Below the pieces are notes generated by a model. That model saw only the letters and a list, made by a program, of their open reading frames with translations. It was not told where the DNA came from and made no database searches. A stretch of DNA of 42,279 nucleotides, taken from NCBI GenBank assembly GCA_918244965.1, contig CAKJYC010000013.1, forward strand, positions 1 to 42,279, written 5' to 3'. The DNA is from Clostridiales bacterium. Its GTDB lineage: Bacteria; Bacillota; Clostridia; Christensenellales; CAG-138. Positions 1-42,279 of the stretch are shown here, piece after piece (the stretch's first letter is position 1; every line of letters starts with the position of its first letter). Made by a program: the position numbers and the translations under genes.

Positions 1-2094
1 CATCTTGGGATTGGTCGTCGCATTGCGCGAGCCGTCCATCGCGTAAGGTCCCTCGTTGTACACGATCAGATACCGGCCCGACCAGTCGTCCGGCTCGGCT
101 TCGACCAGCACATACTGCGCCTGTCCCGCAGCCGGGGTGGGTGTCGGAGTCGGCGTGGGCGTCGGGGTCGGCGTGGGGGTCGGAGTCGGAGTAGGCGTCG
201 GCGTCGGGGTCGGCGTCGGCGTGGGGGTCGGAGTCGGAGTAGGCGTCGGCGTCGGGGTGGGAGTTACGGAGCCGCCCCATGTGATGTCGACCTCCGTCAG
301 ATACATTGCGCCGTTATTGGATCGCAGACCGATGTACGCATAGTTTCCGTCGATCGTCAGCTCCGTGCTTGTGCCTTTCACGATGGTGCCCAGAAGCGTG
401 CCCTGCTTGCTGCTGTCATACAGATCTGTAGGCGACGTGTATGCCGTATTCTTGCCATAAACATTCAGCACTCTGCCGTTCTGCGTGTTTCCCTGCCAGA
501 TGACGGCAACCTTCCTGACCGTACCGCCGGAAACCGTTGATATGATCCCGGAATTGTTGTTGTCGCTTCTGATCTGGATCGCATCGTTCCCGCCCGCAGA
601 CAGGCCTGCGTAAACGGCGGAGGAGCTGCTTGTCTTGCCGGACCAGCTTGTATATGAGGTGCTTCCGGAAGAAACCCCGGTCAGCGGCCGATCGATCACA
701 TCCGTAACCTCTTCCGCAGCATCTGTCCACTGCGCGGTAAAGGTGCTGCCTGCATTGATCAGGACCGATGCGCCCGGCTGATACATGCTGTTGTCAGCCG
801 ACCACTTCCATCCCGCAAACTGCTTTTCATCCGGCGCGGTGAAGCCGCAGGCGGGCAGTGTGTAGGTTTCGCCCGCGTAGACGGTGACGGGGTTCATCGT
901 GCCCGTGCCGCCGTTTGCGTCAAAGGAGACCGTAACCTGCGTCTTTGCCGCAAAGTTGACCGTCAGCGTGCAGTCGTTCGTCATGTTCGTCAGCGTAAAG
1001 ACGTTGCCGTTGCGGGTGACCGTCGCGGCGTTCGACGGAGAAATCGTTGCGCTCTCCACATAATAGCCGGTGTTCGGCGTCGCGGTGACGACGCGTCCGG
1101 ACACGGACACGCTGCCCCACGCGCTGTTGTTCACGGCCGCGGTGACGGTGTAGCTCGTCTGATTGCTGCCGCTCGGCGTCTGGTAATTCGCGGGCGGCGT
1201 GCGGTTGAAGAGCAGCCACGCATATTCGGGATAGTCGATGAACACGTTGCGGTTGCCCTGCACGTGCTCGCACTCGTCGTTTCGGGACATCTCCCAGGTG
1301 TCGACCGGGTCTTTCGCCATCCACTCCAACAGCGTATCAAGCGATTCGATGACCTTGATGCCGTCGTTGCCGCCGCTGTCGTTCGAGCCCTGCTTCGGGT
1401 TCGTGCTGGTCTCGTAGAGGTTCGGCTCCTCCCAGCGGCACCAGACGTACAGCAGAATGCGCGCAACGTCGCCCTTGACGTTGTCCTTGACCTCGACGAG
1501 CCCGTTGCCGCTCGTCGTATACCAGAGCACGGTCTGCCCGTCGTATGCCTTCGTCTGATATCCGCTGATCTTGTCGACGACGTTGCCGAAGACGTAGCTT
1601 GAGCGGGTCGAGTTGATCTGGGAATCCTCCGGGCGCAGGTGGTGGATGTCCGCGCCGCCGCCGCTCTCATGGAAGCTGGCGTGCGACTTCGGCCAGACGT
1701 GCTCGCGGCTGATGTTGGAGCCGGTGACCTTGTCCGCGTAGATCAGGATCGGATTGGAGGACCCGTTGTTCGCATCGGTTTTCGGCCAGTAGCTTGTCAG
1801 GCTGTTGTAGCTGACGGAGTGGTTGCCCATCGTGTCCGTCATCAGCGTATGCAGACGGCTGAACATGGGACTGTTCATCGGATCGCTTGCCGACGCGGTC
1901 AGCGCGGATACGGCGTCAAAGGTATAATTGTCGGTGTAGTACGCCTGCGCCTGCGTGGAAAGCGAGGTACAGACCTGATGACGCGTGCCGGTGTTGGTCT
2001 TTACCGTGCCGGTCTGCGCGCCCGCCGCCGGAAGGACGGCGAACGTCAGAAGCAAAACAAGGAGAACGGAGACGAGGCGATTGCGAAGCCGCAT
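1..2094 (-). CDS. Secreted endonuclease I family nuclease, 3' end cut by window edge
   Basis: The reading frame is open from the ATG at 2094 to base 1 (698 codons, no stop), so the C-terminus is missing. It starts with a signal peptide (Arg-rich start, then a Val/Leu stretch ending near AAGAQ). The Endonuclease_1 (EndA/NucM) domain covers about residues 30-290, with the diagnostic HVWPKSH and [10 protein letters not shown] stretches that hold the catalytic His and metal ligands. Two InlB/Flg_new-like repeats follow ([19 protein letters not shown]), then a second beta-rich domain, then a long Pro-Thr repeat linker near the left edge and the start of another domain. It probably degrades extracellular DNA or RNA, either released or held at the surface. 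A GGAA Shine-Dalgarno lies just before the ATG. The family call is strong; the substrate is inferred. Confidence 0.85.
130..263. repeat. Tandem repeat coding a Pro-Thr linker
   Basis: The minus strand encodes uninterrupted Pro-Thr dipeptides. The DNA is built from degenerate GTCGGC/GTGGGG/GTCGGA hexamers, and two nearly identical 48-base units begin at about 171 and 219. It acts as an extended, probably rigid or glycosylated linker in the nuclease, and could change length by slippage. Confidence 0.8.
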
Positions 2095-2142
2095 ACGGGT
2101 TCCTTTCCGCGCTGTGGGCGCTTTCCATCTATAATACAGATA

Positions 2143-2171
2143 AGTATACACGAATTGTTCACAAAACACAA
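2143..2171 (-). promoter_or_regulatory. Probable sigma-A promoter of the nuclease gene
   Basis: On the minus strand TTGTGT (2166-2171) and TATACT (2143-2148) are separated by 17 bases, about 50 bases upstream of the nuclease ATG. The -35 box is weak. Confidence 0.45.
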
Positions 2172-2295
2172 GGCAAAAAACGCATTTTCATGCAAAGCGG
2201 TCCCGAAAACACGCCTGCATCCGGTTTGCGGAAATAGCGGGCGCTATTTTGTCGTTTTCCTGCAAACAGCGGCGCATAATGCCGCGCGCGGCGTA

Positions 2296-2324
2296 TTGCA
2301 AAAGCGGTGCGGACAGGCTATACT
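2296..2324 (+). promoter_or_regulatory. Sigma-A promoter of small Cys-rich lipoprotein
   Basis: TTGCAA (2296-2301), a 17-base spacer and TATACT (2319-2324) make a near-consensus promoter. The transcript would start about 50 bases before the ATG at 2381. Confidence 0.75.
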
Positions 2325-2380
2325 GTAGGTACAAAAAGAAAGAGGCCCGCGGTTGCGAGCCGGAAAAGGAGGTACCCGAA

Positions 2381-2560
2381 ATGAAAAGAGTGTTCCTGAC
2401 GATGCTGTTCTTTATTCTCGCCGTGATGACGATGGCGGTCGCCTGCTCCGGCGGTCAGTATCGCCGGTCCGGCTGCAACGCCTGCAGCATCGGCTGTGCC
2501 GCCTGTACGGCCTGCACGGTCGTCAACTGCGTAAGCGGCTGCATCGGCGACGGGTATTGA
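2381..2560 (+). CDS. Small Cys-rich lipoprotein-like peptide (59 aa), unknown function
   Basis: The ATG at 2381 follows a strong AAAGGAGG Shine-Dalgarno; upstream in-frame codons lie in the promoter. Residues 1-21 form a hydrophobic signal ending in AVAC, a lipobox-like cleavage site with Cys22. The mature part is only about 38 residues and has seven more cysteines (32, 35, 39, 42, 45, 50, 54) among Gly, Ala and Thr, in a C-x2-C-x3-C-x2-C-x2-C-x4-C-x3-C pattern. It stands alone between its own promoter and a hairpin terminator. No family is recognised. It could bind metal, form disulfides, or be a precursor of a modified peptide, but no modifying enzyme lies nearby. Confidence 0.65.
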   Translation: MKRVFLTMLFFILAVMTMAVACSGGQYRRSGCNACSIGCAACTACTVVNCVSGCIGDGY

Positions 2561-2566
2561 CGATGA

Positions 2567-2596
2567 AAAACTCCGCAGAACATGCGGAGTTTTCTG
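2567..2596. terminator. Bidirectional intrinsic terminator
   Basis: A 10-base perfect stem (AAAACTCCGC / GCGGAGTTTT) with a 7-base loop has A runs on one side and T runs on the other, so it can serve both the lipoprotein gene and the convergent zinc-ribbon gene. Confidence 0.85.
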
Positions 2597-2610
2597 TATT
2601 CTGCCGTTTC

Positions 2611-3273
2611 TCAGTCCAGATACAGGACCAGCAGCTTCCATCCGCGGTCGAGCTTCACGGCAACAAGGTAAAGCTCCGCCGCGGTCTCGCCGTTCACGGA
2701 CAGGATCCCATCCGCCGACACATATTCCTCCGCTTCCAGACCGAGCGCGCGATTCGTTTCGTAGATCTCCGCGCCGGTGTGCGTCGTCTCGGTGAGCTGC
2801 GGGACAAGCGCGGCGTCTTTGCCGAACCGCTCCGTCATCTGCGTACGGAAATCCCCGGCAAGCCGCCGATAGTAGCCTTTCATGACCGCAGCGGGCGAAT
2901 CGCCCTCGCCGAACGTCTCCGGATGCTCGCCGAGGATCGTTTCGGAAAGCGTCGTCATCGCGTACAGCTGCTCCCCGTCGCCCCGCTTGAGCGCGTCGAT
3001 CGCCGCCTCAAACACCTCGTCCGCCGTATCGTACCGCGTTGTCCGTTTGCCGCAGGACGTCGCACACACGATCACGACGATCAGCAGGATCGCAAGTGCC
3101 GCGCATGCCGCGATCAGCAGCAGCCTGCGGTTCTTCAGCAGCCCCGACAGGTCGGGTATTTGAAGGCCGCGCTTCTTCTCCGGCTGTTCGGGCGTTTTCG
3201 GTACCGCCGTTCCGCACTTGCGGCAGAACAGTGCGCCCTCGTCTAGATCGAAGCCGCAGTTTTTACACTTCAT
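2611..3273 (-). CDS. Zinc-ribbon single-pass membrane protein
   Basis: A 220 aa protein. The N-terminal zinc ribbon has two CxxC knuckles (CKNCGFDLDEGALFCRKCG, residues 3-21). A Pro/Lys linker and one transmembrane helix (about 50-70) follow, then an outside domain of about 145 residues. The latter resembles the small alpha/beta domains (DUF4878-like) often attached to zinc-ribbon membrane proteins in Bacillota; that assignment is uncertain. The start is set by a GAGG site five bases before the ATG. The gene has its own promoter and converges on the lipoprotein gene. Function is unknown; an envelope sensor role is plausible only by architecture. Confidence 0.75.
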   Translation of the reverse strand: MKCKNCGFDLDEGALFCRKCGTAVPKTPEQPEKKRGLQIPDLSGLLKNRRLLLIAACAALAILLIVVIVCATSCGKRTTRYDTADEVFEAAIDALKRGDGEQLYAMTTLSETILGEHPETFGEGDSPAAVMKGYYRRLAGDFRTQMTERFGKDAALVPQLTETTHTGAEIYETNRALGLEAEEYVSADGILSVNGETAAELYLVAVKLDRGWKLLVLYLD

Positions 3274-3317
3274 AGAAGCCTCGTTTCCGCGCCGGAACCG
3301 GCGCTTTCAGTATCGGT

Positions 3318-3346
3318 ATCGTATCACGCGGTACGGCGCGGGTCAA
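3318..3346 (-). promoter_or_regulatory. Promoter of zinc-ribbon membrane protein gene
   Basis: On the minus strand TTGACC (3341-3346), 17 bases, TACGAT (3318-3323). The leader also contains a perfect 7-base hairpin (GCGCCGG/CCGGCGC, 3289-3304). Confidence 0.65.
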
Positions 3347-3411
3347 CGGGATCGCCGCTCTGTTTCCAATGATTTTACAACTCTGTTGCATTCGATCCGG
3401 CATTTTCATGC

Positions 3412-3439
3412 TTGCGGTCTGCGGAATCTGTGATATACT
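3412..3439 (+). promoter_or_regulatory. Promoter of the Tim44-like gene pair
   Basis: TTGCGG (3412-3417), 16 bases, TATACT (3434-3439), about 28 bases before the GTG start at 3468. Confidence 0.65.
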
Positions 3440-3467
3440 GTCAGTAAGAATGTTTGGGAGGGGAACC

Positions 3468-4400
3468 GTGAAGCTGCGCAGAGCATTATTGATCCTTCTC
3501 GTTGTGCTGCTTGTCTCGCTGCCGTTCGTGAGGTCCGCGTCGGCCGATCTCGGCGACTGGTCCGGCGGCGGCGATTACGGCGGCGGCAGCAGCGGCCGTG
3601 ACAGCGACGATTGCGACGGGATCGGCTGGATCTTCTATTACGGGATCCGGCTCGGCTGCGTGATCGGCGAATGCGCCGAACGCGCCGGCTGCTCGCACGG
3701 GCAGGTCATCGTATTCGAGGTGATCTTTTTCGCCGCGCTCATCGGCCTTGCCGCGCTGTTTCTCCGCTTCCGCCGCAAGGGCGGCAAGCGGGTCGATCCG
3801 AATGTGTTTGCGCCGGGACAGCGCACCGTGGAGACCGGCGGTTCGGATATCCTCGGACGGCTGCGCGCGGTCGATCCGAACTTCTCCGAGGAAGACCTTT
3901 TGGAGCTTCTCAAGAACCGCTATCTGCAGTACTGCGACTGTCGGGAAAAGGGCGATCCCGCGCCGCTGAAGGCGTACCTGACCGAGGACCTGTACGGAAG
4001 GATCGGGACGGAGCTCCAAACGCTCACGCGGGCGAATCTTTCCGAGCACTATGAGCGCATCGGCATCCTCGACGCAAAGCCCGTTTCGCTGGCCGAACGC
4101 GACGGAATGCACGTGCTGCTGGTCAACCTGCATACGCGCAGCGTGCGCTGGACGCAATCGACCGAGACCGGCGAGATCGTCACCGGCGGCAGGGATGAAC
4201 AGTTCCGCACGATCACGTTTGAGCTGGTCCGTCCGATCGGCACGGTGACCGCCTCGCGCGAAAGTGAAAAGACCTCGGTCCACTGCCCGTTCTGCGGCGC
4301 GCCGCTGTCACTGAACGAAACGAGCGTCTGCCCGTACTGTGATTCGGTCCTGCCCGCGGCGAAGGATACCTGGCTGATCCGTTCGATCCGGAACGGATGA
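3468..4400 (+). CDS. Tim44-like domain protein with C-terminal zinc ribbon (copy 1)
   Basis: The GTG start at 3468 is preferred because GGGAGGGG sits six bases upstream and the protein then begins with a good signal or anchor sequence; the upstream in-frame ATG would lie in the promoter. Of 310 residues, about 1-26 are the signal, followed by a Gly/Asp-rich stretch beginning DLGDWSGGGDYGGG, a transmembrane helix near 80-100, a Tim44-like domain (about 125-265) and a C-terminal zinc ribbon CPFCGAPL...CPYCDSVL. Clostridial proteins of this layout are usually named zinc-ribbon transport proteins, but no transport has been shown by this sequence. A paralogue follows 24 bases downstream in the same transcript. 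Confidence 0.8.
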   Translation: MKLRRALLILLVVLLVSLPFVRSASADLGDWSGGGDYGGGSSGRDSDDCDGIGWIFYYGIRLGCVIGECAERAGCSHGQVIVFEVIFFAALIGLAALFLRFRRKGGKRVDPNVFAPGQRTVETGGSDILGRLRAVDPNFSEEDLLELLKNRYLQYCDCREKGDPAPLKAYLTEDLYGRIGTELQTLTRANLSEHYERIGILDAKPVSLAERDGMHVLLVNLHTRSVRWTQSTETGEIVTGGRDEQFRTITFELVRPIGTVTASRESEKTSVHCPFCGAPLSLNETSVCPYCDSVLPAAKDTWLIRSIRNG

Positions 4401-4424
4401 GCATGCAAGGAAAGGAGAATCATG

Positions 4425-5354
4425 ATGAAAAAACGGCTGTTGGCTTTGTTTGCTGCGGTGCTGCTGATTGCAGTATTCGTGTTTGTGCCGCGCCCGGGCG
4501 GCGCCGATCTCGGCGACTTCTCCGGCGGCGGTGATTACGGCGGCGGCGGCGGTGATTACGGCGGCGGCGGCGGTGATTACGGCGGCGGCTCCGACTGGGT
4601 CGGCTCCGATTACAGCGGCGGCGATTACGGCACCACCCGCAGCTCCAGTCCCGTTTCCAGAGCCGTTACCGTTATTGCCATTGTCGTCATGCTGATCATC
4701 GTATCGGGGATCCTCTCAAACAAGCGGAAATCGCAATCCTCCTCTGCGCCCGGCGCAACGCGCACCGCGGCATCGATGCTGACGCCGATTGAGCAGTACA
4801 AGGAACGCGATCCGAACTTCTCTCCGGAGGATTTCAAGGAATGGCTGCAGAACCTGTACTTCAAGATGCAGGACTGCTGCACGAAACGCGACGTCGAGCC
4901 GATCCGCCCGTACTTTGCGGATTCGCTGTATCAGCAGTTTAACCGCCAGATGATACAGCTCAAGTCCTTGAACCGCACCAACCACGTCGAGCGCATCGCC
5001 GTGCTGTCCGTCGAACTCAAGGGCTTCTATGAGGACAAGGGCGAGGACGTCATCGTTGCCGAGCTGTACACGCGCATCACGGACTACACGACGGACGACG
5101 CCACCGGCAAGGTGGTTGCGGGAAGCAAGGACCATGAGAAGTTCATGACCTACGAATACTCGCTGTCGCGTCCGATCGGTAAGACCACCGAAGCGTTCGA
5201 GCCCGGCGTCACCGAGCGCCACTGCCCGAACTGCGGCGCGCCGCTGTCGGTCAACGAGAGCATCAAGTGCCCGTTCTGCGATTCCGTGCTGTCCTTCGGC
5301 GATCACGACTGGACGGTTTACGCGATCAAGGGCATTTCCCAGAGAACGGTATAA
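4425..5354 (+). CDS. Tim44-like domain protein with C-terminal zinc ribbon (copy 2)
   Basis: A paralogue of the preceding gene with the same order of parts: signal (about 1-25), Gly-Asp-Tyr rich stretch with three GDYGGGG units, transmembrane helix (about 80-100), Tim44-like domain (about 120-265) and zinc ribbon CPNCGAPL...CPFCDSVL. Two adjacent ATGs occur at 4422 and 4425. AGGAG at 4413-4417 is 4 bases from the first and 7 from the second, so 4425 is chosen. The two proteins are close enough at both ends to suggest a tandem duplication and perhaps a heteromeric complex. Confidence 0.8.
   Translation: MKKRLLALFAAVLLIAVFVFVPRPGGADLGDFSGGGDYGGGGGDYGGGGGDYGGGSDWVGSDYSGGDYGTTRSSSPVSRAVTVIAIVVMLIIVSGILSNKRKSQSSSAPGATRTAASMLTPIEQYKERDPNFSPEDFKEWLQNLYFKMQDCCTKRDVEPIRPYFADSLYQQFNRQMIQLKSLNRTNHVERIAVLSVELKGFYEDKGEDVIVAELYTRITDYTTDDATGKVVAGSKDHEKFMTYEYSLSRPIGKTTEAFEPGVTERHCPNCGAPLSVNESIKCPFCDSVLSFGDHDWTVYAIKGISQRTV
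4531..4590 (+). repeat. 18-base tandem repeat coding Gly-Asp-Tyr motif
   Basis: About three copies of a unit reading GATTACGGCGGCGGCGGT encode repeated DYGGGG within the second Tim44-like protein. The first paralogue has fewer copies. Confidence 0.7.
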
Positions 5355-5363
5355 AAAACGGCT

Positions 5364-5391
5364 GCGGCGGAGAAGACCTCTTCTCCGCCGC
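5364..5391. other. 12-base perfect hairpin between Tim44-like gene and aminotransferase
   Basis: GCGGCGGAGAAG pairs perfectly with CTTCTCCGCCGC around a 4-base loop. There is no downstream T run on the plus strand, so it is a poor classical terminator. It ends 16 bases before the aminotransferase ATG, next to its GGAGG site, and may instead act as an RNA processing or translation-control element. Confidence 0.55.
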
Positions 5392-5407
5392 TTATTCTGG
5401 AGGAGCT

Positions 5408-6607
5408 ATGGAGTTTGATTTCACCACGGTTCTCGACCGGCGCGGAAAGGACGCGCTTGCGGTCGATATCATCCCCTATCGCGACGTCACGGTGGAGGAC
5501 GGGCTCAAACCGATTCCGATGTGGGTCGCGGATATGAGCTTTCCGACCGCACCGAGCGTCGTCGCAGCCGTGCAGAAGCGGCTCGAACATCCGAACTTCG
5601 GCTATTTTCTGCTGCCGGACGCGTACTACGACGCGATCATCCGTTGGCAGAGGACGCGGCACGGCGTCGAGGGGCTCAAAAAAGAGCACATCGGCTATGA
5701 GAACGGCGTGCTCGGCGGCGTCAGCTCGGTGCTGCGCGCGCTGACGAACGAGGGCGATCCGATCCTTGTGCACAGCCCGACCTATGTCGGCTTTCTGCAT
5801 GTGCTGAAGGGACTGCACCGCAGGATCGTGACAAGCCCGCTGACCCGCGACGAACGCGGCGTATGGCGCATGGATTACGCCGACATGGAGCGTAAGATCA
5901 AAGAAAACGGCGTGAAGCTCGTCATCTTCTGCTCGCCGCACAACCCGTGCGGCCGCGTCTGGGAACGCGAGGAGATCGAGCGCGCGATGGCGGTGTACCG
6001 CGACTGCGGCTGCACGGTGATCTCCGACGAGATCTGGGCGGACCTGACCTTCCCCGGCCACAGACACATCCCGACGCAGAGCGTGTCCGAAGACGCAAAG
6101 CTGCGTACAGTCGCGTTCTATGCACCGAGCAAGACGTTCAGCCTCGCCGGGCTGATCGGCTCGTACCACATCATCTTCAACGAAGAACTGCGCAGGATCG
6201 TGACCGACTGCGGCGAAGCGACGCACTACAATTCGTGCAACGTGCTGTCGCTGCACGCGCTGCTCGGCGCGTATTCCCCCGACGGCGCGCGCTGGGTGGA
6301 CGCGCTGTGCGACGTGCTGTATCAGAACCTCCGCTATGTCAAAGCGTTCATGGAGACAAACTTTGAAGGCGTTTCGATGTTCCTGCCGGAGGGCACGTAT
6401 ATGCTGTTCCTGAACACGGGCGCGTGGTGCCGTGCGCACGGGATCACGATGGACGAGCTTCTGGGCCGCGGCGTGCGCGCGGGCGTGATCTGGCAGCGCG
6501 GCGCGGACTTCGGCGATCCCGACTGCATCCGCCTGAACGTCGCCCTGCCTTTCTCACTGGTCGAGGAAGCCATGCACCGGCTCAAAGAGCGTGTATTCGT
6601 CGACTGA
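5408..6607 (+). CDS. MalY/PatB family PLP-dependent aminotransferase (cystathionine beta-lyase type)
   Basis: A 399 aa fold-type I PLP enzyme. The start at 5408 follows TGGAGGAGCT. Recognisable parts are the MWVADMSF N-terminal motif of MalY/PatB proteins, CSPHNPCGRVW, the cofactor-binding ISDEIWADL and the Schiff-base lysine K242 in APSKTFSL. Length is normal for the family. Members cleave the C-S bond of cystathionine or related cysteine conjugates, releasing homocysteine or thiol plus pyruvate and ammonia; some act as aminotransferases or, in enteric bacteria, as a regulator partner. The exact substrate cannot be told here. A terminator follows directly. Confidence 0.88.
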   Translation: MEFDFTTVLDRRGKDALAVDIIPYRDVTVEDGLKPIPMWVADMSFPTAPSVVAAVQKRLEHPNFGYFLLPDAYYDAIIRWQRTRHGVEGLKKEHIGYENGVLGGVSSVLRALTNEGDPILVHSPTYVGFLHVLKGLHRRIVTSPLTRDERGVWRMDYADMERKIKENGVKLVIFCSPHNPCGRVWEREEIERAMAVYRDCGCTVISDEIWADLTFPGHRHIPTQSVSEDAKLRTVAFYAPSKTFSLAGLIGSYHIIFNEELRRIVTDCGEATHYNSCNVLSLHALLGAYSPDGARWVDALCDVLYQNLRYVKAFMETNFEGVSMFLPEGTYMLFLNTGAWCRAHGITMDELLGRGVRAGVIWQRGADFGDPDCIRLNVALPFSLVEEAMHRLKERVFVD

Positions 6608-6631
6608 AGACAGGATCCGACCGATCCGTTC

Positions 6632-6694
6632 GACCGTTCGCAAGCGTTTTTCTGCCGTTTAGACAGAATCGCTTGCGAAAACGGTCGTTTTTTT
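6632..6694 (+). terminator. Intrinsic terminator after the aminotransferase gene
   Basis: A long stem (GACCGTT-CGCAAGCG against CGCTTGCG-AAAACGGTC) is followed by seven T. Its sequence overlaps the regulatory DNA of the next operon. Confidence 0.85.
6633..6662 (+). promoter_or_regulatory. Candidate LytTR binding site (direct repeat)
   Basis: ACCGTTCGC (6633-6641) and GCCGTTTAG (6654-6662) are separated by 12 bases, a 21-base period. Each matches the known LytTR half-site consensus [TA][AC][CA]GTTN[AG][TG] at eight of nine positions. The pair ends 10 bases upstream of the -35 box of the operon that encodes a LytTR regulator, which fits autoregulation. Confidence 0.5.
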
Positions 6695-6701
6695 ATATAC
6701 T
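6673..6701 (+). promoter_or_regulatory. Promoter of the LytTR-DUF3021 operon
   Basis: TTGCGA (6673-6678), 17 bases, TATACT (6696-6701). The -35 box lies inside the 3' arm of the preceding terminator and the T run forms part of the spacer. Confidence 0.65.
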
Positions 6702-6736
6702 ATTTTTATCAAAAGAAGGATGTGAAGGGATCTGCC

Positions 6737-6937
6737 ATGGAACGCGCCGACGTACGAATCGAAGCCGCCTGCACGCTTTTCGCCTGCCGGATGTGCAGGA
6801 CGAAAACCGGGTGGGCGCATCAGCGCTGGTGCGAGCTCTCCGGGCTCAAATCCCCCACCTGCAGGGACTGCCGCTACTGGTCGGCACAAAAAGCGGTCTG
6901 CGTGCATCCCGCGCAGCGGAAAGGCGGCGACGTATGA
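6737..6937 (+). CDS. Small Cys-rich protein, possible zinc binder (66 aa)
   Basis: The ATG at 6737 is chosen because AAGGGA lies six bases upstream; an in-frame GTG at 6722 is less well placed. The protein has seven cysteines, with C-x4-C-x2-C near residues 12-20 and CRDC at 42-45, plus several Trp, and no signal or membrane segment. This spacing suggests one small metal-binding fold. No family is recognised. Its stop overlaps the ATG of the LytTR gene by four bases, so the two are translationally coupled and it may be a regulatory partner. Confidence 0.6.
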   Translation: MERADVRIEAACTLFACRMCRTKTGWAHQRWCELSGLKSPTCRDCRYWSAQKAVCVHPAQRKGGDV

Positions 6938-7392
6938 AACCGATCCGTACCCGTTTTGAACCGGATCCGTCCCTCGACACGATCGAGGTCGTCGTGCGCG
7001 CGCCCGCGCTGGATCCGGAGGTACAGGCGCTTCTTGACGGGCTCGGCGCAGGCAGATCGTCCTCGCTGATCGTGTGGGACACGGACGGCGCGATGCTGGC
7101 CGTACCGGTGTCGCGCATCATCTCCGTTTCGGTAGTCGGCCGGCAGGTGATCGTCGTCACGACGGACGGAAGGTTCCTGTCACGCCAGTCGCTCAGCAGC
7201 ATTGAGAGCACGCTTGATCCGAACCGGTTTTTGCGCATCTCGCGCTTTGAGATCGTCAATCTCGAAAAGGTGCGCCGGTACGACTTTACGCTCAGCGGAA
7301 CGCTGCGGCTGGAGCTTGTCGGCGGTATGGAAACATGGGCGGCGCGTCGGTGCATTCCGGTGATCCGCAGACGTCTGCAGGGAAAGGAGTGA
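6934..7392 (+). CDS. LytTR-domain transcriptional regulator
   Basis: A 152 aa protein. The C-terminal two thirds is a LytTR DNA-binding domain, seen from the core FLRISRFEIVNLEKVRRYDF, which matches the typical F-x-R-[IV]-[SH]-R-x-x-[IL]-[VI]-N-L-x-x-[VI] signature. The N-terminal 45 residues are not a receiver domain, so this is a stand-alone regulator and not a two-component output protein. The next gene encodes a DUF3021 membrane protein, the usual partner of such LytTR proteins in Bacillota, thought to control LytTR activity from the membrane. A LytTR-type direct repeat lies upstream of the operon promoter. Confidence 0.88.
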   Translation: MKPIRTRFEPDPSLDTIEVVVRAPALDPEVQALLDGLGAGRSSSLIVWDTDGAMLAVPVSRIISVSVVGRQVIVVTTDGRFLSRQSLSSIESTLDPNRFLRISRFEIVNLEKVRRYDFTLSGTLRLELVGGMETWAARRCIPVIRRRLQGKE

Positions 7393-7397
7393 CGCGC

Positions 7398-7910
7398 ATG
7401 AAAAAGAAACTGTTCCTTCGTGCCGCGATCGGCTTCGTCTTCGGCATTGCGATCGGATACCTCGTTCCCCTGCTCTCCTGTCTTGCCGCAGGCCATCCGG
7501 TCATGCTGTACAGCGACCGGCTCCGCGCCACGCTCGGCAGCGCCGCGGCCGCGCTGATCGTACAGGCGGCGGTCTCCGGCCTGTACGGCGCGATCTGCAT
7601 GGGCGGCACGGTGCTGTACGAGATCGAGCACTGGCCGCTGATCCGCGCGGTGGCGATCCACTATCTGCTCTGCATCGTCCCTTTCCTGCCGATCGCGCTG
7701 CTTCTGAACTGGTGCAGCGGCGCCGTCGAGCTTCTGATCATGATCGGGATCATGACGGTCGTGTATTTCCTCATCTGGCTGATCATGTTTCTGCGCTACC
7801 GCGCCGAGGTGCGCGAGCTGAACGACATCAACCGCCGCCGAGCGGAAAAGCCCTCGGATGCGGACGATACAAACCCGGCTTCGGGAACCACAGACCATAA
7901 AGGAGAGTAA
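7398..7910 (+). CDS. DUF3021 family membrane protein
   Basis: A 170 aa protein with four predicted transmembrane helices (about 8-30, 50-72, 85-105, 112-135) and a charged, Arg/Lys-rich tail. The ATG at 7398 has AAGGAG upstream, overlapping the end of the LytTR gene. The pairing with LytTR and the helix layout match DUF3021, a family held to regulate the cognate LytTR protein. Signal sensed is unknown. Confidence 0.82.
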   Translation: MKKKLFLRAAIGFVFGIAIGYLVPLLSCLAAGHPVMLYSDRLRATLGSAAAALIVQAAVSGLYGAICMGGTVLYEIEHWPLIRAVAIHYLLCIVPFLPIALLLNWCSGAVELLIMIGIMTVVYFLIWLIMFLRYRAEVRELNDINRRRAEKPSDADDTNPASGTTDHKGE

Positions 7911-7912
7911 TG

Positions 7913-8839
7913 ATGGAAAATCAAAACAAACAGCCGTCTCTGAAACAAGAAACCAAACAGCCGTCCAAGACGAAGGGCGCGATCAGCCGCCTGATCATCC
8001 TCGCCGCGATCGGCGGCGTGGTCCTGTTCGTCGGGTTCTACACCGGCCGCATCAAGGAGATCCCGCTTGCCAAGCCTGACTTTACGGCCATCCTGAACGG
8101 GCTTCTGCTTCTGGTGCTTCTGCTGATCATCGAAGCCGTCCTGTCCATCGTGCTGACGCACATCAAGCCGCGCTCCAACCGCGGCAAGACGCTGATCGCG
8201 CTGACCCGGAACATCCTGCGCTATGCGGTGATCCTTGCGGCGATCTGCATCGTGCTGACCATGCTGACCGTCGATATCGTCACGATCGTCGCCGGCCTCG
8301 GCATCCTCGCCCTGATCATCGGGTTCGGCGCGGAGAGCCTGATCGCGGACGTCGTCACCGGCATGTTCATCCTGATCGACAACCAGTACAACATCGGCGA
8401 CATCATCGAGGTCAACGGCTTCCGCGGGACCGTCACGGATATCAGCGTCCGCACGACGATGCTGACCGACGTCGGCGGTAACGTGAAGATCATCAACAAT
8501 TCCGACATGAAGTACGTCCTGAACCGCTCGGACAACACGTCCCGCGCGGTCACGGATTTCCCGATCCCGTACGACGTCGATTACGAGGATCTCGAAAAGA
8601 AGCTGCCAGCGATGCTGGAGCGCATCTATGAGGCAAACACCGACATCATGAAGGCCGTCCCCGTGTACGCCGGCATCGACCAGTTTGCCGACAGCTCAGT
8701 TAACCTGCGGTTCGTCGTGGAGGTCGCAGAGAGCGATATCTATTCCGGTACGCGCGCCCTGAACCGCGCACTGTTTATCGAAATGCGCAAGCTCGGCATT
8801 GAGGTGCCGTTCCCGCAGGTGGATGTGCATCAGAAATGA
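7913..8839 (+). CDS. mscS: MscS family small-conductance mechanosensitive channel
   Basis: About 308 aa. A charged N-terminus (to about 25) is followed by three membrane helices. The pore-lining helix is in the segment GLGILALIIGFGAESLIADVV and is followed by the beta domain FILIDNQYNIGDIIEVNGFRGTV and a C-terminal alpha/beta cage domain ending FPQVDVH, all typical of MscS. It opens under membrane tension to release solutes. Two ATGs occur (7910 and 7913); the Shine-Dalgarno AGGAG at 7901-7905 fits the second better. The stop overlaps the next gene by four bases. Confidence 0.92.
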   Translation: MENQNKQPSLKQETKQPSKTKGAISRLIILAAIGGVVLFVGFYTGRIKEIPLAKPDFTAILNGLLLLVLLLIIEAVLSIVLTHIKPRSNRGKTLIALTRNILRYAVILAAICIVLTMLTVDIVTIVAGLGILALIIGFGAESLIADVVTGMFILIDNQYNIGDIIEVNGFRGTVTDISVRTTMLTDVGGNVKIINNSDMKYVLNRSDNTSRAVTDFPIPYDVDYEDLEKKLPAMLERIYEANTDIMKAVPVYAGIDQFADSSVNLRFVVEVAESDIYSGTRALNRALFIEMRKLGIEVPFPQVDVHQK

Positions 8840-9753
8840 GACAGCGATCCACGGAACGATCCGCAACACGCTTTTCGGGCAGGACGGTCCGCCGTCCGAC
8901 CGAACGCAAAAAAGCGCATGAGGCGGTCGGCGCGCCGCCCGAATTCCACGAAAACGGCGCGCCTGAGCTGCCCGTTCTGCCGGACGAATACAACCGCAAG
9001 GCGCCGCTCTATGACGAGGCGGCGGAGGCGGCGAAGCGTCATAAGCAGTTCAAGAAGCTCTTGCTGGTCCTGTCCGCGACCGGCGCGCTCGCGCTCGGCC
9101 TTGCCGTGACGCCCGCGCTGAAACAGACGCCGTCCGGGCCGGATACGGAGCCGACGCAGCTGCCCGTTGTCGTCGACGTCTCCACGCCGGAGCCGACGGT
9201 CGAAGCGTCGCCCGAAGCGACGCAAAAGCCGACCGAAGCGCCCACGCCGGAGCCGACTGCGGTTCCCACCGAGGAACCGACGCCGGAGCCGACCTCGACG
9301 GAGAATTATGACGACACGATCGAAAGCGTCGAGCTGCAGACCGTCTCGTGGGAGCGCGGCGAGGGCGAAGGCGCAGAGTTCTGGCTGGTCGCGCGCATCC
9401 CGAAGAAGAACGTCGAGAAGGGCATTTCGTTCCTGACGTCAAACGGCAGCATCGTCATGGAGGTGTACGCCTGGGTCGACGTTCAGAATGCCGACCTTGA
9501 CGACTGGCACGGCATCATGACCGCGTCGGAGTATGATACGGAGGTATTCACCGCCGAAAACGGCGACATGATCGCGATCATGCGCTCGTCGATGTACTGG
9601 CCGAAAAAGGAGCATCTGCCGCTTAATAACAGCCTCGTCACCTTTGCCGTGACCGCCGGACAGTTCGACGAAAGCGGCAATTACCAAGGAGAATCCGCTC
9701 CTTCCAACCGCCTGACCGTTGCGTTCGGGCAGAACGCTTCTGTCATATATTAA
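8836..9753 (+). CDS. Membrane-anchored extracellular protein with Pro/Thr/Glu linker
   Basis: A 305 aa type II membrane protein: a basic cytoplasmic part of about 75 residues, one helix (KLLLVLSATGALALGLAV, about 76-94), a linker of PTPEPT repeats (about 110-158), and a C-terminal beta-rich domain of about 145 residues with many Trp and Asp. The outer domain is not recognised. It overlaps mscS by four bases and so is expressed with it. A role at the cell surface is all the sequence supports. Confidence 0.7.
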   Translation: MRQRSTERSATRFSGRTVRRPTERKKAHEAVGAPPEFHENGAPELPVLPDEYNRKAPLYDEAAEAAKRHKQFKKLLLVLSATGALALGLAVTPALKQTPSGPDTEPTQLPVVVDVSTPEPTVEASPEATQKPTEAPTPEPTAVPTEEPTPEPTSTENYDDTIESVELQTVSWERGEGEGAEFWLVARIPKKNVEKGISFLTSNGSIVMEVYAWVDVQNADLDDWHGIMTASEYDTEVFTAENGDMIAIMRSSMYWPKKEHLPLNNSLVTFAVTAGQFDESGNYQGESAPSNRLTVAFGQNASVIY

Positions 9754-9782
9754 ACCAACAGAACAAATAAGGAGGAAACAAC

Positions 9783-10148
9783 ATGAACGAAAAGTACAAA
9801 CCCGTCTACCTGCCGATGGCCTGCCTGATGATCATGGAGGTCGCCATTGCCGTCATGCTTCTTTGGGGCTTCTTCGGCAACGCATGGGACAAGAGCTGGA
9901 TCGCAACCTATCTCGGCGTCTGCCTCTGCATCGAGCTCCTGTATTACAACACCGCGCTGAACAAGGGCCAGCACCCGATCAAGTCCTTCTACCCGACCTT
10001 CATCATGATCGGCTTCGCGATCTTCTTCTTCTGCGGCTTTGCGCTGCAGGGCTGGTCCTACAGCTGGATCGGTCTCGTTGCCGCAGCCGTTGCGGTCGCG
10101 ATCCTGATCCCGATCGACAAGGCCGTTTCGAAGAAGGCGCAGCAGTAA
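9783..10148 (+). CDS. Four-helix integral membrane protein, unknown
   Basis: A 121 aa protein almost entirely hydrophobic, with four helices (about 9-29, 38-55, 66-86, 90-112) and a basic C-terminus KAVSKKAQQ. A strong AAGGAGG site precedes the ATG. No conserved family is recognised. Its place between two envelope-protein genes, with no promoter in the 29-base gap, suggests the same transcript. Confidence 0.68.
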   Translation: MNEKYKPVYLPMACLMIMEVAIAVMLLWGFFGNAWDKSWIATYLGVCLCIELLYYNTALNKGQHPIKSFYPTFIMIGFAIFFFCGFALQGWSYSWIGLVAAAVAVAILIPIDKAVSKKAQQ

Positions 10149-10158
10149 GGCGGATCCC

Positions 10159-11022
10159 ATGAAGCATCTGAAACCGATTCTCGGTCTGCTGCTGGCGCTT
10201 GCGCTGCTGCTCGGTACGGTCGCCTGCACCGCAGATAAGCCAAAAGAACAGGCGGAGGCAACCGACGCACCCGCGCAGCCGACCGACGCGCCCGAAGTCG
10301 AGGCATACACGCCCGATCCGGAAACCATCGTGCCCGATTCGCCCACCGACGCGCCCGAAGAAAAGCCCACGCCGGAGCCTTCGGCCGACGTTCCCGACGC
10401 GCCGGAGGTCGACATCACCGGCGAATGGTACTCGAACTACTACGGCGTCCTGCAGGTGTTTGCGTTCAACGCAGACGGCACTTACACGCTGACCTATCCC
10501 GAAATTGATGACGCAGTCGTGACAGGCGCCTGGGTGCTTGACGGCGACACGGTCGTGCTGGACGAAGGCGCATACTATGAGCCGCTGAAGGTGCAGGACG
10601 GCAAGCTGATCTGGAAGGACGTCATCAGCGACGCCGTTCCCTTCACACGGGAAAAGCCGGAGGACGTTCCCGTGCCCGATGTGCCCGTCGTGCCGACGGA
10701 CAACAGCGCGTTTTACGGCGTCTGGAAGGCGGAATACATCACCGACACGGCAAACACGATCCGTCTGTCCGCGGATTCGATCGGACTGAATCTGGTGCTG
10801 CGCATTGACGAAGTCTCGGTCGTGATGGAAGTCGACGAGGATCCGGAGCAGACGCTGACGCTGCCGTACACGGTGGAAAACGGCGTGCTGACGTTCACGA
10901 TCGACGCCGACGGCGTGCCGACCGGAACGCATCTTGTTCTGCTTGCAGACGGTACGCTGCAGATGACGATGGACGGCGAGGAGAACGCGGACACGATTTA
11001 CATTCTCGTGCCGATCAAGTAA
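10159..11022 (+). CDS. Lipoprotein with two lipocalin-like repeats
   Basis: A 287 aa protein with a lipoprotein signal ending LLLGTVAC (Cys23), an acidic Pro/Thr/Ala/Asp linker (about 25-88) and two similar beta-rich units. The first starts ITGEWYSNYYGVLQVFAFNADGTYTL and the second FYGVWKAEY, each like the lipocalin-like domains (DUF5640-type) common in clostridial lipoproteins. They may bind a small molecule or protein outside the cell. It is the last gene before a strong terminator. Confidence 0.72.
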   Translation: MKHLKPILGLLLALALLLGTVACTADKPKEQAEATDAPAQPTDAPEVEAYTPDPETIVPDSPTDAPEEKPTPEPSADVPDAPEVDITGEWYSNYYGVLQVFAFNADGTYTLTYPEIDDAVVTGAWVLDGDTVVLDEGAYYEPLKVQDGKLIWKDVISDAVPFTREKPEDVPVPDVPVVPTDNSAFYGVWKAEYITDTANTIRLSADSIGLNLVLRIDEVSVVMEVDEDPEQTLTLPYTVENGVLTFTIDADGVPTGTHLVLLADGTLQMTMDGEENADTIYILVPIK

Positions 11023-11036
11023 TCGAACCAAACAGC

Positions 11037-11076
11037 AAAAATGCGCAAGGCCCGAAAAAGGCTTTGCGCATTTTTT
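11037..11076 (+). terminator. Intrinsic terminator after lipoprotein gene
   Basis: The stem AATGCGCAAGGCC / GGCTTTGCGCATT, with one imperfect pair, is followed by six T. The final T bases overlap the -35 region of the tspO promoter. Confidence 0.88.
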
Positions 11077-11105
11077 GCATGGATCGCCGCAAAAGCGCGT
11101 ACAAT
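11075..11105 (+). promoter_or_regulatory. Promoter of tspO, start predicted on the ATG
   Basis: TACAAT (11100-11105) has TTGCAT (11075-11080) 19 bases upstream, a long spacer. The seventh base after the -10 box is the A of the tspO ATG at 11112 and there is no Shine-Dalgarno, so the mRNA may be leaderless. Confidence 0.5.
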
Positions 11106-11111
11106 AGCACC

Positions 11112-11588
11112 ATGAACAGAAAACAGAAAACCGATCTTGCATATCTTCTGTGGACGCTGCTGCCGCTTGCGGTCGGCGGTCTGTCCTCTTTGATCTCAAT
11201 GAACGGCATGCGCGAGAACGCCATGCTGCCCCAGCCCGCGCTGCAGCCGCCGCCTTGGGTGTTCATTACGGCATGGACGATCCTTTACCTGTTGATGGGT
11301 CTCGGCGCGGGGCTCGTATGGAACGCTGTGCCGCGCGGATGGAAGGACGCGCTGATCCCGTTCATCGCGCAGCTCGTGCTGAACTTCCTCTGGTCGCCGC
11401 TGTTCTTTGCTCTGAAGCTCCGGCTTGCGGCGTTCTTCGTGCTGCTGGGCATGCTCGGCCTTGCGATCTGGATGACCGTCGCGTTCTACAAGGCTCGGAA
11501 GAGCGCGGGGCTTCTGCAGATCCCGTACCTGCTCTGGCTGTGCTTTGCGGGGTATCTGAATCTTGCGGCGTATCTGATCAACGGATGA
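11112..11588 (+). CDS. tspO: TspO/MBR family tryptophan-rich sensory protein
   Basis: A 158 aa protein with five membrane helices. Family marks are PPPWVFITAWTILYLLMG, NFLWSPLFFALK and a final LLWLCFAGYLNLAAYL, at the usual spacing and length. TspO proteins bind porphyrins or cholesterol-like ligands and affect tetrapyrrole traffic and stress. No heme genes lie beside it here, though cobalamin genes are 8 kb away. The ATG at 11112 is the only start that keeps the first helix intact; no ribosome site precedes it. Confidence 0.9.
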   Translation: MNRKQKTDLAYLLWTLLPLAVGGLSSLISMNGMRENAMLPQPALQPPPWVFITAWTILYLLMGLGAGLVWNAVPRGWKDALIPFIAQLVLNFLWSPLFFALKLRLAAFFVLLGMLGLAIWMTVAFYKARKSAGLLQIPYLLWLCFAGYLNLAAYLING

Positions 11589-11605
11589 TTTGCTGCAACA
11601 GCCTT

Positions 11606-11632
11606 ACCTCCCGGATTTCGGGAGGTTTTTTA
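11606..11632 (+). terminator. Intrinsic terminator after tspO
   Basis: ACCTCCCG pairs with CGGGAGGT around a 5-base loop and is followed by six T. Confidence 0.9.
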
Positions 11633-11642
11633 TATTTTCATA

Positions 11643-11671
11643 TTGCGTTCGACCGAAAAAAAGCGTATGAT
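11643..11671 (+). promoter_or_regulatory. Promoter of mrnC-rlmB-sigH run
   Basis: TTGCGT (11643-11648), 17 bases, TATGAT (11666-11671). The ATG at 11680 lies only 9 bases past the -10 box and lacks a Shine-Dalgarno. Confidence 0.6.
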
Positions 11672-11679
11672 TATGATGT

Positions 11680-12126
11680 ATGAGCATGCATTCCGATATC
11701 AGTACATCCATGGGGATCGAACGTCCATGCGATCCGCTTTCTCTGCCGGCGCTGACGCTGGCGTACCTCGGCGACACAGTCTATGACCTGTATGTGCGCA
11801 CGACGCTGGCCGAGACGCTGCGGCTGCCGATGCGCGCGCTGCACCTTGAAGCGGCAAAGCACGTCTGCGCCGCGGGACAGGCCGCCGCGTACCGGCGCAT
11901 TGCGGACGCGCTCTCCGAGGAGGAGCAGGCGGCGTTCCGGCGCGGGCGCAACGCGCATTCCGGCACCGTGCCGAAGCACGCGGACGTGCGCGACTACCGC
12001 GTGGCGACAGGACTCGAAGCGCTGCTCGGCCATCTGTATCTTTTGGGCAGGGACGAACGCATCGGTGCGCTGATGCGCCTTGCCCTTACCCTGACAAACG
12101 ATCTTGAAAAGGAGCCCGAACGATGA
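11680..12126 (+). CDS. mrnC: Mini-ribonuclease III
   Basis: A 148 aa RNase III catalytic domain without a double-stranded RNA binding domain, as in Mini-III of Bacillota. Signature parts are LTLAYLGDTVYDLYVR (metal-binding Asp), RGRNAHSGTVPKHADVRDYRVATGLEALLGHLYL, whose Glu is the second catalytic acid. It trims the ends of 23S rRNA precursors. The next gene encodes the 23S rRNA methylase RlmB, and they overlap by four bases, the conserved Bacillota order. An internal ATG (residue 11) is possible but also lacks a ribosome site. Confidence 0.93.
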   Translation: MSMHSDISTSMGIERPCDPLSLPALTLAYLGDTVYDLYVRTTLAETLRLPMRALHLEAAKHVCAAGQAAAYRRIADALSEEEQAAFRRGRNAHSGTVPKHADVRDYRVATGLEALLGHLYLLGRDERIGALMRLALTLTNDLEKEPER

Positions 12127-13205
12127 GCGAAAAGAAGGAATACGGCAAACGTCCCGCATCGCGGGAGACCGGCGTGCGCACGCAGTATGACAAGCCCTAC
12201 GGCAAAAAGCCGTACGAGGGCGGCAAAAAGAGCTACGGCAGCAGCGATCGCGACTATCCGAAGCCCGTCTACGGCAAAACGTACAGCGATCATCGCAAAA
12301 AGAACGCCGAACAGCAGGGCGATCCCGCGAAAAAGCCGTATACGCGCAAGCCGAACGAACGCGGCGACAAGCCGTATGAGCGTAAGCCGTTCGACCGCAG
12401 CGACAGGCCGAAAAAGCCGTACACGCCCGCCGAAACGCCGAACGAGCGCGACGAACAGCCGTTCCTTTTGATCGGCCGCAACGCCGTGCGCGAAGCGATC
12501 AAGAGCGGACGCAGCATCGACCGCATTCTGGTGACGACGGAACACGACGGGTCCCTGGGCGAGATCGTGACCCTTGCGCGCGAACGCAAGCTGGTCGTGC
12601 GCGAGGTCGACCGCAAGAAGCTGGACGAGCTGTGCATGCCGTTCGGCCACGGCGGCAAGACCGCGAACCATCAGGGTGTCGTGGCGTACGCCGCAGGCGT
12701 GACCTACTGTGAGCTAAGTGACATCCTCGACCTTGCCGAGGTGCGCGGCGAGGATCCGTTCGTGATCGTGCTGGACGGCGTGGAGGATCCGCACAACCTC
12801 GGTTCGATCATCCGCAGCGCGGACTGCGCAGGCGCGCACGGCGTCGTCATCGGCAAGCGCAGGAGCGCGTCGGTCACGGCCGCCGCCGTCAAAGCGAGCG
12901 CGGGCGCGACCGAATACGTGAAGATCGCGCGGGTCGTCAACATCTCCGCGGCGCTGCAGCAGCTGAAGAGCGCGGGCCTTTGGGTCGCAGGCGCGGACAT
13001 GGCGGGCGGCGACATGCGCACGCAGGCGCTGAAGGGACCGCTGGCGCTGGTCATCGGCAACGAGGGCGAAGGCCTTTCCAAGCTCGTGCGCGACAACTGC
13101 GATTTTCTCGTTTCGATCCCGATGCAGGGACATATCGACTCGCTGAACGCCGGCGTGGCGGCCGCCGTCCTGATGTTTGAAAAGAAGAGGCAGGACGCCG
13201 AATGA
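12123..13205 (+). CDS. rlmB: 23S rRNA (guanosine-2'-O)-methyltransferase RlmB, long basic N-tail
   Basis: A 360 aa SPOUT/SpoU methyltransferase. After a low-complexity Lys/Tyr/Pro/Arg tail (about 1-110, repeated KKPY/RKP motifs), the SpoU substrate-binding domain begins FLLIGRNAVREAI. The knotted catalytic domain shows LDGVEDPHNLGSIIRSADCAG, IGNEGEGLS and IPMQGHIDSLNAGVAAAV, holding the three SpoU motifs. RlmB methylates G2251 (E. coli numbering) in 23S rRNA using S-adenosylmethionine. Typical RlmB proteins are near 250 aa, so the tail is an addition, probably RNA binding. It overlaps sigH by four bases. Confidence 0.92.
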   Translation: MSEKKEYGKRPASRETGVRTQYDKPYGKKPYEGGKKSYGSSDRDYPKPVYGKTYSDHRKKNAEQQGDPAKKPYTRKPNERGDKPYERKPFDRSDRPKKPYTPAETPNERDEQPFLLIGRNAVREAIKSGRSIDRILVTTEHDGSLGEIVTLARERKLVVREVDRKKLDELCMPFGHGGKTANHQGVVAYAAGVTYCELSDILDLAEVRGEDPFVIVLDGVEDPHNLGSIIRSADCAGAHGVVIGKRRSASVTAAAVKASAGATEYVKIARVVNISAALQQLKSAGLWVAGADMAGGDMRTQALKGPLALVIGNEGEGLSKLVRDNCDFLVSIPMQGHIDSLNAGVAAAVLMFEKKRQDAE

Positions 13206-13804
13206 GCATGCGCGAACCGACCGATGAACAACTGATCGCGCGCATCCGCGAGGGCGACGGCGAGGCGGAAACGCTGCTGTACGAGCGTTACAAGCAGCTG
13301 GTCCGTTCGCGCGCGCATTCGTATTTTCTGATCGGCGCGGACCACGAAGATCTTGTGCAGGAGGGCATGCTGGGGCTGTATAAGGCGGTGTGCGAGTACG
13401 ACGGAAACAAGGCCGCCTCCTTCAAGAGCTTTGCGGAGCTGTGCATCACGCGGCAGATCTTGTCCGCGATCAAGAACGCAACGCGCAAAAAACACACGCC
13501 GCTGAACAACTACATCTCCCTGAACAGCTCCCCGCTCGAAGCCCAGGGCGAGCTGACGCTGCTCGATACGATGCGTTCGATGCGCGTCGCCGATCCGGAG
13601 GACGTGCTGATCGGGCGTGAAAACTTCGAGCGGATGATACAGTATCTCGAAACGGCGCTCTCCCCGATGGAACGGCGCGTGCTCGGTCTGTATCTGGACG
13701 GCTTCTCCTACCCGCAGATCGCCGCGCACATCGACCGTCCGCAAAAAGCGGTCGACAACGCGATGCAGCGGGTAAAACGGAAATTGGAAGGGTTTATGAA
13801 CTAA
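13202..13804 (+). CDS. sigH: RNA polymerase sigma factor SigH (sporulation type)
   Basis: A 200 aa sigma-70 family protein. Region 2 spans about 5-85 with DLVQEGMLGLYKAVCEYD (core binding and -10 melting), and region 4 (about 140-198) has the helix-turn-helix YLDGFSYPQIAAHIDRPQKAVDNAMQRVK. The order mrnC-rlmB-sigH matches the B. subtilis sigH neighbourhood, which supports SigH over other small sigma factors. SigH drives early stationary-phase and spore-entry genes in that species; whether this organism sporulates cannot be seen here. Confidence 0.9.
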   Translation: MSMREPTDEQLIARIREGDGEAETLLYERYKQLVRSRAHSYFLIGADHEDLVQEGMLGLYKAVCEYDGNKAASFKSFAELCITRQILSAIKNATRKKHTPLNNYISLNSSPLEAQGELTLLDTMRSMRVADPEDVLIGRENFERMIQYLETALSPMERRVLGLYLDGFSYPQIAAHIDRPQKAVDNAMQRVKRKLEGFMN

Positions 13805-13817
13805 GGAGAATGTGCTT

Positions 13818-15506
<1,689 letters not shown>

Positions 15507-15507
15507 T

Positions 15508-16788
15508 ATGCTGGATATCAAACTGGTCCGGTCGAATCCGGAGCTCGTAAAAGAGAACATCAAAAAGAAATTCCAGGACGAAAAGCTCGTTCTGGTCGAC
15601 GAAGTGCTTGCGTTCGACAAGGAGTACCGCGAGGCGCACGTCCGCTGCGATTACCTGCGCAACCAGCGCAACGTGATCAGTAAGTCCATCGGCGTCATGA
15701 TGGCGCACGGCGAGCGCGACAAAGCCGAGGAAGCCAAAAAGCAGGTCGGCGCGATGGCGAAGGAGATGGCGGATCTGGAGGTCCGCGAGACCGAGCTGGA
15801 GGGCGAGATCAGAAAGCGCATGCTCGTCATCCCGAACATCATCGACGACACGGTTCCGATCGGCAAAGACGATTCCGAAAACGTCGAGATCGAGCGCTTC
15901 GGCGAGCCGGTCGTGCCGGACTTTGAGATCCCCTACCATGTGGACATCATGGAGCGTCTTTCGGGCATCGACCTCGATTCCGCGCGCAAGACGAGCGGCA
16001 ACGGCTTCTATTACCTGATGGGCGACATCGCGCGGCTTCACAGCGCGATCCTGTCCTATGCCCGCGATTTCATGATTGACCGCGGCTATACCTACATCGT
16101 GCCGCCGTTCATGATCCGCTCGGCGGTCGTCGACGGCGTCATGAGCTTTGCCGAAATGGAGAACATGATGTACAAGATCGAGGGCGAGGACCTGTACCTG
16201 ATCGGCACCAGCGAGCACAGCATGATCGGCCGGTTCATGAATACGTTCCACGACGAGGACAAGCTGCCGCTGCGGCTCACGAGCTATTCACCCTGCTTCC
16301 GCAAGGAGGTCGGCGCGCATGGCATCGAAGAGCGCGGCGTATACCGCATCCACCAGTTCGAGAAGCAGGAGATGATCATCGTCTGCAAGCCTGAGGAAAG
16401 CCGCACGCTGTACAACGAGCTGTGGCAGAACACGGTCGATTTCTTCCGTTCGCTCGACATCCCGGTGCGCACGCTCGAATGCTGCTCCGGCGACCTCGCG
16501 GACCTGAAGGTGAAGAGCTGCGACGTCGAGGCATGGTCCCCGCGCCAGCAGAAATACTTCGAGGTCGGCAGCTGCTCGAACCTCGGCGACGCGCAGGCAC
16601 GGCGCCTCGGCATCCGCGTCAAGAACAAGGAGAAGGGCAACTACTTCGCGCACACGCTGAACAACACGGTCGTCGCGCCGCCGCGCATGCTGATCGCGTT
16701 CCTTGAAAACAACCTGCAGGCGGACGGCACGGTGCGCATTCCCGCGCCGCTGCGGCCGTACATGGGCTTCAAGGACCATCTCGGCTGA
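15508..16788 (+). CDS. serS: Seryl-tRNA synthetase
   Basis: A 426 aa class II synthetase that charges tRNA-Ser (and tRNA-Sec). The N-terminal long coiled-coil tRNA arm covers about 30-105. Motif 2 is PCFRKEVGAHGIEERGVYRIHQFEKQE and motif 3 is PPRMLIAFLENN within HTLNNTVVAPPRML. The HTLNNT and following Pro-Pro differ from the common bacterial NGS-x-LAVGR form and look more like archaeal-type SerS. The tail VRIPAPLRPYMG is complete. It ends the cotranscribed run before a strong terminator. Confidence 0.93.
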   Translation: MLDIKLVRSNPELVKENIKKKFQDEKLVLVDEVLAFDKEYREAHVRCDYLRNQRNVISKSIGVMMAHGERDKAEEAKKQVGAMAKEMADLEVRETELEGEIRKRMLVIPNIIDDTVPIGKDDSENVEIERFGEPVVPDFEIPYHVDIMERLSGIDLDSARKTSGNGFYYLMGDIARLHSAILSYARDFMIDRGYTYIVPPFMIRSAVVDGVMSFAEMENMMYKIEGEDLYLIGTSEHSMIGRFMNTFHDEDKLPLRLTSYSPCFRKEVGAHGIEERGVYRIHQFEKQEMIIVCKPEESRTLYNELWQNTVDFFRSLDIPVRTLECCSGDLADLKVKSCDVEAWSPRQQKYFEVGSCSNLGDAQARRLGIRVKNKEKGNYFAHTLNNTVVAPPRMLIAFLENNLQADGTVRIPAPLRPYMGFKDHLG

Positions 16789-16818
16789 GGCCAAGACAAC
16801 AATACGGTATCAAAGCAA

Positions 16819-16856
16819 GGGGCTGTTCAAACGTGTTTGAACAGCCCCCGTTTTAT
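16819..16856 (+). terminator. Intrinsic terminator after serS
   Basis: A perfect 14-base stem (GGGGCTGTTCAAAC / GTTTGAACAGCCCC, loop GT) is followed by CGTTTT. It may also stop the convergent gene. Confidence 0.9.
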
Positions 16857-16878
16857 TGCTTTTCGGTTGAGACAGGCG

Positions 16879-18366
16879 TTATTCTTCCTCGCGTTCCTCC
16901 TCGCCGGTCTCTTCCTTCTTTCCCTTCTTTTTCTTCACGGCCATGTAGGTGCATGCGCCGGCGATGCCGAGCACCGCTGCGCCGGCCAGTCCGATGCCGA
17001 GATACAGCAGCCAGCCCATCGAATTGCCGTCGTTTTCGGACGGTTCATATGCATAGCTCTCGACGAGCTCCATGCCGCAGACGGCACAGACGCCCTTGCG
17101 CACGCCCGTTCTGTCCTTCGTGGGCTCCATGATCGTCTTCCATTCGGCGACGATGTGATCCGCCACGGCTGTCCGCTCGCCGCACGTGCATTCGAGCCAG
17201 TGCTGCTTTTCGTTGTGGTGGTAGACGCCGTCAAACGAATGCGTATGCGTCGGTGCAGGTTCGAGCGTCGGCTCCGCGGTCGGCTCGGCGGACGTTTCCG
17301 CGACCGGATCCGAGGACGGTCCTTCGGTCGGCGCCGTCGAGGGGTCCGCAGTAACGGCCGGCGCGGGCGTATCCGGTACGGCGGTCGGCTCCGGCGTCGG
17401 CGTTTCCTTCGGCAGCACGTGGATCTCCGCCCACTTCGATTCGACGGTCTCCGCGTCGGTGATGAATTCGCAGTACACACTCCAGCCGTCCATCTCAAGC
17501 GGAATGTTGCTGAGCTTCAGTTTCTTGTCATAGATGCCGGAGACCTTCAGCGTCGGGAATTCGTCGCGGATAAACTTGCCGAGGATGACGGTCTTGCCCT
17601 TGGCAAAGTACCAGTTCAGATAATCGTAATTCTTGCCCTTGACCGTGAAGTAGCAGGAGCCGCCCTCCGTGACCGTCTCCCCCTTCGGGTCCTTGTCGAT
17701 CTCGATCTTGTCGCGGACGTTGACCTTGAGCTTGGTCGTAAAGTCGGCGGTCCCCTCGTACGTCGTCAGGTTGGCGACGATGGTGACGTACTGCTCGCCG
17801 AGCTTTGTAAACTTCATCGGTGAAATGCTCTTGACAAAGCCGGTGCAGTCCCACTTTGCGTCCTCCGGCGGATAGTCGCCCTCGCTGTACGCCCAGACTG
17901 TGATCGTCGATAGGTCGATGGACTCGCCGATCGTGTAGTTGGTCTTGGTCGCCGTGGCGGAGATGCTCTTCACCCAGTACAGCGGCGGATCGCCCTCGAT
18001 CGGGTTCACGTGCACGTTCAGCGTCGTGGCGAACGTCTCCATCTGTCCGCTCGCGCCCTTGCACTGCAGCGTCAGCGTGACAGGAACCCAGCCCTCCTCG
18101 GTGAACGTCTTCGGCGAATACGTCAGGCTGCTGAGCCCTAGCTTGTTGATCACCGTTTTTCCGTCCGCCTGCAGGCAGTACCCGTGGATCTCCATGCCGG
18201 TCGGATCAAAGGAATCGCCGACCTCGTATTCCATCTTATTGGGATACTTGTAGATGAAGATGCCCGTGTAGTAAGGATAACTCACCGCAAATGCGACGCC
18301 GAGCGGCAGCAGCATCAGCGCGATCAGCACGACGCCGCAAAGCGTTTTCCAGAATCTCATTTTCAT
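16879..18366 (-). CDS. Cell-surface protein with Ig-like (Big) domains and C-terminal anchor
   Basis: A 495 aa protein with a signal peptide (about 1-28), two or three Big/Ig-like beta domains (about 30-330; repeated motifs such as YEVGDSFDPTGMEIHGY and YTIGESIDLSTITVWAY), a PTPEPT-rich linker (about 332-385), a Cys-containing module with two CxxC pairs (ECTCGER, CAVCGMEL; about 386-440), a membrane helix (about 452-476) and a Lys/Glu-rich cytoplasmic end. The DPTGMEI motif is typical of bacterial adhesion Ig-like domains. It is probably exposed and membrane bound; no sortase motif is seen. The start has AAAGGAAA upstream. Confidence 0.8.
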   Translation of the reverse strand: MKMRFWKTLCGVVLIALMLLPLGVAFAVSYPYYTGIFIYKYPNKMEYEVGDSFDPTGMEIHGYCLQADGKTVINKLGLSSLTYSPKTFTEEGWVPVTLTLQCKGASGQMETFATTLNVHVNPIEGDPPLYWVKSISATATKTNYTIGESIDLSTITVWAYSEGDYPPEDAKWDCTGFVKSISPMKFTKLGEQYVTIVANLTTYEGTADFTTKLKVNVRDKIEIDKDPKGETVTEGGSCYFTVKGKNYDYLNWYFAKGKTVILGKFIRDEFPTLKVSGIYDKKLKLSNIPLEMDGWSVYCEFITDAETVESKWAEIHVLPKETPTPEPTAVPDTPAPAVTADPSTAPTEGPSSDPVAETSAEPTAEPTLEPAPTHTHSFDGVYHHNEKQHWLECTCGERTAVADHIVAEWKTIMEPTKDRTGVRKGVCAVCGMELVESYAYEPSENDGNSMGWLLYLGIGLAGAAVLGIAGACTYMAVKKKKGKKEETGEEEREEE

Positions 18367-18395
18367 ACCCGTTTCCTTTCTCTGTCTTGATTGAT

Positions 18396-19337
18396 TCAGA
18401 ACATCCAGCGGTTCAAAAGAAAGCTCTCAAACGCAAGCAGCGCGTCCCCGTCGATCGGCTCGTCCGTCTCGATGATCCAGAGATCGCCGAACGCGTTCTT
18501 CTCATACATCAGACCGGTGCCGTCCTCGCGGATCATGGAGCGGCTCGTCACGATGCCCTCCGTGTCATGCTCCGTCCATTCGTCGCCCGGCGTCAGCGCG
18601 TCGAACATCGACCCGCCGCTCTTGACGACCATGACGCGGTACGGCATGCCCTCATGCGCAAATGTCAGATAGTAGGCGAGAAAGCCCTCGTACTCGGTCT
18701 CGTCGATGTGCAGCCGTTCGAGATCGCCGTCCTCCAGGCGGAAATACACGCCGGTGCGGTGCGCGAACTCCTCGAGCGTCAGCCCGTCGATGCGCTTCTG
18801 GATCTCCTGCGGGATCTCCTGCGGGACCTCATAGCTGAACTCATAGAACGTGTTCTTCTGTCCGTTCTTCAACAGGATGACGCCCTCGCCGGTCCAGGTG
18901 TAGTGATAGAACGTCGCGCCGCCGTTCGATTCCACATACGGTTCCGTGTCCTCAAGATACGGCTCGCCGTAGCGTTCGAGAAGCGCTTCCTCGGTGCCCG
19001 CCATATACGGGATGTCATCGGTCAGCCAGATGCGGTAAACGTGCTTCGTCAGGTTCGGATCGTCCCAGTCGACCCGCGTATACACCGTTCCGTTCACCGT
19101 ATGACCGAACAGGTCGCAGGTGAACCAGATGCTTCCGAAGCGGTCGATGCTCTCCGATCCGATCCCGATCTCCTCCAGCGTTTTTCCGATCCACGAGAAC
19201 GTGTCCGTGATCTCACCCGCCTGATACGGCACGACCGGCTTGTTCGTCTCGGGCGGCGCCGTCGGGCCGGACTGCGGCGAACGGAACGTGCACGCGCAGA
19301 ACAGCAGTCCGAATCCGATCAGAAGAAACGATCTCAT
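18396..19337 (-). CDS. Lipoprotein, unknown function (313 aa)
   Basis: The ATG at 19337 follows GAGGTG by seven bases; the frame stays open further upstream by chance over cobT, but nothing there is coding. The signal ends GLLFCAC (lipobox, Cys16). The mature protein has a short Pro/Thr linker and a mixed alpha/beta body with repeated Tyr/Trp and acidic residues; no family is recognised. It has its own consensus promoter and lies 29 bases before the Ig-like surface gene, so the two form an operon. Confidence 0.75.
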   Translation of the reverse strand: MRSFLLIGFGLLFCACTFRSPQSGPTAPPETNKPVVPYQAGEITDTFSWIGKTLEEIGIGSESIDRFGSIWFTCDLFGHTVNGTVYTRVDWDDPNLTKHVYRIWLTDDIPYMAGTEEALLERYGEPYLEDTEPYVESNGGATFYHYTWTGEGVILLKNGQKNTFYEFSYEVPQEIPQEIQKRIDGLTLEEFAHRTGVYFRLEDGDLERLHIDETEYEGFLAYYLTFAHEGMPYRVMVVKSGGSMFDALTPGDEWTEHDTEGIVTSRSMIREDGTGLMYEKNAFGDLWIIETDEPIDGDALLAFESFLLNRWMF

Positions 19338-19364
19338 GGCAATGCACCTCGCTTTCAATATATA

Positions 19365-19393
19365 ATTATAACCGATTTGTTTCTTTGTTTCAA
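19365..19393 (-). promoter_or_regulatory. Consensus promoter of the two surface-protein genes
   Basis: On the minus strand TTGAAA (19388-19393), 17 bases, TATAAT (19365-19370). It diverges from the cob promoter 18 bases away. Confidence 0.8.
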
Positions 19394-19410
19394 CCGTTTT
19401 TTGCGCGGCG

Positions 19411-19439
19411 TTGACCTTTTCCGGCCGGAATGGTATAAT
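19411..19439 (+). promoter_or_regulatory. Promoter of the cob operon
   Basis: TTGACC (19411-19416), 17 bases, TATAAT (19434-19439). The leader to the cobT ATG is only about 24 bases, too short for a cobalamin riboswitch. Confidence 0.8.
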
Positions 19440-19469
19440 CGGAAAAACGGCAGTCGGGAGAGGACGCGC

Positions 19470-20540
19470 ATGAAGGAACGGTTTTCGGCATGGAACGCGG
19501 CGATCGCACCGCAGGATACGGCGGCGATGGCGCGCGCCAAGGCGCATTGGGACGGGATCGCAAAGCCCCTGGACGGGCTCGGCAAGCTGGAAACGGCCGT
19601 GATCCGCATCGCGGGACTGACCGGCGACGAGGCGGTGCGCATCGACCGCCGCACGGTGCTGGTGCTGTGCGCGGACAACGGCGTCGTCGAGGAGGGCGTC
19701 ACGCAGACGGACGCGTCCGTCACCGCGACGATGGCGCGCCGGATCGCGCTGCACGGATCCTCGGTCTGCCGCATGGCCGACACGGCGCGCGCGGACGTGA
19801 TCCCCGTCGATCTCGGCATGAACACGCGTGTACCGGGCGTCCGGGATCTGCACGCTGCAAGCGGAACGAACAATCTGGCAAAGGGTCCCGCCATGACGAA
19901 AGCGCAGGCGATGCAGGCGATCGAAAACGGCGTCCTGCTCGCAAGGGAGCGCAAAGCCGCGGGCGATTCCATCCTCGTCACCGGCGAGATGGGCATCGGC
20001 AACACCACGACGTCGTCGGCGATCGCATCGGTGCTTCTGGGTCTTCCGGTCGATGCCGTCACCGGGCGCGGCGCGGGGCTTTCCGACGCGGGGCTTGTCC
20101 GCAAGCGCGATACGATCCGAAGGGCGATCGCGCTGAACCGCCCCGATCCGGCCGACGCGTTCGACGTTCTCTGTAAGCTCGGCGGCTTCGACCTTGCCGG
20201 GCTTGCGGGCTTGTACATCGGCGCGGCGCTCAATCGGATCCCGATCCTGATCGACGGACTGCCGAGCTCGGTCGCAGCGCTGATCGCCGCCCGGCTCGTG
20301 CCGAACTGCCGCACGGCGATGCTGGCAAGCCATTGCTCGAAGGAGCCGGTCGCGCGGGCGATCCTCGACGCGCTCGGCCTTGAGCCGATCCTGTTCGCCG
20401 ACATGAAGCTGGGCGAGGGCACCGGCGCGGTGTGCATGCTGCCGCTCCTCGATATGGCCCTGTCCGTGTACCACGGCTCCGCAACGTTTTCCGACGCGGG
20501 CGTGGAGCAGTACGTGCCGCAGGGAGGACCGTCATGCTGA
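19470..20540 (+). CDS. cobT: Nicotinate-nucleotide-dimethylbenzimidazole phosphoribosyltransferase
   Basis: A 356 aa enzyme that makes alpha-ribazole phosphate from a benzimidazole-type base and nicotinate mononucleotide, for the lower ligand of cobalamin. Family parts are LDGLGKLE near residue 35, VVLCADNGV-like LVLCADNGVVEEGVTQT, GEMGIGNTTTSSAI, VTGRGAGL and the C-terminal KLGEGTGAVCMLPLLD, whose Glu is the catalytic base. Length is standard. The GGGAGAGGA site precedes the ATG. It overlaps cobU by seven bases. Confidence 0.95.
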   Translation: MKERFSAWNAAIAPQDTAAMARAKAHWDGIAKPLDGLGKLETAVIRIAGLTGDEAVRIDRRTVLVLCADNGVVEEGVTQTDASVTATMARRIALHGSSVCRMADTARADVIPVDLGMNTRVPGVRDLHAASGTNNLAKGPAMTKAQAMQAIENGVLLARERKAAGDSILVTGEMGIGNTTTSSAIASVLLGLPVDAVTGRGAGLSDAGLVRKRDTIRRAIALNRPDPADAFDVLCKLGGFDLAGLAGLYIGAALNRIPILIDGLPSSVAALIAARLVPNCRTAMLASHCSKEPVARAILDALGLEPILFADMKLGEGTGAVCMLPLLDMALSVYHGSATFSDAGVEQYVPQGGPSC

Positions 20541-21052
20541 TCCTTGTCACCGGCGGCGCAGCGTCCGGCAAAAGCGCCATCGCGGAATCGCTGTGCCTGT
20601 CGCATACGCCGCGCTTCTATCTGGCCTGCATGCAGCCGTTCGGCGCGGAGGGCGAAGCGCGGATCGCGCGGCACCGCGCCATGCGAAGCGGCAAGGGCTT
20701 TACGACCGTCGAGCGGTATACGGACCTTGCGTCGCTCGTTTTGCCCGCGCGCGGGGTCGTGCTCCTTGAGGACCTCGGCAACCTCGCCGCCAATGAAATG
20801 TTTTCGACCGCGCCGGTCTCCGATCCGTTCGACGCGGTGATGCGCGGGATCGACGCGCTGCTTTTGCAGTGTGAGCGGCTGGTCGTCGTGACCGATGAGA
20901 TCTTTTCCGACGGCGTCGCCTACGAGCTGTTGACCGAGGCGTATCAGGAGGCGCTCGGCCGCATCAACCGCGCGGTCGCCGCCCGCGCCGACGCCGTGAT
21001 CGAGGCCGTCGCAAATCTTCCGATCCTTTTGAAAGGAGAGCTGCCCGTATGA
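20534..21052 (+). CDS. cobU: Adenosylcobinamide kinase/guanylyltransferase
   Basis: A 172 aa P-loop protein. GGAASGKS (residues 7-14) is the Walker A motif; ARHRAMR contains the His that carries GMP in known CobU; and LLEDLGNLAANEMF is the usual Walker B region. The motif NEVG-x-G-[IV]-[VI]-P found in CobU is replaced by DEIFSDGVAYELL, so this copy is somewhat divergent. It phosphorylates adenosylcobinamide and adds GMP. It starts inside cobT and overlaps cobS. Confidence 0.85.
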   Translation: MLILVTGGAASGKSAIAESLCLSHTPRFYLACMQPFGAEGEARIARHRAMRSGKGFTTVERYTDLASLVLPARGVVLLEDLGNLAANEMFSTAPVSDPFDAVMRGIDALLLQCERLVVVTDEIFSDGVAYELLTEAYQEALGRINRAVAARADAVIEAVANLPILLKGELPV

Positions 21053-21828
21053 AATCGCTGTTCACCGCGATCGTGTCCGCGTTCTCGACCTTCTCGGTCC
21101 TGCCGACGCCGCGCATCGAATGGAACGCGTACAACCTCAGGCATGTGCTGTCCGCGCTGCCGCTCGTCGGCGTCGTGATCGGCGGATGCCTCTGCCTCTG
21201 GCACTGGCTTTGCGGGCTTTTACAGCTTCCCGCCGTGCTCTCCGCCGTCGCGCTGACGGTCCTGCCGGTCGCGCTGTCCGGCGGCATCCATATGGACGGC
21301 TTTTCCGACGTCGTCGATGCGCTTTCGAGCCATGCCGCGCCGGAGAAAAAGCGCGCGATCCTCAAGGATCCGCACTGCGGCGCGTTCGCCGTGCTCGGCG
21401 TCGGCTGTTATCTGCTCGTGTATTTCGGCCTGTGCGCCGCGCTGCCGCTCGGCTGGAAAACGGTCGGGCTCGTCGGCATCTCGCACGTCCTGTCCCGCGC
21501 GATCGGCGCACTGTTGAGCCTCACCGTTCCGTCCGCGTCGAAGGAGGGCATGCAGCGCGCGTTTTCCGACGCGGCGGGCAAGAGCGCCGTGTGGATCCTC
21601 GCGGTCTGGCTTGTCCTCGGCCTTGCGGGCGCGGCGGTGCTGTCCCCCCTGTCGGCGGCGGGCATGCTGCTTGCGGGCGGATGCGTATTCCTCTTTACGG
21701 CGCACACGGCGAAAAAACAGTTCTCCGGCATGTCGGGCGACCTTGCGGGCTTTGCGATCTCGCTGGCGTCGGCGGCGATGCTGCTCATGCTGGTGCTGAC
21801 GGAAAGGATGGCGGCTCTATGGTTCTGA
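21049..21828 (+). CDS. cobS: Adenosylcobinamide-GDP ribazoletransferase (cobalamin synthase)
   Basis: A 259 aa membrane enzyme with six to seven helices that joins adenosylcobinamide-GDP with alpha-ribazole (phosphate). The active-site motif GGIHMDGFSDVVDAL is intact, followed by KDPHCGAFAVLG. Overlap with cobU (ATGA) and the next gene shows tight coupling. Confidence 0.94.
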   Translation: MKSLFTAIVSAFSTFSVLPTPRIEWNAYNLRHVLSALPLVGVVIGGCLCLWHWLCGLLQLPAVLSAVALTVLPVALSGGIHMDGFSDVVDALSSHAAPEKKRAILKDPHCGAFAVLGVGCYLLVYFGLCAALPLGWKTVGLVGISHVLSRAIGALLSLTVPSASKEGMQRAFSDAAGKSAVWILAVWLVLGLAGAAVLSPLSAAGMLLAGGCVFLFTAHTAKKQFSGMSGDLAGFAISLASAAMLLMLVLTERMAALWF

Positions 21829-22178
21829 TCCTCGGCGGCGCATACGCGGGCAAAACGGACTTTGCGCGATCCCTCGGCTATACGGATTTTTCCGACGACG
21901 TGCATGCCGACTGCCCGGTTGTATGTCATCTTGAAGCGACGGTTTACGAAGATCCCGACGGCGCGCAATCGCTGCTGCCGCTGCTTCTTAATAAGGAAAT
22001 CGTCATCTGCCGCGAGGTCGGCAGCGGCGTGATCCCGCTCGATCCGAAGGCGCGGGCATGGCGCGAGGCCGTCGGCCGTCTGTGCGCGGCGCTTGCAAAG
22101 GAAGCGACGGCGGTCGTGCGGGTCGTGGCCGGGATCCCGGTCGTCATAAAGGGGGTGCTCCCGTGCGCGTGCGATTGA
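21819..22178 (+). CDS. Short CobU-like P-loop protein
   Basis: A 119 aa protein with Walker A GGAYAGKT (residues 6-13) and the CobU C-terminal motif CREVGSGVIPLDPKARAWREAVGRL, which the larger cobU copy lacks. The middle of CobU, with the GMP-accepting His, is missing. The start at 21819 has AAGGATG upstream and overlaps cobS by ten bases. It may help the kinase or guanylyl step or act as a subunit; it is probably a paralogue kept for a partial task. Such short CobU-like proteins in clostridial cob operons have no proven role that this sequence can reveal. Confidence 0.7.
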   Translation: MVLILGGAYAGKTDFARSLGYTDFSDDVHADCPVVCHLEATVYEDPDGAQSLLPLLLNKEIVICREVGSGVIPLDPKARAWREAVGRLCAALAKEATAVVRVVAGIPVVIKGVLPCACD

Positions 22179-22735
22179 TCCGCCACGGCTGCACGGCGGG
22201 AAACAGCCTTCGCCGCTACATCGGCGTCACCGACCAGCCGCTTTCGCCGGAAGGGATCGAAGCGGCGAACCGGCACACAAAGGATCCGGCGCTCGACCGC
22301 GTGTATGTTTCCCCGCTCAGGCGGGCGAAGGAGACGGCCGCGATCCTGTTTCCGAACGCAGAGCAGACCGTGATCGACGGTCTGCGCGAGATGGATTTCG
22401 GCGCGTTCGAGAACCGCTCCGCCGACGAGATGGCGAACGATCCCGCCTACCGCGCATGGGTCGACGGCATGTGCCAAGGCGCATGTCCCGGCGGCGAATC
22501 CATGGCGGGCTTTACCGCCCGCGTCGCCGATGCGTTCACCGATCTGGTACGGCGCGCGGACGGCGATCTGACAGTCGTGACCCACGGCGGCGTCATCATG
22601 GCGATCCTCTCGCAGTTCGCCGCGCCGAAAAAAGACTTTTATGAATGGGGCGTCGACAATCTTGCGGGCTTCTCCGCCGACTGCCGCATTGCGCGCGGCA
22701 TGCCCGTTCTGTCCGACGTACAGCCGCTTGCATAA
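22163..22735 (+). CDS. cobC: Histidine phosphatase, probable alpha-ribazole phosphatase
   Basis: A 190 aa histidine phosphatase superfamily protein. The GTG start at 22163 is set by AAAGGGGG about seven bases upstream and gives an immediate core strand MRVRLIRHGCTAGN with the catalytic RHG. The second His is in VTHGGVIMA, and EMDFGAFENR carries the usual acid. Its place as the last gene of the cob operon supports CobC, which removes phosphate from alpha-ribazole 5'-phosphate or adenosylcobalamin phosphate; sequence alone does not separate it from other phosphatases. Confidence 0.85.
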   Translation: MRVRLIRHGCTAGNSLRRYIGVTDQPLSPEGIEAANRHTKDPALDRVYVSPLRRAKETAAILFPNAEQTVIDGLREMDFGAFENRSADEMANDPAYRAWVDGMCQGACPGGESMAGFTARVADAFTDLVRRADGDLTVVTHGGVIMAILSQFAAPKKDFYEWGVDNLAGFSADCRIARGMPVLSDVQPLA

Positions 22736-22736
22736 C

Positions 22737-22779
22737 AAAAGGACCGGTGCAGCTTCCGTACACCGGTCCTTGTTTGTTT
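22737..22779. terminator. Bidirectional terminator between cob operon and TrkA-C gene
   Basis: AGGACCGGTG pairs with CACCGGTCCT, with AAAA before and TGTTTGTTT after, so it can serve both convergent transcripts. Confidence 0.85.
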
Positions 22780-22782
22780 CTG

Positions 22783-23496
22783 TCAGCTGTCTTCGGTGAA
22801 GCGCTCCCTTGCCTCGAACGCGCGGGAGATCGTCTTGTAGTCGCCGAACACGGTCAGCTTGTCGCCCGCCTCCAGAACGGTGTTCGCGCCTGCCGGCATC
22901 GCCTTCTTCCCCGGCTTTTCGACCAGCATGACCATGATGTTGTATTTCGGCCGCAATCCCGACTTGGACAGCGGCTTTTCGCGGAATTCCTCCGGCACCT
23001 CGTGCAGCGTGACCTGCGCGATCGAGTCCTCGCCGAACGAATCGAGAAGCAGCAGGGTGTTCGCGACGTCGCGGTGCGTCAGCTTGCCCGCCACGCGCTC
23101 CATGAGGCGGTCGCCCCACGCGCGCACCTTCGGCACGCGCATGAACACGATGATGACGGCCACGGCCAGCAGGGGGATCAGGATGCTGAACACGTTCGAG
23201 AGCTCGGCGAGCTTGATCGACATAAAGACGTTGATCAGCATGGAAATGATCGTGATGTTGAAGACGTATCCGAACAGCATCGTGATCCGTGCAAGCCGCC
23301 GTCTCGGCTTGTTGGTCAGGAGCAGCTCGCTCTCGTGCGTGGTGAAGCCGCAGCCGGTCAGCAGCGACACGACCTGAAACCGCGCCTTGTCGGCGGGCAG
23401 GCCGGTGAAGCGGAACAGCATGGCGAACAGCTCGGAGATGACCCAATAGATCAGGATGACGAGGGAAAACAACGTCAGCGCGACGTAAATGTTCAT
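22783..23496 (-). CDS. TrkA-C (RCK_C) domain membrane protein
   Basis: A 237 aa protein with the ATG at 23496, preceded by GAAAGG. Two or three hydrophobic helices (about 3-25, 70-90, 92-115) lie around a conserved LLTGCGFTTHESELL loop, followed by a cytoplasmic part with a TrkA-C domain (about 150-225; AQVTLHEVPEEFREKPLSKSGLRPKYNI, AGDKLTVFGDY). Such domains bind nucleotides or ions and gate transport. There is no channel pore or NAD-binding TrkA-N, so it may regulate a partner. It faces the DUF1538 gene. Confidence 0.75.
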   Translation of the reverse strand: MNIYVALTLFSLVILIYWVISELFAMLFRFTGLPADKARFQVVSLLTGCGFTTHESELLLTNKPRRRLARITMLFGYVFNITIISMLINVFMSIKLAELSNVFSILIPLLAVAVIIVFMRVPKVRAWGDRLMERVAGKLTHRDVANTLLLLDSFGEDSIAQVTLHEVPEEFREKPLSKSGLRPKYNIMVMLVEKPGKKAMPAGANTVLEAGDKLTVFGDYKTISRAFEARERFTEDS

Positions 23497-23535
23497 AGCG
23501 TTGGCCTTTCGGAACCGGTGCAAACCGTTTTGTTT

Positions 23536-23564
23536 ATCGTACCATAGATCGACGGCGTTTGCAA
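23536..23564 (-). promoter_or_regulatory. Promoter of TrkA-C gene
   Basis: On the minus strand TTGCAA (23559-23564), 17 bases, TACGAT (23536-23541), about 40 bases upstream of the ATG. Confidence 0.65.
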
Positions 23565-23597
23565 GCGGCCGCATGTCGAAAATAGCGCGGTTTCGTC

Positions 23598-23626
23598 TTG
23601 CAAGCGCATGAAAACTGTGTCATAAT
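23598..23626 (+). promoter_or_regulatory. Promoter of DUF1538-PII operon, start predicted on the ATG
   Basis: TTGCAA (23598-23603), 17 bases, CATAAT (23621-23626). The seventh base after the -10 box is the A of the ATG at 23633, and no Shine-Dalgarno is present. Confidence 0.6.
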
Positions 23627-23632
23627 ACAGGT

Positions 23633-25168
23633 ATGCTGTACAAGGAACATCTGCGGGAAAAGCTCATAGAAGCGCTGAAGGCGGTGCTGCCGATCGTCTG
23701 TATCGTGCTGCTGCTGTCGTTTACGATCGCGCCGCTGCCCGCGAGCATCCTGCTCGCCTATCTGTTCGGCGGACTTTTGGTCATCCTCGGCATGATGTTC
23801 TTTTCGCTCGGCGCGGAGCTTGCCATGCAGCCGATGGGCGAGCAGCTCGGCGCAGGCGTCACGAAAACGCGCAGGCTGTGGCTGATCCTGCCGGTCGGGT
23901 TTTTGCTCGGCGCGCTGATCACGGTGTCCGAGCCGGACCTGCAGGTGCTTGCCGATCAGGTGAAGCGGTCGATCCCGTCCGCGATCCTGATCTGGGGCGT
24001 GGCGATCGGCGTCGGCCTCTTTTTGGTGCTTGCGCTGATCCGCATGCTGTTCGGCGTTTCGCTGAACGTGCTGCTGCTGGTCTGCTACGGGCTGACGTTC
24101 CTGCTTGCGATCTTTGCCCCGCACAACTTCCTTGCCGTCGCGTTCGATTCCGGCGGCGTCACCACCGGTCCGATGACCGTCCCGTTCATCATGGCGTTCG
24201 GCATCGGCATTTCCTCGATCCGAAGCGACCGCAAGGCTGCGGAGGACAGCTTCGGCCTGATCGCGCTGTGCTCGATCGGCCCGATCCTGACGGTCATGAT
24301 CCTCTCGCTGATCTTCCATCCGGAGAATGCGGACTACACGCCGACCCTCGTCCCGGCCATCGACGACTCCATGCACTTAAAGTCGCTGTTTACCGACGCC
24401 TTTCCGACCTATTTCAAGGAGATCGCGATCTCGGTCCTGCCGATCGTGCTGTTCTATTTCATCTTCCGCCTGATCCATCTGCGCCGGAACCGCATGCAAA
24501 AGAACCGCCGTTCCGCGCGCCGTATTCTGGTCGGTCTGCTCTATGCGTACATCGGCCTCGTCATGTTTCTGACAGGGTCGAGCGTCGGCTTTATGCCCGC
24601 CGGCTCGTATCTCGGACAGGCGCTCGCCGGGCTTCCGTATCGCTGGATCATCATTCCGCTCGGCATGCTGATCGGCTACTTCATTGTCGCCGCCGAGCCC
24701 GCCGTCTACGTTCTGATGAAGCAGGTCGAGGAGCTGACCAACGGCTCGATCCGCGGAAAGACGCTCAGGATCTCGCTGTCGATCGGCGTGTCCACCTCGA
24801 TCGGACTTGCGATGCTGCGGGTGCTCACCGGCGTCTCCGTTCTGTGGATGCTGATCCCCGGCTACGGCGTCGCCCTGCTGCTGTCGTTCTTTGTGCCGAA
24901 GCTGTTCACCGCGATCGCGTTTGACTCCGGCGGCGTCGTCTCCGGTCCGATGACCGCCGCGTTTCTGCTGCCGTTCGCGATGGGCGCGTGCGGCGCGGTC
25001 GGCGGGAACTATCTGACCGATGCGTTCGGCGTCGTGGCGATGGTCGCGATGACGCCGCTCATCACGATCCAAGTCCTCGGTCTTGCGTCCGTGCTGAAGG
25101 CGAAGCGGACCGGCGCAGCGCCGCAGGCGGAGGCACTGGACGAGAACTATGCGGTCATCGAGCTGTAG
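23633..25168 (+). CDS. DUF1538 family membrane protein (two repeats)
   Basis: A 511 aa integral membrane protein with about 12-14 helices. Two homologous halves are seen: each has a conserved segment of form FDSGGV[TV][TS]GPMT (FDSGGVTTGPMTVPF near residue 175 and FDSGGVVSGPMTAAF near 430), and each has an SEPDLQVLADQV / AEPAVYVLMKQV motif. This matches DUF1538, whose substrate is unknown. The following gene encodes a PII-type protein, so the pair likely forms a transporter with its sensor. No Shine-Dalgarno precedes this ATG. Confidence 0.88.
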   Translation: MLYKEHLREKLIEALKAVLPIVCIVLLLSFTIAPLPASILLAYLFGGLLVILGMMFFSLGAELAMQPMGEQLGAGVTKTRRLWLILPVGFLLGALITVSEPDLQVLADQVKRSIPSAILIWGVAIGVGLFLVLALIRMLFGVSLNVLLLVCYGLTFLLAIFAPHNFLAVAFDSGGVTTGPMTVPFIMAFGIGISSIRSDRKAAEDSFGLIALCSIGPILTVMILSLIFHPENADYTPTLVPAIDDSMHLKSLFTDAFPTYFKEIAISVLPIVLFYFIFRLIHLRRNRMQKNRRSARRILVGLLYAYIGLVMFLTGSSVGFMPAGSYLGQALAGLPYRWIIIPLGMLIGYFIVAAEPAVYVLMKQVEELTNGSIRGKTLRISLSIGVSTSIGLAMLRVLTGVSVLWMLIPGYGVALLLSFFVPKLFTAIAFDSGGVVSGPMTAAFLLPFAMGACGAVGGNYLTDAFGVVAMVAMTPLITIQVLGLASVLKAKRTGAAPQAEALDENYAVIEL

Positions 25169-25179
25169 GAGGGGTGCGC

Positions 25180-25914
25180 ATGAGTCAACTGTCTTTGATG
25201 TTTACGATCCTGAACCGCGCGCGGCTTCCGGAGTTTTTGTCCCTGTACCAACAGGAGGGACTGGAGCGCAGCCTCGTGACGCTGGCGCACGGTACGGCCA
25301 CCAACGCGATGCTGAACCTGTTCGGACTGGAGAATTCCGAAAAGGCCGTGGCCCTGACCGTCGTGACGGACGAGATCTGGAAATCGGTCAAAAAGGGGCT
25401 GGAGCGCAAACTGCGCATCGACATCCCCGGCACCGGCGTCGCATTTCTGGTGCCGCTGTCAAGCATCGGCGGAAAGCGCGAGCTTGCGTACTTTACGGAA
25501 ACCCTGAACTATACGCGCAGTGAGGAGGAAAGCGAATTGAAAGGCACGAAACAGGAATTGCTGATCGTCATCGGCAACCGCGGATACAGCGAACAGATCA
25601 TGGATGCGGCGCGGGACGCGGGCGCGACCGGCGGCACGGTAATCCATGCAAACGGCACCGGCATGAAGCGCGCCGAGAAGTTCTTCGGCATCTCGCTTTC
25701 GTCCGAGCGCGAGCTGGTCCTGATCGTGACCGCAACGCCGAACAAGAACGCGATCATGCAGAGCGTCATGCGCAAAGCCGGCCTTGAAACGGACGCGAAG
25801 GCGATCGTGTTCTCCCTTCCCGTGACCGATACCGCCGGGCTCCGCCTGCTCGCGCCCGACGAGCCCGACGAACAGCCGCCGCAGCCGCCCGCCGCGGAGC
25901 AGGAGGAGCAATAA
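25180..25914 (+). CDS. PII-like signalling protein, tandem domain
   Basis: A 244 aa protein starting at ATG 25180 after a GGAGGGG site. It has two ferredoxin-like PII units: about 1-115 (divergent) and 118-215, where ELLIVIGNRGYSEQIMDAARDAGATGGTVIHANGTG resembles the GlnB core strand-helix-loop. A Pro/Glu/Gln-rich tail (about 222-244) ends it. PII proteins bind ATP, ADP or 2-oxoglutarate and often control the membrane protein encoded beside them. The Tyr in the classical T-loop is not evident. It is 11 bases after the DUF1538 gene. Confidence 0.8.
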   Translation: MSQLSLMFTILNRARLPEFLSLYQQEGLERSLVTLAHGTATNAMLNLFGLENSEKAVALTVVTDEIWKSVKKGLERKLRIDIPGTGVAFLVPLSSIGGKRELAYFTETLNYTRSEEESELKGTKQELLIVIGNRGYSEQIMDAARDAGATGGTVIHANGTGMKRAEKFFGISLSSERELVLIVTATPNKNAIMQSVMRKAGLETDAKAIVFSLPVTDTAGLRLLAPDEPDEQPPQPPAAEQEEQ

Positions 25915-25928
25915 TTGCACAGGCAAAC

Positions 25929-25959
25929 GAGCCGTCCCGTAAGAAGGGGCGGCTCTTTT
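25929..25959. terminator. Intrinsic terminator between PII gene and phage cassette
   Basis: GAGCCGTCCC pairs with GGGGCGGCTC (one G:T pair), followed by TTTTC. The reverse side is GC-rich with GTTTG, a weaker stop for the convergent phage genes. Confidence 0.8.
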
Positions 25960-25969
25960 CGGTATTGGC

Positions 25970-26836
25970 TTACGCCGGGTATTTTTGCTTCAGCGCGTTG
26001 AAGCCGGACTTGCCGAGGCTTTTGATGATGTCGTAGCGCAGCGAGGCATAGGTGCCGTTGCCGAAATCGTACAGCTTGCGCCGCTCGGCGGACGACATGC
26101 GCGCGATCAGGTTGGCCGCCGTCTTGTAGTCGACCTTGTTCGTCTCCGGCTGTGCGTCCATGATCGTCTCAAGGAACGACTTCCCGGATTTCTGGTCGCT
26201 GCCGCCCGACGATTTCCCGCCGCTTCCGTGGGACTTGCCGGATTGATACGACTGGTACAGCGCCCGCGCGGCCTCCGCGGCCTTCTCACGCGCACGGTTG
26301 ATCTGTTCCGCATTGAACTGATCGACCTCCAGCTTCTTCTCCTGCTGAGCTTTCAGCGCGTCGTAAAGCTGCTGCGCAAGCATTGACGCATAATTGCCCT
26401 CCAGCGTGTCCACGTCGCGCATCTCGTTTTCAAACTGACGCTCCTTCACGTCGGTGACGTAGGTGCTCTGCCCCATGCCGCGCGACCATGCGTCGGCGTC
26501 GAGCTCCGCATTGATCCGTTCGGTCTGATCGCGGCGGTTTTGGATCGCCTGCTCGTATGCGGGCCGCAGCCAGTTTCGGATCGTCTCGGACAGTACCTCC
26601 TCCGACAGCGGCGTATATTCGACCAGTTCGGGCATATACTGCTTCAGCAGCTCCTCGAAGAGTTCTTCAAACGTCGGGGTCTTGCTTTGTCCGGTCTTTC
26701 CGGGCTTCGATCCGCCGGAGCCGCCCGTCGAAGGCTTTGTCCCGCCCGGATTCCCGGTCGAGGGCTGATTCGGCCCGCTTGCGGGATTGGTCACGCTGAT
26801 CGGCGGCGTCAGCGGTTTGATGGGTACTTTGATCAT
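25970..26836 (-). CDS. Phage cassette protein, unknown, possible internal virion protein
   Basis: A 288 aa protein. Residues 1-55 are Pro/Gly/Thr/Lys low complexity; 60-110 and 115-190 are helical, the second rich in Gln/Glu/Ala with a coiled-coil look; a second Gly/Ser/Lys linker lies at about 198-222; and the C-terminal 65 residues are helical and basic. It has a good AAGGAG site. It is the last gene of the cassette and follows a 65 aa gene. By place it may be an internal or ejection protein or tail stub. No enzymatic motif is visible. Confidence 0.6.
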   Translation of the reverse strand: MIKVPIKPLTPPISVTNPASGPNQPSTGNPGGTKPSTGGSGGSKPGKTGQSKTPTFEELFEELLKQYMPELVEYTPLSEEVLSETIRNWLRPAYEQAIQNRRDQTERINAELDADAWSRGMGQSTYVTDVKERQFENEMRDVDTLEGNYASMLAQQLYDALKAQQEKKLEVDQFNAEQINRAREKAAEAARALYQSYQSGKSHGSGGKSSGGSDQKSGKSFLETIMDAQPETNKVDYKTAANLIARMSSAERRKLYDFGNGTYASLRYDIIKSLGKSGFNALKQKYPA

Positions 26837-26839
26837 AGA

Positions 26840-27037
26840 TTATTCTCCTTCCGTATGTTCGGCAAACGCCGATTCGAGTTCCAGGAGCTTCTGAAACAGA
26901 AGCTCTAAGTTTTGGTTCAGGTTGTTTTCGTTCTGTGCAACGCTGCTGTCGTACGCGTCCCGGTCGTCGTCCGCGGACGGCATCCGCTGCAGATAGATCG
27001 GAAACATCGCCTGCATGCCGGTCGGTGTGTAAGCCAT
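26840..27037 (-). CDS. Small phage cassette protein (65 aa)
   Basis: An AAAGGAGG site precedes the ATG at 27037. The protein is acidic and Asn/Gln/Leu-rich, with a predicted helix NENNLNQNLELLFQKLLELE that could form a coiled coil. No family is recognised. It lies three bases before the last cassette gene. Confidence 0.6.
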   Translation of the reverse strand: MAYTPTGMQAMFPIYLQRMPSADDDRDAYDSSVAQNENNLNQNLELLFQKLLELESAFAEHTEGE

Positions 27038-27048
27038 ATGCGCCTCCT

Positions 27049-28476
27049 TTACGGCCGCTTCTGCTGATCGAACAGCAGCGTCAGCGGCGCATTGAGCGTA
27101 AACGGCGTGCCGTTTACCGAGGAGAACCGCAGCCGGAACACGCGCCCGACGCCCCGGAGCGGGATCTCCGTCACGCCGAGCGGCACGCTGGACAGGCGAA
27201 CCTGCGTTTCATACGTGCCGCCGTCGGATTCGACCCGCACGCCGAGCCTGCCGGAGCCGGACGCCGTCAGTCTCAATAGCGTCTTGTTCGTGTCCTTCCG
27301 GCCGAGGTCCGTGACGGGCGTGGTCCAGCGCACGTGGATCGGCGCGCCGTCGTAGGAATTGTTGTCGTCGAATGCGACGAGCTTGCCTGCGCCGGTCAGC
27401 GCATAGAGCGTGCCGTGCACCGTGCAGAAATCGACGACCGTGAAGCCGGTCCTTGTCATGTACCGGTCGCGCAGCACGTCGTATTCGATCACGATGTCGT
27501 TGTACGGCGCGTCGTGCCGCGAACGGATCGCAAAGTACAGCGTATCGCCGCAGACGGCGGACCGCACGCCGTACAGATCCGCGCGCTTCAGGAGCGGTTC
27601 GAGCGCACGGTGCGACGCGCCTTTGCGCACGGTCTGTCCGTCATAGAAGGACAGGCCGTCGTCGGTCAGAAAGTACAGCCGGTCCGCATAGCGCACGCAG
27701 GCGGTGTGCAGCGGCTGGCGGAATGCGGCGTCGACGGCGATGATGCGGTAGTTGGACGGACGGTCGCCGAGCAGGCGATAGAGCGAATCACGCTTGAAGA
27801 TCAGAAGCTGATTCGACAGCGCGAACAGGCCGGTGATCGGATCGTCGTCCACGCCGACGTCCGCAAAGCCGCCGGAGACGTTTTCGCTCGCGGGATCACT
27901 GCGCCAGTCGTCGATGGTGCGGCCGCCGCCGGGCGCCTTGCTCCAGTAGAGCCGGCCGGGCGCCGTGGGATCGCCCGCGGCAAACAGCCGTCCGAAGTAC
28001 AGCTCGGCGTAACGCATGGTCCTGTACGACTGCTTCTCCTCGGTGCCGAATTCCTCGACATAGCCGGTCGCCGCGTCGAAGGTCTCCATCGGCTCGGAGC
28101 CGCATACGAGCAGCAGCCGGTCGTCGGTGCCGATGCGCACCTTGAGAAAGTCCATGTGCTCGCCGGTCACGTCCCGCTCAAACTGATACAGCGGCCGCCA
28201 GAGATTCGCATTCGCGTCATAGCGGTACAGCATGTCCTTCGCCGCGGCAAGGTATTCGTTGCCGTGCTCGGTCGCGTATACGGTCATGCGTTCAAGATGC
28301 TCGTCCAGCGGCACCAGTGCCGGGACCGCGCGTGAAAAGCCGCACGCGGAGCAGAGCCCGCCGGAGCGCGTGTCCGCGTTCTCGGCGTCCGGACTCATAT
28401 CGAGCTTCAGAAGACCCTCGGACAAGTCCGTTCGCATGCCGGAGAACAGCGGGATCGTCATGGTCTGATAAGCCAT
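27049..28476 (-). CDS. Phage head-completion/tail-stub protein, beta-propeller like (P22 gp10-type)
   Basis: A 475 aa protein. It starts SGMRTDLSEGLLKLDMSPDAENADTRSGGL, a start typical of phage proteins that list virion ends, and is rich in repeated beta segments (YAELYFGRLFAAGD, ALSNQLLIFKRDSLYRL, VRYADRLYFLTDDGLSFYDG), a propeller-like pattern seen in podoviral stabilisation or tail-hub proteins. No catalytic residues are apparent. The order after the adaptor gene fits. A GAGGAGG site lies upstream. Confidence 0.62.
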   Translation of the reverse strand: MAYQTMTIPLFSGMRTDLSEGLLKLDMSPDAENADTRSGGLCSACGFSRAVPALVPLDEHLERMTVYATEHGNEYLAAAKDMLYRYDANANLWRPLYQFERDVTGEHMDFLKVRIGTDDRLLLVCGSEPMETFDAATGYVEEFGTEEKQSYRTMRYAELYFGRLFAAGDPTAPGRLYWSKAPGGGRTIDDWRSDPASENVSGGFADVGVDDDPITGLFALSNQLLIFKRDSLYRLLGDRPSNYRIIAVDAAFRQPLHTACVRYADRLYFLTDDGLSFYDGQTVRKGASHRALEPLLKRADLYGVRSAVCGDTLYFAIRSRHDAPYNDIVIEYDVLRDRYMTRTGFTVVDFCTVHGTLYALTGAGKLVAFDDNNSYDGAPIHVRWTTPVTDLGRKDTNKTLLRLTASGSGRLGVRVESDGGTYETQVRLSSVPLGVTEIPLRGVGRVFRLRFSSVNGTPFTLNAPLTLLFDQQKRP

Positions 28477-28488
28477 AGCCGCCTCCTC

Positions 28489-29043
28489 TCACCAGCAGTT
28501 CGTGATGCGGTAGTCGGTCGGCTCGTCAAAGTCGAGCCGGAACCGGCGCTTGCGCGTTTCGTACAGCGAGAGCACCGCAGAGGCGTGCTGTATGCCCTGC
28601 GCGTCGTTTGTCATGCAGAACCGTGCGACCATGTACAGCACGATCAGCGGATGACACGCGGCGGGCAGCGCCGGTTCGTCGTCGTCCTCGGCGAGCGGCT
28701 CCGGCAGATACCGGTACACGACCGTCATCAGGCCGTCCTTGACGCCCGGCACACGCACCGTCGCCGTATCGCATGAGAAGCAGAACGGCACGCGCATGCC
28801 GCTGCGCTCCACGCCGAGCACCTTTGCAACGGGATGCGGCAGCGCGGAAAGATCCAGCGTCTCGTTCACAAGCGGCAGCGTGTCGCGCCGCCACGGACGG
28901 AAGGTCTCAAAGAGATCGTCGACAGCCTCGTTTGCGAACCGCAGCAGCTTCTCGCACCACAGCGGGGACGTTGCGGTATCGACCGCATGATCCAGCTCGC
29001 CGAGCGCGTTTTGAATCAATTCGGCAGCCGTCACGGCGATCAC
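28489..29043 (-). CDS. Phage adaptor (head-tail connector) protein
   Basis: A 184 aa, mainly helical protein. The start codon is a GTG at 29043 that overlaps the stop of the 86 aa gene, with GAAGGA upstream. The layout LIQNALGELDHAVD... LLRFANEAVDDLFETFRPW... RYLPEPL... ACHPLIVLYMVARFCMTNDAQ is like connector proteins that bind under the portal in P22 and related phages. Identity is by pattern and position. Confidence 0.65.
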   Translation of the reverse strand: MIAVTAAELIQNALGELDHAVDTATSPLWCEKLLRFANEAVDDLFETFRPWRRDTLPLVNETLDLSALPHPVAKVLGVERSGMRVPFCFSCDTATVRVPGVKDGLMTVVYRYLPEPLAEDDDEPALPAACHPLIVLYMVARFCMTNDAQGIQHASAVLSLYETRKRRFRLDFDEPTDYRITNCW

Positions 29044-29300
29044 CCGATCCTTCTGCCGCCCTGCGAGGCGAACGCCTCGACTGCGCGCGCGCCGCGTATC
29101 AGCTCGCTGCGGCTTTCACGGACCACGTCAGCGATCCGCTTCGGCACCTCCACAAGCGTGTCGGTCGGAATGCGGAAGTTCACGCCGTTCAGACAGCCCT
29201 CCAGGAATGCGCCCGTACCGTCGGACGGCAAATAGATGCTGACGGTTTCTTCGGGCGTTGCTTCGATCTCGGTCGAAGCGGTGATTTCGGTTTTCTTCAT
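29040..29300 (-). CDS. Small phage cassette protein (86 aa), unknown
   Basis: It sits between the capsid and adaptor genes. The N-terminus is Thr/Glu-rich, then a beta segment EETVSIYLPSDGTGAFLEGCLNGVNFRIPTD, then a helix IADVVRESRSELIRGARAVE. It might be a head decoration or completion protein, but this rests on location only. An AAAGGAG site precedes the ATG. Confidence 0.6.
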   Translation of the reverse strand: MKKTEITASTEIEATPEETVSIYLPSDGTGAFLEGCLNGVNFRIPTDTLVEVPKRIADVVRESRSELIRGARAVEAFASQGGRRIG

Positions 29301-29318
29301 GTCTTTCTCCTTTCTGCA

Positions 29319-29344
29319 GGGGGAGGAAGTCTCCCTCCTCCCCC
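29319..29344 (-). other. Hairpin between capsid gene and next gene
   Basis: On the minus strand GGGGGAGGA pairs with TCCTCCCCC over an 8-base loop, without a T run. It lies in the 54-base gap after the major capsid gene, where phages often have leaky terminators or RNA-processing sites that keep capsid mRNA abundant. Confidence 0.5.
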
Positions 29345-29354
29345 GTCCGGTTCG

Positions 29355-30563
29355 TTATGCCGTGACGCCGTGCTCGATGCGCACGATCCACAGCGGGTTC
29401 AGAATCTTCGCGGCGTAGGCGGCGACCTTTGCGCCGACGGTCGCACGCTGGTTCAGCGGATCGCCGCTGCCCTCGCTGCCGTGCGGCTTGATGATCGTTT
29501 CCATCGTGCCGGAGCCGTCGACGTCGATGACGCCGTACGCGTCCGCGCCGAATACCAGCGTCGCATGGACGTCCGCGCAGCGGTTTCCGGAGATCGGCGC
29601 GCCGCCGTCATCCGTATAGATCGGCATGTTTGCCCCGTAGACCAGCGATTCCTCGATCGTCAGCGTGTTCGTTGCGCGATCGTAGGATTCGATCGTGAAG
29701 CTGTCGCCGTTGTAGTAGACTACATTGCCCGGCGTGGACAGGAAGCGGATCTGCTCCTCGGTCGGCGTCGTCCTGAACTGAATGTCATGCGTCGCCGTAG
29801 ATACGCCGTTCTTCGTCATCAGATAGATCGTCTGCCGGTAGACCTTCGCCTCGGTGGATTCGACAAATACAACGCCGAACAGACGGCCGATCTCGCCGGA
29901 ATAGATCTGCTCCGCATTGCTGTACTTCGATACGTCCTGCCAGAGCGGATCGCTCTGTAGATCGTAGGTTGCGTCCGGCGAACAGATGCAGACGAAGTGC
30001 GGACGGCGAACGGAGCCGTCGGTCGAGGTCGTGAACATGCGCGCCTTGTTCTTCTTCAGCGTGCGCACCGCCTTGCGGATCTCCGCGACGGTCAGCACGT
30101 CGGTCACTCTGACGGCCTTACGGTTCGTCCTGCCGTTTGCGTACTGCACGTTGGTCGTGGCGCACATGGCGTCGCGCGTGACCCACTCGATAACGGTGCC
30201 GAGCTGTTCGCCGAGGAGTTCTGCGGAATCCGCAAGCACCTCGTCGTACGCGGTCAGATCGAGAAGGTCGCTGACCTCGACATACGCGCCGTACTGGGCA
30301 AGCTCCGCCTCGACCTTGGACTGCGACAGGGACTGGCCGTTCGGCGTCACGCCTTCCACGAGCGTCAGCGCGTCGGCGTCGGGCGTAAAGAGGTCATACT
30401 TGCGGAATTCGACGCGCTTGCCGCCGTGACGCGGAATGCTGCGCTTCTGGCCGAAGCTCGCGTGGACGAGACGCGTCTTTGCGGTCTCGATCAGCTTCTT
30501 GTCATAGAACTGCTTGTTGAAATAGGCGCTGTTAGCCGTATTGATTGTGGTATTGATTGCCAT
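29355..30563 (-). CDS. Major capsid protein, N4-gp56 family
   Basis: A 402 aa protein. The N-terminal part (LVHASFGQKRSIPRHGGKRVEFRKYDLF, TLVEGVTPNG) and the pattern AELAQYGAYVEVSDLLDLTAYDEVL match the N4-gp56-type HK97-fold capsid family. A typical mid part with HFVCICSPDATYDLQSDPLWQDV and a C-terminal domain with GADAYGVIDVDG are present. It forms the shell of a podo- or related virion. An AAAGGAGG ribosome site supports the start. Confidence 0.9.
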   Translation of the reverse strand: MAINTTINTANSAYFNKQFYDKKLIETAKTRLVHASFGQKRSIPRHGGKRVEFRKYDLFTPDADALTLVEGVTPNGQSLSQSKVEAELAQYGAYVEVSDLLDLTAYDEVLADSAELLGEQLGTVIEWVTRDAMCATTNVQYANGRTNRKAVRVTDVLTVAEIRKAVRTLKKNKARMFTTSTDGSVRRPHFVCICSPDATYDLQSDPLWQDVSKYSNAEQIYSGEIGRLFGVVFVESTEAKVYRQTIYLMTKNGVSTATHDIQFRTTPTEEQIRFLSTPGNVVYYNGDSFTIESYDRATNTLTIEESLVYGANMPIYTDDGGAPISGNRCADVHATLVFGADAYGVIDVDGSGTMETIIKPHGSEGSGDPLNQRATVGAKVAAYAAKILNPLWIVRIEHGVTA

Positions 30564-30575
30564 AGGTTCCTCCTT

Positions 30576-30992
30576 TTAGATATGGACTCGTTTGCCGCTG
30601 TGTGCGGAGTTTCTGTACTGCTGTTCAAGCGCGTTGAACGCTTCCTTCGACATCTGCATGTAGTCCGGCGCAGGCGCAACGGCCCGGTCGGTACGCTGGG
30701 ATTTGGGCAGCGCGCCGCGTGTTCTCACCTGCTCGCTCATGCGGGTCTTTACGGTGTTTTCCGCGTCCTCCGCGCGCTTCTCCGCAACGTAGATACGCAG
30801 GGCGGCCTTCGGCTCAAACTCGAAGAGCAGCGCCGCAAACGCGGGATCCTGCGCCGCCTCCGAAAGGTCGAAGCCTTCGGGCAGCTCGCCGTTTTCTTCC
30901 ATTTCCGTCAGCACGTTCGCCGCTTCGATAAACGGGTTTTCCGTTTCGACCGGTTCGGCTTCGACGGGTTCCGGTTTCTTTTTGAAGATCAT
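30576..30992 (-). CDS. Scaffold-like phage protein
   Basis: A 138 aa hydrophilic, helical, acidic protein lying between portal and capsid genes, the usual place of a scaffold. The N-terminus is Lys/Pro/Glu-rich, the centre (LSEAAQDPAFAALLFEFEPKAALRIYVAEKRAEDAENTVK) is helical and the C-terminus is basic (RNSAHSGKRVHI), as scaffold tails that bind capsid often are. The start overlaps the portal stop (ATGA). The role is inferred from position and composition. Confidence 0.6.
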   Translation of the reverse strand: MIFKKKPEPVEAEPVETENPFIEAANVLTEMEENGELPEGFDLSEAAQDPAFAALLFEFEPKAALRIYVAEKRAEDAENTVKTRMSEQVRTRGALPKSQRTDRAVAPAPDYMQMSKEAFNALEQQYRNSAHSGKRVHI

Positions 30993-32605
30993 AGATTCCC
31001 TCCGAATTTCTTCTTTTTCATTCGTTCGGGAAACAGCGGTTCTTCGTTTTCCGCCGCCTCCCGCATGCTTTTCTGCACCTGTTCCTTGCCCTCAAAGACC
31101 ATCAGCGAGATCGCCTGTTCCTTCGTGATCGCGCCCATGGAAAGCAGATTCATCGCAAGCTCGTTCTGTGCCGCCGCTGCGAACCGGCTGCGGCGCACCG
31201 CCTTGATCGAGATCAGAAACTCGATCGGAAGCACCGCCCCGCCGGGCGCGCTCTTTTCGAGCGCCGCGCTGTCGAACAGCACCTCCTTCGGCTCGCCGTC
31301 GATCGTGATCGTGACCGGACGCAGATAGCAGTTGAACTCGCGCTCCGTCTCGATCTCAAGCCGCACCGCCTCGCGGAAAGCCTCGTGGAGCTGGTCGGTC
31401 GCCATGCGGGCGCGCTTGGTGCTCATCTCCTGCAGCGCCTCGATCGCGCGCGCCGCGGTCACGCCGGCCGATACCGTCCCGCGCGAAGAGTCGTTTGCGC
31501 CGCTCTCCTCCTTGATGTCGCCGCGGATGCTGCGAATGTACGCGAGCAGGTAATCCGGCAGCGGCGCGGTCGTCATCCATGTCACGCCGTTCAGGTTCTC
31601 ACCGGTGTGCACGTCCTTGGACCAGTCGCGAAGGTCGTCCGGATCGAAGCCGGACGCGTCGGTGATCAGCAGCTTGTTGTGCGACGCCATGAAGGCGTTC
31701 TTCAGCACGAGCTGATCGAGCTTGTCCGCGTACAGCTGCTGCGTGGCAAACAGATCGACGATGCCGAAGCCGAGGGCGCTCCCCTTACGCGGGTACAGCG
31801 TTGTCAGTACAAACGGATACCGACCGTGTGCAAAATAGCCCTCCGGCTTGACGTCGCGGCTGTCCTCCAGCACGACGCCGTTTGAAATGAGCGCCATGTG
31901 TACGCGATACGCGTCCTCGTCCGCGTCGTATTCGCGCCGCCAGTATTCGAGCAGCAGCACCGCGTTTTTCGGATCCGGCGACAGGATCTCGTCGGTGATC
32001 AGCTCCGCGGTATCGACGGGACGGGATTCGACCAGCGGATACAGGTCCGGATAATGCGTGCGCACCCATTCCTTCGGACGCAGCGCCAGCTTGAACACGG
32101 CGCGGCCGTCGTTGAGATCGGTCACAAGCGGATCGATCAGGATGCTGCGGATGTCGGCGTGGCGGATGTACGCGCCGCCGAGGCCGCCGTTCAGTGCGCT
32201 GTCGTAGCCGACCTCCTGGATGCAGTAGCCGCCGACCAGCAGATCGTGGATCATCCTTCGGTACTCGACCGGGAACGCGCTTGCATCGTGGTTTCTGCGA
32301 ATGACCGCGTCGATGACGCGCGCCGCGTAGTCGTCGACCGCGCTTTCCGGTGCGATGACCGCTTCCGGCATCTGATCCGCAATGTCGGCCGCCACGTTCT
32401 CGATCGTGGACTGCAGGATCGGCGTGACCGGGCGCGGCTCATTGGGATCGGTCACGGGAACGTCGTACCAATGCTCTCCGCGATACATCCGCTCGTTGTG
32501 CTCCTGCCGCCGCCACTCGTTCACATACGCTCTGCGGAACTCGGCAAAGAGCGTCATGGCTTCTTCGGCTAACCGCCGTTTGGTTTCGGATTGTCTTGGT
32601 TTCAT
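30989..32605 (-). CDS. Phage portal protein (P22-like)
   Basis: A 538 aa protein. The ATG at 32605 has AAAGGAA upstream; the longer frame upstream is not coding. Portal-type marks are an N-terminal helix with WRRQEHNERMYRGEHW, PVTPILQSTIENVAADIADQMPEA, the wing region with HADIRSILIDPLVTDLNDGRAVF, and a long C-terminal helical part (IKEESGANDSSRGTVSAGVTAARAIEALQEMSTKRARM) that fits the crown or stem. It forms the DNA entry vertex and binds the terminase. Confidence 0.85.
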   Translation of the reverse strand: MKPRQSETKRRLAEEAMTLFAEFRRAYVNEWRRQEHNERMYRGEHWYDVPVTDPNEPRPVTPILQSTIENVAADIADQMPEAVIAPESAVDDYAARVIDAVIRRNHDASAFPVEYRRMIHDLLVGGYCIQEVGYDSALNGGLGGAYIRHADIRSILIDPLVTDLNDGRAVFKLALRPKEWVRTHYPDLYPLVESRPVDTAELITDEILSPDPKNAVLLLEYWRREYDADEDAYRVHMALISNGVVLEDSRDVKPEGYFAHGRYPFVLTTLYPRKGSALGFGIVDLFATQQLYADKLDQLVLKNAFMASHNKLLITDASGFDPDDLRDWSKDVHTGENLNGVTWMTTAPLPDYLLAYIRSIRGDIKEESGANDSSRGTVSAGVTAARAIEALQEMSTKRARMATDQLHEAFREAVRLEIETEREFNCYLRPVTITIDGEPKEVLFDSAALEKSAPGGAVLPIEFLISIKAVRRSRFAAAAQNELAMNLLSMGAITKEQAISLMVFEGKEQVQKSMREAAENEEPLFPERMKKKKFGGNL

Positions 32606-32655
32606 CGTAATTCCTTTCTTTGTTTCTTCATGTGCCGCAGGCGACGGAAGGGTTG

Positions 32656-33987
32656 TTACAGTCCGCGGAATCCCGCATACGGCGGCGGCGCGCTCGAAAG
32701 CGGATCGTACCGGTACACGCGCTTTTGCGGCTGCTTCTGCGCGGGGCGCGGGCGGCTCATCAGCCCGTAACGCAGCGCCTCCGGCGCGTGGTCCTCGCAG
32801 TTGTCCGCGACGTCCTCGCAGTCGTGGCTGTCGAACGTCAGCATCGGCAGCGTGCGGATGAGATTGCAGCATGTCTCAAAGATCGAAAGCTCCGGAAGGC
32901 CGTCCGCAGCGGGGGCAAGCGCCTCGCGAATGCGCTGCCAGCCCGCAACACGGGTGTTGTCCGCCGGGAGCAGCGGCACGCCGTTTTTTGCGAACACCTC
33001 CGCAATGCTCTCCCCCTCTGCGCCCTTGAGCCCGCGCTGCTGCCACGCGTCGGGCGATGCGACGGTGTAGGCAATGCGCTCGCCCTCGGACAGCGCTCCG
33101 ACCCGTCTTGCGATCTCGCTCGACAGCGTCCGGCGAAGGTACATCTCGCGGTAGACGACGACCCGCCCCTCCGGCGCGACGGCAAACCACAGCACACAGC
33201 ACGGATCGTTGTAGCCCCAATCCATTGCGCGAAAGCGCTTCCACTCCATCGGGAGCCTCGTCGGGCTCACGACGTGCAGGCTGCGGTCGAACTCCCGGAA
33301 GAACTGACCCTCCAGTACGTCCCAGTTGCCGTCCAGATACGCCTTCTTGAGGTGCTCCGGCAGGTTTTCGAGCGCCGTCAGATACTGCGGATTATTCTTA
33401 AGCAGCACCGGATTGTCGGTGACACGCGCCGGGATGAATACATAATCCGCCGCACGCTCCGCCTGACGGTAATCGCGGTCGATGAACAGTCGCTTGACCC
33501 ACGCGTGCCCCACGCCGCCGGGGTTACAGGTGTAATACATGCGCGGCGTGAAGTCGGTCCGAACCGAGCGGTTGCAGGTCGTCAGAAACCGCATCTGCGT
33601 CTCGGTAAAGTGCGTCGCCTCCTCAAGCCCGATCACGTCGTACTCCTGCCCCTGGTACTGGAACACGTCCGCCTCGCGGTCGCAGTAGCCCAGCTTGATG
33701 CGGCTGCCGTTCGGGAAGAGGAACGCGCGCTGCGTCGCGTGGTACTGCACCGCGCCGGCGAGCTCCTGCTGCAGCGGCAGGACGTGGTTCTCGTTGAGCT
33801 CCGGGAGCGTCCGCCGAAGGAGCAGCAGTTTTAGGTTCGGATAACGAAAGGCAAGGAGCACAAACTTGCGGCGCATGGCCCACGATTTGCCGCCGCCGCG
33901 CGCGCCGCCGTAGGCGATGTGCCGCGCATGTGCAAGGAAGAACTGCTCCTGTTTCGGGTTCGGCGTGCCGGAAAGGCGCAGGATCAT
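32656..33987 (-). CDS. terL: Terminase large subunit
   Basis: A 443 aa DNA-packaging motor. The N-terminal ATPase has Walker A GGARGGGKS (residues 27-35) and Walker B YDVIGLEEA (116-124). The C-terminal RNase H-like nuclease has AMDWGYNDPC, the middle Asp in VASPDAW and an acidic patch CEDHAPEALRYGLM. All key residues are intact. A GGGGAGGT site lies inside the small-subunit gene, and the two overlap by four bases. Confidence 0.93.
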   Translation of the reverse strand: MILRLSGTPNPKQEQFFLAHARHIAYGGARGGGKSWAMRRKFVLLAFRYPNLKLLLLRRTLPELNENHVLPLQQELAGAVQYHATQRAFLFPNGSRIKLGYCDREADVFQYQGQEYDVIGLEEATHFTETQMRFLTTCNRSVRTDFTPRMYYTCNPGGVGHAWVKRLFIDRDYRQAERAADYVFIPARVTDNPVLLKNNPQYLTALENLPEHLKKAYLDGNWDVLEGQFFREFDRSLHVVSPTRLPMEWKRFRAMDWGYNDPCCVLWFAVAPEGRVVVYREMYLRRTLSSEIARRVGALSEGERIAYTVASPDAWQQRGLKGAEGESIAEVFAKNGVPLLPADNTRVAGWQRIREALAPAADGLPELSIFETCCNLIRTLPMLTFDSHDCEDVADNCEDHAPEALRYGLMSRPRPAQKQPQKRVYRYDPLSSAPPPYAGFRGL

Positions 33988-34229
33988 GTCGCATACCTCC
34001 CCGCCGCGTCGTCCAGAACGATCTTGATCGTGCCGTCCGCCTGTTGTTCCGGCGCGCCGGAAAGCCCCATCGACCGGATCGCCTCCAGCGCCGACTGATA
34101 GTTGAGCTCTCCGAGCAGCGTCCGCTCAAGCGTGTAGGCGGCGACCCGCAGGACCGCGTCGCGCAGGATCGCGCTCTCCTTCGAGCGCTTTTCGGCACGA
34201 AACGCCGCAAGGACCTCCTCCGGCGTCAT
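33984..34229 (-). CDS. terS: Terminase small subunit, 5' end probably lost
   Basis: It overlaps terL. From the ATG at 34229 the protein is 81 aa: MTPEEVLAAFRAEKRSKESAILRDAVLRVA..., a helical, charged region typical of the oligomerisation part of TerS. There is no Shine-Dalgarno at this ATG, and in-frame phage-like codons (IPYTLFGLARAA) run about 50 bases further to where the DNA turns AT-rich near 34290. The N-terminal DNA-binding part is therefore probably missing or replaced. The frame continues into the AT-rich DNA as far as 34466, which is by chance. Confidence 0.55.
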   Translation of the reverse strand: MTPEEVLAAFRAEKRSKESAILRDAVLRVAAYTLERTLLGELNYQSALEAIRSMGLSGAPEQQADGTIKIVLDDAAGRYAT

Positions 34230-34325
34230 GCATGCCGCCCGCGCCAGTCCGAACAGGGTGTAGGGGATCTGTCTCTCTACCGGTTTTGTCAAGGGAAATT
34301 TCAAAAATCTTAATTGTTGTACAAA

Positions 34326-34340
34326 TTTAATAGAATTAAA
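34326..34340. repeat. Short inverted repeat in AT-rich leader
   Basis: TTTAAT-AGA-ATTAAA is a perfect 6-3-6 palindrome upstream of the Schlafen-type gene's promoter. It may be an operator, but AT-rich DNA makes such motifs common. Confidence 0.3.
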
Positions 34341-34347
34341 ATGAAAA

Positions 34348-34371
34348 TTTAACTCGACAAACGAATTAAAG
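34348..34371. promoter_or_regulatory. Candidate operator overlapping the -35 box
   Basis: TTTAACTCG-n7-AATTAAAG covers the -35 box of the next gene. A similar sequence lies in inverted orientation just after that gene (36075-36099). Confidence 0.35.
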
Positions 34372-34382
34372 TCGGCTATAAT
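34354..34382 (+). promoter_or_regulatory. Promoter of the Schlafen/AlbA-type regulator
   Basis: TCGACA (34354-34359), 17 bases, TATAAT (34377-34382), about 20 bases before the Shine-Dalgarno. Confidence 0.7.
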
Positions 34383-34410
34383 ACAATTATCAAAAAATGA
34401 GGAGTGAGTT

Positions 34411-36069
34411 ATGCGAACGATTCCATTTACAGAAGGTCTTGAAACCGAGTTTAAAAGCGACATCAAATGCTATCCTGACCACGACCTAGTTGAAGAAGTT
34501 GTTGGTATGGCAAATACGATAGGCGGTACGATCTATTTAGGCGTAGAGGATGATGGTGTGATTACGGGGATTCATAAAAACCATAGAAATGCAATTGGCG
34601 CTGCCGCACTGATCGCAAACAACACCGTTCCTCCAATTGCTACCAGAACGGAGATTATTAAAGAGGAAAATAAGGATGTGTTAAAAATCGAAGTCCCAAG
34701 AAGCAGAGGAGTTGTTTCTACTTCATCCGGAAAAATGCTTCGACGCAGACTGAAATTGGATGGCACCCCAGAGCTTATTCCAATGTATCCCTATGAGATT
34801 CCATCACGTTTATCAGAATTGGGGATGTTGGATTTTTCGGCTCAGCCGTTGCCTGGTGCCACACTTAATGATTTAGATCCGACGCAAAGAATTCGACTAC
34901 GTCGATTAATACAAACGCGGCAAGGCGGAGAAAAAAATCTCCTTTCGTTACCTGATGATGAATTAGACATTGCATTGCACCTAGTGGCTGCTGTTGGAGA
35001 TGAAATGATTCCAACTGCCACTGGTATTCTTTTACTCGGAAAAGAAGAACGTATTGCAGAACTTATGCCGACAGCAAGATCCACTTTTCAAGTATTGGAA
35101 GGTACATCTGTTCGAATGAACGAAGAAAGCACGAAACCGTTGTTAGAGTTGTTTGAACAGTATGAAACATATTTAAAAGCATGGAATCCCGAAAGAGAAA
35201 TGGAATATGGCCTTTTAAGAATGCCAATTCCTGAGTTTGATTGGTCTGCTTTTCGAGAAGGGCTAGTAAATGCCTTTTGCCATCGGGACTATACTGTTTT
35301 AGGCAGCGTCAGAGTGATGATTGATGATGAAGGATTGGTCATAAGCAATCCAGGCGGATTCATTGATGGTGTGACTCTAAAGAATCTCCTTACAGTAGAA
35401 CCACATGGAAGAAATCCATCGCTTGCTGACGCAATGAAACGAATTGGGCTAGCAGAAAAAACGGGAAGAGGCATCGATCGAATATACGAAGGTTCAATTA
35501 TGTTTGGTCGTCCGTGGCCTGACTATTCTGAATCTACAAATAAAACGATCAAACTGTTCATTCAAAGAGCAAAGGCAGATTTGCCATTTATCAAATTCTT
35601 AGCTGATGAACAAAACCGAGTCGGAAAACCTTTGTCAATATATTCATTGATGATTCTCTCTTTACTAAATAGCGAAAGAAGAGCAAGTTTAGATCGTATT
35701 GTAAACGCTACGAACCTCAGCGAGAATAAGATCCATTCTGCATTAGAAAACATGGTAGAAACCGGATTAATAGAAGGTCTTGGTAAGGGTAAAGAGCGCG
35801 TTTATATCCTCGGAAAGAGAGTTTATCGAGAAAATAAGGAATACCTTGAGTACGTGCGTCAAACAGACATTGATAAAATACGCTATCCGGAACTTGTGAT
35901 GAAACTTGCTCGAACAAAGAACGGCATTATCTCTAAGAAAGATGTTATTGATCTATTGCATATTCCTTCTTCGCAGGCATATACTATTCTCCGCCACCTC
36001 CAGAACGATGGAAAACTCCAGCTTTTGTACGGAGGAAAATATGCGAAGTATCAAGTAATAGAATCTTAA
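34411..36069 (+). CDS. Schlafen/AlbA_2 domain ATP-binding transcriptional regulator-like protein
   Basis: A 552 aa protein with a GAGGAG site before the ATG. The N-terminus (about 6-125) is an AlbA_2/Schlafen domain, with TEFKSDIKCYPDHDLVEEVVGMANTIGGTIYLGVEDDGVITGI. The middle (about 255-350) is a HATPase_c_4-like fold with REGLVNAFCHRDYTVLG and PGGFIDGVTLKNLLT, and a Gly-rich KTGRGIDRIYE. The C-terminus has two winged-helix units (about 385-465 and 500-550). This is the layout of the COG2865 group, mis-named RecG-like helicases in databases. Such proteins are often in mobile or defence regions. AT-rich codon use is unlike the genes to its left. Confidence 0.85.
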   Translation: MRTIPFTEGLETEFKSDIKCYPDHDLVEEVVGMANTIGGTIYLGVEDDGVITGIHKNHRNAIGAAALIANNTVPPIATRTEIIKEENKDVLKIEVPRSRGVVSTSSGKMLRRRLKLDGTPELIPMYPYEIPSRLSELGMLDFSAQPLPGATLNDLDPTQRIRLRRLIQTRQGGEKNLLSLPDDELDIALHLVAAVGDEMIPTATGILLLGKEERIAELMPTARSTFQVLEGTSVRMNEESTKPLLELFEQYETYLKAWNPEREMEYGLLRMPIPEFDWSAFREGLVNAFCHRDYTVLGSVRVMIDDEGLVISNPGGFIDGVTLKNLLTVEPHGRNPSLADAMKRIGLAEKTGRGIDRIYEGSIMFGRPWPDYSESTNKTIKLFIQRAKADLPFIKFLADEQNRVGKPLSIYSLMILSLLNSERRASLDRIVNATNLSENKIHSALENMVETGLIEGLGKGKERVYILGKRVYRENKEYLEYVRQTDIDKIRYPELVMKLARTKNGIISKKDVIDLLHIPSSQAYTILRHLQNDGKLQLLYGGKYAKYQVIES

Positions 36070-36074
36070 CTCAT

Positions 36075-36099
36075 CTTAATTGAATTAAACGAGTTAAAG
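36075..36099. promoter_or_regulatory. Second operator-like sequence after the Schlafen-type gene
   Basis: The bottom strand reads CTTTAACTCG... then AATTAAG, sharing the nine bases TTTAACTCG with the upstream site but in opposite orientation. Confidence 0.3.
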
Positions 36100-36135
36100 A
36101 TGTGTTAACATCATTTATTGAATTTTCTATTTCTA

Positions 36136-36185
36136 AGCAGCGTAGTATCCGACACCCCCGATCGGATTCTGCGCCGCTTTTATTT
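36136..36185 (+). terminator. GC-rich hairpin terminator after the Schlafen-type gene
   Basis: AGCAGCGTAGTATCCGA pairs imperfectly with TCGGATTCTGCGCCGCT and is followed by TTTATTT. It is a GC-rich patch in AT-rich DNA, possibly a leftover of the older flanking sequence. Confidence 0.7.
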
Positions 36186-36531
36186 AACGTTAATAAGCCA
36201 AGTAAGAGATACATCAAATAATAATTAGATGGTTGAATCAAAAAATCGGCGCTATTCTCTCGATTTTATCAAATCATTCTATTTGGGGACTCGATAATTA
36301 CGTCCTTATTTAGCTAATAAGCATAAATTTTACGTTACCTTTCCATGCAAATTGCAATATATGTATATATGAAAAGAACAGACTTTTAGAAAATATATCC
36401 TGTTCCTACGAAGGAAAAAGCTGACCTACGGCGTCATAATATGTAAAACTATGTCACATTTGTTGCCTCTCGCACGTTATGTATATATAGATGGGCATAG
36501 CAAGAAGAAATTAAAAGGTTTCTTCGCAGAA
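36186..36531. other. Gene-poor AT-rich intergenic region
   Basis: About 350 bases without a supportable gene. An open frame from 36451 overlaps the sigma gene start and shows no ribosome site or family. At 36461-36489 TGTTGC, 14 bases and GTATATATA resemble the promoter-like elements downstream (spacer one base shorter), hinting at autoregulation of the sigma gene. Confidence 0.5.
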
Positions 36532-36559
36532 TTGACAATTCTCGGAAACGTATTACAAT
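36532..36559 (+). promoter_or_regulatory. Sigma-A type promoter of the ECF sigma gene
   Basis: TTGACA (36532-36537), 16 bases, TACAAT (36554-36559), followed by AAGGGAAGGA and the ATG at 36582. Confidence 0.65.
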
Positions 36560-36581
36560 ATTCCAAAGGGAAGGATAAAGA

Positions 36582-37148
36582 ATGCTCGTGCTGTTACTTT
36601 CGACAATTGAATCAGAAGACGATCAAGCTTTTCTTGAGAAGTTGTTCGACGCGCATTACGTTCGACTGTGCAAGAAAACTGCTGCGATTACGCAGAACAA
36701 TCAGGTCTCGGAGGATCTCGTACAGGATGTTTTTCTGTACGTTGTTAAGCATATCCAGAAGTTCCGTCAAATGGATTGTTGCACATTACGCCATATTCTC
36801 GATATAAGTATTAAGAGACGATGCTATGACTACTTCAAAGAACAGAATGTTCGAAAGAAGCATCTCTCCGGCAGTCTCGACGATGACGACAGTTTTGTTT
36901 CCGTTTCAAGTTCTGACAACACGGAAGAAGAAGCGCTTGACCACCTGACTGTCGAAGAATTATCTGAAGCAATCCGCAAGCTGCCCGATCATTACCGTTT
37001 TGTGATCGAAGCAAAGTACATACTGAATCTGACGGATGGCGAGATTGCAAAAGAGCTTGGGATCGGGAAAGCAAGCGTGAGACAGTATCTAACGCGTGCA
37101 AGAAGAAAAATCTATGAGTTGTGTGAAGGCGAGTCTAATGAAGAATAA
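36582..37148 (+). CDS. ECF-type RNA polymerase sigma factor
   Basis: A 188 aa group IV sigma factor. Region 2 (about 15-85) has VSEDLVQDVFLYVVKHIQKFRQ, the typical sequence for core binding and -10 recognition. An acidic Ser/Asp-rich link (about 95-118) leads to region 4 (about 122-180) with LPDHYRFVIEAKYILNLTDGEIAKELGIGKASVRQYLTRARRKI. It overlaps the next gene, which encodes an anti-sigma-like protein, the usual arrangement. Two downstream genes have matching bipartite elements that this sigma factor may read. Confidence 0.9.
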   Translation: MLVLLLSTIESEDDQAFLEKLFDAHYVRLCKKTAAITQNNQVSEDLVQDVFLYVVKHIQKFRQMDCCTLRHILDISIKRRCYDYFKEQNVRKKHLSGSLDDDDSFVSVSSSDNTEEEALDHLTVEELSEAIRKLPDHYRFVIEAKYILNLTDGEIAKELGIGKASVRQYLTRARRKIYELCEGESNEE

Positions 37149-37824
37149 CGAAGAAAAACTAAAAGCTGCCGTGCTTCTTGCGGCGCAGCGAGATGGAAAA
37201 GAGCTCATTGATGCGGATAACGCAGAACCGTGCGAACCGGCATCCAAAGAAGCGCGCGCCCGTCTATTTGCCGCTATTGAGAATAATAAGGAGAAGCCCT
37301 CCAAAGAACGGCATTGGTATTCGCCCACAGCAAAGAAGGTTGCAATCGCCGTTGCTTCGGTTATTATTCTGCTCATTATGATTCCTTCTACCACAGAAGC
37401 GGGTCGTAAATGGATTACCGAATTGGTTGGAAAAGTGTTTCCCTCATTCACCGAGTTTTTCCTTTCAGATAATGAAAAGGTGCCGAATCACGAAGTTAAG
37501 CGCTATACTCTTGGTTATGTTCCGAATGGTTTTCAATTAATATTTGAGGAGTATAGTACAGCCGGAAGCACATCCATGTATCGTAATGAAAACGATCTGG
37601 TCATTCACTTCGAAGTATTTGAATCAAGCGGTGTTATTCAGATTGATACAGAGAACGCCGATAGAATTGAAACAGTCTATATACAAGATGAAGAAGGAAC
37701 GCTAATTGCGCGAGATGGTATTACCACTATCATTTGGTCTGCCGATGAATTATGTTTTCTTGTTGATGGAAACATCGAAGAAACTGAGCTTGTGAAAATT
37801 GCAAATTCTGTTGAAGAAGAATAG
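37138..37824 (+). CDS. Anti-sigma-like membrane protein with DUF4367 domain
   Basis: The ATG at 37138 overlaps the sigma stop and has GAAGGCGAG before it. The 228 aa protein has a cytoplasmic part (about 1-62) rich in charged residues, one helix (about 66-84) and an outside DUF4367 domain (about 120-225; LGYVPNGFQLIFEEYSTAG, GTLIARDGITTIIWSADELCFLVDGNIEETELVKIANSV). DUF4367 proteins are common partners of ECF sigma genes in clostridia. It should hold the sigma factor until an envelope signal is sensed; no classic zinc-binding anti-sigma motif is seen. Confidence 0.8.
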   Translation: MKNNEEKLKAAVLLAAQRDGKELIDADNAEPCEPASKEARARLFAAIENNKEKPSKERHWYSPTAKKVAIAVASVIILLIMIPSTTEAGRKWITELVGKVFPSFTEFFLSDNEKVPNHEVKRYTLGYVPNGFQLIFEEYSTAGSTSMYRNENDLVIHFEVFESSGVIQIDTENADRIETVYIQDEEGTLIARDGITTIIWSADELCFLVDGNIEETELVKIANSVEEE

Positions 37825-37828
37825 AATT

Positions 37829-37869
37829 ACTGTTGCACTTTTGTCTCCTGTGTCGATATAAGTAATAGA
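37829..37869 (+). promoter_or_regulatory. Candidate ECF promoter, first copy
   Basis: ACTGTTGC (37829-37836), 15 bases, GTCGATATA (37852-37860), then AGTAATAGA. The same three blocks with the same spacing recur upstream of the next secreted-protein gene (38331-38371). The predicted start is about 20 bases before the 37888 ATG. Confidence 0.6.
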
Positions 37870-37887
37870 AGACGCAGGAGGTTTTTT

Positions 37888-38319
37888 ATGAAAAGAATTA
37901 TTATTCTTGTTTTGTCTACAGTATTAATCTTTACATCTATTTCAATTACAGCTGCGGATGAAATCAATAGCACAACGAAAGAAACCATAATGGATAATAG
38001 ATTTATCGGTCTTTATCGTGCGACCTCATCTATAGGTATTACAAATAATACCGCTAACTGCAAAGCAACAGCCTTTGCTAAAACCACTGATTATTCATTG
38101 TATGTGATACTTTCCTTGCAAAAGAAATCCGGTGCGAATTGGAATAATATTATAAGCTGGAGCGACACTGGAAGTGGTCTTACCGGTGTTGTTTTAAGCA
38201 AAACAAAGTCCAGTCTTTCCTCTGGCACTTATCGTTGCAAAGTATATGTAAGAGTATATAATTCCAATGGTACCTTTATAGAGTCAACCACTGTGTACTC
38301 GCAACCGCGATCAATTTAA
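37888..38319 (+). CDS. Small secreted protein, DUF6147-like (143 aa)
   Basis: A GCAGGAGG site precedes the ATG. The signal peptide is about residues 1-23 (FTSISITAADE). The mature part has repeated beta strands: TANCKATAFAKTTDYSLYVILSLQKKSG, SWSDTGSGLTGVVLSKTKSSLSSGTYRCKVYVRVYNSNGTFIES, a beta-sandwich layout common among small clostridial secreted proteins. Two Cys could pair. It is probably the effector controlled by the sigma factor. Function unknown. Confidence 0.65.
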   Translation: MKRIIILVLSTVLIFTSISITAADEINSTTKETIMDNRFIGLYRATSSIGITNNTANCKATAFAKTTDYSLYVILSLQKKSGANWNNIISWSDTGSGLTGVVLSKTKSSLSSGTYRCKVYVRVYNSNGTFIESTTVYSQPRSI

Positions 38320-38330
38320 TATATTATAAG

Positions 38331-38371
38331 ACTGTTGCTTTCTATCAAGTTCAGTCGATATAGGTAATAGA
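38331..38371 (+). promoter_or_regulatory. Candidate ECF promoter, second copy
   Basis: ACTGTTGC (38331-38338), 15 bases, GTCGATATA (38354-38362), then GGTAATAGA. It is identical in layout to the first copy, though the spacer and flanks differ. About 220 bases separate it from the ATG at 38590. Confidence 0.6.
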
Positions 38372-38589
38372 GCATGTCATTAATGACTAATAACATAATT
38401 AGTACAAAAACTATATTAGAACAAATAAAGTGATTACGATTAATTCGACTTTAACCACTTTTGTAAACAGTTAAGAAGGGGGTGTAAACGGGGTTTGACA
38501 GATGTCTGTAAATAATAGATCGACGCTGTTGCGAATTAAGCAACAAAAACACCCAATTACTACGCATTTTGTTTGAGGAGGATGTCAAA
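38372..38589 (+). other. Long leader upstream of second secreted-protein gene
   Basis: This 218-base non-coding stretch has a 12-base palindrome GTCATTAATGAC (38376-38387) and a small GTTGC/GCAAC hairpin near 38528. No family of structured RNA is recognised. Confidence 0.4.
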
Positions 38590-39021
38590 ATGAAAAAACT
38601 TGTATCTTGTGTTCTAACTGCATTGTTTATCTTTTGCCTAGGATCATCCGCAGTAGCGGTAGGCTTCGATGGATATTGCAAAAACTACTTTTTTACTGAT
38701 GATCCCGTAACAAAAGAATATAGTAGTGAAGACTATGCTTCAGTCTATGTTCAAACACATGTTTTCGATGGAACAAGTAATAATTGCAAATGTACAATGA
38801 GGCTCTATCTTGATGGATCAACCTCTGTAAAAGCATCAAATGTTATGTACGTGAACACGAATGATGGGTATAACGCACATAAAACCGCCCATTTAGTCTC
38901 TGCATATAGAGGAAATGCTGGCGTTGATACCGATTTTCATTTAAAGGTTGATAATACCTATCATAGAGGAACTAAAATTCATATTGCAGGGAATTATTCA
39001 TTGACAACATCAGGAAACTAG
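38590..39021 (+). CDS. Small secreted protein, unknown (143 aa)
   Basis: The ATG at 38590 follows GAGGAGG. The signal peptide is residues 1-23 (CLGSSAVAV). The mature part is rich in Tyr, Asn, Thr and Asp, with three Cys; strands such as NNCKCTMRLYLDGSTSVKASNVMYV and FHLKVDNTYHRGTKIHIAGNYSL suggest a beta-sandwich. Its length equals the preceding secreted protein, but sequence similarity is not evident by eye. It probably belongs to the same ECF regulon. Confidence 0.65.
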   Translation: MKKLVSCVLTALFIFCLGSSAVAVGFDGYCKNYFFTDDPVTKEYSSEDYASVYVQTHVFDGTSNNCKCTMRLYLDGSTSVKASNVMYVNTNDGYNAHKTAHLVSAYRGNAGVDTDFHLKVDNTYHRGTKIHIAGNYSLTTSGN

Positions 39022-39038
39022 GACTCTATCGCTTTATA

Positions 39039-39070
39039 ATGATGAACTGCGGAGTCCCGCAGTTCATCAT
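39039..39070. other. Perfect 14-base hairpin without T run
   Basis: ATGATGAACTGCGG pairs with CCGCAGTTCATCAT over the 4-base loop AGTC. It lies between the secreted protein and a membrane protein gene. With no T run it may be a 3' end protector, a leaky terminator or a processing site. The in-frame ATG at 39039 is within the stem. Confidence 0.6.
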
Positions 39071-39083
39071 TCAATTAAACATA

Positions 39084-39770
39084 ATGAAACAAGTATTAAG
39101 AAATTTGATTCGTATTTCATGGTATCGTTGGACTGTACTCTTTTTCCTAACAGTTACCATTGCATATGTAGATATAAACAGTACTGCTGGAATTTCAAGC
39201 AATTTTTTGCTTTCAGAGTTATCTGATATAACAAATATTTGCTTTATTTTTCTATATCTTTATCTAATATTACTATCTGATTGCTATGATAGAAAAATGA
39301 CTTTTTTTGCAACAATGCTATCTGTAGCTTTTGAAACAGTAATCTTTTTTATTTGCCTATTTATTTGTTATGCTTTAGCTTTATTATTATGTGGTTTGTT
39401 GTCATGTCAAGTAGGTAACTGGTTAACTAAAGGCCTGATAAAAACGGTTTTCCTTCTATTTTGCAGATATTTCTCTTTTGGAATGCTAATTGTTATTCTT
39501 GATTCAAAATCAAGATCGAAATATGGCTTTATAGCACCAATAATCATATCTATAGCCGAAACATATTTTTACGATGTATTCAAGATAACCCATTCCCTGT
39601 ATGTTCTTCCAATAGAGAACTCGCGCATATATTATACACCAACGTACTATGGATTTAATGGAAGCCCTCCATCATTTGGTTTCCAATGTGTTTATTGGGT
39701 CATTCTTATAGGGATACTAACTTTTATTTCGTTTTTAACAATGAGGAAAAAAAGAAATGATAAAAAGTAG
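39084..39770 (+). CDS. Multi-spanning membrane protein (possible ABC-2 permease-like)
   Basis: The start at 39084 (MKQVLRNLIRISWYRW) is preferred because the upstream ATG at 39039 is inside a strong hairpin; neither has a clear Shine-Dalgarno. The 228 aa protein has about six helices (about 14-32, 47-65, 78-105, 120-140, 150-170, 205-222). It resembles ABC-2 type permeases only by layout; no ATPase gene is nearby. It overlaps the next gene by 14 bases. Confidence 0.55.
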   Translation: MKQVLRNLIRISWYRWTVLFFLTVTIAYVDINSTAGISSNFLLSELSDITNICFIFLYLYLILLSDCYDRKMTFFATMLSVAFETVIFFICLFICYALALLLCGLLSCQVGNWLTKGLIKTVFLLFCRYFSFGMLIVILDSKSRSKYGFIAPIIISIAETYFYDVFKITHSLYVLPIENSRIYYTPTYYGFNGSPPSFGFQCVYWVILIGILTFISFLTMRKKRNDKK

Positions 39771-40554
39771 AATAAAAATGCTTTTGAAGCAGAAAATACT
39801 GTGGATTGCAGCAACAATGATTTGCATTTTTGGATATATAACGTTTCAATGGAATTATGATGTTCTAGAACTGCAAATGTTTACTCCTATTAGTGCTGCA
39901 GATAAGTTTTTGATTAGCTTCACAATAGGTAACAATGCATCTTTGTTTTTATACCCGGTTTTCGCTTCTATTCCTTGCTCAATAATATACACACAAAGTA
40001 CAAAAACATGGATTACTAAAGCTATCCCCAAAAAACTGTTTTGCAGGAACATATTAGTTGATCTGACGACATCATTCATGTCATCAGCAGCATTATTTAT
40101 CATTAGCTTTTTGTTTTACTATATAATAATGGTACTATTTTCAAAAGATTTCTCTTATCAATCTAAACTCTTACCTTTTTATGATTTTGCGCCTTTATTT
40201 CCGAGCGCGCTTTCTCAAAATCCTTATATTATTAGTGTAATTTATTTAATTCATACCATTATTGTAGCAGGTGCATTCTCGTGTATGTGCTTTAGTTTAG
40301 TAATTGTTACAGACAATTGTCCTGTTGCTGTTATTTGTTTAGCAGCATTGAATTATTTTTCATATTGTATTCTCTCTCTTCCTGTTTTAGGTAAAATAGT
40401 TTCATATTTCATACCTTTCTTTCTTTTTGAAGTTGCTTCGTTTACCATAGATCCTGTAGCACATTATTGTCAGATCGTGTCAATGTATTTATTTAGTTGT
40501 TTTCTATTACATTTTCGGATTAGAAAGCAAAGATCTTTGATAAATAAAATATAG
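39757..40554 (+). CDS. Multi-spanning membrane protein (ABC-2 permease-like)
   Basis: A 265 aa protein with about six helices (about 15-32, 58-78, 95-120, 150-178, 185-205, 230-252). The N-terminus MIKSRIKMLLKQKILWIAATMICIFGYI looks like the start of ABC-2 permeases. It overlaps the preceding gene and has AGGAAAA upstream. The two proteins may form a dimeric membrane unit lacking its own ATPase. Confidence 0.58.
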   Translation: MIKSRIKMLLKQKILWIAATMICIFGYITFQWNYDVLELQMFTPISAADKFLISFTIGNNASLFLYPVFASIPCSIIYTQSTKTWITKAIPKKLFCRNILVDLTTSFMSSAALFIISFLFYYIIMVLFSKDFSYQSKLLPFYDFAPLFPSALSQNPYIISVIYLIHTIIVAGAFSCMCFSLVIVTDNCPVAVICLAALNYFSYCILSLPVLGKIVSYFIPFFLFEVASFTIDPVAHYCQIVSMYLFSCFLLHFRIRKQRSLINKI

Positions 40555-40563
40555 GAGGCTCAT

Positions 40564-41991
40564 ATGAAAAAAGCGATAGTACTTGTTTTAGCGTTGTTAC
40601 TTGCACATATAGCTTGTGTTCCCACGCCAGACGATGAAGCGATTGTGCAAAAGAATCAAGATGAGATGCTACAACAAGCATCTGCGACAACAGAAACCAC
40701 CACATTTATAGCACAATCAGAAGAATATAAGTTTCATTACACAGAAGAATTGTTAGAAATTTCTATTGATGCACAAATTGTCGTTCAGAATAGTGTTCTT
40801 CCAATTGCGCGTGTCAATGCAAATGGTTTCAAACAAGAAACAGTTACAGCCCTGTATAATGTTCTGACTAACGGAGAAACATGTTACATGGATTTAAATA
40901 ATGTGCAAACGAAAGACGAGATAGCGCAAGAATTGGCAAGCATGATAAGTGCTCTGGACGATGGCAGTTATGCTCAAAGCGACCTGAACGAAGATGAGTG
41001 GAGGGTTGCAATAGAAGAATTGCAACAAGCATATCAAAACGCACCAGAGCAAATAACAAACGAAAAGCTCCCATCAGATGGAACCATGAAAACAGTCAAG
41101 GATTCATGGGGATCATTTTCTGTATTAGATGCGTATTCAAAACATCACCATATTTATGTAAACTCTTCAATTGATAATCATTTGCAAAGCGTTTTTAGAT
41201 ATGAAAGAATTCATTCACCAGAGTATTCGATGAGAAATGCTATCGAAATTAGAGAAATGTCCGAACAATCTGATCAAATAGAATTATCCTATCAGGAGGC
41301 AATTAAAACGGCAAAAGAACTAATGGATGTTTGCGGTATTCCTATGAATATTAGAGCAACATATCTTATTGATGATTCACATGACAGTTTGTCTGAAAGC
41401 GGTGAAACATCTGCGGTCAATTATGCATATCGTATATTCTTAGGCCGAGTGTTAAACAATGTAAATGTTACTATAGATGAGACTGAAACAAGCTCTAATA
41501 ATGAAGTCTTTCAGCAACCATGGGTAATGGAGAGTGCTCAGATTACGATAGATGCTAATGGGATTGCAAGTTTTCAATGGATTGAACCATTAGAAGTTAA
41601 TGAAATAATGATTGAAAAATCCAATCTGCTGTCTTTCTCGGAAATTCAAGCAATTGCTGAAAAAATGCTTCCGATTATCTATAAACCCATAACTCCGACA
41701 GATACATTATTAAAGCAATCTTATTCGATAACATGTAACGATATCCGGTTGGAATTAGTTAGAGTGCGAGAACATAATGCAACAAAAACATTGCGCGGGT
41801 TCCTAGTACCAGCATGGGTTTTCTATGGACAAATAATAGATACAAGACTACGTAAAGAAATTGGTCAAGATGTAGTTCGTTTTAGAGCGTACGGTGGTGT
41901 AGGAGGGGGCTCATATTATAAAGGACCAACTGTAATTCTCTGCATTAATGCAGTTGACGGAAGTATCATAAATCCAATTTTGGGGTATTGA
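40564..41991 (+). CDS. Lipoprotein, DUF6034-like (475 aa)
   Basis: An AGGAGG site precedes the ATG. The signal ends ALLLAHIAC (Cys18) followed by VPTPDDEAIVQKNQDEML, a start typical of clostridial DUF6034 lipoproteins. The body is beta-rich with acidic linkers and has a GGVGGGSYYKGPTVILCINAVDGSI end. It is the last gene before a terminator and probably belongs to the same surface operon. Function unknown; it may assemble with the membrane proteins. Confidence 0.68.
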   Translation: MKKAIVLVLALLLAHIACVPTPDDEAIVQKNQDEMLQQASATTETTTFIAQSEEYKFHYTEELLEISIDAQIVVQNSVLPIARVNANGFKQETVTALYNVLTNGETCYMDLNNVQTKDEIAQELASMISALDDGSYAQSDLNEDEWRVAIEELQQAYQNAPEQITNEKLPSDGTMKTVKDSWGSFSVLDAYSKHHHIYVNSSIDNHLQSVFRYERIHSPEYSMRNAIEIREMSEQSDQIELSYQEAIKTAKELMDVCGIPMNIRATYLIDDSHDSLSESGETSAVNYAYRIFLGRVLNNVNVTIDETETSSNNEVFQQPWVMESAQITIDANGIASFQWIEPLEVNEIMIEKSNLLSFSEIQAIAEKMLPIIYKPITPTDTLLKQSYSITCNDIRLELVRVREHNATKTLRGFLVPAWVFYGQIIDTRLRKEIGQDVVRFRAYGGVGGGSYYKGPTVILCINAVDGSIINPILGY

Positions 41992-42014
41992 ACGGTATTT
42001 AGGAATTACTTTAG

Positions 42015-42056
42015 CGAGCCAGAATGTCTAAATCCGTTCTGGCTCGTTATCCTTTC
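42015..42056 (+). terminator. Intrinsic terminator after lipoprotein gene
   Basis: CGAGCCAGAA pairs perfectly with TTCTGGCTCG over a 12-base loop. The T tract is weak (TTATCCTTT). Confidence 0.7.
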
Positions 42057-42061
42057 AATGC

Positions 42062-42279
42062 TTGAGCACAATTTATAAGAATCTGCGATTAGCATTGGCA
42101 TTACAGCGTGAATACTTCTAACATGAAAAGAAGTCGAATAAGGACGCAATAAAAAAAGTTAAAGTTGTTCCTTCGGTGTGCTTAAAGTTGGCCGATTTAC
42201 TTTTAGAGAGCGGCGAATACGAGGAAGTAATTGAAATAGCAGCTGCTGGGATTCGTAGTTCTGCGCAAGATCAGCCTTC
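42062..42279 (+). pseudogene. TPR-like fragment with in-frame stop, runs off the window
   Basis: One frame reads IYKNLRLALALQREYF, then a TAA stop (42119-42121), then HEKKSNKDAIKK and LADLLLESGEYEEVIEIAAAGIR to the right edge. The latter is TPR-like (A-x-L-x(3)-G-x-Y-E-E). No ATG or Shine-Dalgarno fits, so it looks like a decayed or interrupted gene. The continuation is outside the window. Confidence 0.35.

Follow-up and report, generated by a model that had tools for sequence, protein, structure and literature searches.

A domesticated phage cassette and an unlinked lysis operon as a probable gene-transfer-agent-type regulon in a Christensenellaceae-related lineage

Ten co-oriented minus-strand genes, at positions 25970-34229 of the analysed window (the whole stretch of 42,279 nt, which is contig C13 of the source genome, G000), encode phage-type packaging and structural proteins, and no integration or autonomous replication genes are found within this cassette. 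The question is what such a locus is. A sequence-only reading of the window, which had already delineated the ten genes, offered three options: a decaying prophage, a satellite using a helper, or a domesticated particle resembling a gene transfer agent (GTA). The third option is favored over the other two by purifying selection, by conservation of the cassette as a single copy that is passed on vertically, and by an apparently co-regulated lysis operon. The cassette and the lysis operon are probably remains of a domesticated phage, forming a host-controlled GTA-type particle regulon of a Christensenellaceae-related lineage.

Family searches name TerL, portal, major capsid protein (MCP) and adaptor (Table 1), and the gene order is TerS (partial)-TerL-portal-scaffold-MCP-86 aa-adaptor-nozzle-65 aa-288 aa. 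The phage-derived structural and packaging genes encode particle parts, and TerL carries, as first read, its Walker A motif (GGARGGGKS) and nuclease residues. The profile of the scaffold-like protein matches the proteins at the scaffold position in phage contigs L286 (4e-26) and L293 (8e-31). The AlphaFold model of the 475-aa protein (pLDDT 93.6) matches the Pa223 tail (2e-24) and P22 gp10 (2e-16) in a Foldseek search against the PDB, as well as VP1 and T7 gp12 tail chains; by its predicted fold, this protein is a podovirus tail nozzle. The model of the 288-aa protein has no significant match in the PDB, and its homologue in L286 comes after the nozzle gene; it is possibly an internal ejection protein, although we propose this only weakly. 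The cassette abuts a terminator next to a host PII-like gene, and its GC content (0.60-0.66) resembles that of the host side at left; the initial reading had likewise noted a host terminator and a host-like composition. An insertion domain of the MCP (residues ~245-325) was rejected as a mark of domestication, because it is present in many phages.

Table 1. Positions of the cassette genes and neighboring features (window coordinates, unless contig C15 is given).
Feature	Position	Strand	Remarks
Intrinsic (Rho-independent) terminator	25929..25955	+	between host PII-like gene and cassette end
288-aa helical protein	25970..26836	-	place conserved; model pLDDT 82
65-aa conserved protein	26840..27037	-	median dN/dS 0.18
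Short-tail nozzle, beta-propeller (predicted), 475 aa	27049..28476	-	AlphaFold model and Foldseek
Head-tail adaptor (SU10_adaptor), 184 aa	28489..29043	-	PF24175 5.8e-10
86-aa protein behind MCP	29040..29300	-	kept in all complete cassettes
MCP, major capsid protein, 402 aa	29355..30563	-	phrog_1357 4e-71
Scaffold-like protein, 138 aa	30576..30992	-	sits between portal and MCP
Portal protein, P22/SU10 type, 538 aa	30989..32605	-	P22_portal 9e-20; phrog_156 3e-43
TerL, large terminase, 443 aa	32656..33987	-	Terminase_3/6N; phrog_979 3e-52
terS, C-terminal part	33984..34289	-	broken after codon ~37 by integrative element
Right part of ~17.8-kb AT-rich integrative mobilisable element	34290..42279	.	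other part G000:C15:11600-21559
Large serine recombinase of element	C15:16704-18527		PF00239/PF07508/PF14287
MobA/MobL relaxase of element	C15:19369-21075		PF03389

TerS had been described as partial. It is indeed truncated in G000, where insertion of a mobile element has split the gene and left the N-terminal half of terS on contig C15 (11499-11615). In relatives, terS is intact and encodes ~130-141 aa (L022:7325-7750, PF16677 1.8e-6). The junction between terS and the element reads CCCTTGACAAAACCGGTAGAGAGACAG, and host sequence picks up again at AGAGAGACAG. Contigs C13 and C15 share exactly 141 nt at their far ends, so that the two terS halves are separated by the whole element, the cargo of which includes an AlbA_2/RecG-like regulator, an ECF-like sigma factor and a DUF6034 protein. 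In a second species (G016), an element end of nearly the same sequence is found at the same terS base, with other cargo. In G006, this base is where two contigs break; they overlap by 55 bases, perhaps as the trace of a mixed population. The insertion parts nine cassette genes from their promoter; because the operon is thus cut off, particle production should be off in the G000 strain, which can probably make no loaded particles unless the element excises. The element is similar to Tn4451/TnpX-type elements in its large serine recombinase, its MobA/MobL relaxase and the GA at the junction, but differs from them in sitting in the terS of a domesticated particle and in that another species carries, at this very site, an element whose cargo is different. 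The terS codons ERQIPYTL at the insertion point (window 34245-34275, GAGAGACAGATCCCCTACACCCT) have nearly identical DNA across species, rare AGA included. A pac-like site in terS, considered on the basis of these conserved codons, was dismissed, as they are only modestly unusual among cassette windows.

In sister genera, genes for a BppU-type receptor-binding protein, an endolysin and a holin adjoin the cassette. A profile of the endolysin from these sister genera was used to search the genus, and led in G000 to a three-gene lysis operon at C82:226-1395. It encodes an NlpC/P60-SH3 endolysin together with two small proteins, one of 69 aa that is XhlA/holin-like (phrog_689 1e-6) and a membrane protein of 63 aa. 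The initial statement that lysis genes are missing therefore holds for the cassette but not for the genome. No further phage gene lies near this operon. Its host neighbors, namely pseudouridine synthase, lipase-like, SpoVT/AbrB-like and galE genes, are the same in most of nine other relatives that were inspected. A search for BppU-type receptor-binding proteins over the genus yielded one weak match only, in G011. G000 also carries an ordinary siphophage prophage with a tape measure gene and its own lysis module (C47:1640-12000, L158). Two other loci were rejected as the lysis locus of the regulon: the one on C47, which is part of this tape-measure prophage, and a lone NlpC gene on C14, which is not accompanied by holins.

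A putative regulatory sequence links the two loci. An identical 23-bp element, AAAAACTTCCGGGAAGTTTTGGC, with a perfect palindrome in it and an extended -10 after it, is located upstream of terS (on C15) and of the lysis operon (on C82). At up to 3 mismatches, these are the only two sites in the 2.33-Mb G000 genome, against a chance expectation of 0.003. Among 11 genomes, the element varies by species, yet is alike at the terS and lysis loci within each genome: mean local scores are 28.0 within and 13.5 between genomes (permutation p 1e-5), and all within-genome scores exceed the 99.9% shuffled value. This two-locus identity and joint variation indicate that the terS and lysis operons probably constitute one regulon, and suggest that operator and regulator have co-evolved. 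Relatives have further copies of the element, at a distance of 38-76 bases from the gene or operon that follows: a CHC2-primase/AAA_25 helicase operon, an initiator-like gene of the HTH_36 type, or a different winged-helix gene. The primase/AAA_25 helicase operons are under the element in G003 (which has several copies), G009 and G021. Four such small operons (L406, L408, L409 and L410, in G003, G009, G021 and G007, respectively) stand alone among host genes, and the helicase gene adjoins hutH in G003 and G007. G000 itself has no close copy of the relatives' primase/helicase operon, and no replication operon under the element.

The MCP is present as one copy in 20 of the 23 genomes of the genus (split over two contigs in G022), the other three genomes having completeness values of 59-82%. 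In other genera of the family, it is found in 11 of 14 genomes, with an identity that drops with decreasing kinship. Three near-complete genomes of these other genera (G025, G026 and G036) lack it, so that the cassette can be lost. All compared genomes are drafts, mostly MAGs; wherever one contig spans the cassette in the genus, the ten genes show constant order and near-constant lengths. In sister genera, the cassette is split and rearranged, the MCP and 288-aa genes being separate from TerL-portal, and both from adaptor-nozzle, with every gene still open. A strictly fixed chromosomal place was rejected: the conservation of position for which the first reading had proposed a check extends to neighborhoods common within subclades only.

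A cassette tree (TerL, portal, MCP and nozzle) was compared with a host tree built from two genes, argS and serS, for 25 genomes. They have 12 of 22 splits in common (shuffled null mean 0.23, maximum 3), and path lengths are strongly correlated (Mantel r 0.94; null maximum 0.55). Pairwise dN/dS values, calculated with the simple NG86 method, are below 1 in every cassette gene, with medians of 0.16-0.43 over the ten genes. For close pairs, they range from 0.07 to 0.23 for portal, TerL, MCP, adaptor and nozzle (TerL 0.10-0.18; portal 0.07-0.11). No frameshifts were found in the relatives' cassettes, and the reading frames, reported as intact in the window, are intact in almost all relatives. The cassette is thus vertically inherited in the host genome and under purifying selection; judged by these comparisons, it behaves as host genes do, and not as a roaming or dying prophage. 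One relative bears the NCBI name Christensenella sp. UBA3792 (Christensenellaceae), and many records of relatives give ruminant digestive tracts as the source. Head-building and packaging genes of an old phage, along with the distant lysis operon, appear to have been inherited in rumen Clostridia across many speciation events.

A scenario can be proposed in which the cassette is what remains of the packaging, head and short-tail genes of an ancestral temperate podovirus, whose holin-endolysin operon persists at a separate chromosomal place. A common putative regulator would bind the palindrome just upstream of the extended -10 at both operons and turn them on together in some cells; TerS and TerL would then fill the heads with pieces of host chromosome, and the lysis operon would free the particles. 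The GTA-type reading is based on analogy with FpGTA, in which a second operon brings lysis genes, and with CcGTA, in which accessory genes share regulators; by the same analogy, we infer particle formation, a cargo of random host DNA and its delivery. Against this reading stand the three near-complete genomes that lack the MCP, the broken terS of G000, and the fact that TerS retains a recognisable gp3-type domain, so that packaging might be sequence-specific. More speculatively, and with rather low confidence, there may be a clostridial GTA regulon tied by a fast-evolving palindromic operator, evolving in concert at packaging, lysis and some primase/helicase loci, with the conserved terS stretch serving as an integration site for elements that reversibly switch particles off.

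A domesticated particle might also have another job, as a PBSX-like killer or as a lysis-linked packer without delivery. No clear receptor-binding protein is found in the genus, whereas a BppU-type one adjoins the cassette in sister genera; this counts against a GTA and keeps a PBSX-like particle viable, and PMC12946183 allows such an action for FpGTA. But the full portal-adaptor-nozzle set, needed by DNA-loaded particles, is under selection, and we regard another job as fairly unlikely. Decay of a prophage, or a cassette dead in the G000 strain through the terS insertion, is still less probable: terS is interrupted and integrase and receptor-binding genes are absent nearby, but the insertion accounts for this strain and one other only, while single-copy conservation in almost all relatives, intact genes, low dN/dS and a host-like tree are all opposed to decay. 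Neither a full prophage at the same site in relatives nor relaxed selection with many frameshifts, the outcomes that would have refuted the initial reading, was found.

Dependence on a helper prophage, as in PICI-like satellites, might be suggested by the C47 siphophage prophage and by the accessory primase/helicase operons sharing the operator in some relatives. The resident siphophage is of a different kind, and the cassette, which is vertically inherited, itself encodes the terminase, portal, capsid and nozzle. It shows neither the integrase nor the dependence on a helper capsid that characterize PICIs, and we consider a satellite highly improbable. We give equally little credence to a still infectious temperate phage with modules scattered over the chromosome. 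Primase/RepA-like and initiator-like operons do share the operator in G003, G006, G009 and G021, but integrase and clear receptor-binding genes are missing, the modules stand alone among host genes, and G000 does without a replication operon under the element.

If the GTA-type reading is true, capsid-mediated transfer of host DNA would be an old inherited trait of many Clostridia from rumen and gut, a large group. The operator lets the regulon be searched from sequence, and the terS insertion provides a natural on/off comparison between strains.

Among phages, the closest head modules are those of IMG/VR podovirus contigs L286 (38.5 kb) and L293 (39.7 kb), followed by the more distant Bacillus megaterium phages Page, Pony and Pascal, the MCPs of these relatives being 37-68% identical to that of the cassette. 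L286 has the same TerL-portal-scaffold-MCP-adaptor-nozzle order, but continues with a 1755-aa protein not in the cassette, while L293 differs by an integrase-like gene and a receptor-binding-like gene. Seven short IMG/VR "viral" contigs (L276-L281 and L283) group with the MCP clade of the cassette, and are probably chromosomal fragments of such cassettes. In a class-wide sample, the MCP family is detected in 54 of 391 genomes. Nearly all genomes of several genera in one other family have it, in clades separate from that of the cassette; domestication may therefore have occurred more than once. In family f42, an MCP-86 aa-nozzle cluster (L241-L244) is found with neither TerL nor portal within ~10 kb on each side; it represents another group of this kind, with an evolution of its own. 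Identification of f42 as Ruminococcaceae was rejected, as f42 comprises only 38 genomes in the sample.

Known GTAs provide the last comparison. RcGTA and CcGTA are of siphovirus-type ancestry. Their hosts, Alphaproteobacteria, belong to another phylum. In the present system, a palindromic element is common to the loci. RcGTA and CcGTA resemble this system in combining a vertically inherited structural cluster with distant accessory genes under a shared regulator; in CcGTA of Caulobacter, accessory genes located elsewhere share the regulators GafY and GafZ with the main cluster (PMC11150451). FpGTA of Faecalibacterium, with two operons, has been shown to form 40-nm heads containing 8.4-8.9 kb of host DNA (PMC12946183, 2026). 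Its likeness to the present system is one of gene layout as described: a ten-ORF podovirus-like operon with TerS-TerL-portal-scaffold-MCP and further genes, holin and endolysin genes in another operon that is not linked to the first, and presence throughout a genus of gut Clostridia (PMC12946183). A marker protein for Faecalibacterium had no match in the 391 class genomes, an empty result that carries no weight. FpGTA operon II adds baseplate, tail-fibre and receptor-binding genes, while the present second locus has three lysis genes only; a co-evolving operator and a terS insertion, both seen here, are not described in the text consulted (PMC12946183). The same source reports GTA-like packaging in two Christensenellaceae genera, for which it identifies no operon (PMC12946183); our results provide a candidate operon, a lysis partner and a control element in a related lineage.
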